A DNA stretch of 54,643 nucleotides from Candidatus Peribacteria bacterium (lineage in GTDB: Bacteria; Patescibacteriota; Gracilibacteria; UBA1369; LOWO2-01-FULL-3). The position numbers and the translations under genes are program-made. Below the pieces are notes generated by a model, which saw nothing but the letters and a program-made list of their open reading frames with translations, made no database searches and had not been told where the DNA came from. Numbering within the stretch: the first letter of the stretch is position 1; each line of letters begins with the position of its first letter. Below are positions 1 through 54,643 of this stretch, piece by piece. The DNA lies in the NCBI GenBank assembly GCA_943357285.1, contig CALRGJ010000008.1, positions 1 through 54,643 of the forward strand, given 5' to 3'.

Positions 1-8
1 TGCAGACA

Positions 9-1481
9 ATGAAGATCCAATTTAATAAGAAATTAGGCTTAAACAAGGGAATATTTGTTGTTCCGGTTTTTCAGGAGGAATTGAATAAAACCAACGCTCA
101 ATATCCCCACGTTGTTAAAGATTTTCTTTCTTTCGCAATAAAATCTGAAAACTTCAAAGCTGATTTTGGTGAAACTTTTTTTACGCATGTGAATGAAGAA
201 AATTTCCCAGGAAAACTTTTAATAATTGGTGCCGGCTGCGCTGAGAAATTTACTGCAAATAAAGCTAGAATTTTCGGTGCTAAAATTGCGAAGGTTGCCA
301 AACAGACAAAATGTGAAGCACTTTCATTCTTATTACTACCAAAATTAGAAGAGTTTATAGAGGAATTAGCAGAAGGCTTACTGTTCCTCCAATATGATGT
401 GGGTGTTCAGAAAGTTAAGAGTAAGAAGCCAAGTACCGCTATACAGAAAATTGAATTTGTTACAGCGGGGAATAGTAAAGATTTAGAATCAAAAGCTTCA
501 AAGGCACAAAGCATTGACGAGGCAGTTACTTTTGTAAAAGATTTGGTGAACAATCCTTCAAATGTTGTGACCATAGATTACATGGCTAAGGCAGCTGAGA
601 AAGTTGCTAAGGATAACAAATATAAAATTAATATTCTCGGAATTAAAGAATTCACCAAGAGTCACTGGGGTGGAGTACTAGCCGTAAATCAAGGTTCTGA
701 TAATGAACCTAAATGCGTGGTAATGGAATATAACGGAGCTTCGAACCCAAAGGAGAAACCAATTGTCCTTATTGGAAAGGGTGTGGTTTTTGATGCCGGT
801 GGATATAATATTAAGCTCACCGGTAGTATTGAAACCATGCATCAAGATATGGCTGGTGCAGCTGCGGTATATGGAGTGATGAGTTTATTGAAAAAATTTG
901 GAATTAAGAAAAATGTTGTAGCGATTACGCCAATTGTTGAAAATTTGATTAACGAAAATGCTTTCCGCCCATCAGACATTATTACAATGCTTTCCGGTCA
1001 TACCGTGGAGATTACCAATACTGATGGAGAAGGTCGTCTAATTCTTGCTGATGCCATTACTTATGGTCAGGAATTCGATCCAAAGTACATGCTTAGCATT
1101 GCAACCCTTACAGGTGCTGTTTCAATTGCTCTAGGCGATCGATATGCCGGTATCCTTGGTAATTCCACAGAATTGCAGGATATGCTCTCAAATGCAGGAA
1201 AACAGGTTGATGAACTTGTTTGGCCTTTGCCAATTCACCCAGACTTTAAAAAGAAATTAAATAGCACTGTTGCCGATCTGAAGAATAGAGATCCAGCTAC
1301 CTTCCGTCTTGCAGGAACTGCAAAGGGAGCAGCATTCCTCGCTAACTTCTACGGCAAAAAAGAATGGTGCCACATCGATATTGGAGGCACAGCTTTCACC
1401 AGCGACCCACAAGAATTCCAAACCATGGGAGCAACTGCTCATGGGTTAAGATTATTGTTGAGATTCATTGAGAACCTCTAA
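9..1481 (+). CDS. pepA: Leucyl aminopeptidase, M17 family
   Basis: Cytosolic two-metal aminopeptidase that removes N-terminal residues from peptides. At 490 aa it has the normal family length. The C-terminal catalytic domain keeps all expected residues: Lys and Asp in GKGVVFDAGG (about 256-265), the following catalytic Lys in NIK, Asp in HQDMAG (about 279), and Asp/Glu/Arg in NTDGEGRL (about 337-344). The signature normally reads NTDAEGRL, so Ala to Gly is the only visible change. The N-terminal domain is divergent, as is usual. Only eight bases precede the ATG, so its promoter cannot be judged. It is convergent with trxB, five bases apart. The family call is firm; the substrate range is not visible. 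Confidence 0.96.
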   Translation: MKIQFNKKLGLNKGIFVVPVFQEELNKTNAQYPHVVKDFLSFAIKSENFKADFGETFFTHVNEENFPGKLLIIGAGCAEKFTANKARIFGAKIAKVAKQTKCEALSFLLLPKLEEFIEELAEGLLFLQYDVGVQKVKSKKPSTAIQKIEFVTAGNSKDLESKASKAQSIDEAVTFVKDLVNNPSNVVTIDYMAKAAEKVAKDNKYKINILGIKEFTKSHWGGVLAVNQGSDNEPKCVVMEYNGASNPKEKPIVLIGKGVVFDAGGYNIKLTGSIETMHQDMAGAAAVYGVMSLLKKFGIKKNVVAITPIVENLINENAFRPSDIITMLSGHTVEITNTDGEGRLILADAITYGQEFDPKYMLSIATLTGAVSIALGDRYAGILGNSTELQDMLSNAGKQVDELVWPLPIHPDFKKKLNSTVADLKNRDPATFRLAGTAKGAAFLANFYGKKEWCHIDIGGTAFTSDPQEFQTMGATAHGLRLLLRFIENL

Positions 1482-1486
1482 AACCT

Positions 1487-2422
1487 TTAGAATCCATCTC
1501 CGCTCGTGCACACATGAAATGCGTGATAAGACGCAGTCACAGCTTCAGCAGATCCCGTGATGGCTTGTTTGAATTCTGAATCACAACAGTCTCCAGCGGC
1601 AAAAACTCCACGAATATTTGTCTCGCTCTTACGATTGATAATGATTTCTCTTTTAGCATTCAATTCGACTCCAAGATCTTTAGCCAATTCTGTCTGAGGA
1701 TCCTGACCTATCGCCATAAAAATTCCCTGCATCTCAATTTCCTTTCCTGACATCGTACCTTCGCCAGCTTTGAACTTCACTTTCTCCATACTCTTTGTGC
1801 CGGAAATGGATTCTATCTCTGTCTTATAAAGAATTTCGATTTTTGGATTTTTAGCTATTCTCTGAGCATTCAATGGTTCGGCTCTCAAGAAATCTTTACG
1901 CACAATTAAATAAACTTTGCTCGCATGTTCACTCAAGAAAATGGCTTCCTTTGCTGCGCTATCTCCACCTCCAACAACTGCAACAACCTTATTTTTAAAG
2001 AATGCACCGTCGCAAAGTGCGCAATATGAAACACCTTTATTCTCAAACTCTTTTTCACCAGGAACTCCTAAATGTTTATGTTTTGTACCAGTGGCAATTA
2101 AAACTGTTTTGCTAATATATTCGCCTGTAGAGGTAGTTGTTTTAAATTGAGGATATCCATTCGCATCCGGTAATTTTTCAATCTTTGAAACTATCTCACC
2201 TTTAATTTCCGCGCCACTTGCCTCAGCATGTGAATAGAGAGACATCGCTAAATCTGGACCTGTTGTACTAATAATTCCAGGCCAGTTTTCTACTAAATGA
2301 GTAGTAGTAATAAGTCCTCCAGGCAATTCAGCAAAAACTAAAGTCTTTAAACCTAAACGTGTTGCATACATTCCAGCGGAAAGTCCGCTGCATCCTCCTC
2401 CAACAACAATAAAATCGTACAT
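1487..2422 (-). CDS. trxB: Thioredoxin-disulfide reductase
   Basis: Flavoprotein that passes electrons from NADPH to thioredoxin. The 311-aa protein has an N-terminal FAD-binding GGGCSGLSAG (8-17), the redox pair C134-A-L-C137 (most family members have CATC), the NADPH-binding GGGDSA (151-156) and the C-terminal FAD motif GVFAAGDC near 280. Length is standard for the low-molecular-weight bacterial type. A TATAAT element lies at 2452-2457, about 30 bases upstream of the ATG. No Shine-Dalgarno is visible. The [2Fe-2S] protein gene lies just upstream on the same strand, 59 bases away. With CALC in place of CATC, a ferredoxin/flavodoxin-NADP reductase relative cannot be fully excluded. Confidence 0.93.
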   Translation of the reverse strand: MYDFIVVGGGCSGLSAGMYATRLGLKTLVFAELPGGLITTTHLVENWPGIISTTGPDLAMSLYSHAEASGAEIKGEIVSKIEKLPDANGYPQFKTTTSTGEYISKTVLIATGTKHKHLGVPGEKEFENKGVSYCALCDGAFFKNKVVAVVGGGDSAAKEAIFLSEHASKVYLIVRKDFLRAEPLNAQRIAKNPKIEILYKTEIESISGTKSMEKVKFKAGEGTMSGKEIEMQGIFMAIGQDPQTELAKDLGVELNAKREIIINRKSETNIRGVFAAGDCCDSEFKQAITGSAEAVTASYHAFHVCTSGDGF

Positions 2423-2481
2423 AAAATAAAAGTTAATGAGTTCGCCCGACCATTATATGCAAAATAGCCACTTCTGGAAAA

Positions 2482-3069
2482 CTATTTTATTCCCCCAAAC
2501 GCAGTTTTTCTTCTGTTTAAGATTTCCACCACCTTCCCAATACAGGTGTTGCAGCCAGTTCCGGCACCAGTGACTCCGCTCAAGGCTTCTAAAGTGTTGT
2601 GACCCTTCTCAATAGCTTCTTGAATATCCAAGTCTGTCACATGACGACAATGGCAAATTACGGTTTCAGTAGCTTTTCTTAACCGCTCTTTTTGAGATGT
2701 CTTTTCAAAATAATTAACTATCGCTTTTTTCATGGCTCTCAGTGCAGGAATAGGGAAGGCATCTTGAGGATGAATTTTTTCATTCAACATTGATAGAATG
2801 TCTTTTTCTTTTAATTTCAGCGCATCTTCTATAAACATTCCTCCGTTTTCATTTAACATCTCTGCGAGCTTCTCAGTATATTTTCGTAAATCATCTTCAC
2901 CTTCTAAATTCCATTTGAATTCTTCTATAGCATCAAACTCCGGAATTTCTCTATCACGACGAACCTTTATCCAGGTTTTAATTAAAGTTTTTCCATCTGT
3001 AGATTTACTTTTACCAAAGCCATCAGCTGTATGGATTTCGGCTTGCTGTACTGATAATTCATAATTCAT
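2482..3069 (-). CDS. BFD-like [2Fe-2S] domain protein with unknown N-terminal domain
   Basis: The C-terminal third (about 135-185 of 195 aa) carries C139-x-C141 and, 31 residues later, C173-x2-C176. This is the ligand pattern of BFD-like [2Fe-2S] domains seen in bacterioferritin-associated ferredoxin and NifU. The N-terminal 135 residues are acidic/basic mixed and I do not recognise them. I start the gene at ATG 3069 rather than at the upstream in-frame ATG 3096. A TGC-TATAAT extended -10 box sits at 3079-3084, inside the longer reading frame, so RNA would begin only a few bases before 3069. It may pair functionally with the downstream trxB as a redox or Fe-S handling unit; that is inference. 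Confidence 0.8.
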   Translation of the reverse strand: MNYELSVQQAEIHTADGFGKSKSTDGKTLIKTWIKVRRDREIPEFDAIEEFKWNLEGEDDLRKYTEKLAEMLNENGGMFIEDALKLKEKDILSMLNEKIHPQDAFPIPALRAMKKAIVNYFEKTSQKERLRKATETVICHCRHVTDLDIQEAIEKGHNTLEALSGVTGAGTGCNTCIGKVVEILNRRKTAFGGIK

Positions 3070-3209
3070 GATGACCACATTATAGCAATTCGCCATAAAA
3101 ATACCATCGTCACAACTCTATCTGTCCAGAATTTAGAAAAATTTTAAGAAAATTTTAACTTTGTTTGTTACAAGTGAATCGCGTCATAGGAAATACGCAG
3201 AAAATAAAA

Positions 3210-3309
3210 CTCGTAGACCCCGCTCAATGGAGATGCCCATCTACCCCATGCTAAGCCATGGCGTCGCACTAATTGTACGACACAAACTTGGGCGGGTTAG
3301 TCTACGGAG
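3210..3309. ncRNA. Candidate structured RNA, closed multi-hairpin
   Basis: A closing stem forms between CGTAGAC-CCCGC (3212-3223) and GCGGG-TTA-GTCTACG (3292-3306). Three small hairpins lie inside it: AGAT/ATCT near 3231-3242, CCATG/CATGG near 3246-3260 and GTCG/CGAC near 3263-3281. The segment is richer in GC than its surroundings and contains no convincing gene. The next gene has its own promoter at 3350-3378, so this is not simply its leader. On the minus strand the closing stem is followed by a TTTTATTTT run like a terminator, which favours a minus-strand transcript, but the strand is uncertain. I recognise no known riboswitch, SRP, 6S or RNase P signature. Confidence 0.45.
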
Positions 3310-3349
3310 GACGCTCAAATTAAAATTATGTAATATTTTTCTTTGCCAA

Positions 3350-3378
3350 TTGTATACCACTACGAAAGTTCTTAATTT
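3350..3378 (+). promoter_or_regulatory. Promoter of the secreted coiled-coil gene
   Basis: TTGTAT (3350-3355), a 17-base spacer and TAATTT (3373-3378) lie 15 bases before the ATG at 3394. This matches the promoter spacing seen at other genes in the window. Confidence 0.5.
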
Positions 3379-3393
3379 TTAACAAAAATATTT

Positions 3394-3936
3394 ATGAACA
3401 CCAAGCGTTTCGTTTCTGTAGTAATGATCTTAGGCCTTATGGCTACAAACATGGCTCAAGCTTTCGCTGATACCATCTTGAGCACATCAAGCGATCCACT
3501 TACAACTACCACAAGCGTAGAAAAATCTGAAAAACATGCAGAGAAAGAAGTAGAAAAGGCAAAGAATAAGGAAGAGAAAGAAAAGAAACATGCAGAGAAG
3601 GAGGCAAAAAAAGAAGTGAATCTTGTATGTATGCAGACAGCAGTAGGTACTCGTGAAGCCGCAGTAATGACTGCTTTAGATACTTACAATGCAGCTCTAA
3701 AAACTGCTCTGACAACTAGAACCAATTCACTAAAAGCCGCTTGGACTTTGACAGAGGCCACTGCTCGTAAAGAAGCCGTGAAAAAGGCTTGGAGTGATTT
3801 CAAGGTTTCCTACAAATCAAGCAGAGCTACATTCAGCAAAGCAAAAAAATCCACTTGGTCAGCTTTCAATGCTGAAAGAAAAACATGCAATGCTACTTCT
3901 GACGCAAAAGACGCCGGAAACGATTCTGAGATTTAA
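3394..3936 (+). CDS. Secreted Lys/Glu-rich coiled-coil protein
   Basis: A signal peptide of about 25 residues (Lys4-Arg5, hydrophobic core, cleavage after AQAFA) is followed by a short Ser/Thr-rich stretch. Next comes a strongly charged Glu/Lys helix (about 45-75), then an Ala-rich helical domain with two cysteines (about C79 and C168) that could form a disulfide. The protein is 180 aa. I recognise no enzyme motif. Proteins of this build recur in Patescibacteria as exported helical proteins of unknown role. It is a single-gene unit with its own promoter and a strong terminator. Confidence 0.75.
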   Translation: MNTKRFVSVVMILGLMATNMAQAFADTILSTSSDPLTTTTSVEKSEKHAEKEVEKAKNKEEKEKKHAEKEAKKEVNLVCMQTAVGTREAAVMTALDTYNAALKTALTTRTNSLKAAWTLTEATARKEAVKKAWSDFKVSYKSSRATFSKAKKSTWSAFNAERKTCNATSDAKDAGNDSEI

Positions 3937-3963
3937 TAGAAATACGACTACATAGGAAATAAC

Positions 3964-3997
3964 AAAATGACCCTGGCCTAATCAGGGTCATTTTGTT
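3964..3997 (+). terminator. Intrinsic terminator
   Basis: A perfect 12-bp stem (AAAATGACCCTG 3964-3975, CAGGGTCATTTT 3983-3994) with a 7-base loop and T-rich tail lies directly after the coiled-coil gene. Confidence 0.9.
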
Positions 3998-4059
3998 TGA
4001 CTAATCATGAAATTTCGTTAAGGTGTAGCCAATTCATACAATAATTATCCTGATATCAA

Positions 4060-5514
4060 ATGGCTTTAGAAGGACCACAATCCGAATCTGAAATCTGGTT
4101 CCCCAAAGGGATGGATCTTCCATTTGAGCAAATGCCAGATTTGGCAGGTGCCGATTTAGATCGTCTTGCTGCCGAAGTAAATGGCGAAGCTAATGAGAGA
4201 ATTCTCGAAGATTCCGGAGTTTCCAGACGTACTATTTTGAAAATGATGGCAGCTGCGGCCGGTTATACAATGCTCAGATCAGTTCCAGCCTATGCCGACG
4301 CACCAGCCACTCTCAATACTGGCACTGGTGGTCCAGACTACGATCCTAAATCAGTTTTTCATATTACAATTTCTGCGGTAGGAGGAATGGATCACATTTA
4401 CACACCATATGGGTGGAATGCAGCTTCAAACATTCAACAAGGTCAGTTAAAAGGAGTTCCATCAAATCTATTTCCAGGGGCATTTAATTTTCCTGTTACA
4501 CCAGGCGCTACGCCGACAGATCATTTTCTGAATATGTATGCTAAGCAAATGCTGCTTATTCGTCAGCATCAGCTTACTAATGGTCATCAACAAGGTCAGA
4601 TGGAAGCTGCAGTGGGAAGTACTACTGATACTCGTATGCCGGATAATATGGCAATTTTAGCGGCTCAAGATATGCCAGGTTCAGCTCTTGCTTACATTAC
4701 TGGAGGTGGAATGACCACTTTTCCGGCAGGTATTATTGCGCCAAGTGATTTGAGTAATCTAGATTCTTTCAAAGCTCTCGCTGATCCAAATGAAATCGAT
4801 CCAAAAAATCCAAACTTGAATTCTAAAGTTCTCGCCGATAAATCTTTGGCAGATGTCTATTTGAGACGTAAAAATGAATTTGATAAACAACGGGGGAATA
4901 AAAAATTATTACCAAAAGTTCGTGCTCGTACTGGTGAACGTTTTACTGCGCAGGGGATTAGAGACAAGATGAATCAATTTTTAAATATTATTGGGACTGT
5001 TCAAACAAAATATAATAATAACCAAATGGTGGCTGGTGGAGTGATTGCCATGAATCTTTTTCAGTTAGGACAGACTCGCGCTGCAAAATTTGAAATGGGT
5101 GGCTATGATACCCATGGCGATCCGGCTGGTGCTCAGACAATTCAGAGAAATTTGATTTTGTTTCAGAACATACATTTGTTAAAACAAGAAGCCGCAGCTA
5201 TGGGCATTCCACTTTGTATTACGGTGGAAAGTGATTTTGGTCGTATCAATATGGGATCTGGAAGCGGTCTTTCGTCTCATCACGAAATTGGACATACAAT
5301 GATTATGCATCCATATATGAATGGTCCTCGAGTGGTGGGAGTGACTGATGCAAACAAGAATCTTATTGGTTCAACAAATGTGAATGCCACAGATACTAAA
5401 TATTATGAAAAAGATATTGCCGGAACAAAAAATGCTAAACTTCCCGGACATGATCTCACCTTAACTACAGTCAGCACACAGGATGCTGTAAGAAAAGCTT
5501 TAAAAGCTGCATAA
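4060..5514 (+). CDS. Tat-exported DUF1501 family protein
   Basis: DUF1501 proteins are exported members of the alkaline-phosphatase/sulfatase-like fold, with unproven function. After an unusual 54-residue leader comes a twin-arginine motif (S55-R-R-T-I-L-K), a hydrophobic Ala-rich stretch and a cleavage site after VPAYA (about 79). DUF1501 landmarks follow: AVGGMDHI in place of the usual GGPSHIDT, GYDTHGD (about 348), a helix before VESDFGR (about 390), and SSHHEIGHTMIMH in place of GRDHW. It sits seven bases before a CxxCH lipoprotein gene, the same kind of pairing seen in Planctomycetes and Myxococcota. Base composition and the lack of a Shine-Dalgarno match the host genes. A weak TTCGTT-17-TACAAT promoter precedes it. 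Confidence 0.85.
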   Translation: MALEGPQSESEIWFPKGMDLPFEQMPDLAGADLDRLAAEVNGEANERILEDSGVSRRTILKMMAAAAGYTMLRSVPAYADAPATLNTGTGGPDYDPKSVFHITISAVGGMDHIYTPYGWNAASNIQQGQLKGVPSNLFPGAFNFPVTPGATPTDHFLNMYAKQMLLIRQHQLTNGHQQGQMEAAVGSTTDTRMPDNMAILAAQDMPGSALAYITGGGMTTFPAGIIAPSDLSNLDSFKALADPNEIDPKNPNLNSKVLADKSLADVYLRRKNEFDKQRGNKKLLPKVRARTGERFTAQGIRDKMNQFLNIIGTVQTKYNNNQMVAGGVIAMNLFQLGQTRAAKFEMGGYDTHGDPAGAQTIQRNLILFQNIHLLKQEAAAMGIPLCITVESDFGRINMGSGSGLSSHHEIGHTMIMHPYMNGPRVVGVTDANKNLIGSTNVNATDTKYYEKDIAGTKNAKLPGHDLTLTTVSTQDAVRKALKAA

Positions 5515-5520
5515 AATTTT

Positions 5521-8046
5521 ATGGATAAAATAGACTTTAGATCACAACCAGACGTTCAAAGAATTCCATCAAAAGCTCCAAATAGACCTTGGAATTCTGG
5601 CATTATGAATACCATTGGAAAACTTCGTAGTTCTATTGGAATGATTGCTGCAGTGGGAACAATAGGTCTTTCTGCTGCTGCATGTGAAACTGATGAGAAG
5701 TCTGATAAATACGGTGATAGCGCGCAGTTTCAGGGTGATAGCTTGCCCGAGGATTCTACGTCTGCCGATAATACCGGAGGTGATGGCACGGACACAGCTG
5801 TAGACACTGATGCAAATATAGATCCACTAACGGGTTTAGTAATTTGTGATGAGCAGCATGCACTTACAGAGCAGTTTTTGGGATTAAGTGAAACATTGGA
5901 ACAATGTAAAGGTTGCCATACGGTAAATGGTGCTTGGAGATGGAATACTAGTTCTCCTGCTGCGCTTGAAGATTCCATGAAAGGCTTTAGTAAATTTGCT
6001 CGTATGAAAGCTGATAATGGACAGCCCTTTATTGTTGAACTTCCACAAGGACAAACTACCGTAGATGGTGTACTGAAAAAACATCAAGGTGGTCATAGAG
6101 ATTTGTCTGATTTAGATAAGCAGTTACTAACCTCTTATTCCGATTCTTTAGCAACTTACGATGCTGCAAATGGTGGAGAGAATGCACAATTGCCTGTCAT
6201 TAATACAAATTGTAATGACGGACAATTGCACATTACGCAGGAAGAATTTTTCCAGACTGTTGAAATGTTGTCCAATCAAGAAGTTTTAGCGAAATTCCTG
6301 AGAATGTTCGCGCCAAATTTACCTGAAAGTATTCCGAATGTAGACTCTAGCGAAATGCTAGCTGCAAGCATTCGTCAAGCTACTCACACACCTGCTTTTT
6401 ATAAATGGTTGGAGAATGAATTCAATGATATTACTCACGCTAGGAGTTTAAGCGATAAAAATACAGCGATCGATTCACTGACAAAAATGATTCCAAGCTT
6501 GAAGGCTAATTTGGTAGGTGCTGAGAATGCTGATGTTGCCAATAGTCTGAATGATTTACTTTTGTACATTGCCTTTAATGAATTGCCTCTTACCGAATTG
6601 CTCAAGGCTCAGTACATTGTTTTGCCTGGAGAAAAAATGAATAAAGATGACCCTAATTTTAATATTGCAGCACATTTAATTAAGGTCCCGGTGAACGAGC
6701 CACCAATTGCGGGAATGTTTACTCATCCGGCATGGTTACGTATAAATAATTCCACTGAGTCCAATCAAGACAGGGGACGCACTCTTCGGGCACTTAGATT
6801 TGCAATCGATTTTGATATTTTATCTTTGGGATCCCAGATGACTCCTAGCGATAATAAAAAATATAAAGATCCGGTAACTATTAATAATCCAGATTGTGCC
6901 GGATGTCATAATGGACAAGGTCATATGGATCAAATCGCTCCTATCTGGTCTAGATTTCCAGATGTAGATGGAAAATTTGATAGCTCTGATAATTTCAAGT
7001 TTCCTCCTGATCAACTTGTAGTTAGTTACAATGGACATAAAATTAATATCAATGCCAAGGACTCTGCCAGACAGCTGATGACATTGTTAGTATTGGATCC
7101 TGAAATGGACGAGAGTGCTCCGGATTTTAATCCAGATCGTCAGTATCCTTTTGCTCGTTCAATGGCAAAAATGACTTATAGAATGATTACTCACAATGAG
7201 CCACTTATCCGTCCAGCTGCAGGTGAAGCAAATTATGATGATAAATTATTAAGATATAATGCCGAGAGCGGATTTTTTAGAGATATGGCGAAATTTTTGA
7301 AAGCTAATAAATATAATTTCCGAGAACTAGTTGTTAAAATGGTTATGAGTCCACACTTTCGCGCTAATGGAAAATTGAATGCAACAATTACTCCTAATAG
7401 AGAAATTCAATTGGAAAATGTTGGTCCAAATTTAATTACGCCTGAAGAATTGGATGTGCGTTTGCATCAATTATTTGGTGATGATATTTTCAAATTGGGT
7501 ATTCATCAAATGGTCATGAAAGATCATTTTGTGGACCTAGGAGGTAGCGATCCTTTGGTTGCAAATAAGCGTAATTCTACGGGAGATTCAAGTAGGGAAT
7601 TGGCACTCAATGCCGTAGCTTTTAAGTGCGGTGCAGCCGTTGTTTCAGATCTCGCCAAACCAAATGCGCAGAGAAAGATTTTCAGCGCTCTAAAAGGACC
7701 TATTCAGGATCTTAAACCAAAGGTTAATTTTGAAGATACAGATACTATTCCGGAAGTTGAATTCCAAATGCGTCAGGTCTTTGTAAGAATCAGACACTTA
7801 GCACTTGGACAATTTAACTTGAGTACAAATGATAAATTGATTGATCAGGATTTCAAGAAGTGGTTGGAAATGTGGGAACAATACAAAGACGATTTAGGTA
7901 GCAAAAAAGTTGCGACATTGCAGCAAAGTGGAAATATCAAAGATGATGTATATGGAGTAATTAGAACTTGGGAAGCTTTTATGATTGATTTGATTGCTAG
8001 CTCGAAGTTTTATTTTAGTTCACCTGTTGAGGAGACTGAGGAATAG
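5521..8046 (+). CDS. Large lipoprotein with two c-type haem (CxxCH) motifs, DUF1588/DUF1592-like
   Basis: The first ATG follows the DUF1501 stop by six bases. An internal Met29 (at 5605) begins a better signal peptide ending in LSAAAC with Cys55 as likely lipid anchor, so the true start may be 5605. An acidic Ser/Asp/Gly linker follows. CKGCH (129-133) and CAGCH (about 459-463) are haem-c or metal-binding motifs. The C-terminal half, with a LITPEELDVRLHQLFG segment near 640, resembles the cytochrome-like DUF1587/1588/1592 proteins of Planctomycetes and Myxococcota. Length (841 aa) fits that group. It probably acts at the cell surface with the DUF1501 protein. No cytochrome maturation genes are visible here, so whether haem is bound is unknown. 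Confidence 0.75.
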   Translation: MDKIDFRSQPDVQRIPSKAPNRPWNSGIMNTIGKLRSSIGMIAAVGTIGLSAAACETDEKSDKYGDSAQFQGDSLPEDSTSADNTGGDGTDTAVDTDANIDPLTGLVICDEQHALTEQFLGLSETLEQCKGCHTVNGAWRWNTSSPAALEDSMKGFSKFARMKADNGQPFIVELPQGQTTVDGVLKKHQGGHRDLSDLDKQLLTSYSDSLATYDAANGGENAQLPVINTNCNDGQLHITQEEFFQTVEMLSNQEVLAKFLRMFAPNLPESIPNVDSSEMLAASIRQATHTPAFYKWLENEFNDITHARSLSDKNTAIDSLTKMIPSLKANLVGAENADVANSLNDLLLYIAFNELPLTELLKAQYIVLPGEKMNKDDPNFNIAAHLIKVPVNEPPIAGMFTHPAWLRINNSTESNQDRGRTLRALRFAIDFDILSLGSQMTPSDNKKYKDPVTINNPDCAGCHNGQGHMDQIAPIWSRFPDVDGKFDSSDNFKFPPDQLVVSYNGHKININAKDSARQLMTLLVLDPEMDESAPDFNPDRQYPFARSMAKMTYRMITHNEPLIRPAAGEANYDDKLLRYNAESGFFRDMAKFLKANKYNFRELVVKMVMSPHFRANGKLNATITPNREIQLENVGPNLITPEELDVRLHQLFGDDIFKLGIHQMVMKDHFVDLGGSDPLVANKRNSTGDSSRELALNAVAFKCGAAVVSDLAKPNAQRKIFSALKGPIQDLKPKVNFEDTDTIPEVEFQMRQVFVRIRHLALGQFNLSTNDKLIDQDFKKWLEMWEQYKDDLGSKKVATLQQSGNIKDDVYGVIRTWEAFMIDLIASSKFYFSSPVEETEE

Positions 8047-8253
8047 AGGCACGAAAAAACGTGCACGCTAAAAAGCTGAGCGCACGGCGCGAGGGCGCAA
8101 CGAAAAAAATGTGGCAAAGAAAAAGCAACTCGCAAGGTGTATGGCTTTTTCTGGGTACTTGTCGAATGAGGTACCCGATTTATTAGTGGGTCCGAATTCG
8201 AACGACCGAGAAAAAGTTTTTGAATTTTATATGAATTTTGGGAAATGGACGAG

Positions 8254-8290
8254 GGGGCCGGCCGCGGGCGCTTCTGATGCGGCCGGCCCC
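8254..8290 (-). terminator. GC-rich hairpin, terminator-like
   Basis: A perfect 12-bp stem GGGGCCGGCCGC (8254-8265) with its complement (8279-8290) and a 13-base loop. It lies downstream of the GC-rich lipoprotein gene in its direction of transcription but lacks a clean U-run. It also marks the shift in base composition. Confidence 0.55.
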
Positions 8291-8313
8291 TTCTCCATTC
8301 TTCGCTCTCACGC

Positions 8314-8357
8314 TCAGGAGTGCTGGCTATTTTGGTGTGAGTCACCAACACTCCTGA
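8314..8357 (-). terminator. Second hairpin after the GC-rich lipoprotein gene
   Basis: TCAGGAGTG (8314-8322) pairs with CACTCCTGA (8349-8357), with a further GGTG/CACC pair inside. It begins about 45 bases past the stop codon. It may help end transcription or protect the mRNA. Confidence 0.45.
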
Positions 8358-8400
8358 CTTTGCAGCTCAAGCTCCGAAGAAATGGAGCGAGCCACGAGGG

Positions 8401-10659
8401 TCACTTGGACGACGGCCAAGAGACCTGGAACGCGTTTCCCTGCGGCGAGGAATAGGCGTTCACTTTCTTCACGTTGGGGACGGCGCCCAACGTTGGCTTC
8501 GACGGAGCGGGGGAGACGACGTCAAAGTACCACGTCGCCGGCGCAGTCGCGGGGGTCATGTCTACCCCGACGACGTACGCCTTCAGCAAGCCAACGAACT
8601 GGCTACTGCTCTCCATCTTGACCACGTACGGCACCTCGCTGCACCAGACCTCCACGTACTGAGGCTTTTGCACACCTCCTGGACCATCCGGGGGGAGGGT
8701 GATCTGGACTGACTGATTGGGCGCATTCGCCGTCACGAGCCATCCATTACCGCCGTACTGCGCGTACATCTTGAGGCGGTGAGCAATGTCGCTCGGTCCG
8801 CACTCAGAGTCCTGGCAGTCGATCTTGCCGTCGCCGTCGTTGTCCACGCCGTCGCCGCAGATCTCACCGATTCCGCAACCCACGATTGTCGTGTGGGAGC
8901 AGGTGCCGGTGTTATCGCAGGCGTCCGTCGTGCACGGATCGCCATCGTCACACTTCAGTCCAGTCCCACTTGCGCAGGTACCGGCCGAGCAGACGTCACC
9001 GCTGGTGCAGACATCGCCGTCGTCGCATGCCGCGGTGTTGTTCACGAACGCGCAGCCCTTGGTCGGGTCACACGAGTCCGTTGTGCAGGGGTTGTTGTCA
9101 TCGCAGACGATGTTGCTATGAGTGCAGTTCGGCTGACTTGCGCCAGTATCGAACGTACACTTGTTGCCGTCATCGCACGCGACTGAATTTCCCTTGCACA
9201 CTCCCGCGAAGCAAACGTCGCCGACCGTACCAGGGTTGCTGTCATCACACATTGAGCCCGAGAGCACGAGGTTTAGGCAGCCGCCCATAATACTGTCGCA
9301 CGTATCCGTCGTGCAGGAGTTGCCATCATCGCAATTCTTCATGCCAGTTCCCACGCAGGTACCACCGGCATCACACTGGTCGCCGGTCGTGCACGAATCC
9401 ATGTCGTCACACGCCACGCCAGCCATTGGAGAGAACACGCAGCCCGTTGTCGGGTCACACGTGTCGCTCGTACAGGAGTTGTTGTCGTTGCAGACGGGAG
9501 CTACCCCGCCCACACAACTCCCGCTTGAGCACTTATCGCCGACCGTACACGCGTCGCCGTCAGTGCATATGCCCGAAGTGTCGGTGTGGACGCAGCCATT
9601 GGCTTTGTCACACGTATCCTTCGTGCATCCATTCTGATCGTCGCAGTTCACCGCCGTGTACGTGCACTTCACGCCACTAGCCGGGTCACCCGCGTCATCG
9701 GTACAGGCATTGTTGTCATCGCAGGGCGTGAGGGGCTTGATCCCCGCGCACACGCCATCTGCGCCACACATGTCGGTTTTCGTAGTCGAGTCGCCGTCAT
9801 TACACGACGTACCCGCTTGAACCGCGTGCTTGCAGCCGACATCGGGGCTACACGAGTCCTTCGTGCAGCTGTTCATGTCGTCGCAGTCCTTCGAAATCGC
9901 ACCAGGGACACACGCCCCAGCCACGCAGACGTCGCCCATGTGGCACATGTCGGCGTCTTCACAGGACTTTGCGTTGTTCATGAAGCTGCACTTGCCGGTG
10001 GCAGGATCGCACATGTCCGTCGTGCACCCGTTCTGATCGTTGCATTCCACTTTCTTGTGGACGCAGCCGAGAGTCGAGTCACACGTGTCGGTCGTGCAGG
10101 CATCCTTGTCATCGCAGTCTTTCTTGCTCGAGCCGGGCAAACATGCCCCGGCCGTACACTTGTCTCCCGTCGTGCACGCATCGCCATCGTCGCACGGCAG
10201 GAGATTGTTCACGTGCTTGCAGCCGTCGCCGGTCTGCAGCGGATCGCAAGCGTCCGTCGTGCAATCATTGCCGTCGCCGCAATATGCAGAGCCGGAGCCC
10301 GTACACATGCCGCTGATGCAGAGATCACCCGTCGAGCACTTGTTGCCGTCGTCGCACGCCTCGCCGTCCCCCTTCTGGGAGTGCGAGCAGGTGCCGTCGG
10401 CGTTCACGATGTCGATGGTGCAGGAGTTCTGGTCGTCGCAGGGCTTGCTTGCCCCGTCGACGCTATCCTGACCATCGCCATCGATCTTGCCGTCGGCGTT
10501 GTTGCTGTTGCCGTCGCCACCATTGCTGGCGTCGCCGGTTGCATCGGAACTCTGACCGTCCGATACTTGGGTCGTCCCATCATCTCCGCACCCGGCCACA
10601 AGGACCAGGAGCGCGACCAGCATGAGACTGCTGATCAAATTGAAGCGCGATTTGCGCAT
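8401..10659 (-). CDS. Cysteine-rich repeat lipoprotein, probably foreign
   Basis: The 752-aa protein has a lipoprotein signal (lipobox LVAGC, Cys about 24), a Gly/Asp/Asn/Ser linker, then more than a dozen units of the type CDDxNxCTxDxCDxxxGC alternating with CDDGDxCTxGDxCxxGxC. These resemble the Dictyostelium CTDC repeat and the Cys-rich surface proteins of Myxococcota. Near the C-terminus is GDGVDNDGDGKIDC, a motif common in myxobacterial proteins, followed by about 120 residues without repeats. Codon and base use are strikingly GC-rich compared with every other gene here. Its GGAGG lies five bases before the ATG, whereas neighbours lack such sites. It is probably recent transfer or an assembly join. 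Function is likely surface-exposed and calcium- or disulfide-stabilised; no enzyme motif is seen. Confidence 0.88.
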   Translation of the reverse strand: MRKSRFNLISSLMLVALLVLVAGCGDDGTTQVSDGQSSDATGDASNGGDGNSNNADGKIDGDGQDSVDGASKPCDDQNSCTIDIVNADGTCSHSQKGDGEACDDGNKCSTGDLCISGMCTGSGSAYCGDGNDCTTDACDPLQTGDGCKHVNNLLPCDDGDACTTGDKCTAGACLPGSSKKDCDDKDACTTDTCDSTLGCVHKKVECNDQNGCTTDMCDPATGKCSFMNNAKSCEDADMCHMGDVCVAGACVPGAISKDCDDMNSCTKDSCSPDVGCKHAVQAGTSCNDGDSTTKTDMCGADGVCAGIKPLTPCDDNNACTDDAGDPASGVKCTYTAVNCDDQNGCTKDTCDKANGCVHTDTSGICTDGDACTVGDKCSSGSCVGGVAPVCNDNNSCTSDTCDPTTGCVFSPMAGVACDDMDSCTTGDQCDAGGTCVGTGMKNCDDGNSCTTDTCDSIMGGCLNLVLSGSMCDDSNPGTVGDVCFAGVCKGNSVACDDGNKCTFDTGASQPNCTHSNIVCDDNNPCTTDSCDPTKGCAFVNNTAACDDGDVCTSGDVCSAGTCASGTGLKCDDGDPCTTDACDNTGTCSHTTIVGCGIGEICGDGVDNDGDGKIDCQDSECGPSDIAHRLKMYAQYGGNGWLVTANAPNQSVQITLPPDGPGGVQKPQYVEVWCSEVPYVVKMESSSQFVGLLKAYVVGVDMTPATAPATWYFDVVSPAPSKPTLGAVPNVKKVNAYSSPQGNAFQVSWPSSK

Positions 10660-10864
10660 GTTGCCTCCGAGAAACCCCAGCCCTTTCGGCGCGTGGGGTA
10701 ATGGTTGGCCTAGCCACAGCGATCAGAAGCACATGCCTCCGAAACATTCGCTATGCTAGCCGTTTCGCCTCTAGGTAGACGCAGATATTTTGAGGGTTTA
10801 GCTACTACCCTCAACTTACATGCACCTCACCAGACACTTACGGATTCTTCAGTTGTTACCAACT

Positions 10865-10974
10865 TTCAGGACCGTCGACATGAAGGCAATAAGTAAAGTC
10901 TAGAATCTCAAAAACTGCCCGCTTTTGAATGTGATTCTGAAACTTACATTACCTTCATGATCGACGGTCCTGAA
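10865..10974 (-). ncRNA. 110-nt imperfect long hairpin
   Basis: The outer arms TTCAGGACCGTCGA (10865-10878) and TCGACGGTCCTGAA (10961-10974) are perfect complements. Pairing continues inward with small bulges: CATGAAGG/CCTTCATG, ATT/AAT, GACTTTAC/GTAAGTTT, AGAATC/GATTCT and TCAAAA/TTTTGA (the last two pairs named in transcript sense), closing on a loop of about eight bases (GCGGGCAG on the minus strand). Almost the whole segment folds as one rod. It lies downstream of the promoter at 11195-11223 and upstream of the GC-rich lipoprotein gene, so it could be a leader element, a separate small RNA or a small inverted-repeat element. The strand given is the one supported by that promoter. Confidence 0.5.
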
Positions 10975-10984
10975 GAGTCGAAAC

Positions 10985-11188
10985 ATAAAAACTAAAATAT
11001 AAAATTCAAATTACAGCGCATTAAAGCACTGTATTACCTTGCGAGTTGTTAAGGAACATCTAACCTTAACTACTCAGCCAGTCCTCAACCCGTCTCAAAG
11101 ATTTTTGATAAGACAGGGAGAATTGACCTCGTCAGAGGTCCATGAACGATCGCATTAAGCGGGCAGGCCAATGGACAGTAAAGATTAG
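10985..11188 (-). ncRNA. Candidate small RNA of about 200 nt with its own promoter
   Basis: Reading leftwards from a strong promoter, the RNA would start near 11188. Its 5' TCTAATCTTTAC can pair, with one mismatch and one wobble, with GTTAAGGTTAGA about 120 bases later. Inside are GTCCAT/ATGGAC, GACCTC/GAGGTC (four-base loop) and GTCT-CAAA/TTTG-AGAC hairpins. An ACAG-GC/GC-CTGT hairpin (about 11012-11033) followed by a T-rich run (to about 10985) could end it. An alternative GTTAAGG/CCTTAAC hairpin competes with the long-range pairing. It does not match tmRNA, RNase P or SRP landmarks I know; a 6S-like RNA is possible but unproven. Confidence 0.45.
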
Positions 11189-11194
11189 AGAGTG

Positions 11195-11223
11195 ACAATA
11201 CATAAAAATCGTGCATTTGTCAA
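11195..11223 (-). promoter_or_regulatory. Strong minus-strand promoter
   Basis: TTGACA (11223-11218), a 17-base spacer and TATTGT (11200-11195). It fires away from the surface-protein terminator toward the RNA candidates and the GC-rich gene. Confidence 0.7.
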
Positions 11224-11272
11224 CGAGGTCTGCGTTGGCTTCCAGATTACATTACAAACTATTTTGGGAAAG

Positions 11273-11300
11273 AAAAAACCCGCCTTGCGGCGGGCTTTTT
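11273..11300. terminator. Bidirectional intrinsic terminator
   Basis: CCCGCC (11279-11284), loop TTGC, GGCGGG (11289-11294), with AAAAAA before and TTTTT after. It ends the minus-strand surface-protein gene about 50 bases beyond its stop. Confidence 0.92.
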
Positions 11301-11349
11301 CCCCTCATTCCTATGAAAAATGTCATTCGTACTAAAATTGAATCTTAGA

Positions 11350-13788
11350 CTAGTAGCCGTAGTTGTAATCAACTGGGCCATAACCTAAAAGGTAGTTGTT
11401 GTACATCTTGTACAAAATTAGAGCCACCTCACCTCTTGTGATTTCCTTATCTGGGTTCAAGTAAGACTTAGAACCGTTAGAATAGTTATATCCGAAGAAT
11501 CCCATATCGTATGCAACTCCGGCGAAATCTTTATACCAAGCACTATTTGCATCTACGTCAGCGTAGTATGAGAAAGAATAACTTGGAACCTGGTAACCTG
11601 TGAAAGCTGCACTACCCTTAAGAGCGAATTTCAAGAACTCTGCTCTAGAGATGTGTTTGATTACACCTGCGCTACCATCTTTATAACCCTGAAGCATATT
11701 GTAGAACTTAGCAGTTCTCACGTATGGCATATACCATTGTACTGGATCAGCATCCCAGAATCCCTGGTTTGAACCATCACTAGGTAATAGAGTTATATTT
11801 GGGAAAGATTTCAAAACTACTTTAAGTACTTCACTTCTTGTAATAGCTGTATTTGGGGCAAATGAACCGTCACCGTAACCTGAGAATATACCTTGCTGTG
11901 TTACCCAAGCGATAGCCTGACACATTTCGTAATTCTGGTTAATAACGTACTTAGTATCTACGTATCCACCACAATCTTGTGTAACATATGGAGGTTCAAC
12001 AGGTGGAACAACTGGAGGTTTCACCGGTGGGTTTGTTGGTGAAAAATATTCACCATTATTTCCAATCACGAATGTACCTGTTTCAGTTTCTTTATAGTTG
12101 TTACCAACTTTAGCAATAATCTTGTAAGTATAAATACCGTCTTTCAACATCTTGCCATTTGTATCACGACCGTCCCAAGATACATCATGGTCTCCTGAGT
12201 ATTGTTCAACGTAATCCATAAGAGTAGCCTTAGCTTTACCACCTGTAGAGTTACCTTCGTAAACAGCCATAAATACTGACGCATCCTGATCTAAAGAATA
12301 GTAGAATTCGATAGCATCACTTTGGCTATCATCGTATACAACTGGACTAGTAGTATCGTTGCTTACGTTAGCTTTCTTATCACTTACTGTATCGTCTGTG
12401 ATTTGGAATGAAACATTCTTTTTAGCTAGTAAATCCTGAGCAGTTTCATTTTTAGCGGTAATTTTGAAATTCCAATCTGAACCATCGTCAACCACAGCAC
12501 CATCGCTATCACGACCGTCCCAAGAAACTGTATACCAGCTGTTTTTCTGAACTGTCTCTTCACTAATCAATGTAACTTCTTTTTGCTGAGAACCTTTGTA
12601 AACCTCTACAGTTACAACAGCTTTAGCATCAATTTTGAAAACGAAATTTTGCATTTCATTCATTGATGGATCAAAAGCGTCTTTGCTTACGAAAGCTTCT
12701 ACTACTGCAGGCTGAGTATATTTAGCAGTTACATTCTCTGAAACAGTAACTCCGTCAGCAATAATATTGATTGTCCAAGTACCTGAATCAATGTAGTTTC
12801 CTACGTCATCAGTACCGTCCCAAGTCTCTGTATAGTATCCGCTATCAATGTTCTTATCGCTAAGAACTTTAATAACTTTAGTGATGCTACCGTCGATTCT
12901 CTTCGCTTGAATATTTAATGATTTAACTTTCTGTTTCAATTGATAATGAATATCCAAACCACCTTTAAGTGGATTCCAAGTACCAGCTGGGTCAAGATAG
13001 TAATTCTTTACAGAACCACCAGTTGCAGGACCGCTAGTCAATGCTGTGATAGGTGTAGTAGCAACGTTAACTTCAGGATCATTACCACCATTTATAGAAG
13101 TAGTAACCTTCAGAGTATAAGTACCTTCCTCAACTACTTCGTTATCATCATCTGTACCATCCCAAACGATTGAGAATGTATCAGCATCGAAATATGAATT
13201 TGAGTATTCAGAGAAAGTACGAATAGTTGTATTTCCTTGCATTACCTTAACAGTAATGAAACCATTTTTATCTGTAGTAAAGTAAGCATAAGATTTTCCA
13301 CCTGTTGAAGGTGAGAAAGTAGCTGGTTCAAATTTAAGACCAGAAATAACAGGAGCTACTTTATTTACATTAGAGATTTTTACAGTCTGTACAAAAGAAT
13401 CAACGATTCCTCCGTTTGCTTTAGCAAAAACATTAACTGTATATTTATCGTCTGGAAGAGCAGTGCCGTTCAATTTACCATTCCATGTATATGCTACTGC
13501 ACCTGCATTAGTAGCTTGATAGTTCACAGCTGTACCTGCAAAGGTAGCAACAGTAACACCACTAGTATTAGTTACATAAGCTAAAATCTCTGCATTTTGT
13601 AGCAAAGTGAAACTAACAGTTGCTGTTTCAGCTTTTGTAGGGTTGAAAGAGTAAGTAGCGTTAGCATTAGAGATGTAAGAACCGTCAGATGGAACTTGAG
13701 TTCCACTAGGACCAGTGTTTGAAGCAAATGCCATACTTGTAGAAAGTATTGCGACTAGAGCTAGAGCTGCTAGGAATTTCTTAAACAT
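11350..13788 (-). CDS. Surface-layer-type protein: FlgD-Ig repeats plus SLH domains (paralogue 1)
   Basis: The 812-aa exported protein has a signal peptide (cleavage near SMAFA, about 22). About five Ig-like units follow, each ending in a W-(D/N)-G-x(D)-x-x-G...G-x-Y/W signature, as in the FlgD Ig-like fold. A Pro/Val linker (about 605-620) leads to a C-terminal region of about 190 residues with S-layer homology motifs (QGIFSGYGDGSFAPN followed by TRSEVLKVV, and two weaker units). SLH domains usually bind pyruvylated secondary cell-wall polymer. It very likely coats or anchors to the cell surface. The paralogue encoded upstream is transcribed the same way, each with its own promoter. The terminator is listed separately. 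Confidence 0.9.
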   Translation of the reverse strand: MFKKFLAALALVAILSTSMAFASNTGPSGTQVPSDGSYISNANATYSFNPTKAETATVSFTLLQNAEILAYVTNTSGVTVATFAGTAVNYQATNAGAVAYTWNGKLNGTALPDDKYTVNVFAKANGGIVDSFVQTVKISNVNKVAPVISGLKFEPATFSPSTGGKSYAYFTTDKNGFITVKVMQGNTTIRTFSEYSNSYFDADTFSIVWDGTDDDNEVVEEGTYTLKVTTSINGGNDPEVNVATTPITALTSGPATGGSVKNYYLDPAGTWNPLKGGLDIHYQLKQKVKSLNIQAKRIDGSITKVIKVLSDKNIDSGYYTETWDGTDDVGNYIDSGTWTINIIADGVTVSENVTAKYTQPAVVEAFVSKDAFDPSMNEMQNFVFKIDAKAVVTVEVYKGSQQKEVTLISEETVQKNSWYTVSWDGRDSDGAVVDDGSDWNFKITAKNETAQDLLAKKNVSFQITDDTVSDKKANVSNDTTSPVVYDDSQSDAIEFYYSLDQDASVFMAVYEGNSTGGKAKATLMDYVEQYSGDHDVSWDGRDTNGKMLKDGIYTYKIIAKVGNNYKETETGTFVIGNNGEYFSPTNPPVKPPVVPPVEPPYVTQDCGGYVDTKYVINQNYEMCQAIAWVTQQGIFSGYGDGSFAPNTAITRSEVLKVVLKSFPNITLLPSDGSNQGFWDADPVQWYMPYVRTAKFYNMLQGYKDGSAGVIKHISRAEFLKFALKGSAAFTGYQVPSYSFSYYADVDANSAWYKDFAGVAYDMGFFGYNYSNGSKSYLNPDKEITRGEVALILYKMYNNYLLGYGPVDYNYGY

Positions 13789-13843
13789 ATTTTTTAGTAA
13801 GTTATTTATGAGCTTTTATATATGAAGGGCAATAAAGACATGA

Positions 13844-13871
13844 ATGATACGCGAATTTTAAAATTTGTCAA
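13844..13871 (-). promoter_or_regulatory. Promoter of surface protein 1
   Basis: TTGACA (13871-13866), a 16-base spacer and TATCAT (13849-13844) give an AT-rich leader of about 50 bases without a Shine-Dalgarno. Confidence 0.75.
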
Positions 13872-13886
13872 GCTCCGATTTGGCAA

Positions 13887-16664
13887 TTATAACAAATCTT
13901 GCAAATGCAATCTGTAAAGTACCTCTGCGACTTCACCTCTTGTTGATAAAGTAGATGGCCCAAAGTACCCTCCTATTTCATTATCATATAGCTCTAAGCT
14001 ATCAGCTTCACATACATATTTTCCGTACCAAGAATTAACTAAAACATCCTGATAAGTTCCAGAACATTGACCATTAATCTGACCAATAGCGCCTGCAGAT
14101 TTCATTGCTTCAAAAATCATTTTCAAAGCTTCTACTCTCTGTGTTGAGTCATATGGACGAATAGTATTTTTACCTGCATCACCATTCGCAATACCTAGAC
14201 CTTTAGCCGCCTGGATGTATGGCATATACCATAGGCCTGGAGTTACATCTATAAAGCCTAAAGTGCCAATAGCGTTTTGAGTTTGAATTCCAAGTGCTTC
14301 CATAATTACTTTCAATAACTCTACTCTCTCAATTTGCTTGCTAACTCCGAAAGTACCGTCCTCATATCCAGCAAAAATTCCCTGGTCTTTTACCCACTGA
14401 ATAGCTGTACAGTATTTGTTTGTAGTCTTCACGTCGCTGAATCCTGCACATTCTTTGCTTGTGCTAACGTTAGATCCACCCTTTCCGTCAATCACTACAC
14501 CTGTACCAACTTTTCCACCATTGCTTGAACCAGATGAAGAACCTCCAGAACTTGAGCTTCCGCTGCCTTCTACGTCACCTACATTACCGACAACAAATAG
14601 TCCTGTCTCAGTATCGCTAGTAGAAGTTGTAGAAATAATTTTGTAAGTATAAAGACCCTTTGAAAGATTATTTCCGTTATCGTCTTTTCCATCCCAAGTA
14701 ATAACGTGATCACTACTTTCTTGATCATTTACGTCGAGCAAAGTACGAACAACGCTACCTGTGCTAATTTTTCCACGGTGAATAGTAATTATAACGTCAG
14801 CATCTGCAGAAAGATTGTAAAACAATTGCATGTCTTGATTTCCATCGGTAGCAACTGCATCAATATAATCTTGAGTAACGTTTGATTTTGTTGTGGATAC
14901 TTTATCTTCAGCCAAATCAATACTCACTTTCTTGCTATTGAAAACATTATGATTAACTGAATTTTGAGCTAATATTCTAATGTCCAAATTATCATCGTAG
15001 CTGTATCCGTTACCATCCCAGCTCACTGCATACCATTTATTGGCATCTACAGCCATATCTTCAGTTATGGTATCCTGTTCGCTTCCATCCTGTAAAAGCT
15101 GAATTGTAATGTCTGCTTCAATATCGGTACGGAAGAATATATAGGTAAATTCTCCTTGGTCGTTATCAAATTTTGCTTTTGAAACATACACCTCGTCAAT
15201 TTTAGGTTTAGCATAAGTAACGTTGATTGCTTTAGCAGCAGTCAAAGTTTGAGATCCAATTTTAGATTCAAATTGAATTTTCCAAGAACCTGCATCAACG
15301 TAGTCACCATTTTCATCTGTACCATCCCAATCCACTTCAATATTATTTTGTTTATCAATGCTTGTTTCACTTTGTATTTCAATTTTTTCCGCACCTCTCA
15401 CGGCGTAAATTTTCAATGAATCAAGTTTTTGTTTAATATCATAGTCTATCTTCAATTGATCATTTTTAGCTGGATCAAAAGTTGATGAAGGACTAAAAGA
15501 TATGCCTCCAATCTGTACGTTTTCAGATGAGTATGATGAATAACCTGAATTGCTAAGCCCTATGTTTTGTTCAGCAGTAACCACTCCGTAGTCATTACGC
15601 AATGTTACTACTACTCTGTATGTACCGGATGCTACACTTGATCCATTTATATCAGTACCATCCCAACTAATAGAGCTCACTGTATTTGATCCATATTCAT
15701 TATCTTCATAGTTAATAAAACTACGAATAAGCTTATCAGTACTTACTTCACGAATTTCTACGGTAACATTTGTTAGAAGAGTATTTGTGAATTTTATAAC
15801 TGTAAATGCATCATTAACATTAAATGTTGATGGTGAAACTGTGAAACCATTAATAGCTCCTTTTCCTGAATTGCCATATTCAACCTTGATTACTTTAGAA
15901 GTCGTAGCTGATGTCGTGCCGGATTTTGAAGCAATAAGTTTTACAGTATAGTCTCCAGCTGGGACTAGTTTAGTAGCGCTAATTCCATCCCAGGCAAGCG
16001 TACCTGAAATTGTATTTGAATTTAGAGTTTTAACTAAAGTTCCCTTTGAATTTGTAATTTCTGCCTCCACATTGTCCGGAGTAATGTTTAGAGCATATTT
16101 GATTTCCAAAATTTGAGCTCCTCCTTTTTTAGCAGGGTCAAAATTTCCACCGGCAATAGGCGTAGGATTTATATCAAGAGAAATAATTTGCAATGTTGAT
16201 GGTGTAGTCGTAATTGTGAAATTCTTTGTTTGTTTATCTTGATGAGTATCTGGAGCAACTGCATAGTCTACTTCAGTTTCAATCTGATAATCTCCCGCAG
16301 GACATACCGCACCCGCTGTACCACATAAAGCTTGTCCAGTCACATCCACAGATTTACCATCCCAAGCTGGAATTACGGCAGTTGGTACTGCATTAGTCCA
16401 AGTTGCCAATGTCTTTACTACTGTTGATCCCTGTATAACCTTCACATAACCATTTGAAGTCGCAGTCTTAGTGGCATCATAAGTCACAGTTGTAAGCAAT
16501 GTTTGACCCGCACTTGGATTAAAAGTTTGAGGTGCAGAATTTGCCACTGACAAATTAAAGCTCTGAATAATTGTTGCAGGTACCGTTGCAGCATAAGCCG
16601 GTAAAGTAATTGCAGAACCAAGTACTGCCCATAGGCAAAGTGCAGATAGTAATTTCTTCAACAT
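13887..16664 (-). CDS. Surface-layer-type protein: FlgD-Ig repeats plus SLH domains (paralogue 2)
   Basis: The 925-aa protein has a signal peptide (cleavage near PAYA, about 25), then six or seven FlgD-Ig-like units with WDG-x-D/S signatures such as WDGTDINGSSVASGTY and WDGKDDNGNNLSKGLY. A Ser/Gly-rich linker lies near 715-745. Three C-terminal SLH-like units follow: GIFAGYEDGTFG then QIERVELLKV; the WYMPYIQAAKGLGI unit; and STRGEVAEVLYRL. It shares order and wording with paralogues 1 and 3, so the family has expanded by duplication. It ends at a leucine pair directly before the promoter of paralogue 1; no terminator is seen between them. Confidence 0.9.
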   Translation of the reverse strand: MLKKLLSALCLWAVLGSAITLPAYAATVPATIIQSFNLSVANSAPQTFNPSAGQTLLTTVTYDATKTATSNGYVKVIQGSTVVKTLATWTNAVPTAVIPAWDGKSVDVTGQALCGTAGAVCPAGDYQIETEVDYAVAPDTHQDKQTKNFTITTTPSTLQIISLDINPTPIAGGNFDPAKKGGAQILEIKYALNITPDNVEAEITNSKGTLVKTLNSNTISGTLAWDGISATKLVPAGDYTVKLIASKSGTTSATTSKVIKVEYGNSGKGAINGFTVSPSTFNVNDAFTVIKFTNTLLTNVTVEIREVSTDKLIRSFINYEDNEYGSNTVSSISWDGTDINGSSVASGTYRVVVTLRNDYGVVTAEQNIGLSNSGYSSYSSENVQIGGISFSPSSTFDPAKNDQLKIDYDIKQKLDSLKIYAVRGAEKIEIQSETSIDKQNNIEVDWDGTDENGDYVDAGSWKIQFESKIGSQTLTAAKAINVTYAKPKIDEVYVSKAKFDNDQGEFTYIFFRTDIEADITIQLLQDGSEQDTITEDMAVDANKWYAVSWDGNGYSYDDNLDIRILAQNSVNHNVFNSKKVSIDLAEDKVSTTKSNVTQDYIDAVATDGNQDMQLFYNLSADADVIITIHRGKISTGSVVRTLLDVNDQESSDHVITWDGKDDNGNNLSKGLYTYKIISTTSTSDTETGLFVVGNVGDVEGSGSSSSGGSSSGSSNGGKVGTGVVIDGKGGSNVSTSKECAGFSDVKTTNKYCTAIQWVKDQGIFAGYEDGTFGVSKQIERVELLKVIMEALGIQTQNAIGTLGFIDVTPGLWYMPYIQAAKGLGIANGDAGKNTIRPYDSTQRVEALKMIFEAMKSAGAIGQINGQCSGTYQDVLVNSWYGKYVCEADSLELYDNEIGGYFGPSTLSTRGEVAEVLYRLHLQDLL

Positions 16665-16697
16665 ATTTTTTTAGGTTAATATAAAGACTGGAGGCCC

Positions 16698-16727
16698 ATA
16701 CTAAACAATAAGCCCATATAAAGTCAA
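16698..16727 (-). promoter_or_regulatory. Promoter of surface protein 2
   Basis: TTGACT (16727-16722), an 18-base spacer and TAGTAT (16703-16698), 33 bases before the ATG at 16664. Confidence 0.7.
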
Positions 16728-16751
16728 GGGCTCTAAGGCGCTAAGCCAAGA

Positions 16752-17609
16752 CTAAAGTAAAGTTTGTATCAATTTTAGAGTGCCTTTTGAATGCAAAATT
16801 CTTTTGCCATTCTCATCTTTAACAGATTGAAGTTTTGGATTATCTGGTAAAATTTCTCCTACTGAATATGGAGTACCAAAGCGTCCGCTCAAAAAATAAA
16901 AATCATTTCCTCCAACTTGTGCACTATCTCCGGCAGTCAAAATTTCGCTGTATTTAGAGTCAAATTTCATGCCTCTATTCTCACTCAAAAACTTTCCAAA
17001 TTGTTCTACCGCCTCGTCTTTATCTCCATTTGCCGGACTTATAATTACTCCAATTCCGGAATTTCCCACATGCACATATTTCAAGTAGTCAGGATTTATT
17101 TTTTTCAAAACTCCAAGCACCACATCGTAAATTTTATCAGCCAGCTCATAAACTTTATCTATAGCCGGTTTGTCCTCGTAGTAAAATTTTGTGCCCATTA
17201 CCACTACAATTTTATGAGCATTGTATAAAATCTCTCCATATTCTTTTACCTCTTCATTCAAAATAGTCCTCAATTTTTCTCTATCAATAAATTCGCTTGG
17301 CCATTCTATTCTATAAATTTCCTCAAAATCTTTGATGGCGGGATTGAAGTCATAACCAATCGCTCCATTTTCAGAGAACAGATATAAATTCTCCATAAAA
17401 CGTGGTCTCTCCTCATCACTTACATGTTCTAAAAGTTTTGATAAAGCCCTGCGCTCAAAGGATTCCAATTGTCTGCCTGTACAAAATCCTATTGGCATTT
17501 TTTGTGAAAGATTTACTAAAGCATCAGCAATTTCCTTGGAAGGACTATGATGTCCTTTTTCAGTTAAAGTACCGTCGAAATCAAACATTGCCGCTTTAAA
17601 ATTCATCAT
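16752..17609 (-). CDS. HAD-superfamily hydrolase
   Basis: The N-terminal DxDGT motif (FDFDGTLTEKG, about 9-19) supplies the nucleophile and acid/base aspartates. FCTGRQ (about 57-62) is motif II. A late acidic motif with GNDFYFLSGR (about 228-237) fits motif IV of the Cof/phosphomannomutase-phosphatase (HAD-IIB) branch. Length is 285 aa. It most likely dephosphorylates a sugar phosphate; the substrate cannot be read. Its start (MM, either Met) lies four bases after the stop of the O-antigen-ligase-like gene, so the two are probably co-transcribed and may both serve surface-glycan metabolism. Confidence 0.82.
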   Translation of the reverse strand: MMNFKAAMFDFDGTLTEKGHHSPSKEIADALVNLSQKMPIGFCTGRQLESFERRALSKLLEHVSDEERPRFMENLYLFSENGAIGYDFNPAIKDFEEIYRIEWPSEFIDREKLRTILNEEVKEYGEILYNAHKIVVVMGTKFYYEDKPAIDKVYELADKIYDVVLGVLKKINPDYLKYVHVGNSGIGVIISPANGDKDEAVEQFGKFLSENRGMKFDSKYSEILTAGDSAQVGGNDFYFLSGRFGTPYSVGEILPDNPKLQSVKDENGKRILHSKGTLKLIQTLL

Positions 17610-17613
17610 ATTT

Positions 17614-19530
17614 TTAGAATGTTCTCTCTGATCTTAGTTCTTTCATCCTTTGAAGCATCTTGATTTTTTTAATCTGCAAATCTTTTAATTTAGCCAAATC
17701 CTCTTTATCAAAAAGTGGGGGATTACTTAGACTCTTAGCAGCCAATAAATCTATCAGCTCAGCAGCTGTTTCCACATTCATTGTATAGGCAGTGAAATGC
17801 ACATTCATATTTACGTATCCAGTGTAAATATCCAAAAGATTCAAAGTCTTCTTTAGAAATTTAGAGAAATCCATTCCTTCATTTTTTTCAGATTTAACAA
17901 CCTCTACTTTGCCGTTGAATACTTGTTTGTAATATTCCATGTAATATTTAAACTCATTCATCGGATTTAATTTCAAAGAATTGAGTACATCCGTCTCACA
18001 ATCATCAGCATTATTAAATGCATATTCCTCACCACAATCTATTTTTGATTTCAAATACCATGGTTCCGCATCAAGAGTATTGAGTTTTAATTCATAATCC
18101 AAATTTGCCACTGCATCCTGGAAATTTTTTTCTGCAAGTTGATCTTTGGCCACAGCCTGAAAATGATCTCTTGGATAAAGAGAATAATCCAAAGCTTTCT
18201 GATTGTGATTGAAGTGACTAGCAAATAAAAATCCGACTTCCCACAAAGCAATGAGCGCCAAAATTACTGAGAAAATCACAGTCGCATTATTTTTACCTTC
18301 ATCAGTTTTTTTCACCATTACCGAGCGTATAAAAATCAAATAAATAAATAGTAAAAGAAGATTCGCAAAGAAATTAAAATTGTAATCAATCATGTTGTGC
18401 ATGATTCCTCCCGTTACCGCCAAGCACAAAATGAAAACCAAATCCTTTGATTTTTGATCGAGTAATTTAAATCTTTTAAAAACTGTAACTAAAATTGTAA
18501 TTAAGAAACCAAGGAAGAAAATCATTGCTGGAATTCCATTCTCCACCGCAATCTTCAAGAAAATATTATGAGGGTGATCTGAATTAGCTAAGAAAGTTTT
18601 TTGAATTGGATTATAAGCATAACGGAAGCTAAAAGGTCCCCATCCTAGCAGAGGTTTCTGCATTGATAGTTGCGTAGCCGCCTTCCAGAATTCAATTCTC
18701 TCTTGCTTAGAAGTCACGCTTTCATCATTACCAAAAGTAACTCTCTCTTGGACGTTGATCACTTTGTGTTCAGTGCTTCGTGCGTAATTACTCGCAAAAA
18801 ATATTCCAATAGCTGCCACAAAAACTGCCGACGCAGTCAAAATCTTTTTCTTATTTATTCTACGGAAATAATAAATTCCCAATAAAACTATCTGTCCGCC
18901 AAATACCAATAGGGCACCTCTTGAGAAGGTGAGCATCAAAGCCGCTATGGTAAGACTAATAACTACATTTCTCCAATGGCTTACTTTTTCTCCGCTTTTT
19001 AATAAAAGTACCGGCCAAGTCATCAAAAGAAAAAGAGCAAAAGCATTTGGCCACACATTGCCATTTCTAAGAATATTAAAGAATGGTCCAAACATCCTGA
19101 CCTCTTCTAACATAAAATAATTCAAGAAGCCCATAATTACCGCTATGAGAGTAGACATCTTCACAATTCTCAAGAATTTTTCTTTCCAATCTAGTTGCTG
19201 ATTCGCATATATAAGATATAGAACCACCACAGACAAGAAGGCTATCACCTCACTAAAACCAAGATTCTTTGTTTGAGAAAAGGAAAAAGATAGAATTGTG
19301 AGTAGTCCAAACAAAAGTAAAAATATTTTTTCCCAAGAAATTTGTTCTCGCATTTTTTTATATTCCACCACCGCTAAAACCGCCAAAAGCACACAAAATC
19401 CTAAAACTAAGGGATATTCTGCACCGTAATCATATTTTTTAAACACCGGATTAAAAAGGTCCACCACGAAGAATATTCCTAGCGCCCAAAGTGAGAAGTT
19501 TTCTTTAAGGTTTTTTAATATATTTTTCAT
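17614..19530 (-). CDS. O-antigen ligase/polymerase-like membrane protein
   Basis: The N-terminal 400 residues form about ten to twelve hydrophobic helices. A loop reading LLGWGPFSFRYAYN, then SDHPHNIFLKIAVENGIP, is the HNxxLxxxxExG signature of the Wzy/WaaL O-antigen ligase family. A soluble C-terminal part (about 440-638) has helical, TPR-like character, as in several Wzy_C members. I start at Met 19530 (MKNILKNLKE) rather than at the weaker upstream codon. It probably joins or polymerises surface polysaccharide, or glycosylates proteins on the outer face. It could be relevant to decorating the three surface-layer-type proteins nearby; that link is inference. Confidence 0.83.
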   Translation of the reverse strand: MKNILKNLKENFSLWALGIFFVVDLFNPVFKKYDYGAEYPLVLGFCVLLAVLAVVEYKKMREQISWEKIFLLLFGLLTILSFSFSQTKNLGFSEVIAFLSVVVLYLIYANQQLDWKEKFLRIVKMSTLIAVIMGFLNYFMLEEVRMFGPFFNILRNGNVWPNAFALFLLMTWPVLLLKSGEKVSHWRNVVISLTIAALMLTFSRGALLVFGGQIVLLGIYYFRRINKKKILTASAVFVAAIGIFFASNYARSTEHKVINVQERVTFGNDESVTSKQERIEFWKAATQLSMQKPLLGWGPFSFRYAYNPIQKTFLANSDHPHNIFLKIAVENGIPAMIFFLGFLITILVTVFKRFKLLDQKSKDLVFILCLAVTGGIMHNMIDYNFNFFANLLLLFIYLIFIRSVMVKKTDEGKNNATVIFSVILALIALWEVGFLFASHFNHNQKALDYSLYPRDHFQAVAKDQLAEKNFQDAVANLDYELKLNTLDAEPWYLKSKIDCGEEYAFNNADDCETDVLNSLKLNPMNEFKYYMEYYKQVFNGKVEVVKSEKNEGMDFSKFLKKTLNLLDIYTGYVNMNVHFTAYTMNVETAAELIDLLAAKSLSNPPLFDKEDLAKLKDLQIKKIKMLQRMKELRSERTF

Positions 19531-19545
19531 ATGACGACACAATAC

Positions 19546-19577
19546 AAAAAAAGCCCCAGAATTTCCAGGGCCTTTTT
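19546..19577 (-). terminator. Intrinsic terminator
   Basis: On the minus strand GCCCTGG and CTGGGGC pair (two wobbles) around an AAATT loop, followed by seven T. It ends the small CxxC membrane-protein gene and separates it from the ligase gene. Confidence 0.85.
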
Positions 19578-19588
19578 AAATTCAAATG

Positions 19589-19789
19589 TTATTTCTTGCA
19601 AGCGCAGCCACCACATGGGCAGAAGCCACTGATAGAGTAGAGAAGTACTCCAGCAGGCCACCATTTCATTATCCAATCTCCATACACACCCATATCTACA
19701 CCTAGATTTACTAGAAGTAGTGATAGAGCTGTTAAAGCTAGAATTAATGGTGATAACCAGCGACATACTGGACATTTAGATCCTTTCAT
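19589..19789 (-). CDS. Small membrane protein with Cys motifs at both ends
   Basis: This 66-aa protein has CPVC at residues 6-9, two hydrophobic segments (about 12-30 and 42-57) and a C-terminal CPCGGCAC cluster. The paired cysteine motifs on both ends of a helical hairpin suggest metal binding or redox chemistry on one side of the membrane, probably the cytoplasmic side. I do not recognise a named family. It is monocistronic with a good terminator. It is divergent from hflX, and the two starts are 74 bases apart. Confidence 0.65.
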   Translation of the reverse strand: MKGSKCPVCRWLSPLILALTALSLLLVNLGVDMGVYGDWIMKWWPAGVLLYSISGFCPCGGCACKK

Positions 19790-19806
19790 ATTTTTGAGGT
19801 TAAATA

Positions 19807-19835
19807 TTGATTAACCAATATCATATCTGTAAAAT
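19807..19835 (+). promoter_or_regulatory. hflX promoter
   Basis: TTGATT (19807-19812), a 17-base spacer and TAAAAT (19830-19835). It overlaps an upstream in-frame TTG, which therefore cannot be the start. Confidence 0.65.
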
Positions 19836-19863
19836 TTCCGCAATATCTGCTAATCTGTTGGCC

Positions 19864-21135
19864 ATGAAGAAAACACACCAAGTAAAAGAGAAAATGCGCG
19901 CCATTCTTGTGGATGTGATAGATAGTCGCACGCCAAAGGCTGATGCTGAAAAAAGACTCATCGAAATGGAGAACCTCGTTAATACTTATGGAGGTATTGT
20001 GGTAATGAAGGCTATCCAAAAACGCGGCATGCCGGATTATGACACCTACATCGGAAAGGGTAAGTTAGATGAAATAATAAAAATGGGTGAAGAAATTGGT
20101 GCAGATATTTTGATTATCAATAACATTCTTAAGCCGAAACAGGTTTTTAATATTGATGAGGCTTTGGTTAAAGTGAATATGAAATCTTGGGATAGAGTAG
20201 ATTTGATTTTGAAGATTTTTGATAAGCACGCCACTACTACTGAAGCTAAATTACAGATAGAATTAGCAGCTATTAAGCACATGGGGCCACGCATTTACAA
20301 TATGGGTATTGATCTGTCTCAGCAGGCTGGTGCTCGCGGAACTCTCGGAGGAAGCGGAGAAACGAATATTGAGATTATGAAACGTCATCTCCAAGGTCAT
20401 CAGCTTACACTTCTCAAAAAACTCGAGCACTACGAGCTAATTAATAAAGGTCACCGTGATCGTCGCAAACGTCAGAATTTTCAGAGTGTGGCGATTGTGG
20501 GTTATACCAATGCTGGAAAAAGTTCTCTTCTAAATGCACTGACCGGCAAGGAACTTTATATTGCTGATGAACTTTTTGCGACGCTGGATACCAGAGTGGC
20601 AAAAATTTATATTCCTCCTGAAACTCATTCAGAAGATGGTACCTATATTCCTGGTCGTGAGATAATGCTTTCAGATACGATAGGGTTCATACAGGATTTG
20701 CCACCGGATTTGATTCAAGCATTTAAATCTACTCTCGCGGAGGCAATTTCAGCCGATCTGATTCTTCATACAATTGATATTAACGATCCAGACGTATTTG
20801 AAAAAATTGATGTGGTTGAAGATATTTTGAAGCAACTCGGACTTCAGGATAGAAAAAAGATGTACGTTTTTAATAAAGTAGATTTACTCGCTCACCGCAT
20901 TGTTTTTGAAGATGAAGAGCAAGTTCCAGAAATGAAACGCGAAGGGGGATTAGTGAAGGCCGGTGCTTATGCTTCGCATATGCTGGGCTGGACTGACCAT
21001 AAGAAGCATTCTGCGGCTGCTAAACTGGTTCTCGATCTCAAGAAAAAATACAAAGAATTTCAGCCGATTTTTGTCTCCGCTCACCAGAAAGTTAATTTAG
21101 AAAAATTGATTAAAGCTATTGATAAGGTTGTTTAA
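19864..21135 (+). CDS. hflX: GTPase HflX
   Basis: Ribosome-associated GTPase that splits stalled or hibernating 70S ribosomes. From Met 19864 it is 423 aa. The N-terminal HflX domain carries IGKGKLDEI. A central GTLGGSGETNIE stands where most members have GGPGETQLE. The G domain has G1 GYTNAGKSS (about 212-220), G3 DTIGFIQDLP and G4 NKVD (about 337-340). I choose the ATG at 19864 because the promoter covers the earlier TTG. No Shine-Dalgarno is visible. An insert of about 35 residues after the NKVD region is longer than I expect for the family. Confidence 0.94.
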   Translation: MKKTHQVKEKMRAILVDVIDSRTPKADAEKRLIEMENLVNTYGGIVVMKAIQKRGMPDYDTYIGKGKLDEIIKMGEEIGADILIINNILKPKQVFNIDEALVKVNMKSWDRVDLILKIFDKHATTTEAKLQIELAAIKHMGPRIYNMGIDLSQQAGARGTLGGSGETNIEIMKRHLQGHQLTLLKKLEHYELINKGHRDRRKRQNFQSVAIVGYTNAGKSSLLNALTGKELYIADELFATLDTRVAKIYIPPETHSEDGTYIPGREIMLSDTIGFIQDLPPDLIQAFKSTLAEAISADLILHTIDINDPDVFEKIDVVEDILKQLGLQDRKKMYVFNKVDLLAHRIVFEDEEQVPEMKREGGLVKAGAYASHMLGWTDHKKHSAAAKLVLDLKKKYKEFQPIFVSAHQKVNLEKLIKAIDKVV

Positions 21136-21192
21136 GGCACGCGGAAATAAACTTGGTTTCGATTTGCAACCATTTGTTAAATAATTTTAAAT

Positions 21193-21444
21193 TTAAATCT
21201 GTACCAGCAATAAATTTATTTTTTTCACGACTGCTTGTATACCCGCAATGTCTCCTGCTTCATGTTTGGCATTAATCTCCAGTGGTAAAAAGTTAAAACG
21301 CTCACACCTTACTGGTGAAACGCTTACTGGCAAACGTCCTGCCTCTACCTCCTTTAATATGTTTTCCAAGTATTTTGCCAATCGCGCATTAGAAGCTTCT
21401 ATTGATCGATCACTTGGGACTCCTACATTTTGTTCTCCTTCCAT
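21193..21444 (-). CDS. Hypothetical 83-aa protein
   Basis: I do not recognise it. The protein is mostly helical with an acidic N-terminal half (LAKYLENILKEVEAG), one Cys (C48) and a hydrophobic C-terminal tail. Coding is supported by a good promoter (TTGTGA-16-TATAAT with extended TGC) 22 bases upstream of the ATG and by the lack of any competing gene. It is divergent from the zinc-ribbon gene. Confidence 0.55.
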   Translation of the reverse strand: MEGEQNVGVPSDRSIEASNARLAKYLENILKEVEAGRLPVSVSPVRCERFNFLPLEINAKHEAGDIAGIQAVVKKINLLLVQI

Positions 21445-21465
21445 ATAATTTTTTAATTGTAACCC

Positions 21466-21493
21466 ATTATAGCAGCCAACTTAAACTTCACAA
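21466..21493 (-). promoter_or_regulatory. Promoter of the 83-aa gene
   Basis: TTGTGA (21493-21488), a 16-base spacer ending in TGC, and TATAAT (21471-21466). Confidence 0.65.
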
Positions 21494-21538
21494 TATTAGG
21501 TGTTTCTTGTCACTAATTGTGTTTTCTGGCTTTAGTCC

Positions 21539-21567
21539 TTGCTATTTAAAGATTCATAGTATAGAAT
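21539..21567 (+). promoter_or_regulatory. Promoter of the glycine-rich zinc-ribbon gene
   Basis: TTGCTA (21539-21544), a 17-base spacer and TAGAAT (21562-21567), 26 bases before the ATG at 21594. Confidence 0.65.
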
Positions 21568-21593
21568 GCAGCTCATTTATTAAAAAAATTACA

Positions 21594-22373
21594 ATGGCTT
21601 ATAATCCAGGAGGTAGTCAAAGAGGTAACGGAGGTCCACGTTTTGGTGGAGGAAGAAGTGGAGGAAGAAGTTTCGGAGGAGGAGGCGGATTTGGTGGTGG
21701 TCGTGGTGGAGACAGAGGAAGCAGAGGACCTATGGAAATGCACCAGGCTACTTGTGCTGACTGTGGTAAGTCTTGTGAAGTTCCTTTCAGACCAAGTGGT
21801 TCAAAGCCAGTTTTTTGCAGCAATTGTTTCAAATCAAAAGATAAGGACAATGGTGGTAGATCAGACCGTGGTGGAGATTTCGGCGGCGGAAGCAGCAGAG
21901 ATTTCGAAAGACGTGAATCATCAAGTGGTGGACGCAGAAGCTACGGAGACAGAGATTTCTCTGATAGACCTCCAATGCAGATGCACGAAACAGTTTGCAG
22001 CGAATGTAATAAGGACTGTGAAGTACCTTTCAAACCATCAAGCGATAAGCCGGTTTACTGCAATGATTGTTTCGACAAAGTGCCAAAGGCTGATAAAAAA
22101 GGTAAGGACTCTAAAGGTTCTGCTGATTTCAATGCTAAGTTCGAAATGTTGAACATCAAGTTAGACAGAATTTTGAAAGCTTTAGATGCTACTGCTTCTG
22201 TTAAATCACACAAAGAAGTGAAAGACGTCGTGAAAGAAGTAAAAGAGATTACTTTCGAAGCTCCAAAAGCTGCTAAAGAGTCAAAAGTTGTTAAAGCTGA
22301 AAAAGCTATTCCGACTGAGACAAAGTCAGTAATCAAAAAGGCTAAGCCAAAGGCAAAGAAGTCAAAGATCTAA
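21594..22373 (+). CDS. Glycine/arginine-rich protein with two CxxC-x17-CxxC zinc ribbons
   Basis: The 259-aa protein begins with an RGG-like low-complexity tract (about 1-45). A first zinc ribbon follows (CADC, 17 residues, CSNC; about 53-76), then a second Gly/Arg/Ser linker, a second ribbon (CSEC, 17 residues, CNDC; about 135-158) and a Lys-rich helical tail. The ribbons share EVPFKPxxxKPVYC wording with the CxxC-x17-CxxC family. RGG plus zinc ribbon plus Lys tail suggests nucleic-acid binding. The ATG at 21594 begins MAYNPGG and follows the promoter; the longer upstream reading frame is not supported. A strong terminator follows. Confidence 0.85.
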   Translation: MAYNPGGSQRGNGGPRFGGGRSGGRSFGGGGGFGGGRGGDRGSRGPMEMHQATCADCGKSCEVPFRPSGSKPVFCSNCFKSKDKDNGGRSDRGGDFGGGSSRDFERRESSSGGRRSYGDRDFSDRPPMQMHETVCSECNKDCEVPFKPSSDKPVYCNDCFDKVPKADKKGKDSKGSADFNAKFEMLNIKLDRILKALDATASVKSHKEVKDVVKEVKEITFEAPKAAKESKVVKAEKAIPTETKSVIKKAKPKAKKSKI

Positions 22374-22395
22374 TAGTAGAATAAATTGAACAAAT

Positions 22396-22426
22396 AAAAA
22401 TCCCTTCAACGCGAAGGGATTTTTTT
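22396..22426. terminator. Bidirectional intrinsic terminator
   Basis: AAAAATCCCTTC (22396-22407), loop AACGC, GAAGGGATTTTT (22413-22424) plus more T. It serves the two convergent genes around it. Confidence 0.93.
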
Positions 22427-22451
22427 ATTGTCTTTAATTTTCACACCCACT

Positions 22452-23072
22452 CTAGAATATTTCAAAAGTACTCATGATATTAGCAACTTCTTTTTCTACA
22501 TCTTTAGCTCCTGTAAAAGGCTTATATGTGATTATGTATTTGTCTGTTTCTTTAAATAAAGTCTCGCCGCCCTTCAAATAAAACTTTGGATCGGTAGTTT
22601 TTCCCTTATATTCAGCATTCCAGAAAGTTAGGTTGAATCCCATTCCGTCATTTTTACTGTCATCGCAGTAATAATTGCCTGCACAAAAATCATAGCTGGA
22701 TATTCCTTGTAATTCATTAAAAGCTGCTCCATCTGAAGCAGTTAAATCAGATTTCGTATATCTAATTTCTCCCCAAGGAGAAATACCCTGATATTTAAAG
22801 GAAAAGCGCATTGGTAAACTTTCAAAATTATTATTAACAACTACTTTCCAGTCTCCATTTAATTTTGATGATGAAACTATGTAAGTAAATTCATCTTTAG
22901 TTGTTTTTGCCAATTCAAAAAGATCTGAAGCAGGTGCCTCTTTCGTCACTTCTTTTACTGGTTTTTTTTCAATCACTTCTACTTCACTTTGTTGCCAATA
23001 ATAAACACCCCCTCCAGCAATACCGGCTGAAAGAATAATAGCCAAGAGATACTTGAGCACTTGTGATTGCAT
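22452..23072 (-). CDS. Membrane-anchored extracytoplasmic protein, unknown
   Basis: A single N-terminal hydrophobic segment (about 6-26, with Gly/Ala core) anchors a 180-residue outer domain after a charged Val/Glu/Lys linker. The outer domain is rich in beta-type alternation, with two nearby cysteines in DFCAGNYYCDD (about 127-134) that could form a disulfide. Length is 206 aa. No enzyme motif is recognised. It lies just upstream of the convergent terminator and is downstream, on the same strand, of the intron-bearing tRNA gene. Confidence 0.65.
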   Translation of the reverse strand: MQSQVLKYLLAIILSAGIAGGGVYYWQQSEVEVIEKKPVKEVTKEAPASDLFELAKTTKDEFTYIVSSSKLNGDWKVVVNNNFESLPMRFSFKYQGISPWGEIRYTKSDLTASDGAAFNELQGISSYDFCAGNYYCDDSKNDGMGFNLTFWNAEYKGKTTDPKFYLKGGETLFKETDKYIITYKPFTGAKDVEKEVANIMSTFEIF

Positions 23073-23099
23073 AGTATGAAATTAAGAAATTGATTTTTT

Positions 23100-23426
23100 T
23101 GGTGGGTCTGCCTGGACTTGAACCAGGGACCAATCGGTTATGCGTCTCACTATCACTTTAGTGACCCTTTTCAGGTTCGTAAGCTGGACTATCCCTTGAT
23201 TCGATTTGCATCGAACCCCTGCCGTCTAGTCTCTACACCTTCCCCGCTGAGCGGGGCTTGGCTCGGGATTGCCATGATCATGTTGATTTTAGGTTTCCCC
23301 GAATTTGACAGGTTCTACTCGGCAATCGTGCCGAGCAGCCCATTGATACAGATGCATATTGTGATATTGCACGACTTAGCATCTTATCCTTAAGCCGACT
23401 GCTCTAACCAGCTGAGCTACAGACCC
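23100..23426 (-). tRNA. tRNA with CAU anticodon, interrupted by a group I intron
   Basis: Exon 1 (23426-23393) gives acceptor GGGTCTG, D-arm GCTC/GAGC with a GG loop and anticodon-stem strand GTCGG plus CT. Exon 2 (23142-23100) gives CATAA, CCGAT, a 5-base variable loop, T-arm CCTGG-TTCAAGT-CCAGG, acceptor CAGACCC, A and an encoded CCA. The joined tRNA is 77 nt with loop CTCATAA. The class is tRNA-Ile2 (CAU, needing lysidine) more likely than elongator Met, because GGCTCATAACCG is the usual Ile2 wording, but this is not certain. Requiring a terminal intron G and a 7-base loop fixes the 3' splice site; the 5' site is inferred. Confidence 0.9.
23143..23392 (-). other. Group I intron (IC3-like) within the tRNA anticodon loop
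   Basis: The 250-nt insert carries the catalytic core almost word for word as in the Azoarcus tRNA-Ile intron: GTCAAATTCGG-x-GAAACCTAA, ATGGCAA-x2-CCGAGCCAAGC, GAAGGTGTAGAGACTAGACG and ATAGTCCAG. A 9-bp P2 hairpin (CTGCTCGGC/GCCGAGTAG) lies before the first core strand. The intron ends in G. The P1 region is unusual: a 6-bp AGATGC/GCATCT hairpin sits between the 5' splice site and the likely guide just before P2. No homing endonuclease gene is present. It is likely self-splicing. Confidence 0.9.
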
Positions 23427-23588
23427 ACGTTTTCAAATAACACTGCCAAGCAAACAATTTCCAGATTAAGCAAAGCATCGGAAGTGAGTTTAATATAAAA
23501 ACACTTCTAAAGCAAAGCTTCCACAAATTCATCCTTAGACATTTCCCTCACATAGTTTTAATATCAAATAAACCTAACCATTTCTTTC

Positions 23589-24065
23589 ATGATTGCTTCT
23601 CTCCTAATTATCTCAATGCTTTCCAAAGTTGGATATATAGACGGTCACTACATAAAGCAAATCGAGACAAACAAATATGATGAACAAAGTTATTTTGATG
23701 TGCAAATGGTTGATGAAAAAAATATTAAATTTCAGGCCTTCTCTTATTGGACAGGTGTAAATCCTGACAATGTGCATACAGGTGTTATAAACGGAATAAT
23801 CCCTATTAAGGATGGAAAGGCTGTGTATGAAGAGCTTTGGGAAACTCCTGTTGATTACGTCCCAAATCATCCAGCTGTTGTCTACGATCCAAGGAAAGCT
23901 GATGAATTCCAGGGATGTCATGTGGATGTAACTTTTAAGTCTGATTCGACCGTTCACGTCGAAGATAATTATAAATGTGGTGGATTAAATGTTACCTTCA
24001 TGGGTGATTACAAACGAAAATCTTTTGGCATTCCTGAATGGTTTGATTTTGATAATCAAAAATAG
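23589..24065 (+). CDS. Hypothetical exported protein
   Basis: The 158-aa protein begins with a short hydrophobic stretch (residues 1-12) that could be a minimal signal or a truncated one. The rest is beta-rich, with two cysteines (about C116 and C133) and many aromatic and acidic residues. I recognise no family. The N-terminus looks short for a signal peptide, so an upstream start lost by mutation is possible. It is followed two bases later by the GIY-YIG gene and may be co-transcribed with it. Confidence 0.55.
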   Translation: MIASLLIISMLSKVGYIDGHYIKQIETNKYDEQSYFDVQMVDEKNIKFQAFSYWTGVNPDNVHTGVINGIIPIKDGKAVYEELWETPVDYVPNHPAVVYDPRKADEFQGCHVDVTFKSDSTVHVEDNYKCGGLNVTFMGDYKRKSFGIPEWFDFDNQK

Positions 24066-24067
24066 AA

Positions 24068-24313
24068 ATGCCATTCTTTGTATACATTCTTAAATGCAAA
24101 GACGACACTCTTTATGTTGGCTCTACCAATGATTTGGAACGTCGCCTACACCAACACAACAATTTGAAATCCGGTGCGCATTACACGAAGATACGCCGTC
24201 CTGTTGAGCTAGTTTATTCCAAGAAAATAAGGTCTTTGAGTGCAGCAAGAAAAAAAGAGCATGCCTTGAAAAAACTGAGCCGCCAGGAGAAGCTCGAACT
24301 TATTTCTAAATAA
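24068..24313 (+). CDS. GIY-YIG nuclease domain protein (UPF0213/YhbQ-like)
   Basis: The 81-aa single-domain protein has the VYILKC...LYVGSTNDLERRLHQHN signature (about 5-31), corresponding to GIY and YIG, with the Arg in ERRL. Later comes the conserved Glu in KKEHALKKLSRQEKLELI. Length fits small stand-alone GIY-YIG proteins of the YhbQ type, which act on DNA structures in the cytosol; the physiological substrate is uncertain. It is not linked to the intron as a homing enzyme by any visible motif, although it lies only about 640 bases from it. A bidirectional terminator follows. Confidence 0.88.
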   Translation: MPFFVYILKCKDDTLYVGSTNDLERRLHQHNNLKSGAHYTKIRRPVELVYSKKIRSLSAARKKEHALKKLSRQEKLELISK

Positions 24314-24338
24314 AAACCCCGCATTTACGGGGCTTTTA
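24312..24338. terminator. Bidirectional intrinsic terminator
   Basis: CCCCG (24317-24321) and CGGGG (24328-24332) flanked by A-run and T-run, between convergent genes. Confidence 0.85.
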
Positions 24339-24358
24339 AAAATTTCTGTTTATGGTTC

Positions 24359-24709
24359 TTACTCAAACAATATATCCAAGAATTGTTTTGGATCCACTCC
24401 GCCTTTTACGAAATCTTCATTGCAAGTTGCAACGATCTTTGGCACAGCTTCTGCTTCAATAGCATCTTTATTTGGAACTGCAGCCTTTAATGCTGCTTTA
24501 ATCTCTTCATCACTCTTGAATCCATATTTAGCGCTGATTGCCTTTTGCTCAGCTTCTGGAACTTTTCCGTCATATTTAGCTGTAGAACAGCCAACCTCAA
24601 CTAGAAAATCTGCCATACTAATAGGCTTACCTGGGTCATTTACAGCGCTGCCACCGCAAGCTGACAAACCTAAAACACTCACAGCCATAATTGCTAGGAA
24701 CTTTTTCAT
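24359..24709 (-). CDS. Small lipoprotein, unknown
   Basis: A classical lipoprotein signal with lipobox LSAC (Cys18) is followed by a helical domain of about 98 residues with two further cysteines (about C41 and C96), which could pair. Length is 116 aa. No motif that I recognise. It lies downstream of rpsT on the same strand with a 38-base gap, so it may be read through from the ribosomal-protein promoter. Confidence 0.75.
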   Translation of the reverse strand: MKKFLAIMAVSVLGLSACGGSAVNDPGKPISMADFLVEVGCSTAKYDGKVPEAEQKAISAKYGFKSDEEIKAALKAAVPNKDAIEAEAVPKIVATCNEDFVKGGVDPKQFLDILFE

Positions 24710-24747
24710 TTAGAGAGGGGTTATGATTAAAAAATTCTTTAGAATTT

Positions 24748-25050
24748 TTACGCCTTCGCTTCTGCTTTTTCAGCTTTTACTCCACCTTTCTGTGCTTTGC
24801 TTAGAGCTAATGCTAAACGTGATTTTTTGTTAGCAGCATTATTTTTGTGAATAAGATTTCTCTTCAGACACATATCAATTACAGAGAAAGCAGTTGGCAT
24901 GAATTTCACAGCCTCTTCCAATTTACCATCAGTAATATATTTCATCTGTTTCTTGAAAACTGTTTTCAATTCGTTTCTGTGAGGAGCATTACGTTCACGA
25001 CGTTTCAAGGCCTGACGCATCTGTTTCTTTGCTGACTGTATAACTGGCAT
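24748..25050 (-). CDS. rpsT: 30S ribosomal protein S20
   Basis: This is a primary 16S rRNA-binding protein of the small subunit. The 100-aa sequence has the S20 pattern: a basic N-terminal helix (SAKKQMRQALKRRERN), a long helix, then HKNNAANKKSRLALAL, which is the family's conserved C-terminal wording. An Ala/Lys/Glu tail of about 12 residues is extra. No Shine-Dalgarno precedes the ATG (AATTACAAGAAAATG). It is divergent from maf across a 43-base gap with TATA-type elements on both strands. Confidence 0.95.
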   Translation of the reverse strand: MPVIQSAKKQMRQALKRRERNAPHRNELKTVFKKQMKYITDGKLEEAVKFMPTAFSVIDMCLKRNLIHKNNAANKKSRLALALSKAQKGGVKAEKAEAKA

Positions 25051-25093
25051 TTTCTTGTAATTAATATAATATAAGCCCCGTGATTCTAAGATA

Positions 25094-25732
25094 ATGATCA
25101 GTTTAAGTCAATTAAAAATGAGCGAATCTGCACCAGTCCATCAAAAAGTGACCCTTCCAAGGCAAATTGTCCTCGCTTCCCAGAGTCCACGTCGTCGTGA
25201 GCTTCTCGAAGGAATTGGCATAGATTTTTTAGTACATCCAAGCAAATTCGAAGAAAAAGAGACCCATATTACACCAGAAGAATTAGCCCTCCATAATGCT
25301 ATGGGTAAGGCCCAGGAGGTCAGTCGTCACTACAAAGACGCCCTAATTATTGGAGTAGATACGGTTGTAGCCTTTAATGAGCACTTTTTGGGTAAACCAA
25401 AAGATAAAGAAGACCACAAACGCATCTTGAGAATCCTGAGTAATACTACCCACAAAGTCATCAGTGCCATCTGTATAATAGATACTCGCAGCAAAAAGAA
25501 TGTGACAGCTATTGAAACTACTTTTGTAACAGTGGAAAAACTTGAGGAATCGGATATCGAGGCATATGTGGCATCTGGAGAAGGGGATGATAAGGCGGGT
25601 GGATATGCAATTCAAGGATTGGGCTGCCTTTTTTGCAGGAAAATTGAAGGTGATTATTTCAATGTAGTTGGCCTGCCCATGTACAGATTGAGGAAACTTT
25701 TAAAGGAGTTTGGTATTAAAAAACTTATTTGA
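25094..25732 (+). CDS. maf: Maf-like nucleotide pyrophosphatase
   Basis: Maf proteins hydrolyse non-canonical or modified nucleoside triphosphates, such as dTTP/UTP or m7GTP. The signature LASQSPRRRELL (about 33-44) is near the N-terminus. GVDTVV, then a short gap and LGKPKDKED, give the other active-site strands, and GGYAIQGLG the last one. Length is 212 aa, or 204 from the second Met at 25118. A TATAAT at 25065-25070 permits either start. It ends in TGA, one of the two clear TGA stops that show the standard code. The next gene begins six bases later. Confidence 0.92.
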   Translation: MISLSQLKMSESAPVHQKVTLPRQIVLASQSPRRRELLEGIGIDFLVHPSKFEEKETHITPEELALHNAMGKAQEVSRHYKDALIIGVDTVVAFNEHFLGKPKDKEDHKRILRILSNTTHKVISAICIIDTRSKKNVTAIETTFVTVEKLEESDIEAYVASGEGDDKAGGYAIQGLGCLFCRKIEGDYFNVVGLPMYRLRKLLKEFGIKKLI

Positions 25733-25737
25733 TTATT

Positions 25738-26481
25738 ATGACCCATACACCTCTTCAAAAATCTTTTCCCAAAGACTACCTCAATCGTAGTTTATTAAAG
25801 GTGAAAACAATGTTTAGGAAGACAGATGTGAAGATGCTGCTGACTTTTTCGAAGATTGTTCGTCGTTCCAAAGATAATGAGATAACTGTTCTTGATCTGG
25901 GATGCGGATCTGGCACTACCATCGAAGATTTTTGGCAAAAAATGAGTAATCAAAATTGGCGCTACAAACGTAGACTCCATGGGAAAAATCTCAATACAAT
26001 TGGAATAGATTTGAGTCCTCTTCCAAATATGATTCCCAAGCGTATATTCAAGACTACCTCTAAACCTCAAACCAAATTTATTAAGGCCAATGCGGAAAAT
26101 ATTCCTCTTCCGGACAATTCTGTAGATTTTGCTTACTCCGTGGGACTTTTGCGATATTTAAAGGACCCTCTTCGCGCCTTGGAAGAAGGATATCGCATCT
26201 TGAAGCCTGGTGGAGTTTTTCTCTGGTTATTGAGTGGCTATACAGACGTAAGTACAAAACCCACACTCGAAAAAATCTTATCAGAAACTTTATCTGCTTC
26301 AGGCACCTTCGAGCTTCGTTTCGGATGGAGTCGCATGCGCGGTACCCTAATCTGCACAAAAAAATCATCTTCAAAATTCTCCAAATTCCCATTCAAACTC
26401 TCCAATTCTTTTCCAAAAACCATAAAGACCCAGCTCACTGACGAATTTTTAGAGCACAGGGTCTACGAGAAGAGTGAGTAA
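25738..26481 (+). CDS. Class I SAM-dependent methyltransferase (copy 1)
   Basis: Motif I VLDLGCGSGTT (about 47-57), an acidic strand-2 end (GIDLSPLP), ANAENIPLPDNSVDFAYS (motif II/III region) and the helix ALEEGYRILKPGGVFLWLLSG are typical of the UbiE/type-11 methyltransferase fold. The substrate is unknown. From the ATG at 25738 it has 247 aa. It is about as long as, and clearly related to, the next gene, including the motifs NTIGID, PLP and RILKPGG, so the two are a tandem duplicate. It is probably co-transcribed with maf. Confidence 0.85.
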   Translation: MTHTPLQKSFPKDYLNRSLLKVKTMFRKTDVKMLLTFSKIVRRSKDNEITVLDLGCGSGTTIEDFWQKMSNQNWRYKRRLHGKNLNTIGIDLSPLPNMIPKRIFKTTSKPQTKFIKANAENIPLPDNSVDFAYSVGLLRYLKDPLRALEEGYRILKPGGVFLWLLSGYTDVSTKPTLEKILSETLSASGTFELRFGWSRMRGTLICTKKSSSKFSKFPFKLSNSFPKTIKTQLTDEFLEHRVYEKSE

Positions 26482-26491
26482 AAGCGTAATA

Positions 26492-26520
26492 TTGACTTTT
26501 GGCACTATACGTCGTACAGT
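26492..26520 (+). promoter_or_regulatory. Promoter of methyltransferase copy 2
   Basis: TTGACT (26492-26497), a 17-base spacer and TACAGT (26515-26520), ending eight bases before the ATG at 26529, so the mRNA should be nearly leaderless. Confidence 0.7.
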
Positions 26521-26528
26521 CTCGAACT

Positions 26529-27269
26529 ATGTTTCGAAAAAATAAAGAGGAACTAACAGATCTTCAAAAAATCCTGAAACCAAATGAAATTGGTCGTGAT
26601 TTTGACAATGTTAAAGCCATGTTTCATGAGGCAGGAGTAGATCTTGTATCCGCTTTTGATCAAGTTGTAACAAATTCTCCCGATAGTACAATTGTTACTC
26701 TGGATGTGGGGTGTGGAACCGGATCCTCCATAGAGCATTTTTTGCGCGTGATGGGGAATAGGGAAAACTTAAGAAACAAAGCCCTCAATACTATTGGTAT
26801 AGACAGAAATCCTCTTCCACATCGCATACCTGATGGAATTTTAGAAGGGAAGGATTTTAGAACGCAATTCATGTCAGCTGATGCTCACAATCTTCCTCTA
26901 GCTAATGAGAGTATCCATTTTGGCTATTCAGTTGCTCTTATGCGCTATTGCAGTGATCCGTTAAGAGTTTTGGAAGAGGGATATAGAGTTCTGAAACCAG
27001 GTGGAATTATGTTGTGGTTGCTAGGTGGATTTACAGATATCAGCACATATCCTCATCAAGATACTATATTTAAAAACACTCCCGGAGGACAGAGTTTTCA
27101 GGAGTATTTTGGGGAGGACGACGATCATTCCACTTTAGCCTGCACCAAGGATCCCAATCTGCAATTTGCGGGTTTCCCTTACATCTTAAGCTTTAACTTC
27201 CCAAATCTTCGAATCAGGGCAGTGGATAAATTTAGATCGCATAAAGTATATAGAAAACAAGCCCCTTGA
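26529..27269 (+). CDS. Class I SAM-dependent methyltransferase (copy 2)
   Basis: Motif I VTLDVGCGTGSS, then NTIGIDRNPLPHRIP, ADAHNLPLANESIHFGYSVA and VLEEGYRVLKPGGIMLWLLGG parallel copy 1 step by step. The copies share order and spacing but differ at many positions, so the duplication is old. I start at the ATG at 26529 (MFRKNKEEL), because the longer reading frame runs through a promoter. From there it has 246 aa. It ends in TGA, inside which the -35 box of the next gene begins. The substrate is unknown. Confidence 0.85.
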   Translation: MFRKNKEELTDLQKILKPNEIGRDFDNVKAMFHEAGVDLVSAFDQVVTNSPDSTIVTLDVGCGTGSSIEHFLRVMGNRENLRNKALNTIGIDRNPLPHRIPDGILEGKDFRTQFMSADAHNLPLANESIHFGYSVALMRYCSDPLRVLEEGYRVLKPGGIMLWLLGGFTDISTYPHQDTIFKNTPGGQSFQEYFGEDDDHSTLACTKDPNLQFAGFPYILSFNFPNLRIRAVDKFRSHKVYRKQAP

Positions 27270-27294
27270 CAAAAATATAGCCACGTGTTATAGT
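27266..27294 (+). promoter_or_regulatory. Promoter of surface protein 3
   Basis: TTGACA (27266-27271), a 17-base spacer and TATAGT (27289-27294). It rules out the ATG at 27298 as start. Confidence 0.8.
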
Positions 27295-27330
27295 CGCATG
27301 CTTATTTCACATATAACCCCTCTAAAATTT

Positions 27331-29229
27331 ATGTGTAAGACTATAAAAAACTTGATATTAGGTACAGCCCTGATGGCTATCGTGATATTCGGCCAGACAG
27401 CTCAGGCCTTTACTCTGATAGGATCAGAGTCTCTTTCCATTACTAATACTTCGGTCTCTCCAGACGGATTTGACCCTAATTTAAACGAAACTGTAGCCAT
27501 TAATTACTGTCTTACGGCTCCAGCTACTCTAACTGTAGGTATTTTCATGCCTAGCGGTACTAGCTCACAAAAAGTGGCTATTTTGACCCCTGCCACAGCT
27601 CAAAATGCCGGTTGTTATAGTGTGATTTGGGATGGTAAAAACGGTGCTTCTACAGAAGTAGGTACTCCTGGAGAAATCGTCGATAATGGTCAATACTTCT
27701 ACTATATTGAGGCCAAAAACGCCTATGCTAAGACAACTTCTACGGATTGGATATCAGTAGGTGATACTCCAAGCCACGGTACTCTTAAATTTATCGATGT
27801 GCAGGTTGACAACCCTATTTTTGACCCTTGGGATAGTCAGAAAGCTTCAATAGATTTTGCTATCGCTAAGAGCGGATATGTAACTCTTCAGATTAATGAT
27901 TCCGATAATCTCAAAGTTTTGAAAGTTATCGATAATAAATGGTACGAGAAAGGTGAATATACAGCTTATTGGAACGGTGAAGATGATGTAGGAGAAAAGG
28001 TGGCTCAGGACGAGTACTCTTATTCTATCAAAATTGTTAATGGTGAATCTGTAGCTAAAGAAACTGGCAAATTGGTTGTTAAGAAAGGTTATAATAATCA
28101 GACTGCTCAGACTGAAGATCCTCGTATTGAGAACTTCTACGCTACTAAAGAGGAATTCGACCCAGGTCGTAAGGAAAAGGAATATATCATTTTCAATCTT
28201 ACTGCTAAGGCCGACTTGCAAGTTTCCATCTACGATAAAGACGACAATTTAGTAAAGAAATTATTCAGCAAACCAGACCAGGAAGCTAAGACTTACCAGA
28301 TACAATGGGATGGTAGTGAAGTGATTGGTGAAGATGCTACTTATACTTATAGAATTTATGCTAAAAATACTGCCGGTGAAGATACTCAGAAAGGTAAAAT
28401 AGCAGTCTCTGAAGATAGAAGCGATACGAGCAGAGCCAACGTATTCAAAGATTATGTAGATTCTCTTGTCTACACTACAAAAGATGGTGACCAAGCTATT
28501 AATTTTACACTCGAAAAAGACGCTACTGTTACAGTTGAAATTCGTGATGAAAAACATTTGGTAGCCACAATTTCTAAAGATTCAACTTTCTCAGAAGGTA
28601 ACCAAACTATTTACTGGGACGGTAAAGATAAATACGGTCAGGCTGCTGACGATGGTCAGTACATGTATAGAATTACTGCTAAAAATAATGCCGGTAAGGA
28701 AGTGGAAGAAGGTAACTTTACAGTAAAGAAATCTGACATTACAAATCCTATCACTGGTGAATGTAGCCAATTCAAAGATGTGGATAGCTACAATCAATAT
28801 TGCAAAGCTATTCAATGGGCTGCTGCTGAAGGAATCTTCCAAGGATACAATGATGGTACATTCAAACCAAACCAAGCTATCAATCGTGCCGAAGCTCTAA
28901 AAGTAATTCTAAAAGCTTTGAAAATTCAGCTCATCTCTCCAGGTAGCACAGGACTTGGATTCAAAGATACCGATGCTCGTCTCTGGTATGGAACTTATGT
29001 GAAAACCGGTGTGGCTCTTGGAATCATTCACGGATATAAAGATGGTACATTTAAACCAAACCAAATTGTAAACCACTCAGAAGGACAGATCATGTTGTTC
29101 AGAACTGCAAATTCAAAAGGTGTTTACTATCCTGAATCTAACGATTACTATCCGACAGCACCAATGACTAGAGCAGAAATGGCTGACATGTTGTATAAGT
29201 ACTATCAAAATTCATACGAACTAAATTAA
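27331..29229 (+). CDS. Surface-layer-type protein: FlgD-Ig repeats plus SLH domains (paralogue 3)
   Basis: The start at 27331 begins a normal signal peptide (MCKTIKN..., cleavage after AQA). About four FlgD-Ig-like units follow (WDGKNGAS, WNGEDDVGEKVAQDEY, WDGSEVIGEDATY, WDGKDKYGQAADDGQY). The C-terminus has three SLH-like units containing GYNDGTFKPN, AINRAEALKVI, GYKDGTFKPN and MTRAEMADMLYKY. At 632 aa it is the shortest of three paralogues and lies 10 kb from the others on the opposite strand. The role is probably surface coat or cell-wall-anchored scaffold. Confidence 0.9.
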   Translation: MCKTIKNLILGTALMAIVIFGQTAQAFTLIGSESLSITNTSVSPDGFDPNLNETVAINYCLTAPATLTVGIFMPSGTSSQKVAILTPATAQNAGCYSVIWDGKNGASTEVGTPGEIVDNGQYFYYIEAKNAYAKTTSTDWISVGDTPSHGTLKFIDVQVDNPIFDPWDSQKASIDFAIAKSGYVTLQINDSDNLKVLKVIDNKWYEKGEYTAYWNGEDDVGEKVAQDEYSYSIKIVNGESVAKETGKLVVKKGYNNQTAQTEDPRIENFYATKEEFDPGRKEKEYIIFNLTAKADLQVSIYDKDDNLVKKLFSKPDQEAKTYQIQWDGSEVIGEDATYTYRIYAKNTAGEDTQKGKIAVSEDRSDTSRANVFKDYVDSLVYTTKDGDQAINFTLEKDATVTVEIRDEKHLVATISKDSTFSEGNQTIYWDGKDKYGQAADDGQYMYRITAKNNAGKEVEEGNFTVKKSDITNPITGECSQFKDVDSYNQYCKAIQWAAAEGIFQGYNDGTFKPNQAINRAEALKVILKALKIQLISPGSTGLGFKDTDARLWYGTYVKTGVALGIIHGYKDGTFKPNQIVNHSEGQIMLFRTANSKGVYYPESNDYYPTAPMTRAEMADMLYKYYQNSYELN

Positions 29230-29275
29230 TCATTTGATCTTAATTTAAGGTCAAAAGAATATTAGAGGGTAGAAG

Positions 29276-29305
29276 GAGTCACCGAAAGGTGGCTTTTTCT
29301 TTTCC
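29276..29305 (+). terminator. Intrinsic terminator
   Basis: AGTCACC and GGTGGCT pair around GAAA, followed by TTTTTCTTTT. A second hairpin (TTGATCTT/AAGGTCAA) lies just before it, after the surface-protein stop. Confidence 0.85.
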
Positions 29306-29371
29306 AAATATTTCCTTCCACTTTGAAAATAATCTTGCTACTATAAATAAGCATTTTAACCCTCATTCAAA

Positions 29372-29689
29372 ATGTTTAAAACACTCAAAGGTTTACTCGC
29401 CGGAATTATTGCCGGTACAGCTGTTGGCGTACTTTTTTCTCCTAAAAAAGGTAGCGATATTCGCAAAGAATTTAAGAAAGAAATTAAAGGTGGTGGAGTA
29501 GGACTTTCTACTGCAAAAGAGACTTTGACTCATATGGGCAAAGATATTGGTGATACATGCAAGGAAGGCTACGATAATATTCCTGAAAACAAGAAAAAAG
29601 AAGCTGCAAAAGTTTTTAAAAAAGCGGAAGGAAAAGCAAAGAAAGTTTTCAACAACCTAAAGAGCAAAATTGCAGGCAAGAAAAAATAA
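29372..29689 (+). CDS. YtxH-like membrane-associated protein
   Basis: A hydrophobic Gly/Ala-rich N-terminal segment (about 5-22, ending GVLFSPKKG) followed by a long basic amphipathic helix is the pattern of YtxH-domain general-stress proteins. Length is 105 aa. The tail is strongly Lys-rich. A TATAAA about 30 bases upstream is the likely -10. Its last 20 bases overlap the start of the tyrA-pheA reading frame, which suggests coupled translation. Confidence 0.75.
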   Translation: MFKTLKGLLAGIIAGTAVGVLFSPKKGSDIRKEFKKEIKGGGVGLSTAKETLTHMGKDIGDTCKEGYDNIPENKKKEAAKVFKKAEGKAKKVFNNLKSKIAGKKK

Positions 29690-31385
29690 CACTCCGATTA
29701 TTGGCATTATTGGTGGCCTAGGACAAATGGGCCGCCTATTTGCTGATTACTTCCGTACACTTGGAATAGAAATTTTAATTTCTGATTTAGGCACTAAACT
29801 GACAAACAAGGAACTAGCAAAGAATTCCAATATTGTCATTATTTCCGTGCCAATAAATAATACAGAAAAAGTCATTAATGAAGTCCTTCCTCATATAAGA
29901 AAAGACTCTGCAATTATGGATTTAACTTCTATCAAAGAAGATCCCGTGAAGTCGATGCTAAAGGGCAATTGCGAGGTAATGGGAATGCATCCTATGTTTG
30001 GTTCTACTAATCCAATTCCAGGACAAACTATTATTCTTTGTGAAACAAAAAAATCCGGAGCTTGGTCCAAATGGATGGAAAATTTTCTTCGCAAAAATGG
30101 TGCCAAAATAGAAAAACTCACGCCAAAGGAACACGATCAAACAATGAACATAGCTCAAGGACTTATTCATTTCGCGGAAATTACTTTTGCCGATTCATTA
30201 CGTCGTTGTGGCATGCCGGTTGAGAAGCTTTTTCACTACACCGGCAAGGCGTCAGAGATGAAAGTGCAATTCGCTGCAAGGCTTATTGCTCAGGATTCCG
30301 GCCTATACGGGAATATTCAAATTTCAAATCCATACGCCCTTAAATCACTAAAGGAATTTAAAAAATCAGTTGAAGAGTTAATTAAAATTGTTGAAAAAAA
30401 AGATCTAAAAAGTTTCAAAAAATACTTTGAAAAGAATCAAAAGTTTTACGGAAAATATTTGAAGGAAGCTTACAGTGATAGTTCTTACTTGATTGATCGT
30501 TTAATGGAATTAAAAACGGTTCGTCAGAAAAAAATCATTCCACAAAAACCAAATAAAAATGATTTGGCAATTCTTGGTCCGGCCAATACTTTTTCACATA
30601 TTGCTGCTGATAAATACAGTGATGCAAAAAAATATTTTGCCCATGATATTGATGAAGTTTTTGAGCTAGTGGAAAAGGGGACTGTGGAAGAAGGTCTCGT
30701 GCCAATTGAGAATAAACTTCACGGCAGTGTACGCGAAACTCTAGATGCTTTATTCCAGAGAAACGTTAATATTTACAAGGAAATTACTATTCCGATTAAT
30801 CATTGTTTGGTTTGTTTAGCACACGCAAAAAAATCTGATATAAAAATCGTCAGCTCTCATCTACAGGCATTGAGTCAGTGCAAAAAATATTTGCATAAGA
30901 ATTTCCCGAATGCTGAAAATGAAGCTGTAAGCTCTACAGGTGCAGCTATCCAGAAATTGCTTCAGTCTAACGACAAATCCATTGCCGTGATTGCTCCAGC
31001 CATCGCTGCTCACAATCCTAAATTGAAAATACTTACCGAAAATATTGCCGATAAAGAAGACAATGCTACGACTTTTATTGCAATTAAAAAGGGAAGAATT
31101 TCTCTCTCTGAACAGTCTGCGAAATCTGATTCTAAACTACACAAGACTTTCATTGCCTTCTACTTCAGCGCAAATGCTCCTGGAACTCTTTTTACGGTTT
31201 TCCAAGATTTCGCTAACTCCAAAATAGATCTCACTAAAATAGAATCTCGCCCAACCCAAAAATCCTTCGGCGATTACATTTTCTATCTTGATTTTAACGG
31301 CCACCTCTCCGATCCACACGTCAAAAAAACTCTTCAGTCCGTAGCTGAGAAAGTTGCAGAGTTGAAAATTTTAGGAAGTTATTAG
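29670..31385 (+). CDS. Fused prephenate dehydrogenase / prephenate dehydratase with ACT domain
   Basis: It would make both 4-hydroxyphenylpyruvate (tyrosine branch) and phenylpyruvate (phenylalanine branch) from prephenate. Residues about 10-270 are TyrA: Rossmann GGLGQMG, HPMFGS (H107) and HDQTMNIAQGLIHF, much as in E. coli TyrA. Residues about 292-480 are dehydratase: ILGPANTFSHIAA, VPIENKLHGSV, and NATTF where most enzymes have TRF, so the usual Arg is Thr. An ACT domain (about 490-571) with ESRPTQ suggests Phe feedback. No chorismate mutase domain is present. The only workable start is TTG at 29670, overlapping the YtxH-like gene. Confidence 0.88.
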   Translation: MQARKNNTPIIGIIGGLGQMGRLFADYFRTLGIEILISDLGTKLTNKELAKNSNIVIISVPINNTEKVINEVLPHIRKDSAIMDLTSIKEDPVKSMLKGNCEVMGMHPMFGSTNPIPGQTIILCETKKSGAWSKWMENFLRKNGAKIEKLTPKEHDQTMNIAQGLIHFAEITFADSLRRCGMPVEKLFHYTGKASEMKVQFAARLIAQDSGLYGNIQISNPYALKSLKEFKKSVEELIKIVEKKDLKSFKKYFEKNQKFYGKYLKEAYSDSSYLIDRLMELKTVRQKKIIPQKPNKNDLAILGPANTFSHIAADKYSDAKKYFAHDIDEVFELVEKGTVEEGLVPIENKLHGSVRETLDALFQRNVNIYKEITIPINHCLVCLAHAKKSDIKIVSSHLQALSQCKKYLHKNFPNAENEAVSSTGAAIQKLLQSNDKSIAVIAPAIAAHNPKLKILTENIADKEDNATTFIAIKKGRISLSEQSAKSDSKLHKTFIAFYFSANAPGTLFTVFQDFANSKIDLTKIESRPTQKSFGDYIFYLDFNGHLSDPHVKKTLQSVAEKVAELKILGSY

Positions 31386-31398
31386 ATTTCTAATTAGC

Positions 31399-31576
31399 TT
31401 AATTTACAATTACTGAATAGCACTCCTCGCAGTAAACCTTTTCTGGTCTCTCCGGGGAATAAGTGGTCATCATGGATTTTGAGCACTTCACACATTTCTT
31501 TTCCCAAAGATTTTTTTTGATTTCTCGAACCAAATCTTTCCAGATAAGTCTTATCTTCCACCCGCACTTGCCTCAT
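31399..31576 (-). pseudogene. Zinc-ribbon gene with apparent frameshift at an 8-A run
   Basis: From the ATG at 31576 one frame reads MRQVRVEDKTYLERFGSRNQK. At an 8-T run (31511-31518, A8 in the mRNA) the sensible continuation moves to the next frame: NLWEKKCVKCSKS, then MMTTYSPERPEKVYCEECY, ending at TAA 31399. With seven A the gene would be 58 aa with C28-x2-C31, 17 residues, C49-x2-C52. The TTYSPxRPExVYCExCY wording is typical of small zinc ribbons in Patescibacteria, so I regard the gene as real. The extra A may be a sequencing error, a true mutation or programmed slippage. It shares a promoter region with the divergent Cys-cluster gene. Confidence 0.7.
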
Positions 31577-31595
31577 ATGCAAAATCTGCTATAAT
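31568..31595 (+). promoter_or_regulatory. Divergent promoter with a shared, near-palindromic -10
   Basis: Rightward: TTGCCT (31568-31573), a 16-base spacer and TATAAT (31590-31595), with extended TGC. The box lies in TGCTATAATAGCA (31587-31599), whose complement reads TGCTATTATAGCA, giving a leftward TGC-TATTAT 14 bases before the zinc-ribbon ATG. Confidence 0.65.
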
Positions 31596-31616
31596 AGCAT
31601 TCTTGTTATTTTACCT

Positions 31617-32252
31617 ATGCCAGAACTTCAGATTCCAGACCAATTAGAGCCGGATTGTGACAACTGCCAGGGCATGTGCTGTATGTCCATGGAGCACAGA
31701 ATTATTGATGGATTTCCATTGGAAAACGACAAGCCAGCTAGAGTTCCATGTCATAACCTCGAAACTGACGCATCGAGTCCAGAAGATCTTTATAAATGCA
31801 AAATATATGAAGATCGCTCCTACAATGGATGGAGACAATGTGAGTCATTTTCTTGTTACGGAGCTGGCCAGACAATCTCACAGTTTTTTAAAGAGCTCGG
31901 TGTCAGCTGGGCTATCAAAAGCAATGATTTAAAAGAAGATCAAAATAAAATAATGATTGAAAATCTTAATCTAGGATTCCAAGTTATGTATATGGTTTTG
32001 AGTCACTTGGATGCTATTGGTCACACATTTGATCCGTTGAGAGAGAAAAAAGTCATCGCTGCGAAAGTTGCAGCATCAAAAATCGCCCTTCAATTTAGTG
32101 AACATTTGACTGCAAACAAGAAAGTGGATGTTGCATTTTGGTATTCCAAAAATTTTTTACCTGCAATGGCCTCTGCCGAAGCGGAGGTAAGTGAAAAAGC
32201 CATTATGGATTACGTTCGTAGAGGCTTAAGTATTTTTAGATTTTCAAAATAA
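31617..32252 (+). CDS. Cys-cluster protein, N-terminus like that of actinobacterial pentapeptide-repeat proteins (copy 1)
   Basis: The first 90 residues hold eight cysteines in the order C14-x2-C17-x3-C21-C22, C45, C61, C75, C80, with the words CxxCQGMCC, PCHNL, C-x-IY, GWRQCESFSCYGAGQ. I know this block as the N-terminal module of pentapeptide-repeat proteins in Actinobacteria, where it probably binds metal or an Fe-S centre. Here no pentapeptides follow. The remaining 120 residues are helical and unrecognised. Length is 211 aa. It is the first of a tandem pair sharing all eight cysteines. Confidence 0.75.
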   Translation: MPELQIPDQLEPDCDNCQGMCCMSMEHRIIDGFPLENDKPARVPCHNLETDASSPEDLYKCKIYEDRSYNGWRQCESFSCYGAGQTISQFFKELGVSWAIKSNDLKEDQNKIMIENLNLGFQVMYMVLSHLDAIGHTFDPLREKKVIAAKVAASKIALQFSEHLTANKKVDVAFWYSKNFLPAMASAEAEVSEKAIMDYVRRGLSIFRFSK

Positions 32253-32256
32253 ACCA

Positions 32257-32886
32257 ATGTCCGAACTTCAAATTCCCGAAGGTTTTACTCACGACTGTCA
32301 TGAATGCCAGGGATTATGCTGCGTGGCTATGGAAATAAAACCACACAGAGGTTATTTCCCTCATCACAAGGAAGCCTATGAGCCATGTGAGAATCTACAG
32401 ATTACTCCCGATGCGGACAGAACAGATTTTAAATGTAGAATATTTAAAACTATTAATAAAGGACACAAGACCTGTGAGCAATTTACCTGCTTCGGAGCTG
32501 GTGATAGTGTTTCTAAATTTTTCTCCGAACTAGGAATAAATTGGGCCATGAAACCAGATGAATCAAATACCGAGCAACACGAAGTAAACGTCGCCAATCT
32601 ATATGCAACTTACAGCGTTTTATTTCTAGTAATGTACTACCTGGGACAGGTTAGGTATCACCGCGGTCCAGCAAATAAATTAAATTATGAGGCTGCTCAA
32701 ATTGCCGCCCAAGAAGTAGCGACAGAATTAAGTCAAAAGCTACAAGCAGGTGAATTGATAGATGAAAACATTTGGTACGGACAAAAATTCCTGCCCGCTA
32801 TGGCTGAGGCAGTAAAACGATCAAATGCTGACTTTATCCTTAAAAAATTGGGAAATATAAATTGGTCCAATCTCTTTGATAAATAA
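32257..32886 (+). CDS. Cys-cluster protein (copy 2)
   Basis: The 209-aa paralogue of the preceding gene starts four bases after its stop. It keeps C14, C17, C21, C22, C44, C60, C73 and C78 with the wording CHECQGLCCVAME, PCENLQ and CEQFTCFGAGDSVSKFF. The helical C-terminal part is also alignable (NIWYGQKFLPAMAEA against FWYSKNFLPAMASA). The invariance of the cysteines in an otherwise diverged pair points to a structural metal or Fe-S site. It converges on purD with a one-base gap and no terminator hairpin. Confidence 0.75.
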   Translation: MSELQIPEGFTHDCHECQGLCCVAMEIKPHRGYFPHHKEAYEPCENLQITPDADRTDFKCRIFKTINKGHKTCEQFTCFGAGDSVSKFFSELGINWAMKPDESNTEQHEVNVANLYATYSVLFLVMYYLGQVRYHRGPANKLNYEAAQIAAQEVATELSQKLQAGELIDENIWYGQKFLPAMAEAVKRSNADFILKKLGNINWSNLFDK

Positions 32887-32887
32887 A

Positions 32888-34204
32888 TTATCCTCTCAGA
32901 CCTTTCATCATCTCGACTCTCTCGTCAATCAAAGCCTTAGTTCCAATATCCTTCCTGTAAAACACCGGCCCTTTGACTGCAGCTGCGCCCTCTTCTGCGA
33001 GTTTTTCTGCCTCGGCGATGTCAGAACCCATTCCAATCATTGCTACCGCTCTAGAGCCCGCTAAATACAACCCATCTTCGCGAGCATCCACTGAAGCATA
33101 ATAAGCTTTCACTCCAGCCGGTAAATTTCCAATTTCAATTTTCACACCCTTCACCGCATTATCCGGATATCCATTTGGTACTAAATACTTGCAGACAGTA
33201 GCTTTGTTCTCGAATTCAACTTTCATTCCTTTCATCTCTCCACGAATAATTGCTTCACACACATCCACAAAATTTGTTTTCAAAGTAGATAGCACATTCA
33301 TCGCCTCAGGATCACCAAAACGCGCATTGTATTCAATTAATCTCACACCATTTTTTACCGCTATAAATCCTCCGTACATCACACCTTTAAATTCGCATCC
33401 GGTTTCTTTCAATAAAGCAGCCGCAACTTTTCTGGTAATATCAGCTGCCTCTTCTACATCGCTTGTCTTCAAAAATGGCAAACTATGATTGGCATCTGAA
33501 TAAGTTCCCATGCCTCCAGTATTTGGACCTTTATCTCCTTCATAAGCTCTCTTGTGATCTTGCACACACGGCATTTCAGCAGTGTTCACTCCGTCGCAAA
33601 AACTCATGAGGCTAAATTCCTGACCAACAAATTTTTCTTCAATCACTACGCGTCCGCAATCGGCCAAACATTCTTTAGCATAAGCAATTCCTTCTGCCAC
33701 ACCATTCAAATGATCACCACTTACTTTTACACCTTTTCCTCCTTTCAATCCATCGGCCTTCACTACATACTCTCCACCCAATTTTTCAAAAAATTCAGCT
33801 AATCCATTCTCGTCATAAAAAACTTTATATTCAGGATTTCCTGGAATTCCATATTTTTCCACTAAGTCTCTCGTAAAAGCTTTTGATGATTCCAATCTTC
33901 CTACGGTCTGTAGGGGAGAAGCACTATGCACTCCAAGATCGAGCAACATATCTACAATTCCAGCAGCGATCGGCGCCTCTGGCCCCACCACCGCAAAATC
34001 CGGTTTTACGCGTATAGCTAATTCGCGAATAGCATCCGCATCACACACGTCTTTCATCAAATATTCTCCACCACCTAATAATCCGAAAATTCCCGGATTC
34101 TTCGTTTTTCCTACTGCAAAAATCTCCACGGCCTCACTTCTTTGCAAAGTTTCAGCAATTGCATGTTCACGAGCGCCGTTTCCAATTAAAAGAATTTTCT
34201 TCAT
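32888..34204 (-). CDS. purD: Phosphoribosylamine-glycine ligase
   Basis: ATP-dependent joining of glycine to phosphoribosylamine, the second step of purine synthesis. The N-terminal KILLIGNGAREHAIAETL is the family signature. ATP-grasp features follow: VKADGLKGGKGV, the PNTGGMGTYSD loop and GVMYGGFIAVKNGVRLIEYNARFGDPE. Length is 438 aa from the ATG at 34204. A TATAAT (34218-34213) overlaps the purF stop codon and ends eight bases before this ATG, so an extra internal promoter giving a leaderless mRNA is possible. It is the last gene of folD-purF-purD. Confidence 0.96.
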   Translation of the reverse strand: MKKILLIGNGAREHAIAETLQRSEAVEIFAVGKTKNPGIFGLLGGGEYLMKDVCDADAIRELAIRVKPDFAVVGPEAPIAAGIVDMLLDLGVHSASPLQTVGRLESSKAFTRDLVEKYGIPGNPEYKVFYDENGLAEFFEKLGGEYVVKADGLKGGKGVKVSGDHLNGVAEGIAYAKECLADCGRVVIEEKFVGQEFSLMSFCDGVNTAEMPCVQDHKRAYEGDKGPNTGGMGTYSDANHSLPFLKTSDVEEAADITRKVAAALLKETGCEFKGVMYGGFIAVKNGVRLIEYNARFGDPEAMNVLSTLKTNFVDVCEAIIRGEMKGMKVEFENKATVCKYLVPNGYPDNAVKGVKIEIGNLPAGVKAYYASVDAREDGLYLAGSRAVAMIGMGSDIAEAEKLAEEGAAAVKGPVFYRKDIGTKALIDERVEMMKGLRG

Positions 34205-34213
34205 GCACAAAAA

Positions 34214-35734
34214 TTATAATGGATTCAATTGTGATCTGGATTTTGAACCATCACCATCCATTTCCATATCTCTTTCTACTTCTCCACCTCTCTCTGCATT
34301 ACGTGATGCAGCCTGATTTTTTAGAATTTCTTCTGTCACGTCACCAGTAATATAACGTCCATCAAAACAAGACATATCCAAATCTTTTACCTTTGGATTT
34401 CCTTCTACACATGAATCAAAAACATCTTTCAAATTTCCGTAGAAAAGAGCATCCGCACCAATTATTTTGCAAATCTCTTCATCACTATGATTCACCGCAA
34501 TTAGCTCATCTTTAGAAGCAATATCAATTCCATATAAATTTGGACTAACGATTTGAGGAGAATAAGAAGCAAAATAAACTTTCTTCGCACCAGCACCTCT
34601 CACCATATCAATAATTTGCTTAGAAGTATTTCCACGCACAATACTGTCATCAATCAAAAGTACATTTTTCCCGCTAATTTCCAAAGGCATAGGATTCAAT
34701 TTGTAGCGAATAGACTTCTTGCGAATCTTTTGTCCTGGCATAATAAAAGTTCTACCAATGTATCTGTTTTTCACCAGACCTTCGCGATAGGGAAGTTCTA
34801 ACTCATCAGCTACAGCAAAAGCCGCAGTTCTAGACGAATCTGGAATTGGCATGACCACATCTATTTTTAATTTAGCTTTCTTAATTGTTTTGGCTAATTT
34901 CTTGCCCATTCTCATGCGAGATTTATAAACGGAAATTCCGTTTATAATAGAATCAGGTCTAGCAAAATATACGTATTCAAATAAGCATGGAGAGAACTTT
35001 TTCGCTCCTACCACTTTGCGATAAACTTTTCTTGTGTTTTCTTCAATAAAAATTGCTTCACCTGGTCCCACTTCATCTAAATATTCATAACCCAAAATAT
35101 CTAGAGTTACTGATTCAGAAGCAAAAATATAACTAGGGTGCAAACCATCCTTTTTCATTCCAAAAACTAGCGGTCTGATTCCATGAGGATCACGGAAAGC
35201 AAACATACCTTGTTTCGCAATGTAGCCTACGGCCGCATAAGCGCCTTTGCATCTCTTGTGTACGCTTTCTACAGCTTTGTAAACGTGCTCAGCTCCAATC
35301 TTATCTGGGTTCTGATTTGATAAAGATTTAGTGAAAATATTTAACATTACTTCGCCATCACTATCTGAATTCACCAAACGATGATCTTTCTCAAAAATTT
35401 CTTTTTTTAACTCATGCGCATTGAAAACATTTCCATTGAAAACCAAAGTTACTCCAAAAGCTGAAGGACTAATAAATGGCATCACTGAATCTACGGATCC
35501 ACTTCCCATCGTCGCATAACGATTAAACCCAAGACCTACATAACCTGTAAGGTCACGCATGTGTCTGGTATGGAAAACATCTCTCACTAAACCAATACCT
35601 TTTCTAGTATGAAACTTGTCATCGTAAGTCACGATACCTGCTGAGTCTTGCCCACGGTGCTGCAATGTCACAAGCGCATCATAGACGTCTTGTGCCACGT
35701 AGTCCTGACCATAAATGCCTGCAATTCCACACAT
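34214..35734 (-). CDS. purF: Amidophosphoribosyltransferase
   Basis: First committed step of purine synthesis: PRPP plus glutamine gives phosphoribosylamine. Met-Cys-Gly at the start leaves Cys as the N-terminal nucleophile of the glutaminase domain (MCGIAGIYG, LQHRGQDSAGI). The PRPP site is VLLIDDSIVRGNTSKQII (about 366-383). Length is 506 aa. The Cys-poor C-terminus does not show the full ligand set of the Bacillus-type [4Fe-4S] enzyme. It lies six bases after folD, 9 bases before purD. Confidence 0.96.
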   Translation of the reverse strand: MCGIAGIYGQDYVAQDVYDALVTLQHRGQDSAGIVTYDDKFHTRKGIGLVRDVFHTRHMRDLTGYVGLGFNRYATMGSGSVDSVMPFISPSAFGVTLVFNGNVFNAHELKKEIFEKDHRLVNSDSDGEVMLNIFTKSLSNQNPDKIGAEHVYKAVESVHKRCKGAYAAVGYIAKQGMFAFRDPHGIRPLVFGMKKDGLHPSYIFASESVTLDILGYEYLDEVGPGEAIFIEENTRKVYRKVVGAKKFSPCLFEYVYFARPDSIINGISVYKSRMRMGKKLAKTIKKAKLKIDVVMPIPDSSRTAAFAVADELELPYREGLVKNRYIGRTFIMPGQKIRKKSIRYKLNPMPLEISGKNVLLIDDSIVRGNTSKQIIDMVRGAGAKKVYFASYSPQIVSPNLYGIDIASKDELIAVNHSDEEICKIIGADALFYGNLKDVFDSCVEGNPKVKDLDMSCFDGRYITGDVTEEILKNQAASRNAERGGEVERDMEMDGDGSKSRSQLNPL

Positions 35735-35740
35735 ATATGT

Positions 35741-36598
35741 TTAGGTTAATTTATTTAATCTTTTAGCTGCTTTTACTGTGTTGTCCATCAAGCAAGCAAC
35801 CGTCATTGGCCCCATTCCACCTGGAACCGGAGTCACATACGCTGCTTTCTTGGAAACATTCTCGAAATCAATATCTCCAACCAGTTTTCCTTCTTTAGTT
35901 CTATTTATTCCAATATCAATTACTACGGCACCTTCCTTGACCATATCGGCTGTGATAAGGTTTGGTTTGCCCACTGCTACGCAAAGAATATCCGCGCGCT
36001 TTGTATGGCTCGCCAAATCCTTTGTGAACACGTGACAAGTTGTCACTGTCGCATTTCTATTTAAAAGCATAATTGATAATGGTTTTCCTACAATATTGCT
36101 ATGACCCACTACCACCACTTCTTTTCCTTCAACTGTAATTTTATAGTGCTCTAAAATTTTTATAACACCCTCCGGTGTACAAGGTGGAAGATATTCAAAT
36201 TCTGTACTTAGAAATAATTTTCCAAGATTATAAGCCGTAAATCCATCTACATCTTTTTTTGGCTCAATTGCCCGAATTACATCTGGTACATACACTTGTT
36301 TAGGTAGTGGTAATTGCACGAGTATTCCATGCACTGTTTCATCTTTATTCAATTCTTGAATTTTCTCTATCAACTGTTCTGTCGTTACGTCAGTTTCATA
36401 ATCAACTTGATCCCACTGAACTCCTGTAGTTACACAAGCCTTTTGCTTTTGTGAAACGTAAGAAACAGAAGCTGGATCTTTACCTACAAGAAGCACAACC
36501 AACTTTGGATGTATATGTTTTTTCTCAAGTTCAACAACTTCCTTCTGAAGTGAAAGTAAAATTTCTTTGGAGACTTTGCGTCCGTCGAGTAATTCCAT
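35741..36598 (-). CDS. folD: Methylenetetrahydrofolate dehydrogenase/cyclohydrolase
   Basis: Interconverts 5,10-methylene-, methenyl- and 10-formyl-THF and so supplies one-carbon units for purine synthesis. Catalytic YVSQKQKA (about 48-55, Tyr and Lys), the QLPLP motif, VVGHSNIVGKPLS (NADP site) and TPVPGGMGPMT at the C-terminus are all present. Length is 285 aa. It is the first gene of the folD-purF-purD operon, which fits the formyl-THF demand of that pathway. The leader is AT-rich; no riboswitch is recognised. Confidence 0.96.
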   Translation of the reverse strand: MELLDGRKVSKEILLSLQKEVVELEKKHIHPKLVVLLVGKDPASVSYVSQKQKACVTTGVQWDQVDYETDVTTEQLIEKIQELNKDETVHGILVQLPLPKQVYVPDVIRAIEPKKDVDGFTAYNLGKLFLSTEFEYLPPCTPEGVIKILEHYKITVEGKEVVVVGHSNIVGKPLSIMLLNRNATVTTCHVFTKDLASHTKRADILCVAVGKPNLITADMVKEGAVVIDIGINRTKEGKLVGDIDFENVSKKAAYVTPVPGGMGPMTVACLMDNTVKAAKRLNKLT

Positions 36599-36705
36599 AT
36601 TCTTGAGAGAAAAAAATAATAGAGAATATGTGCTACCTCTTTGGGAGGGGACATATCCTCAATGTGCTTCAATAATATATCTGATTGGAGTTAGCGTCAA
36701 ATCTA

Positions 36706-37758
36706 CTATTTCTGATCGTCTGTTTCATCAGCAATATCTCCCACTATTTCTTCCAACAAATCTTCAATAGTCACAAGCCCAACTACCTTATCTTTCTGAT
36801 TCACTACTATCGCCATATGCATTTTCCCTTTTTTGAAAATTTTGAGCAATTGGCTTATTGGTTTATCTTCTGGAATGAAGCAAGCATTATTTAATATTTT
36901 TTCAAGATCAGTGAATTTAGGATCTTTTTGTAATTCAGTTAATAAATCTTTGATATTCAAAATACCCACAATATTATTCAAAGACTTTTTGTAAAAAGGA
37001 ACCCTGGTATATTCAGAATCTATTATCAATTTTATAGTATTTTTATCGGCCTTCTCCAGATTGATTGCAAATATCTTTGATCTTGGAGTTATTACTTGGC
37101 CTACGGCAATATCATTAAAGTCAAAAATATTATCCAACATTTCTCTTTCATGTTTTTGAATCACGCCGGCCTTGTGACTCTCATAAATCATTGCTCTCAA
37201 TTCTTCTTCAGTAATTGCTGCTTCACTAAAGCTGGTTTTATCGTGGAAAATTTTCAAAACAACATTACTCGATGCAGTTAGAAACCAAGTAACAGGGGAG
37301 CCAATAATTGACAAGAAATAAATTGGATATATTGCAAAAAAAGCGAATTTTTTTGAATATTTCATTCCCAAAGATTTTGGTATTAACTCGCCAAGTACAA
37401 TAGAAAAATAAGTAATGCCTAGAACGATAATAATAAAACTCAACATGTGAGCATTCTCAGATATTAGTATCCAAGAATTGTCTTCAAAATATGGTGCCAG
37501 TTTTCCTGCAATACTTGCACCAGCAAAGGCAGAAGCAATCGTACTTACAATAGTAATTCCCACCTGTATAGTAGCCAAAAATCTCTCTGGGTTCTCGAGC
37601 ATTCTTTCTACCAAGAGGGCCTTTTTATTATGCTTTTTAACCAGTCCTTGAATGCTGGACTTTCTTAGAGAAATAAATGCTAATTCGGCGCCGGAAAAAA
37701 AGCCGTTCAACAATATAAGCATAAGAACTACTAAAACCTCAAACACAACGTCATTCAT
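36706..37758 (-). CDS. CNNM/CBS-pair membrane protein, short form
   Basis: Related to CorC/TlyC and CNNM proteins linked to magnesium or cobalt handling. The N-terminal DUF21/CNNM part (about 1-190) has three to four membrane helices and the family words NGFFSGAELAFISLR and LGELIPKSLGMKYS. Two CBS domains follow (about 205-330), with ITPRSKIFAI, YTRVPFYK and VVNQKDKVVGLVTIEDLLEEIVGDI. The usual C-terminal CorC/HlyC domain is missing, since the protein stops right after the second CBS domain at 350 aa. The stop looks natural rather than frameshifted. Confidence 0.9.
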   Translation of the reverse strand: MNDVVFEVLVVLMLILLNGFFSGAELAFISLRKSSIQGLVKKHNKKALLVERMLENPERFLATIQVGITIVSTIASAFAGASIAGKLAPYFEDNSWILISENAHMLSFIIIVLGITYFSIVLGELIPKSLGMKYSKKFAFFAIYPIYFLSIIGSPVTWFLTASSNVVLKIFHDKTSFSEAAITEEELRAMIYESHKAGVIQKHEREMLDNIFDFNDIAVGQVITPRSKIFAINLEKADKNTIKLIIDSEYTRVPFYKKSLNNIVGILNIKDLLTELQKDPKFTDLEKILNNACFIPEDKPISQLLKIFKKGKMHMAIVVNQKDKVVGLVTIEDLLEEIVGDIADETDDQK

Positions 37759-37802
37759 TGTTTTTCTTATTTTAAATTACGACCAATTTTATCATTTTTT
37801 GG

Positions 37803-38396
37803 TCACTTTTGCAAAAAATCCTGTACCACACGCCAAATCTCTGTTGACGTATCTTCAATTGTTGATTTTCGTTCAATTTCTTTCCAGTTGAACTTCTTCG
37901 CCATCATTTTTAACACCCCTGCACACTTCATTATCAGCTCTGGATTTTGCTCATGCACATGTATTTTTTCTATCACTTTTGGATCTCTTTCTCCGTTAAT
38001 TAAAACAGCCAAATCCTCCTTGATCAAAAATTTATTTGCTTCTTCCAGCCATTCTTGAGCGAGACCCTTTGCTGTTCCCCAAGCTATTCCTGTGCCTACA
38101 TAGTCTTCTGCCACAACGATATAGCCTTCATCCAAAAACTTCTTCAATTCCGGTTGAAACTGATATCTATTCAAAATAAACCAAAGCTGCAATTCGTCTT
38201 CGGAAATTTTCTGACCATCTTTGCTGCGTAAAACTGAATTCAAAAAAGGTCCTGTCGGTGCCAAATCATAAATTGGATATTTCAGAAACTTAACCTTGTG
38301 GCCATCACTCTCCAGTTTTTCCACCAGAATTTTTGTCTGAGTAGATTTGCCGACATTATTGATTCCGTAAATTGTGATTAGTTTACCTTTTGACAT
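37803..38396 (-). CDS. Thymidylate kinase-like protein
   Basis: P-loop GINNVGKST (about 10-18), a KYPIYD strand and an EDYVGTGIAWG block (about 96-106) correspond to the P-loop, substrate loop and DRY-S-AY motif of dTMP kinases. The DRY Arg is absent (E-D-Y), and the LID-region basic residues are not obvious, so activity or substrate may be altered. Length is 197 aa, slightly short. Its neighbour is dUTPase on the same strand, which makes dTMP; the pair therefore suggests dTTP supply. A deoxynucleoside or other NMP kinase is the alternative. Confidence 0.78.
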   Translation of the reverse strand: MSKGKLITIYGINNVGKSTQTKILVEKLESDGHKVKFLKYPIYDLAPTGPFLNSVLRSKDGQKISEDELQLWFILNRYQFQPELKKFLDEGYIVVAEDYVGTGIAWGTAKGLAQEWLEEANKFLIKEDLAVLINGERDPKVIEKIHVHEQNPELIMKCAGVLKMMAKKFNWKEIERKSTIEDTSTEIWRVVQDFLQK

Positions 38397-38457
38397 ATTT
38401 GAACTCAGTTTTATTATATGTTCACATGAACACTATCTAAAATAGCATCCAACAACT

Positions 38458-38895
38458 TCACCCCATTCCTCCCGTACTTCCAAACCCACCTCTACTTTCG
38501 CGACTCATTTCCTCCACTTCCTCCCATTCAAATTTATCTATTTTTACAAACACACCCTGTGCAATTTTTTCGCCACGCCCTACTACCACCATCTTATCAG
38601 TAAAATTGTAAACCAACACGCGAATTTCATCGGCCGGTCCACAATAATCATGATCAATAATTCCAAAACCATGCGGTGGGAGTAAACCCTTTTTCAACGG
38701 CGTGCTGCTTCTAGAAGCCACAATTAGCATGTAGCCAACCGGAACTTCTACGATCACATTGGCAGGCACCATCGCTACTTTCCCAGACTCTACTTCTACA
38801 GTCTCTCGCGCTATCATATCAAAGCCCACCGATCCACTTGTCTCATACACCGGCAGCGCCAAAGTTTTATCGACACGTTTGATTTTCACTTTCAT
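38458..38895 (-). CDS. dut: dUTP diphosphatase
   Basis: Hydrolyses dUTP to dUMP, keeping uracil out of DNA and feeding dTMP synthesis. All five trimeric dUTPase motifs are seen: GSVGFDM, ASRSST, GIIDHDYCGP (catalytic Asp region), GEKIAQGVF and the C-terminal arm SRGGFGSTG. Length is 145 aa, typical. A TATAAT about 25 bases upstream fits a promoter. It is divergent from the DUF1385 gene across 56 bases. Confidence 0.94.
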   Translation of the reverse strand: MKVKIKRVDKTLALPVYETSGSVGFDMIARETVEVESGKVAMVPANVIVEVPVGYMLIVASRSSTPLKKGLLPPHGFGIIDHDYCGPADEIRVLVYNFTDKMVVVGRGEKIAQGVFVKIDKFEWEEVEEMSRESRGGFGSTGGMG

Positions 38896-38951
38896 ATTGG
38901 ACTGATTTAGAATAAATTATACCCTCGGACGATGAATATAAAATAATACTT

Positions 38952-40031
38952 ATGAACATATTTAAAAAGGTGAATTTTTTAGTCATGAGTTGGACGGTCG
39001 AGGCTTTGAACAAAACTTCTGACGAACAGACAGTTGAAGGCATTGATTTTGCCGTAGGCGGGCAGGCGGTTATTGAAGGCGTGATGATGCGTTCTCCAAA
39101 TAATCTGACTATTGCTGTGCGCAAAGCTGATGGCACAATTAAAGTAAAGAAAAGACATTTCCGCACTTTCACACAGAGACATAAATGGCTGAATGTTCCA
39201 ATCGTTAGGGGAGTAATCAATCTTGTTGAAATGATGTATGTGGGTAGCGACGCTATTAATTATTCCGCTGCTGAATCTATGGATGAACAGAGCGACGAAG
39301 GAGCTCAAAAACCCAAGACTGATCATAGTAAAAAATCCTTTGACGGCGAAACGATTGCACACGAGCCAGCCAAAAATAAAATATCCTCTTTCTTCGCAAA
39401 AATTGGTTTTGTGGCTATGTACGTAATTTCTTTTGTACTCGCAATTGGTATGAGCTTGAGTCTCTTTAAGATAATTCCACTCTGGATTACTACTTGGCTA
39501 GATTCACAAAGCGCATATATTCATAATAATTACATCATTTTTAATCTTATCGATGGAGTGATAAAAATGACAATTTTTCTTTCATATATTTATGTTCTTT
39601 CTCTTTTCAAAAGTTTTCATAGAATTTTCGAATACCACGGCGCAGAACATAAATCGATTTTCAATTATGAATCTCATGAGCCACTCAATGTAGCCAACGC
39701 CAAGAAGCAAATTCGTTTTCACCCTCGTTGTGGAACAAGTTTTATTCTTGTAGTTTTCCTTATCAGTATTTTGTTTTACACTTTTGTACCAAAGCAGCCG
39801 GACTTTTGGATGAATTTTGGCCTCAGACTTGCTCTCTTGCCACTCATTGCAGGTATTTCTTATGAGTATCTCAAACTCAGTGCCAAACACGCTAATAACC
39901 CAATTGTTAAGGCTCTGATCGCACCTGGACTATGGTTCCAAAGACTCACCACTCAGGAACCTGATGAAAAACAATTGGAAGTGGGATTGCAATCATTGCA
40001 GGCGGCATTGGAAATGGAAAAAATAAATTAA
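38952..40031 (+). CDS. DUF1385 (YqhQ-like) membrane protein
   Basis: The family signature VGGQAVIEGVMMRSPN (about 35-50) and a downstream FHRIFEYHGAEHKSIFNYE block (about 222-240), then FHPRCGTSFILVV, identify DUF1385, a widespread multi-pass membrane family of unknown function. About four to five membrane helices are visible (near 155-175, 200-215, 258-278, 285-305). Length is 359 aa. A TATAAA at 38937-38942 ends nine bases before the ATG, so the RNA may be nearly leaderless; Met 38985 is an alternative start. Confidence 0.88.
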   Translation: MNIFKKVNFLVMSWTVEALNKTSDEQTVEGIDFAVGGQAVIEGVMMRSPNNLTIAVRKADGTIKVKKRHFRTFTQRHKWLNVPIVRGVINLVEMMYVGSDAINYSAAESMDEQSDEGAQKPKTDHSKKSFDGETIAHEPAKNKISSFFAKIGFVAMYVISFVLAIGMSLSLFKIIPLWITTWLDSQSAYIHNNYIIFNLIDGVIKMTIFLSYIYVLSLFKSFHRIFEYHGAEHKSIFNYESHEPLNVANAKKQIRFHPRCGTSFILVVFLISILFYTFVPKQPDFWMNFGLRLALLPLIAGISYEYLKLSAKHANNPIVKALIAPGLWFQRLTTQEPDEKQLEVGLQSLQAALEMEKIN

Positions 40032-40043
40032 CCATATTTCTCT

Positions 40044-40406
40044 ATGGAAAAACTCCTCACTTCTGGTCCTACACGGGTGGCCTCATCCGTATTTTTTGTG
40101 GTTGGATTATTTAGTTTTATAGATACAGTCAAAGTACTTCAAAATCTTCTACCTAGCCAGGCTGATATGAAGCCTCTATACATTTTTGTAATAATCTGGA
40201 GTATTGCCTCTCTCATAACTTCAATTTTTTTATCAAAAGGTAAGAAGTGGTCATACATTTTAGCGTTCATATTAATAGCTTCACTATTTTGTCTTAACTC
40301 TTATACGTATTTAAAGTATAGCTCACTTAATGTAGTAAACATTGCTGTCTCAGTAGTTACTATATTTCTTTTGATTTTAGGAAGAAAAGATTTCGCGAAT
40401 AAATAA
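40044..40406 (+). CDS. Small four-helix membrane protein, unknown
   Basis: The 120-aa protein has four hydrophobic segments (about 12-30, 45-63, 70-88, 93-113) with short charged loops. It starts 12 bases after the DUF1385 stop and so is probably co-transcribed with it. No family recognised. A bidirectional terminator follows. Confidence 0.65.
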   Translation: MEKLLTSGPTRVASSVFFVVGLFSFIDTVKVLQNLLPSQADMKPLYIFVIIWSIASLITSIFLSKGKKWSYILAFILIASLFCLNSYTYLKYSSLNVVNIAVSVVTIFLLILGRKDFANK

Positions 40407-40416
40407 TAATCATCAC

Positions 40417-40448
40417 AAAAAAAGCCCCATCTTTCGATAGGGCTTTTT
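40417..40448. terminator. Bidirectional intrinsic terminator
   Basis: AAAAAAAGCCCC-ATC and GAT-AGGGCTTTTT pair with one mismatch around a short loop, between the convergent membrane-protein gene and rplA. Confidence 0.88.
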
Positions 40449-40460
40449 CAATTTGTATAA

Positions 40461-41165
40461 TTATCTGCTCTCCGCTACAGCTTTGCTCACGTCCACTTTG
40501 ATTCCAGGGCCCATAGTGCTTGTGATAGTCAAACTATTCATGTAGTTACCTTTAGAACTCGCAGGTTTTACATCAAGAACAGTTTTGATAATAGTCTTCA
40601 AATTTCCCTTTAAGTTTTCTTCAGTGAAAGAAACTTTTCCGAAAATATTGTGAAGATTACCTTCTTTATCAACACGAAGCTCTACTTTACCTTTCTTCAA
40701 GTCAGCAATGATTTTTGCAAAGTCAGGACCAACTGTACCAGCCTTAGGACTTGGCATAAGTCTCTTTTGTCCGAGAATCTTAGCAACTTTTCCTAATGCC
40801 TTCATTTGATCCGGAGTAGCTACTGCTACGTCGAAGTCTGTCCAACCCTTTTCAATTTTCTGAATAAGAGTTTCTGTACCAGCTTCTACTGCACCAGCTG
40901 CCTTAGCTTCTTTCGCAGATTCTTCACCAACGAAAGCAACTACACGCACATCCTTACCTGTACCATGAGGCAAGCTCACAGTTGTACGAATGTTTTGGTC
41001 AGCTTGTTTTGTGTCCAATCCAAGATTGAAATGAACCTCGCAACTTGCGTCAAACTTGCATGGAGAAGTCTTTTTTACTAGGGCCACCGCCTCATCAAGT
41101 GTATAAGCCATTCCAGCTTCTACCAATTTTGACAATTCAGTATACTTTTTTCCGTGTTTCTTCAT
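40461..41165 (-). CDS. rplA: 50S ribosomal protein L1
   Basis: L1-stalk protein that binds 23S rRNA and, in many bacteria, represses its own operon. The 234-aa protein shows LSLKxxx-type N-terminal wording (KYTELSKLVEAGMAYTLDEAVALVKK), SLPHGTGKDVRVVAF, VATPDQM, LGKVAKILGQKRLMPSPKAGTVG and TITSTMGPGIKVDV, all standard. It lies 80 bases after rplK, separated by two GC-rich hairpins. Confidence 0.97.
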   Translation of the reverse strand: MKKHGKKYTELSKLVEAGMAYTLDEAVALVKKTSPCKFDASCEVHFNLGLDTKQADQNIRTTVSLPHGTGKDVRVVAFVGEESAKEAKAAGAVEAGTETLIQKIEKGWTDFDVAVATPDQMKALGKVAKILGQKRLMPSPKAGTVGPDFAKIIADLKKGKVELRVDKEGNLHNIFGKVSFTEENLKGNLKTIIKTVLDVKPASSKGNYMNSLTITSTMGPGIKVDVSKAVAESR

Positions 41166-41185
41166 AAATATAGTTGTTAGTGGTC

Positions 41186-41225
41186 AGAGCGCGAAGCGCT
41201 CTCTTTCGGGCCGCCAAGGCGGCCC
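41186..41225 (-). promoter_or_regulatory. Double GC-rich hairpin between rplK and rplA
   Basis: AGAGCGC-GAA-GCGCTCT (41186-41202) and GGGCCGCC-AA-GGCGGCCC (41208-41225) are perfect palindromes in an AT-rich setting. Neither has a T-run. They could be mRNA-stabilising, an L1 autoregulation site or a small dispersed palindromic element. Confidence 0.5.
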
Positions 41226-41245
41226 TCCCACGAAATAAATTAAAA

Positions 41246-41671
41246 TTATCCTTCAACCTTTACGCCCATGCTTCTTGCTGTACCAGCGATAATTTTCACT
41301 GCTGCATCAAGGTCATTTGCGTTAAGATCTTCCATCTTAGTCTTAGCAATCTCTTCGAGCTGAGCTCTTGTGATTGTTCCAACTTTTTCCTTATGAGGAA
41401 CCTTTGATCCGCTTTCAATTTTGACCGCTTTCTTGATCAAAAACGCAGCTGGAGGAGATTTCATAATGAACTTAAAACTACGATCATCGTAAACCGTAAT
41501 TTCACAAGGAATGATCATATCACCCTTTTCTTTTGTCTTGTTGTTGAACTCCACGCAGAACGCCTGGATATTCACACCATGAGGGCCTAGAGCCGTACCA
41601 ACTGGAGGTGCTGGATTAGCTTTGCCGGCATGGATCTGCAGTTTGATGACTGTCTTGATTTCCTTTGCCAT
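41246..41671 (-). CDS. rplK: 50S ribosomal protein L11
   Basis: Stalk-base protein of the GTPase centre. The 141-aa protein carries the canonical words [50 protein letters not shown] and [12 protein letters not shown] at the end. It has its own promoter about 65 bases upstream and lies downstream of an unknown gene that separates it from nusG. Confidence 0.97.
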
Positions 41672-41736
41672 ATTAATTGTTTTTTTAAATGTACTGATTT
41701 CACGGCTTTAGCCATGAGCAGTGCGTAACACGCGGT

Positions 41737-41764
41737 ATTCTACGGATTCTGTGGTGAAAGTCAA
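41737..41764 (-). promoter_or_regulatory. rplK-rplA promoter and hairpin leader
   Basis: TTGACT (41764-41759), a 16-base spacer and TAGAAT (41742-41737). The leader of about 59 bases contains CATGGC-TAAA-GCCGTG enclosed by ACTG/CAGT, a possible target for L1 autoregulation. Confidence 0.6.
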
Positions 41765-41770
41765 TCTGCT

Positions 41771-42631
41771 TTAGCCTAATTCCCAAGAAATAAGCTGGAT
41801 GAGGTTTTTTACTTGTGAGTGATAAGTTTTAGGATAAGAGAATCCATAAACCAACCCTGAGATTCTTACTATCAAAAAAGCAGTTTCAGATCTAACAGGA
41901 TCATTTATAAAGAATGATGCTGATCCAAACTCGTTTGTTTCATTCAATTTCACATTCAAACCTTGAGAAGCTTTTAGCTTCAAATTCAGATAAACATCGT
42001 TGGCGCTGCTGCTAATTCCAATTTTAAAAATATAAACCTTGGCTAGGATCTCATCAATAGTTCTAATGTCGGTTTTTGTCACCTCCGCATCTTCTAAGTC
42101 GCTAATATCAATAGTCTTAAATAATCTGCCATCCAAAGGTTCATCCTCTAGATATCCGCCAGTAAAACCGGCGCTCTTAATTTGCTCCTCTCTTAGGTAA
42201 ACATTAGCTGAAACTGTAGGTGTGGAATTTTCGTCCTCGAAATCCTTTACTCCAGATGTATTTGTGGTCTGAGTAGGCGATTGAGTAGTCACATTTTTAG
42301 GATCAGTGAAATTATCTGGATCCAAGAAATCCGCACCATCCTCATCTAAAACCGGCAAAGCTATGGGGGACTCCACCTCTTCGACAGTGGGTAAAACTGT
42401 ATTATCAGCTCCGAGCTTATTGAAATCCATGCCATCGCTTCCAAGAACGTTAGTGGCAATACTTCTTTTGGAGTCTAGGCTATCAGGAAGAGTAAGCTTC
42501 ATGTTTTCACCCTCAGCGGCCACATTTTTATCAGTACTGAATCCAGGAATATAGTCTTTTGCCATTAGTTCAGCTAAAACAACGACAACGACAATCGTAA
42601 GTATAACAGTAAAAATTGTAAACTTTTTCAT
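41771..42631 (-). CDS. Membrane-anchored protein between nusG and rplK, unknown
   Basis: From Met 42631 (MKKFTIFTVIL) the protein has 286 aa: one N-terminal hydrophobic helix (about 4-24), then an acidic, Thr/Pro/Asn-rich disordered linker to about 145, then a domain of about 135 residues with beta-type alternation and no cysteines. No family is recognised. The upstream in-frame TTG overlaps the nusG stop region and is less likely. Its place inside the otherwise classical secE-nusG-rplK-rplA order is unusual. Confidence 0.7.
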   Translation of the reverse strand: MKKFTIFTVILTIVVVVVLAELMAKDYIPGFSTDKNVAAEGENMKLTLPDSLDSKRSIATNVLGSDGMDFNKLGADNTVLPTVEEVESPIALPVLDEDGADFLDPDNFTDPKNVTTQSPTQTTNTSGVKDFEDENSTPTVSANVYLREEQIKSAGFTGGYLEDEPLDGRLFKTIDISDLEDAEVTKTDIRTIDEILAKVYIFKIGISSSANDVYLNLKLKASQGLNVKLNETNEFGSASFFINDPVRSETAFLIVRISGLVYGFSYPKTYHSQVKNLIQLISWELG

Positions 42632-42656
42632 AGAAAAATTAGGAATGGGATCCAAA

Positions 42657-43202
42657 TTATTTCTTCTTCACTTGTGTAAACTCTAGTTCAACTGGAGTTT
42701 CACGTCCGAAGATAGTGATAAGCACCTTAACACGTCCCTTATCTTCATCAATTGTGCTAATAAGACCATCGTAATTAGCGAAAGGTCCATCAAGTACGAT
42801 AACGTTGTCTCCAACAGTAAAGTCGATCTTGAATTTTGGTTCTGCTTGACCCATATGTCTCTTGATAACTTTCCACTCTTCAGGGGAAACAGGAACCGGA
42901 ATAGTACCGGAACCTACGAATCCAGTTACATTTGGAGTATTTCTTACTACATACCAGCTATCATCTGTTACTGTCATATCAACCAATACATAACCTGGGA
43001 AAATACGTTTTTCCTCAGTTACAGGCTGACCTTTCTTGATTACAATCTGAGTTTCTTTAGGTACAACAACGTCAAAAATCAAGTCCTGCATTCCTAAAGA
43101 TTCAATACGTTGCTGTAGAGCTTCTCTTACTGCATCTTCGTAACCTGAATAAGTATGAATTACATACCAATGACGACCTGTATTTTCTTGTTGTCTTGCC
43201 AT
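42657..43202 (-). CDS. nusG: Transcription termination/antitermination protein NusG
   Basis: Links RNA polymerase to the ribosome or Rho. The 181-aa protein has the NGN domain (HWYVIHTYSGYEDAVREALQ..., RIFPGYVLVDM, WYVVRNTPNVTGFVG) and a C-terminal KOW domain (FTVGDNVIVLDGPFANYDGLI... through VKVLITIFGRETPVELEF). It lies two bases after secE. Confidence 0.97.
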   Translation of the reverse strand: MARQQENTGRHWYVIHTYSGYEDAVREALQQRIESLGMQDLIFDVVVPKETQIVIKKGQPVTEEKRIFPGYVLVDMTVTDDSWYVVRNTPNVTGFVGSGTIPVPVSPEEWKVIKRHMGQAEPKFKIDFTVGDNVIVLDGPFANYDGLISTIDEDKGRVKVLITIFGRETPVELEFTQVKKK

Positions 43203-43204
43203 AT

Positions 43205-43393
43205 TTAAGCTCTGGTAATGATTAAGTTAAAGAGGTAGCTGAAGCCATAATCTACTACTGCTAGAGTCACTGCCATAACAACGCAGAATACCAATACGAT
43301 TATAGTTAATTTTACTGCCTGATTTTTAGTAGGCCACACAACCTTGGTCAATTCTTCAAAACTTGTTCTGATGTAGTTAGTTATTGCGTTCAT
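43205..43393 (-). CDS. secE: Preprotein translocase subunit SecE
   Basis: Single-span clamp of the SecYEG channel. The 62-aa protein has the amphipathic EELTKVVWPTKNQAVK helix followed by one membrane helix (about 28-55), the minimal bacterial form. It is first in secE-nusG-unknown-rplK-rplA. Confidence 0.96.
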   Translation of the reverse strand: MNAITNYIRTSFEELTKVVWPTKNQAVKLTIIVLVFCVVMAVTLAVVDYGFSYLFNLIITRA

Positions 43394-43442
43394 TTGGGAT
43401 AAATTAATGTAAACCTAAAAAGCCTTTGCGCTTCTGTTGAGA

Positions 43443-43472
43443 AATATAGCACCTGCACCTCCGACAATGCAA
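43443..43472 (-). promoter_or_regulatory. secE-nusG promoter
   Basis: TTGCAT (43472-43467), an 18-base spacer and TATATT (43448-43443), about 50 bases before the secE ATG. Confidence 0.6.
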
Positions 43473-43481
43473 GCTATTTTC

Positions 43482-43510
43482 TTGAGAAAAAACCTGAAAT
43501 ATGGTAGTAT
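43482..43510 (+). promoter_or_regulatory. Promoter of the pilin-PKD locus
   Basis: TTGAGA (43482-43487), a 17-base spacer and TAGTAT (43505-43510), 19 bases before the ATG at 43530. It is divergent from the secE promoter. Confidence 0.7.
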
Positions 43511-43529
43511 ATATGGATTAATTAATTCA

Positions 43530-44516
43530 ATGAAACACACAAAAACAAAAAAACTTGCCAAACTCGTTCTTGAGTTTTTAGTAGTTATGGGGCTCATTAG
43601 TATTTCCCTCCATTTAAGCGCCTTTGCGGCTGGTTCATTCCTGCCTGATAATAGTGAGGCGGTGAAGGTCTATACCAGTGGGCAAATTCCTGGTGCCGAA
43701 GCCAATCTCTCTGGAGATGACGGTTTTGCTATCTTGAAAAAAGCCGTGCTTGGTGGTCTTCAATACGTAAAAATTCTCACTGTTGTTGTGGGAATTCTTT
43801 TTATAACAATTATGGGTTACACGCTAGTTACCAATGGTGGTAACGAAGAGGATGTGACTAAGGCAAAAAAGGGTATGATTTTTACGATCGTAGCCTTTGT
43901 TATGATAAGTATGTCTCAAAACATCGCCAAGATTTTTGATATGTCCGATGGCTCGCTTCTTGGAAGCCCTCAGGAGATTCTCAATAGAGTGCACATCTTC
44001 GATAAGCAAACCGAAATTTTCGTTACTTTTGTTAAGTATGTAATCGGCACATATGCTGTTGTTCAGATCGTAAGGCATGGGGCCAAAATGGTTACCGCCG
44101 GTGCCAATGAAGAAGAAATGGGTAAGAGAAAAAAGGCTATTTTGTTTAACCTTGCGGGCCTTCTACTTATATATTTAGGAGATATCGCAATAAATAAGGT
44201 ATTCTATAAAGTAGACAAAAGCGTTTACTCAGGAATTACCGGAGTTCATCCATATGCAGATGCTAAAGAGGGTGTTTCTCAGCTTGTGGGTATTACGAAT
44301 TTAGTTGTTACTTTTGTCGGTCCAGTAGGAGTCTTAATGTTGATAGTTGGAGCTGTTATGTATGCTACTGCGGGGGGACAAGACGAGCAAATGCAAAAGG
44401 CTAAGAGGATCTTGATTACAGCCGGTGTAGGACTACTAATCATCTTTGGAGCTTTTGCTGTTGTTAGCACAGTTCTTGCAGGAAAATTGCAAGGTATGGG
44501 ATCAATAACTCAATAA
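43530..44516 (+). CDS. Triple T4SS-pilin-module membrane protein A
   Basis: I start at Met 43530 (MKHTKTKK), followed by a signal/anchor helix. The mature part contains three copies of a module made of hydrophobic helix, polar turn with G/A-G-x-(E/D)E-x3-K-A/R-K-K, and a second hydrophobic helix. The turns are GGNEEDVTKAKK (about 102-113), AGANEEEMGKRKK (about 190-202) and GGQDEQMQKAKR (about 281-292). Single-module proteins of this kind are the VirB2/TrbC-like T4SS pilins of Patescibacteria. A three-module fusion of 328 aa suggests a membrane oligomer or a pre-linked pilin array. It is the first gene of the locus and ends one base before the next start. Confidence 0.8.
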   Translation: MKHTKTKKLAKLVLEFLVVMGLISISLHLSAFAAGSFLPDNSEAVKVYTSGQIPGAEANLSGDDGFAILKKAVLGGLQYVKILTVVVGILFITIMGYTLVTNGGNEEDVTKAKKGMIFTIVAFVMISMSQNIAKIFDMSDGSLLGSPQEILNRVHIFDKQTEIFVTFVKYVIGTYAVVQIVRHGAKMVTAGANEEEMGKRKKAILFNLAGLLLIYLGDIAINKVFYKVDKSVYSGITGVHPYADAKEGVSQLVGITNLVVTFVGPVGVLMLIVGAVMYATAGGQDEQMQKAKRILITAGVGLLIIFGAFAVVSTVLAGKLQGMGSITQ

Positions 44517-44517
44517 T

Positions 44518-45531
44518 GTGAAAAATTTTATCAAAAAATTAGTTTTATGCCTTATGTTTGTTAATCTTGGGTTAACTATAAACATGGCGATCGCGAATGC
44601 AGCACCAACCGCTCCGACTAGTAGTGAATTACTTGCGCCATTAAAATACCTAGAAAAAATTGGCACGGACACCAAACTTCCGAACTACGTTGATACCGGT
44701 ATTCATCCTGACGCAGCCGCTGAAACAAAATCCGGAGTAGCTACTGTTACGAGTCCTATTTATTTTGCTATCGATCTTTTTAGATATCTGATTAGTACGA
44801 TTGCTTTCATCTACATCATTATTTACGCAGTCAAGCTTATCTCTACCAGTAACGAAGAAGATGCAGGTAAGGTAAAGGATGGGCTTATTATGGCGATATT
44901 GGGATTCCTCATTATTCAATTGGCCGATATTGCTGTGAAAAAAGCATTTTTTGGAGAACAGGGCGAAGCCTTTCAGGACGTTGCCACTACAAAACTTTAT
45001 GCTGCCGAAACGGTTAATCAAATTCGCGGAATTGTTGGCTTTTTCGAATATTTTCTGGGAGCAGTTGCCGTGCTTGTGCTTATCGTTAGAGGGTTCACTC
45101 TTATCACCAGTGCCGGCAACGAAGAAGATATTGGTAAGGCAAAAAAACAAGTTCTCTACGCAATGGCCGGTTTAATAGTAGTTGGTCTATCCGAAGTTGT
45201 GGTAAGGGGAGTGATTTTCCCTGCAAACGGTAGTCAATTGCCGAGTACTCAAATGGGTATGCAGATTTTATTTAACATCACGAACTTCTTGGTTGGTTTC
45301 GTTGCCATCGCTTCGTTTGTAATGCTTTTCTACGGTGGATATAGTTATGTTGTATCAGGAGGAAATGAAGAAGTTAAAGACAAAGTTAAGAAAATTATTA
45401 TGGGTGCGGTGATTTCCCTGATTCTTTCAATGGGAGCCTATGCCGCAGTGAATACTTTTATAAAATTTGATAACCCGGAAAACGCCTCTAGTACGACCAC
45501 TCCTCCCACTTCTACTACAAATGTTCCCTAA
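44518..45531 (+). CDS. Triple T4SS-pilin-module membrane protein B
   Basis: A GTG start follows the previous stop by one base. The 337-aa protein has an N-terminal signal/anchor helix and three helix-turn-helix modules with turns TSNEEDAGKVKDG (about 107), SAGNEEDIGKAKK (about 198) and SGGNEEVKDKVKK (about 280), each followed by a hydrophobic helix ending in a short amphipathic tail (IADIAVKKAFF type). A Ser/Thr/Pro-rich tail closes it. The layout is the same as protein A but the sequences differ, so the pair may form a hetero-oligomer. Confidence 0.8.
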   Translation: MKNFIKKLVLCLMFVNLGLTINMAIANAAPTAPTSSELLAPLKYLEKIGTDTKLPNYVDTGIHPDAAAETKSGVATVTSPIYFAIDLFRYLISTIAFIYIIIYAVKLISTSNEEDAGKVKDGLIMAILGFLIIQLADIAVKKAFFGEQGEAFQDVATTKLYAAETVNQIRGIVGFFEYFLGAVAVLVLIVRGFTLITSAGNEEDIGKAKKQVLYAMAGLIVVGLSEVVVRGVIFPANGSQLPSTQMGMQILFNITNFLVGFVAIASFVMLFYGGYSYVVSGGNEEVKDKVKKIIMGAVISLILSMGAYAAVNTFIKFDNPENASSTTTPPTSTTNVP

Positions 45532-45545
45532 AACATTTAAAGGCA

Positions 45546-45574
45546 TTGCCAGAACGACAGATAACCCATATAAT
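45546..45574 (+). promoter_or_regulatory. Internal promoter before the 1652-aa gene
   Basis: TTGCCA (45546-45551), a 17-base spacer and TATAAT (45569-45574), ending 11 bases before the ATG. Confidence 0.75.
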
Positions 45575-45585
45575 CTCCGCGAAAC

Positions 45586-48500
45586 ATGTCGTTCGTACTT
45601 TTGAAAAAATTCCTCAAAAAGTCCATCATAGTCTCATTTTTTACCACCCTTCTGTTGGTAATTTTGTTGCCTATGGCTCAAGCCTTCGATTTTTCTAGCG
45701 GAGGTGATTGGGGTAAGCTTTTTAGTGCAGGTGATCAGAATGCAATTTCATTTACCCAGTATAGTGGGCAATTGGCTCAGTTGAGTAATGAAGGTTATGA
45801 CCCAGCACTTACTTCTTCCTCTGACCTTAAAGAATTCGTTATTAAGGTTGTAAATTTTGCTCTTGGCTTTCTTGGGTTGATCGCCGTTTTGATTGTGATT
45901 TATGGAGGTGTCCTATATGTGACGGCCGCCGGAGAAGATGAGAAAGTTGGAAAAGGAAAAAAAGCCATTGGCTACGCAGCAATAGGATTGCTTATAGTTA
46001 TGGGCTCTTATGCTTTTGTTAACACTATTATAAAAGGAGGAACCGGCGGTGCAGATCAAGGGAATGGTGCCACTGCTATTACCGCAACTTCAGGGTTTAA
46101 TGCTTCCGCCGAACAAGTCCGCGCACTCGCTGCTCAGATTTATAGCGGATATTCTTTCTTGGCTGAAAGTACTAACGAATTGCAGAATATTAAGAATGAT
46201 ATTAGCAAGGACTCAATTGCTCCGAATAATTTTCCAAGCAAAAATTCTATTTTAACTTTCTTGGGTAGCGTTGGTAGCAAGTTAAACACAATGAAGTCTA
46301 AGCTTCCTAGTTTTTCTGTTGCCGAAGCGAGTATTAATAAGGCCTTGAGAGAACTAGATCAAGATATTGATAAAATTAATAACGTTGGGTCTGAAAAATA
46401 CATGACTTTGGATTCCAGCGGTAAGCCGATTTACTGTGATGTTCAGAAAGAGAGAGCTTTCTTGCAGGGAGTGCAGGCATACTCTGATCAGCAAATTTGT
46501 TCTAATGACGATGTGTTGGGAGCCGGCAACGAAAGTGATATTAATTATGACCATTATTATGCAGAAGGTTTGCATGAATCATGGACTGCAATTTATGCTA
46601 AGTATCACGATCCTAAGGAAGATGATTCTAATTTCTACAACGGAATTATTACCAAGATTTCTGCTTCATATCACGATGACATGCACAGAATTCTTCTTGA
46701 GCTTAGGGATATTTATAGTAATTATTCAAACATCAGTGCGATAGGTGGTGAGGGTAGTGTGGCGGCAGGAGCTTACAAGTTGATGATGAGTGATACTAAT
46801 GGTTATGGATATGCATTCAACCCTCCGGGCTCTGCGGAGGTTACCGATCAGAACGGTGGATTCCTTCATGACGTTGATGCTTGGAGTATCAAATCTGAAA
46901 TTGATAAGACTGGGTCCCTGATGGTTTCCGGTCTCAAGCAACAGGCGATTCTTTACACTGAATTAAAAAAATTAAAATTTGTACAAGCCCGTCTTACGGC
47001 TGATACTATTGAAGGTTCTGCTCCTTTGACTGTTACTTATAATGCCCTTGCTACTGTTGATCCTTCTGGAGGTAGCGTACAGGGTGACAACATTGTTTGG
47101 GATCTAGCCGGTACTCAAACAGTTTCCAATCTAACAAGTGGCAACTACAATACGAAGACGGCTACTTTGATAGGAACCAATATGCTTTCTCCTGTTGATA
47201 ATTCTGTTGATTGTACATTTGCTCCGGCTGGAAAAGACGCTACGGATTTTATTGGAGCAACTTCTAAGAGATGCGTTTACAATAAACCCGGTACCTACAC
47301 AGCGGCAGTAAAAATCAATTCCAATGATCCTACTAAATTTGCTCCTGGAATTAGCATTTTGACTATTAAAGTTAGACCACCAACTACTAAGATTGAGTTA
47401 ACTGTTCAGGCCAGCGGCGAGCAAGAAGCTCACACCGTAATGCATTATGAAAACGATGTGCTCCTTGATGATTTAAGAACTGTACAAGTTACAGCTACCG
47501 ATGCGAAAAATGGCATTACTTTTGATGCCACTAAGACTCAGGACGTAAAACAATATAAGTGGGATTTTGGTGATGGTAAAACAAGCGAATTTAGTAGTTC
47601 CGGAAAAATCACTCATAATTATAAAGAGCCTGGAAAATATCAGATAAGATTGGAGGTTCTAAGTATTTTGGATGTAAAAGACAGTAAGATTTTTACTCTG
47701 GAAATTTCTTCCATTGCGGCTAAGCTCAAGGTTAATCCTTCCAGTGGTAGCAATATTAATGACACCGTCCTTTTTGACGCTAGTGCTTCAAAATCAGATC
47801 TTGGAAAAATTACCAATTTCAAATGGACTATTTCTCCAAGTGCTGGTCAGGCTATACCTCAGTCACTGCAGGATCAGATTAGTAAAGATTATCCATTTAC
47901 TGACGAGGGAGCTGCCTTGAAGACTCTCACTCACGCTTTCAAGTATCCACTTAATTATGACATTACTGTTGAGGTGAAAGACGATGCAAATAATAGCGCT
48001 AAGGCCTTTATTCAAAATTTCCGTGTTCGTTCTCAGCCACCAGTTGCTCAGTTCGATTTCAAGGCTCAGGACAAAACTCAACCAGGTACATTCTATTTTG
48101 ATGGTACGAAGAGTTATGATCCGGATGGTACCAAGGATTTTACATTCTCTTGGTCTGTAAATTCTAATTGCGACTCTACGACATGTAAGCTTATTGATAA
48201 ACCTGGTAATACTTTTATCAGCAAGTCTCCAATTATAAAATTCAAAAAACCTGGATCTTATGCCGTGACACTTAAAGTAATTGATCCAATTAACCCAAAG
48301 GAGTCGACGGAATTATCAAAGACTATAAAAGTAGAAAACGTTCTCGATATCGCTTGGGATCCTGATCAACAGGCGACGGCAGTAATAGATGACAGTGGCC
48401 AGGCTGAAATTAGATTTGAATTGGTTAGTGATACTGCAAAAACTTATGAAATAAATTTTGGCGACGGTGAAACTAGTAACGGAGATTTTGGCGATAAAAT

Positions 48501-50544
48501 TACTCACGTCTATACAAAGGCTGGTAAGTATGTGGCCAAAGTTACTGTTTATGATGAAAGTGATAAAGAGAATGTAATAGATAAGAAAATATTTATTAGT
48601 GGCGGTGATCAACCAATAGCTAAGGCTAGATTTTTTATTAATAGCGAAGAGGTTCAAGATTTATACGAGCCTATAAAAGTTAGTAAGCAGGACGTTCTTA
48701 CTTTTGATGCACTGGATTCAAAGAATGCTGATGGTAGTACGAAAAATTTGAAGTATAGCTGGGATTTTGGTGACGAAAAGAACAGTTCCAAAATGAAAGC
48801 GACCCACACTTATAGAGAACTAAGTCCTAAGGATCCGGGTTATTTCAAAGTGAAATTAAGTGTATATGATAGTAAAGATACTGAGAAAATGGCTTCTGAT
48901 GAATTCCAAGTTGAGGTTGTTAATATGCCACCTTCATTTTCTTCTATTTCTGCTGTGCCTCAGCCAGTAAATAATACGCTTGTAACTCCTGTTTCCGCCA
49001 TTATGAAAGTATATGGCGCAAACGATCCCGATGGCCAAATAGTAAAATACAAATGGTGGTATTTTGATGTTAAAAATCCGGATCAACAATTCGGCGTTCA
49101 AATTACTAATTCCCCAACTTCAAAAATAACAATTGGTACTCGCGGAAAAGAAGGTGATGAAATTACTTATGGTTTTGGTTTAGAGGTTACTGATTCAGAC
49201 GGACTTACTTATTCAAATGAAGAAGCAATTCAGCAAGGCCAAGTAGCTAAGCTTGATGTTGTGAATGGTTCCAATGCTCTTCCTAGCGCAAAATTCAGTG
49301 TAAACAGCACATCCGTATTTGCAGGAGACAAAGTTACATTCACAAGCAGCTCAACTGATCCAGACGGAAAGATTGCTCAATATATTTGGGATTTTGATGG
49401 TGATGGTTTCTTTAACGACGATCCGACAGAAAAGAGTTCAGTTGAGAATGTTTACACAAAAATAAATAAGGTTGGCTACGATGTGCGCCTTAAAGTTGTT
49501 GACGATAAAGGTGGTGAATCAATTTCTGAACCAATCAAGGTACACGTAGATTCTTTGGCCAAACCTCCTACTGCCGGGTTTACATTTACTTCAGTTCCGG
49601 GCAGCGATGGTTTGAAAATTAAATTTACTAATACTTCTGTTGCTGATACCAAAGCAGGTGCTGAAATTCTTAGTTATCAGTGGGATTATGATGCTGATTC
49701 CTTATTGACTACTGCGGATAGTAGCGGAGATGGAAAAAAAGATAATGATATTGATTCTCAAGCCAAAGACCCTGAGCGTCTATATGGAGAAAAGGGAAAT
49801 TATAAAGTGAAATTGACCGTAACCGACAGTCAGGGAAACAAAGATGACGTTACTACTGCTATTAGAATTCCAATGGCAAATCCTCCTCAAGTTTCTTTTA
49901 CATCTACAAATAAAGGTGGGCAAGTTGTTTTCACTAATACTTCAAAAGGTGACGTAGCAAGCGGTAGCATTATCACGAAAAATATTTGGGATTTTGATCT
50001 AGCCACAGATTCAGACGGAGACGGAAAAAAAGATAACGACAATGATTCTGCATTAAAAGATCCAACTTTTGCTTACCCAAAACAAGGAACTTATAAAGTA
50101 AAATTAACGGTAATAGATAACCAAGGGGGAGTGAGTTCTGTGGTGAATGATGTGTCCTTCTCGGCCGATGCTCTTCAGCCTGCAGGCACTCAGCCCGCAG
50201 TTAAGGACGGTGCAGCTGCTAGCGGAGTATTAAAGGCTATCCTAGTTAGTGATCCAGCGCCAACACTAGATGGAGCTGTTTATCTAATTGGAAAGAGTGG
50301 TACTGTTAAATTTGATTTTTCTAAATCTGTGGGAGCTGTTCAGTATTACATCATTGATAAAAATATTTATTTTGACACCGATGGAGATGGAGATAAGACC
50401 AATGATCAAGATTTCAAGACCAGCTTACCGGGTACTTGGTCAACTAATTTTGATAAATCTTGGGGACAAATTGTAGTAAAATTAACAGTAACCGATATTT
50501 ACGGAAATAAAAGCTTCGCAAATCAGGAAATTAAATTTCAATAA
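45586..50544 (+). CDS. Giant surface protein: one T4SS-pilin module plus PKD/Ig stalk
   Basis: The 1652-aa protein starts with a signal helix (about 12-34, MAQAF). One pilin-like module follows (about 85-150) with turn AAGEDEKVGKGKK (about 114-126) between two hydrophobic helices. A helical, mostly soluble part spans about 165-460. A run of PKD/Ig-like domains then reaches the C-terminus, with the words WDFGDGKTSEF, INFGDGETSN, WDFGDEKNSS, WDFDGDGFF, WDYDADSL and WDFDLATDS. Two late domains carry DSDGDGKKDNDNDS-type acidic loops that probably bind calcium. The pilin module would hold it in the assembly or membrane while the stalk extends outward. It has its own promoter. Confidence 0.82.
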   Translation: MSFVLLKKFLKKSIIVSFFTTLLLVILLPMAQAFDFSSGGDWGKLFSAGDQNAISFTQYSGQLAQLSNEGYDPALTSSSDLKEFVIKVVNFALGFLGLIAVLIVIYGGVLYVTAAGEDEKVGKGKKAIGYAAIGLLIVMGSYAFVNTIIKGGTGGADQGNGATAITATSGFNASAEQVRALAAQIYSGYSFLAESTNELQNIKNDISKDSIAPNNFPSKNSILTFLGSVGSKLNTMKSKLPSFSVAEASINKALRELDQDIDKINNVGSEKYMTLDSSGKPIYCDVQKERAFLQGVQAYSDQQICSNDDVLGAGNESDINYDHYYAEGLHESWTAIYAKYHDPKEDDSNFYNGIITKISASYHDDMHRILLELRDIYSNYSNISAIGGEGSVAAGAYKLMMSDTNGYGYAFNPPGSAEVTDQNGGFLHDVDAWSIKSEIDKTGSLMVSGLKQQAILYTELKKLKFVQARLTADTIEGSAPLTVTYNALATVDPSGGSVQGDNIVWDLAGTQTVSNLTSGNYNTKTATLIGTNMLSPVDNSVDCTFAPAGKDATDFIGATSKRCVYNKPGTYTAAVKINSNDPTKFAPGISILTIKVRPPTTKIELTVQASGEQEAHTVMHYENDVLLDDLRTVQVTATDAKNGITFDATKTQDVKQYKWDFGDGKTSEFSSSGKITHNYKEPGKYQIRLEVLSILDVKDSKIFTLEISSIAAKLKVNPSSGSNINDTVLFDASASKSDLGKITNFKWTISPSAGQAIPQSLQDQISKDYPFTDEGAALKTLTHAFKYPLNYDITVEVKDDANNSAKAFIQNFRVRSQPPVAQFDFKAQDKTQPGTFYFDGTKSYDPDGTKDFTFSWSVNSNCDSTTCKLIDKPGNTFISKSPIIKFKKPGSYAVTLKVIDPINPKESTELSKTIKVENVLDIAWDPDQQATAVIDDSGQAEIRFELVSDTAKTYEINFGDGETSNGDFGDKITHVYTKAGKYVAKVTVYDESDKENVIDKKIFISGGDQPIAKARFFINSEEVQDLYEPIKVSKQDVLTFDALDSKNADGSTKNLKYSWDFGDEKNSSKMKATHTYRELSPKDPGYFKVKLSVYDSKDTEKMASDEFQVEVVNMPPSFSSISAVPQPVNNTLVTPVSAIMKVYGANDPDGQIVKYKWWYFDVKNPDQQFGVQITNSPTSKITIGTRGKEGDEITYGFGLEVTDSDGLTYSNEEAIQQGQVAKLDVVNGSNALPSAKFSVNSTSVFAGDKVTFTSSSTDPDGKIAQYIWDFDGDGFFNDDPTEKSSVENVYTKINKVGYDVRLKVVDDKGGESISEPIKVHVDSLAKPPTAGFTFTSVPGSDGLKIKFTNTSVADTKAGAEILSYQWDYDADSLLTTADSSGDGKKDNDIDSQAKDPERLYGEKGNYKVKLTVTDSQGNKDDVTTAIRIPMANPPQVSFTSTNKGGQVVFTNTSKGDVASGSIITKNIWDFDLATDSDGDGKKDNDNDSALKDPTFAYPKQGTYKVKLTVIDNQGGVSSVVNDVSFSADALQPAGTQPAVKDGAAASGVLKAILVSDPAPTLDGAVYLIGKSGTVKFDFSKSVGAVQYYIIDKNIYFDTDGDGDKTNDQDFKTSLPGTWSTNFDKSWGQIVVKLTVTDIYGNKSFANQEIKFQ

Positions 50545-50556
50545 ACCACTAATTAT

Positions 50557-52830
50557 ATGGCAGAAACAAATCCAAGCGACCCAAAAAAGATTCAGGACTT
50601 TGAGACAGAAGAATCCGCCCCAACAATTAAGCGCTACACAAACGATATAAAACCGAATTCAACCCCACCGGCGCCAGCAGTGCAGCCAGCAAAAGTAGAT
50701 CCGACAGGACCTGCGCCAATTGCTCAAGCTCCCGTGCCACCGGCAACTCCTATTGTTAAACCAATTACACCTGTAACAAAAACCGTTCCAGTCCCGCCTG
50801 ACCCAGCTGCAAAGAAGAAAGCTATTCTCGGATGTCTCGGAGGTTTTGGGGGCCTAATGTTGATTTTTTTAATCTTGTCATTTGTCTTCTTGGCTCAGAC
50901 TGGAAATGGTACTAGCCCAATCGCAAAACTTCTCGGCATCAATGAAGGAGTGTTTATTAATGGACTAATTACTTTTGTTCATATTATTTTCATTCTTGTC
51001 TCACTCGTTGCTTTCGTCTTTACCATGGTCGGTCTTTTCAAGGCTAGCATGGTTAGAAGTGATGATAAGGATGGCAGAAAGGCAGCTCTACGTACAAGCC
51101 TTATCTCTGGAGTTTTATTATTCTTTATTTTAATCGTTTGGGGATTTACTTATGTTTACCTCGATTCAAAAAGAGTACAACTTGCACCTGAATACAGCGA
51201 ACAAGTCGTAACAACTCCACAGGAAACACTTGGACTTACAGCACCTATAGAAATTAAATTTGATGCCAGCAACGTACCTGTTGATAGAAATCGTTACCAG
51301 GTTGTTTCTCACGATTGGGATTTCGGAGACAAGTCCACAGGAACAGGACAAATTACTTCTCACATTTATAAAGAGAAGGGAACCTATGATGCAAAATTAT
51401 TATTAACAGTAAAAGAAAAAAGTACCGGAAAACTTTCTACTGGTGGAGAATATCACACAACAATTTCAATTGAGAATTTGGAACTTTCAGCAATTTTTAC
51501 AGTTGATAATCAGTCTGGAGAAGCTCCTTTGGAAGTGAATTTTGATGCTAGCTCTTCCGCTGATCCTGATGGAACAATTGAGAAATATGAGTGGGACTTT
51601 AGTGATGATGGACAATACAAAGACGGTAAAGGAAAAACCATCAAACACACTTTTGAAAAGATCGGAACTTATAAAGTTTCTCTTCGTGTCACTTCCACAA
51701 CAGGAAGATCAAATACTTCCGAAAAAGAAATCAGTGTAGTTGAATCAATTACGCCTCTAGCCGTAATAAAAGTTGTTGATGAACCGAAAGTATTTAGCTT
51801 GGGGCAAAGCTATGTTTTCAATGGTGACGACTCCAATTCTCCAAACGGAAAAATTTCTAAGTATGAATGGTTATTCAGTGATGCTGCAGGCAAACCTGAG
51901 ACTACAAAAACGGTTTCTCATATTTTTAAAACTGCTGGCACACATCAAGTAACTTTGAAAGTCACTGATGAAAAAGGCAAAGTTGGGGAGATCCAGAAAG
52001 TGATTACAATTGATGCTCCAAAAGGAGTGCCAAAGGCTAAAATTACTTCTAATCCATCCTTTGATTCCAAGACAGGTACTCTAACAGGAAAGGCACCATT
52101 CACTGTAGCCTTTGATTCTAAGGGCAGTACAGACAGCGACAACAACATAGTGGATTACCAATGGGATTTTAACGGTGATGCAAAATTTGATGCCTTCGGT
52201 CCAACTACAAGCTATATCTTTACAGAGGATGGTGAATTCAATGTTACATTAAATGTTATTGATTCTGACAAAAATATTGGTAGCGCTACAATGACGGTAA
52301 AAGTTGATCCACAAGGAATTATGCCAAGTCTAAAGGCAGATATTCTAGATGGAAATATTCCACTAAGTGTAAATTTTGATGCAAGTGCTTCTAGTTATAC
52401 AAAGGGTCAAATAAGCGGATATAAATGGGACTTTGGAGACGGCACGCCGGTAAAAATGGGGTCCGCTACTCTTACACACAAATACACTGCGATTGGCACT
52501 TTCACGGCTTCTGTAACAGTACTTGGTTCAGATAATAGTTCTGCTACGAAATCAGTAACTATCAACGTTCGTGAAATTCCATTAAGCGCTTGTTTTCTTT
52601 CAGTATTTGAAAAAGGTCCAGCACCTTTGAACACTAGTTTTGATCCTAGCTGTTCCACTGGTACAGCCACAAGTTACTCTTGGGATTTCGGAGACGGTAC
52701 AACTTCCACACAAGTCAAACCTAGTCATTCATTTGTGAAAGCTGGAATCTATAAAGTAACTTTAGAGTTATCTGATGCTCAAAATACTATTAGCAAATCA
52801 GAAGTAACAATAACTGTAACCGAAAAATAA
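50557..52830 (+). CDS. Pro-rich head, membrane helices and six PKD domains
   Basis: The 757-aa protein has no signal peptide. The first 85 residues are Pro/Ala/Lys-rich and likely cytoplasmic. Three hydrophobic helices follow (about 89-112, 130-157, 177-203). Six PKD-type domains then run to the end, with WDFGDKSTG, WDFSDDGQY, WLFSDAAGK, WDFNGDAKF, WDFGDGTPV and WDFGDGTTS, each closing with a YxVxLxVxD strand. The topology puts the PKD stalk outside and the Pro-rich tail inside, like a transmembrane linker. It starts 12 bases after the giant gene; its stop overlaps the next start. Confidence 0.85.
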   Translation: MAETNPSDPKKIQDFETEESAPTIKRYTNDIKPNSTPPAPAVQPAKVDPTGPAPIAQAPVPPATPIVKPITPVTKTVPVPPDPAAKKKAILGCLGGFGGLMLIFLILSFVFLAQTGNGTSPIAKLLGINEGVFINGLITFVHIIFILVSLVAFVFTMVGLFKASMVRSDDKDGRKAALRTSLISGVLLFFILIVWGFTYVYLDSKRVQLAPEYSEQVVTTPQETLGLTAPIEIKFDASNVPVDRNRYQVVSHDWDFGDKSTGTGQITSHIYKEKGTYDAKLLLTVKEKSTGKLSTGGEYHTTISIENLELSAIFTVDNQSGEAPLEVNFDASSSADPDGTIEKYEWDFSDDGQYKDGKGKTIKHTFEKIGTYKVSLRVTSTTGRSNTSEKEISVVESITPLAVIKVVDEPKVFSLGQSYVFNGDDSNSPNGKISKYEWLFSDAAGKPETTKTVSHIFKTAGTHQVTLKVTDEKGKVGEIQKVITIDAPKGVPKAKITSNPSFDSKTGTLTGKAPFTVAFDSKGSTDSDNNIVDYQWDFNGDAKFDAFGPTTSYIFTEDGEFNVTLNVIDSDKNIGSATMTVKVDPQGIMPSLKADILDGNIPLSVNFDASASSYTKGQISGYKWDFGDGTPVKMGSATLTHKYTAIGTFTASVTVLGSDNSSATKSVTINVREIPLSACFLSVFEKGPAPLNTSFDPSCSTGTATSYSWDFGDGTTSTQVKPSHSFVKAGIYKVTLELSDAQNTISKSEVTITVTEK

Positions 52831-52928
52831 TGTCTAAAAAATCCAATAAACTATTCGCTGTTCTAGCTTTAATTTCTCTTTTGGCAATTATAGCCGGAAT
52901 GATAGCACCTGTATTTCAAAACTTTTAA
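52830..52928 (+). CDS. 32-aa single-span membrane miniprotein
   Basis: The stop and start overlap as TAATG. The peptide has a basic start (SKKSNK), one hydrophobic helix (about 8-28) and a short polar end (QNF). The tight overlap with the previous gene, the nine-base gap to the next and the clean hydrophobic span support it as a real gene. It may be a small subunit or regulator of the membrane complex. Confidence 0.65.
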   Translation: MSKKSNKLFAVLALISLLAIIAGMIAPVFQNF

Positions 52929-52937
52929 TTTTAATAT

Positions 52938-54643
52938 ATGGCCATCCCTCAAACTAATAGTAAAAAGACAAGCTTTCTCGCCTTTGCAATAATTGCCTTA
53001 TTAGTTGTTGGGACATTGGGTTACTATCTTTGGCTTCAGGCTGGCACAAGCACTGGCAATCCTCCATTTTTACATGTACCTAAACAAACTCTCAAAGGTC
53101 AGCTAATTTCAGGTGATGTAATTTGTAAGATACCTGGACTATATAGCTTCAGCGATTCCGAAGTTTCTAATTACACCAAACCTGCCGGAACAACTGACGC
53201 TGATGCCAAAACTCTTTCTGAAGGTATTCACATTTACCATGCTAATCAGGAAATGACAGTAAGTGGGATATTAAAGAGCATCAAGCCAACAAGTGGCAAC
53301 AAGATAATGATTGCCTACTATCCATCAAACGGGAACAGCAACACAAATTTTGCTGTTTATCCTACAGATCTTCAAGGAGAGAAAAAAATTCTTTCTCCTG
53401 AAAACTATAAGATTCCGGCAAACGAAGGGTTTGTAATTTTTTCCTGCCAGAATACAAAAATCTATAAGGTTTTGGATGAAAGAACTGATGGTACAGGTTT
53501 CCCAACAAATTTTAGCAAGGCAGATAGTGGAACTCACTGGATTCTTTTCAGCGGATGGAAAGATGGTTCAAACGCTAGCACTATAAAAAATGCAATTGCC
53601 CCATATAATCTTAAATCTGTTTGGGTTCAGACAGACGAAGGGTTCAAATTTGAAGAAGTTAATATCAGCAATTTGGCGACTAATGGAAACTATCGCATGA
53701 TTTGGGCGGAAATATATGCTAATCCAATAAAGACTCAAACCGATCCTCAAAAAACTATCTGTGAACAGAATCCATCTTGTACAAGCCACAGCTGCATCCC
53801 TTTCTGGGGTGGATACACCTGCAATATGTCCGCAACCACCGGCACAGGTGTAGCCAGCGGAGTTGATTCATGCAATACGACAGGAGGCGCATTTAATCTT
53901 TCCGGATGCTACGCCAAAAGTGGTACTCCATATCCAGCGACGGCAATGTCATCTGGAAAAACTGATTACTGCAATACAACAGGAGGAAGCTATAATTTCT
54001 CTGGATGCCTTAGCCAGAAATCAACTGCTGGAAGTGGTGTGGCAAGCGGAGTAGATGTCTGCAATACGACTGGAGGAAGCTTTAATTCTACTGGATGTTT
54101 TGTTAGCGGAGGCGTTCCTTATCCTCCATTAAAGACTGCACCTACCGCACCTCTCGGCACGGGCTTACCGGATTATTTTTCAGTGAACACTTGCAGCACT
54201 CAATGTAACTATTCTAATTATACTTGTAAGCAGCCTCAACTCAGTGAACAGTGGTATTGTATAAAAAATGGCACCAGCCTGCCAGCTTCAATCACTACAC
54301 CTGTTTCAAATGCTGAATTGAAAATAACTGGTACTAAAACAGGGAAACTTACGACTATTAATGGCCAAAGCTACGTGGAAGTGAGTTTTGATTTTTCACT
54401 GACCGGTACACTAAAACCTTCTGATAAAGTAATTTGGGATTTTGGTGATGCATCAACGGGCACAATAAAAGGTAAGGATTGGTTCTGGGGCAATGATATT
54501 CTTCCTACAAATACTACAAACCACAATTACACAAAATCCGGTAATTACACTGTCACGGTAAAAGCAGTTTCAGATTCAGGTAACGGAAGCACTATAACTA
54601 CCGCTTCAACTTCTTTGCCATTTTCAATGCCAAGTGTTTCTCC
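52938..54643 (+). CDS. Membrane-anchored Cys-repeat/PKD surface protein, cut by window edge
   Basis: The reading frame is open from the ATG at 52938 to the end (568 codons seen). An N-terminal anchor helix (about 13-34) is followed by a domain of about 240 residues without clear relatives. A Cys-rich region (about 275-410) holds three repeats of the form (GVASGVD)xCNTTGGxxNxxGC, spaced by 25-40 residues, plus further cysteines. A PKD-type domain with VIWDFGDAS and HNYTKSGNYTVTV lies near the end. It is the last visible gene of the locus. The Cys repeats probably make disulfide loops exposed to the outside. The 3' end lies beyond the window. Confidence 0.82.
   Translation, partial: MAIPQTNSKKTSFLAFAIIALLVVGTLGYYLWLQAGTSTGNPPFLHVPKQTLKGQLISGDVICKIPGLYSFSDSEVSNYTKPAGTTDADAKTLSEGIHIYHANQEMTVSGILKSIKPTSGNKIMIAYYPSNGNSNTNFAVYPTDLQGEKKILSPENYKIPANEGFVIFSCQNTKIYKVLDERTDGTGFPTNFSKADSGTHWILFSGWKDGSNASTIKNAIAPYNLKSVWVQTDEGFKFEEVNISNLATNGNYRMIWAEIYANPIKTQTDPQKTICEQNPSCTSHSCIPFWGGYTCNMSATTGTGVASGVDSCNTTGGAFNLSGCYAKSGTPYPATAMSSGKTDYCNTTGGSYNFSGCLSQKSTAGSGVASGVDVCNTTGGSFNSTGCFVSGGVPYPPLKTAPTAPLGTGLPDYFSVNTCSTQCNYSNYTCKQPQLSEQWYCIKNGTSLPASITTPVSNAELKITGTKTGKLTTINGQSYVEVSFDFSLTGTLKPSDKVIWDFGDASTGTIKGKDWFWGNDILPTNTTNHNYTKSGNYTVTVKAVSDSGNGSTITTASTSLPFSMPSVS

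Follow-up and report, generated by a model that had tools for sequence, protein, structure and literature searches.

In the class Gracilibacteria of the Patescibacteria, T4SS genes have been reported to be dispersed over the chromosome, and homologues of VirB6 to be absent (Quinonero-Coronel et al. 2025, PMC12102498). Few of the components with which Patescibacteria contact other cells and feed on them are known to be indispensable; they include T4SS and pilus parts, in one cultivated species: in Southlakia epibionticum, the genes of the VirB4 locus, PrgI, VirB6 and a pilin array are reported to be essential for epibiotic growth (PMC12102498, PMC12857230). Patescibacterial T4SS with arrays of VirB2-like pilins are known from Wang et al. 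2023, as cited in PMC12102498; as described there, these arrays consist of separate small pilin genes, whereas the locus analysed here fuses three hairpins in each of two proteins, and an additional pilin protein (C) carries a PKD giant. PKD proteins go unmentioned in PMC12102498 itself, which also reports that adhesins such as PrgB are absent, and no description of the gene block A-B-C-D(-E) was found in the literature searched. With its fixed gene order and fixed domain counts, this block provides a concrete, testable candidate surface part for a class in which the T4SS is scattered and VirB6 is reported missing.

The window analysed is an entire contig of 54,643 nucleotides from Candidatus Peribacteria bacterium. 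All six ORFs (A to F) that the preliminary description had placed in one direction, with gaps of 54 bases or less, were recovered on the + strand between 43530 and 54643, and the successive gaps A/B, B/C, C/D, D/E and E/F measure 1, 54, 12, -1 and 9 bases. The features are the following:

43394..43529, no strand assigned: intergenic region separating gene A from the divergent secE (- strand), seen in the sequence; the divergent secE/nusG arrangement is common to most Peregrinibacteria loci
43530..44516, + strand: gene A, signal sequence and three T4SS-pilin hairpins (PF18895, 55.9 bits; positions of TM segments)
43761-43919, 44019-44177 and 44289-44471, + strand: hairpins of gene A (six-frame PF18895 matches)
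44518-45531, + strand: gene B, GTG start, signal sequence and three T4SS-pilin hairpins (PF18895, 71.4 bits)
44767-44931, 45013-45204 and 45265-45432, + strand: hairpins of gene B (six-frame matches)
45586-50544, + strand: gene C, 1652 aa, one pilin hairpin (45826-46023), variable helical region and PKD stalk (PF18895, 32.4 bits; PKD_4, 210 bits)
50557-52830, + strand: gene D, 757 aa, disordered Pro-rich N-terminus, three TM helices and six PKD domains (PKD_4, 280 bits)
52830-52928, + strand: gene E, 32-aa single-TM miniprotein (ORF; conserved in relatives)
52938..54643, + strand, truncated by the contig end: gene F, surface protein with a single TM segment, Cys repeats and a PKD domain at the C-terminal end, a variable accessory (sequence and profile match)

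Gene A has an in-frame ATG at 43530, and its reading frame is open back to a TTG at 43437; the ATG of gene E shares the last base of the stop codon of gene D, and the frame of gene F is still open at 54641. Scans for promoters and terminators in the region returned only chance-level results.

The reading of these proteins as pilin-like and PKD-bearing is borne out by profile matches, since A, B and C all exceed the PF18895 cut-off of 26.6 bits and PKD domains are found in C, D and F. Seven PF18895 hairpins are present in the locus (three in A, three in B and one in C), of which one, the middle hairpin of A, is a weak match below the cut-off in the six-frame search (19.8 bits). Protein B also matches NF045849, the NCBIfam family of the Mycoplasma ICE pilin-like protein, with 44.8 bits against a cut-off of 40. 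A and B have seven TM segments each, and their hairpin turns are Lys-rich (GxxEE...KAKK), an E...K.K turn being retained in every hairpin class of the relatives. Chance membrane hairpins, which had been named as what would undo this reading, are ruled out by two profile libraries (Pfam and NCBIfam) together with recurrence in dozens of relatives. Compared by sequence, the repeated PKD domains that Pfam identifies in C and D match solved PKD structures, those of an S-layer protein and of collagenases.

AlphaFold2 modelled B as three long helical hairpins with moderate confidence (pLDDT 68), and D as three TM helices followed by six confident PKD domains (pLDDT of about 90 in the PKD part). Fold searches with the B model returned only generic helical bundles, with no pilin match and no prominent channel-like fold, so nothing is concluded from them; neither a PDB sequence search with a B profile nor PHROGs gave a match. 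The CPR pilus protein PamR (NF058578) was considered as the identity of D and rejected: D scores 41.1 bits, where more than 300 are needed at full length, the best stretch lies inside one PKD domain, and nothing exceeded the cut-off in 21 genomes. The sequences thus show A and B each crossing the membrane with three pilin hairpins, C placing one hairpin beneath a stalk of 8-12 PKD domains, D forming a rod of exactly six PKD domains anchored by three TM helices and bearing a Pro-rich tail, and E as a tiny TM partner.

We compared about 40 related loci of Ca. Peregrinibacteria/Peribacteria. The order A-B-C-D is fixed in most loci read, usually divergent from secE-nusG, and at least 60 of 99 relatives have B and D together on a single contig, on one strand and within some 12 kb. 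That four or more of the genes should co-occur had been proposed in advance as support for a system, and it is what these loci display. The domain counts are likewise stable: three hairpins in 81 of 83 A/B-type proteins, exactly six PKD domains in all complete D homologues (38/38) and 8-12 in nearly all C relatives. Of 31 non-redundant loci, 18 have gene E after D, and its conservation is reflected in five independent matches (E-values 1.5e-12 to 1.4e-4) among 8136 short ORFs. Within the genus, A-D share 75-86% identity. Since the locus adjoins secE-nusG-rplK-rplA, a slowly changing region, A-D might be neighbours by inheritance beside a ribosomal operon and nothing else, with no joint function, which we consider highly improbable: in families f19, f21 and f24, where AB has parted from D (or CD), each of the two parts persists as a unit of its own, and the genes beyond D vary freely while A-D stay in place.

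The last gene behaves differently. Gene F carries CNTTGGxxNxxGC repeats and a PKD match of 25 bits (cut-off 23.5); only its N-terminal portion of about 260 aa is kept inside the genus, at 35-37% identity, and unrelated genes occupy its position in other genera. Its membership in the core is thereby ruled out, and the six-gene system of the preliminary description holds for A-D and even E and fails for F; judging from the compared sequences, the conserved unit is A-D plus usually E, rather than six genes. F is best read as a variable outer part of the complex, and as a variable terminal protein it could track the partner organism. Downstream of the loci read in relatives, gene content varies, and no conserved T4SS gene is among it; our own contig stops at 54643. 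A neighbouring 294-aa protein (protein X), considered as a VirB8-like partner, gave no consistent Pfam match.

It had also been argued that the locus belongs to no standard T4SS because no VirB4 is visible. Indeed, neither the window region nor the loci of relatives contain one; the argument itself fails, because VirB4 and PrgI are encoded elsewhere in the same genome and such dispersal is published for the class (PMC12102498). The VirB4 lies on another contig (G000:C3; 855 aa, NF045971, 379.7 bits against a cut-off of 325), adjoining gyrA and away from the locus, and VirB4 was found in 138 of 143 class genomes. Its non-detection in G032, G043 and G052 is no sign of loss, since the contig of G032 stops just past gyrA and gyrA is also unfound in the other two. 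In family f25 VirB4 is present, yet A5-type matches at E <= 1e-15 are confined to one genome. PrgI is located at G000:C3:61012-61278 (58.3 bits) and occurs in 32 of 41 relatives; the gene beside it matches the TrsD profile weakly (32.1 bits, E 9.5e-8, where the cut-off is 200) and is described here as TrsD-like. As for type IV pili, the earlier view that this is no standard pilus operon was confirmed, since ORFs A-F match no PilB, PilC or PilD family; the same genome has a PilT elsewhere, beside a five-pilin array.

Our study gives about an even chance to the reading that A-B-C-D(-E) encodes a single conserved complex of integral-membrane and surface proteins in Patescibacteria of the class Gracilibacteria, built from the T4SS (VirB2-like) pilin hairpin and likely the surface part of a dispersed T4SS. 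The KAKK turns would face the cytoplasm and the C and D stalks would face outward, a topology based on hydropathy and pilin analogy, loop charge counts being weakly informative. The 3+3+1 hairpins may line up next to one another as a bundle in the membrane or as the base of a short pilus, while the fixed-length C and D rods would span the S-layer or wall and fast-changing proteins such as F would give host- or surface-specific contact. The power source would likely be the unlinked VirB4 with PrgI and TrsD, which we infer, as A-D were physically linked to VirB4, PrgI or TrsD in no locus read; if so powered, A-E would be the surface part of the class's dispersed T4SS. We thus read the locus as a class-specific pilin-plus-stalk envelope complex that is probably this surface part, with a presumed coupling to VirB4. 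It is probably a permanent apparatus by which the cell makes contact with others, and it may serve in host attachment or uptake, as first suggested. More tentatively, and with less than an even chance, the fixed subunits (two triple-pilin proteins, a pilin-headed giant stalk, a six-PKD rod and a miniprotein) may constitute a previously undescribed class-wide envelope machine, a device for physical contact or uptake between these ultra-small cells and their hosts that carries exchangeable outer proteins such as F.

Two further explanations have to be weighed. A-D could be a static layer for anchoring or adhesion, in which the hairpins do no more than hold the proteins in the membrane, the PKD stalks fasten the cell to its S-layer, wall, neighbours or to surfaces, and neither an ATPase nor transport is involved. 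The locus does lack an ATPase, D (which has no pilin) is present in f19 loci without a C-like gene alongside, the PKD domains resemble those of the S-layer protein and collagenases, and giant surface proteins with PKD, DUF11 and fibronectin domains are reported in Vampirococcus (PMC8080830). However, plain anchors would need neither two class-wide proteins of exactly three hairpins each nor an E...K.K turn kept in every hairpin class, and almost all of these genomes have VirB4, so that we consider the static layer rather unlikely. Improbable, in our assessment, is a divergent VirB2/VirB6-type channel module, with A and B replacing VirB6 and moving DNA or protein across the membrane. Although A and B have the conservation, the polytopic character and the size that such a role would call for, and the reported absence of VirB6 would leave room for them, they match pilin profiles, no VirB6 family is among their Pfam or NCBIfam matches, and no channel-like fold stood out in the structure searches.

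The preferred reading, a T4SS-derived surface complex, can be set against several known systems. The D stalk has its best Foldseek matches in the GhpA grappling hook of the predator Aureispira (9flw and others), which also consists of chains of beta-sandwich domains and sits on the surface of that predator; this likeness is generic (12-18% identity, low TM-scores), and no homology is claimed. Vampirococcus lugosii, of a related lineage, has giant membrane proteins of this domain make-up (PKD, DUF11 and fibronectin), which are not described as a fixed operon with pilin hairpins (PMC8080830). The locus also points to a wider theme, that of giant surface proteins headed by pilins, which extends to further classes of the phylum. 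Type IV pili are surface appendages linked to host contact in Saccharibacteria, but they are built of single-helix pilins, whereas this locus has hairpin pilins and lacks an assembly ATPase, a platform protein and a prepilin peptidase. Conjugative (VirB2/TraA-type) pili and Mycoplasma Mbov_0395 (NF045849) share the two-helix hairpin subunit; theirs are single-hairpin polymerising subunits, whereas A and B are fixed triple fusions, unlike the subunit of a conjugative VirB2 pilus, and are accompanied by membrane-anchored stalks. The dispersed patescibacterial T4SS, related to MPF-FATA (PMC12102498), has PF18895 pilins as here, the genomes with A-D also carry VirB4, PrgI and a TrsD-like protein (the latter by its weak profile match), and the components are scattered likewise.

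Our study indicates that the pilin and PKD locus is real and is now better defined as a unit of A to D plus E, without F. The genome comprises 1.21 Mb in 25 contigs, and the window is one complete contig (C8; 54,643 bases). Six open reading frames succeed each other on its forward strand, the first starting at 43530 and the last reaching the contig end, at spacings of 1, 54, 12, -1 and 9 bases.

Genes of the locus
From the ATG at 43530, forward strand: A, 328 aa; signal sequence and six more hydrophobic segments
After A, forward strand: B, 337 aa, GTG start; signal sequence and six more hydrophobic segments
After B, forward strand: C, 1652 aa; PKD-rich (210 bits), one match to the T4SS pilin family PF18895
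After C, forward strand: D, 757 aa; PKD-rich (280 bits)
After D, forward strand: E, 32-aa miniprotein
52938-54643, forward strand: F, truncated by the contig end; Cys repeats and one PKD domain

In a six-frame profile search, PF18895 matched three times in A, three times in B and once in C (whole-protein scores 55.9, 71.4 and 32.4 bits; cut-off 26.6), the middle hairpin of A being a weak match; B also exceeds the cut-off of the NCBIfam model of a Mycoplasma ICE pilin-like protein. Together with the PKD domains of C, D and F, these matches uphold the pilin and PKD readings of the preliminary description. Transmembrane (TM) segments were called from a hydropathy window. The nusG/rplK interval encodes a further protein, X (41771-42655, reverse strand; 294 aa, one TM helix), which by alignment keeps this nusG-operon place in relatives and whose C-terminal domain, some 130 aa long, is conserved; its Pfam matches were not consistent, and NCBIfam gave none.

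The relatives were found by sequence, those with a name being Ca. Peregrinibacteria and Peribacteria; most are metagenome-assembled genomes, and their genes are longest-ORF calls. We read 20 loci from whole genomes of relatives and, from genome contigs, 19 named ones; most of these repeat A-B-C-D with order and strand unchanged, so the co-occurrence of at least four genes holds in relatives. As a rule the block is divergent from secE-nusG-X-rplK-rplA, and the genes downstream of D differ between genera. In a wider sample (E <= 0.001), B was matched in 99 of 99 relatives and D in 95 of 99, where weak matches may represent other pilin or PKD proteins; with strong matches only, counted by hand, at least 60 genomes carry B and D on one contig and strand, no more than about 12 kb apart. 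Families f21 and f24, which belong to this class too, keep both the A+B and C+D pairs on separate contigs, and several f19 genomes have the triple-pilin pair, with a D-type protein elsewhere that no C-like giant adjoins. One contig binned as Bacteroidetes (JAJRSV010000178.1) carries a complete Peregrinibacteria-type locus; the label in the public record probably reflects an error of binning.

The domain design, read directly from the sequences, is fixed. With profiles built here, exactly three hairpins were found in 81 of 83 complete A/B-type proteins, and all 38 complete D-type proteins have 3-4 TM segments and precisely six PKD domains; C, with one exception, combines a single hairpin with 8-12 PKD domains. 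These counts express constancy rather than independent events, since the profiles were made from these very families and some genomes are present twice. The AlphaFold2 model of B (mean pLDDT 68) shows three long hairpins of helices; that of D has a disordered N-terminus, three TM helices and, predicted with confidence, six beta-sandwich domains. A fold search with the B model was uninformative.

Of 35 loci, 20 (18 of 31 without duplicate genomes) encode, directly 3' of D, a single-TM peptide of 27-40 aa with a basic N-terminal start and a Pro, often AP, near its end. A profile of 13 copies, searched against 8136 short ORFs, recovered five additional copies (E 1.5e-12 to 1.4e-4, duplicates excluded), one being the beginning of an 87-aa ORF; all remaining ORFs had E >= 0.069. 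Each of the five lies immediately after D; this smallest gene of the preliminary description is therefore genuine. The proposed six-gene system stands for A-D plus E and loses F, which diverges between members of the genus: A, B, C and D share 75-86% identity along their length, whereas F retains 35-37% identity over its N-terminal ~260 residues alone, its C-terminal part being replaced. Two homologues from the genus (L024 9977-12940; L025 9761-11653) have fibronectin type III domains in place of the Cys repeats plus PKD of F, which suggests domain swapping. Around its position, other genera repeatedly have large single-TM proteins that are Cys-rich but unrelated. Conserved A-D against a changing F would fit a constant base that carries contact proteins open to exchange.

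It had been argued that the missing ATPase speaks against a standard T4SS operon. However, the genome encodes one VirB4, on contig C3 (NF045971, 379.7 bits, above cut-off), which lies near gyrA in relatives and is present in 138 of 143 genomes of the class. Near gyrA, loci L050-L059 carry VirB4 without other T4SS genes; in most relatives an S-layer-homology plus S41 peptidase protein is encoded beside it. PrgI lies about 57 kb farther along C3, adjoining a TrsD-like gene:

L145 (G000:C3:52001-72000), about 7977-9287, reverse strand: PrgI and TrsD-like two-gene unit, far from virB4

This pair, flanked by lepA and an apparent rRNA operon, recurs in relatives. A 2025 survey reported for class Gracilibacteria that VirB6 is absent and that TrsD and VirB3 lie away from virB4 (PMC12102498). 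Since VirB4 is unlinked and this scattering is the published state of the class, an ATPase-free window is no argument against a putative T4SS link. Family f25 has VirB4 with, at the threshold used (E <= 1e-15), hardly a triple-pilin match. Elsewhere in the genome (L010 8155-11915, contig C15), the gene for a PilT ATPase is directly followed by five individual T4SS pilin genes of one hairpin each, which brings type IV pilus genes together with pilin genes of the T4SS type.

Beyond the class, the B profile found mostly single hairpins, and the TM-plus-PKD profile of D, among the matches listed, its PKD part alone. Some other classes have a different, Cys-rich pair, one protein of about 700-850 aa and one of 1900-3350 aa, with a single pilin hairpin at the head of both:

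L152 28-12370; L153 6901-20000; L155 7259-15578; L162, L163, L164: Cys-rich pilin-headed pairs

At L152, the single locus checked, hisS (histidyl-tRNA synthetase) lies nearby. From these searches, pilin-headed giants are a theme of the phylum, and the PKD version with triple pilins is a trait of the class.

We propose that signal sequences would take A, B and C into the membrane via Sec, with the GxxEE...KAKK hairpin turns facing the cytoplasm, as in VirB2-like pilins. The seven hairpins of each A:B:C set would pack together, perhaps assembled by VirB4-PrgI; C and D would extend outward stalks of set lengths, E may stabilise D or the bundle, and F-like proteins could make specific contacts. 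That the locus instead forms a passive anchoring layer is possible but doubtful, and a VirB6-like channel module is decidedly improbable.

The literature searched, mostly without subscription papers and preprints, yielded no description of an A-D(-E) system. The best Foldseek matches tie the D stalk to the Aureispira grappling-hook protein, a generic resemblance, and PrgB-type adhesins are reported absent from the phylum (PMC12102498). In Southlakia epibionticum, T4SS genes are reportedly essential, the pilin array among them (PMC12102498, PMC12857230). The published patescibacterial T4SS has separate-gene pilin arrays and nothing A-D-like described (PMC12102498). Since A-D is put together from known families and, judged from sequence, most likely belongs with this same T4SS, we count it with the known kinds.
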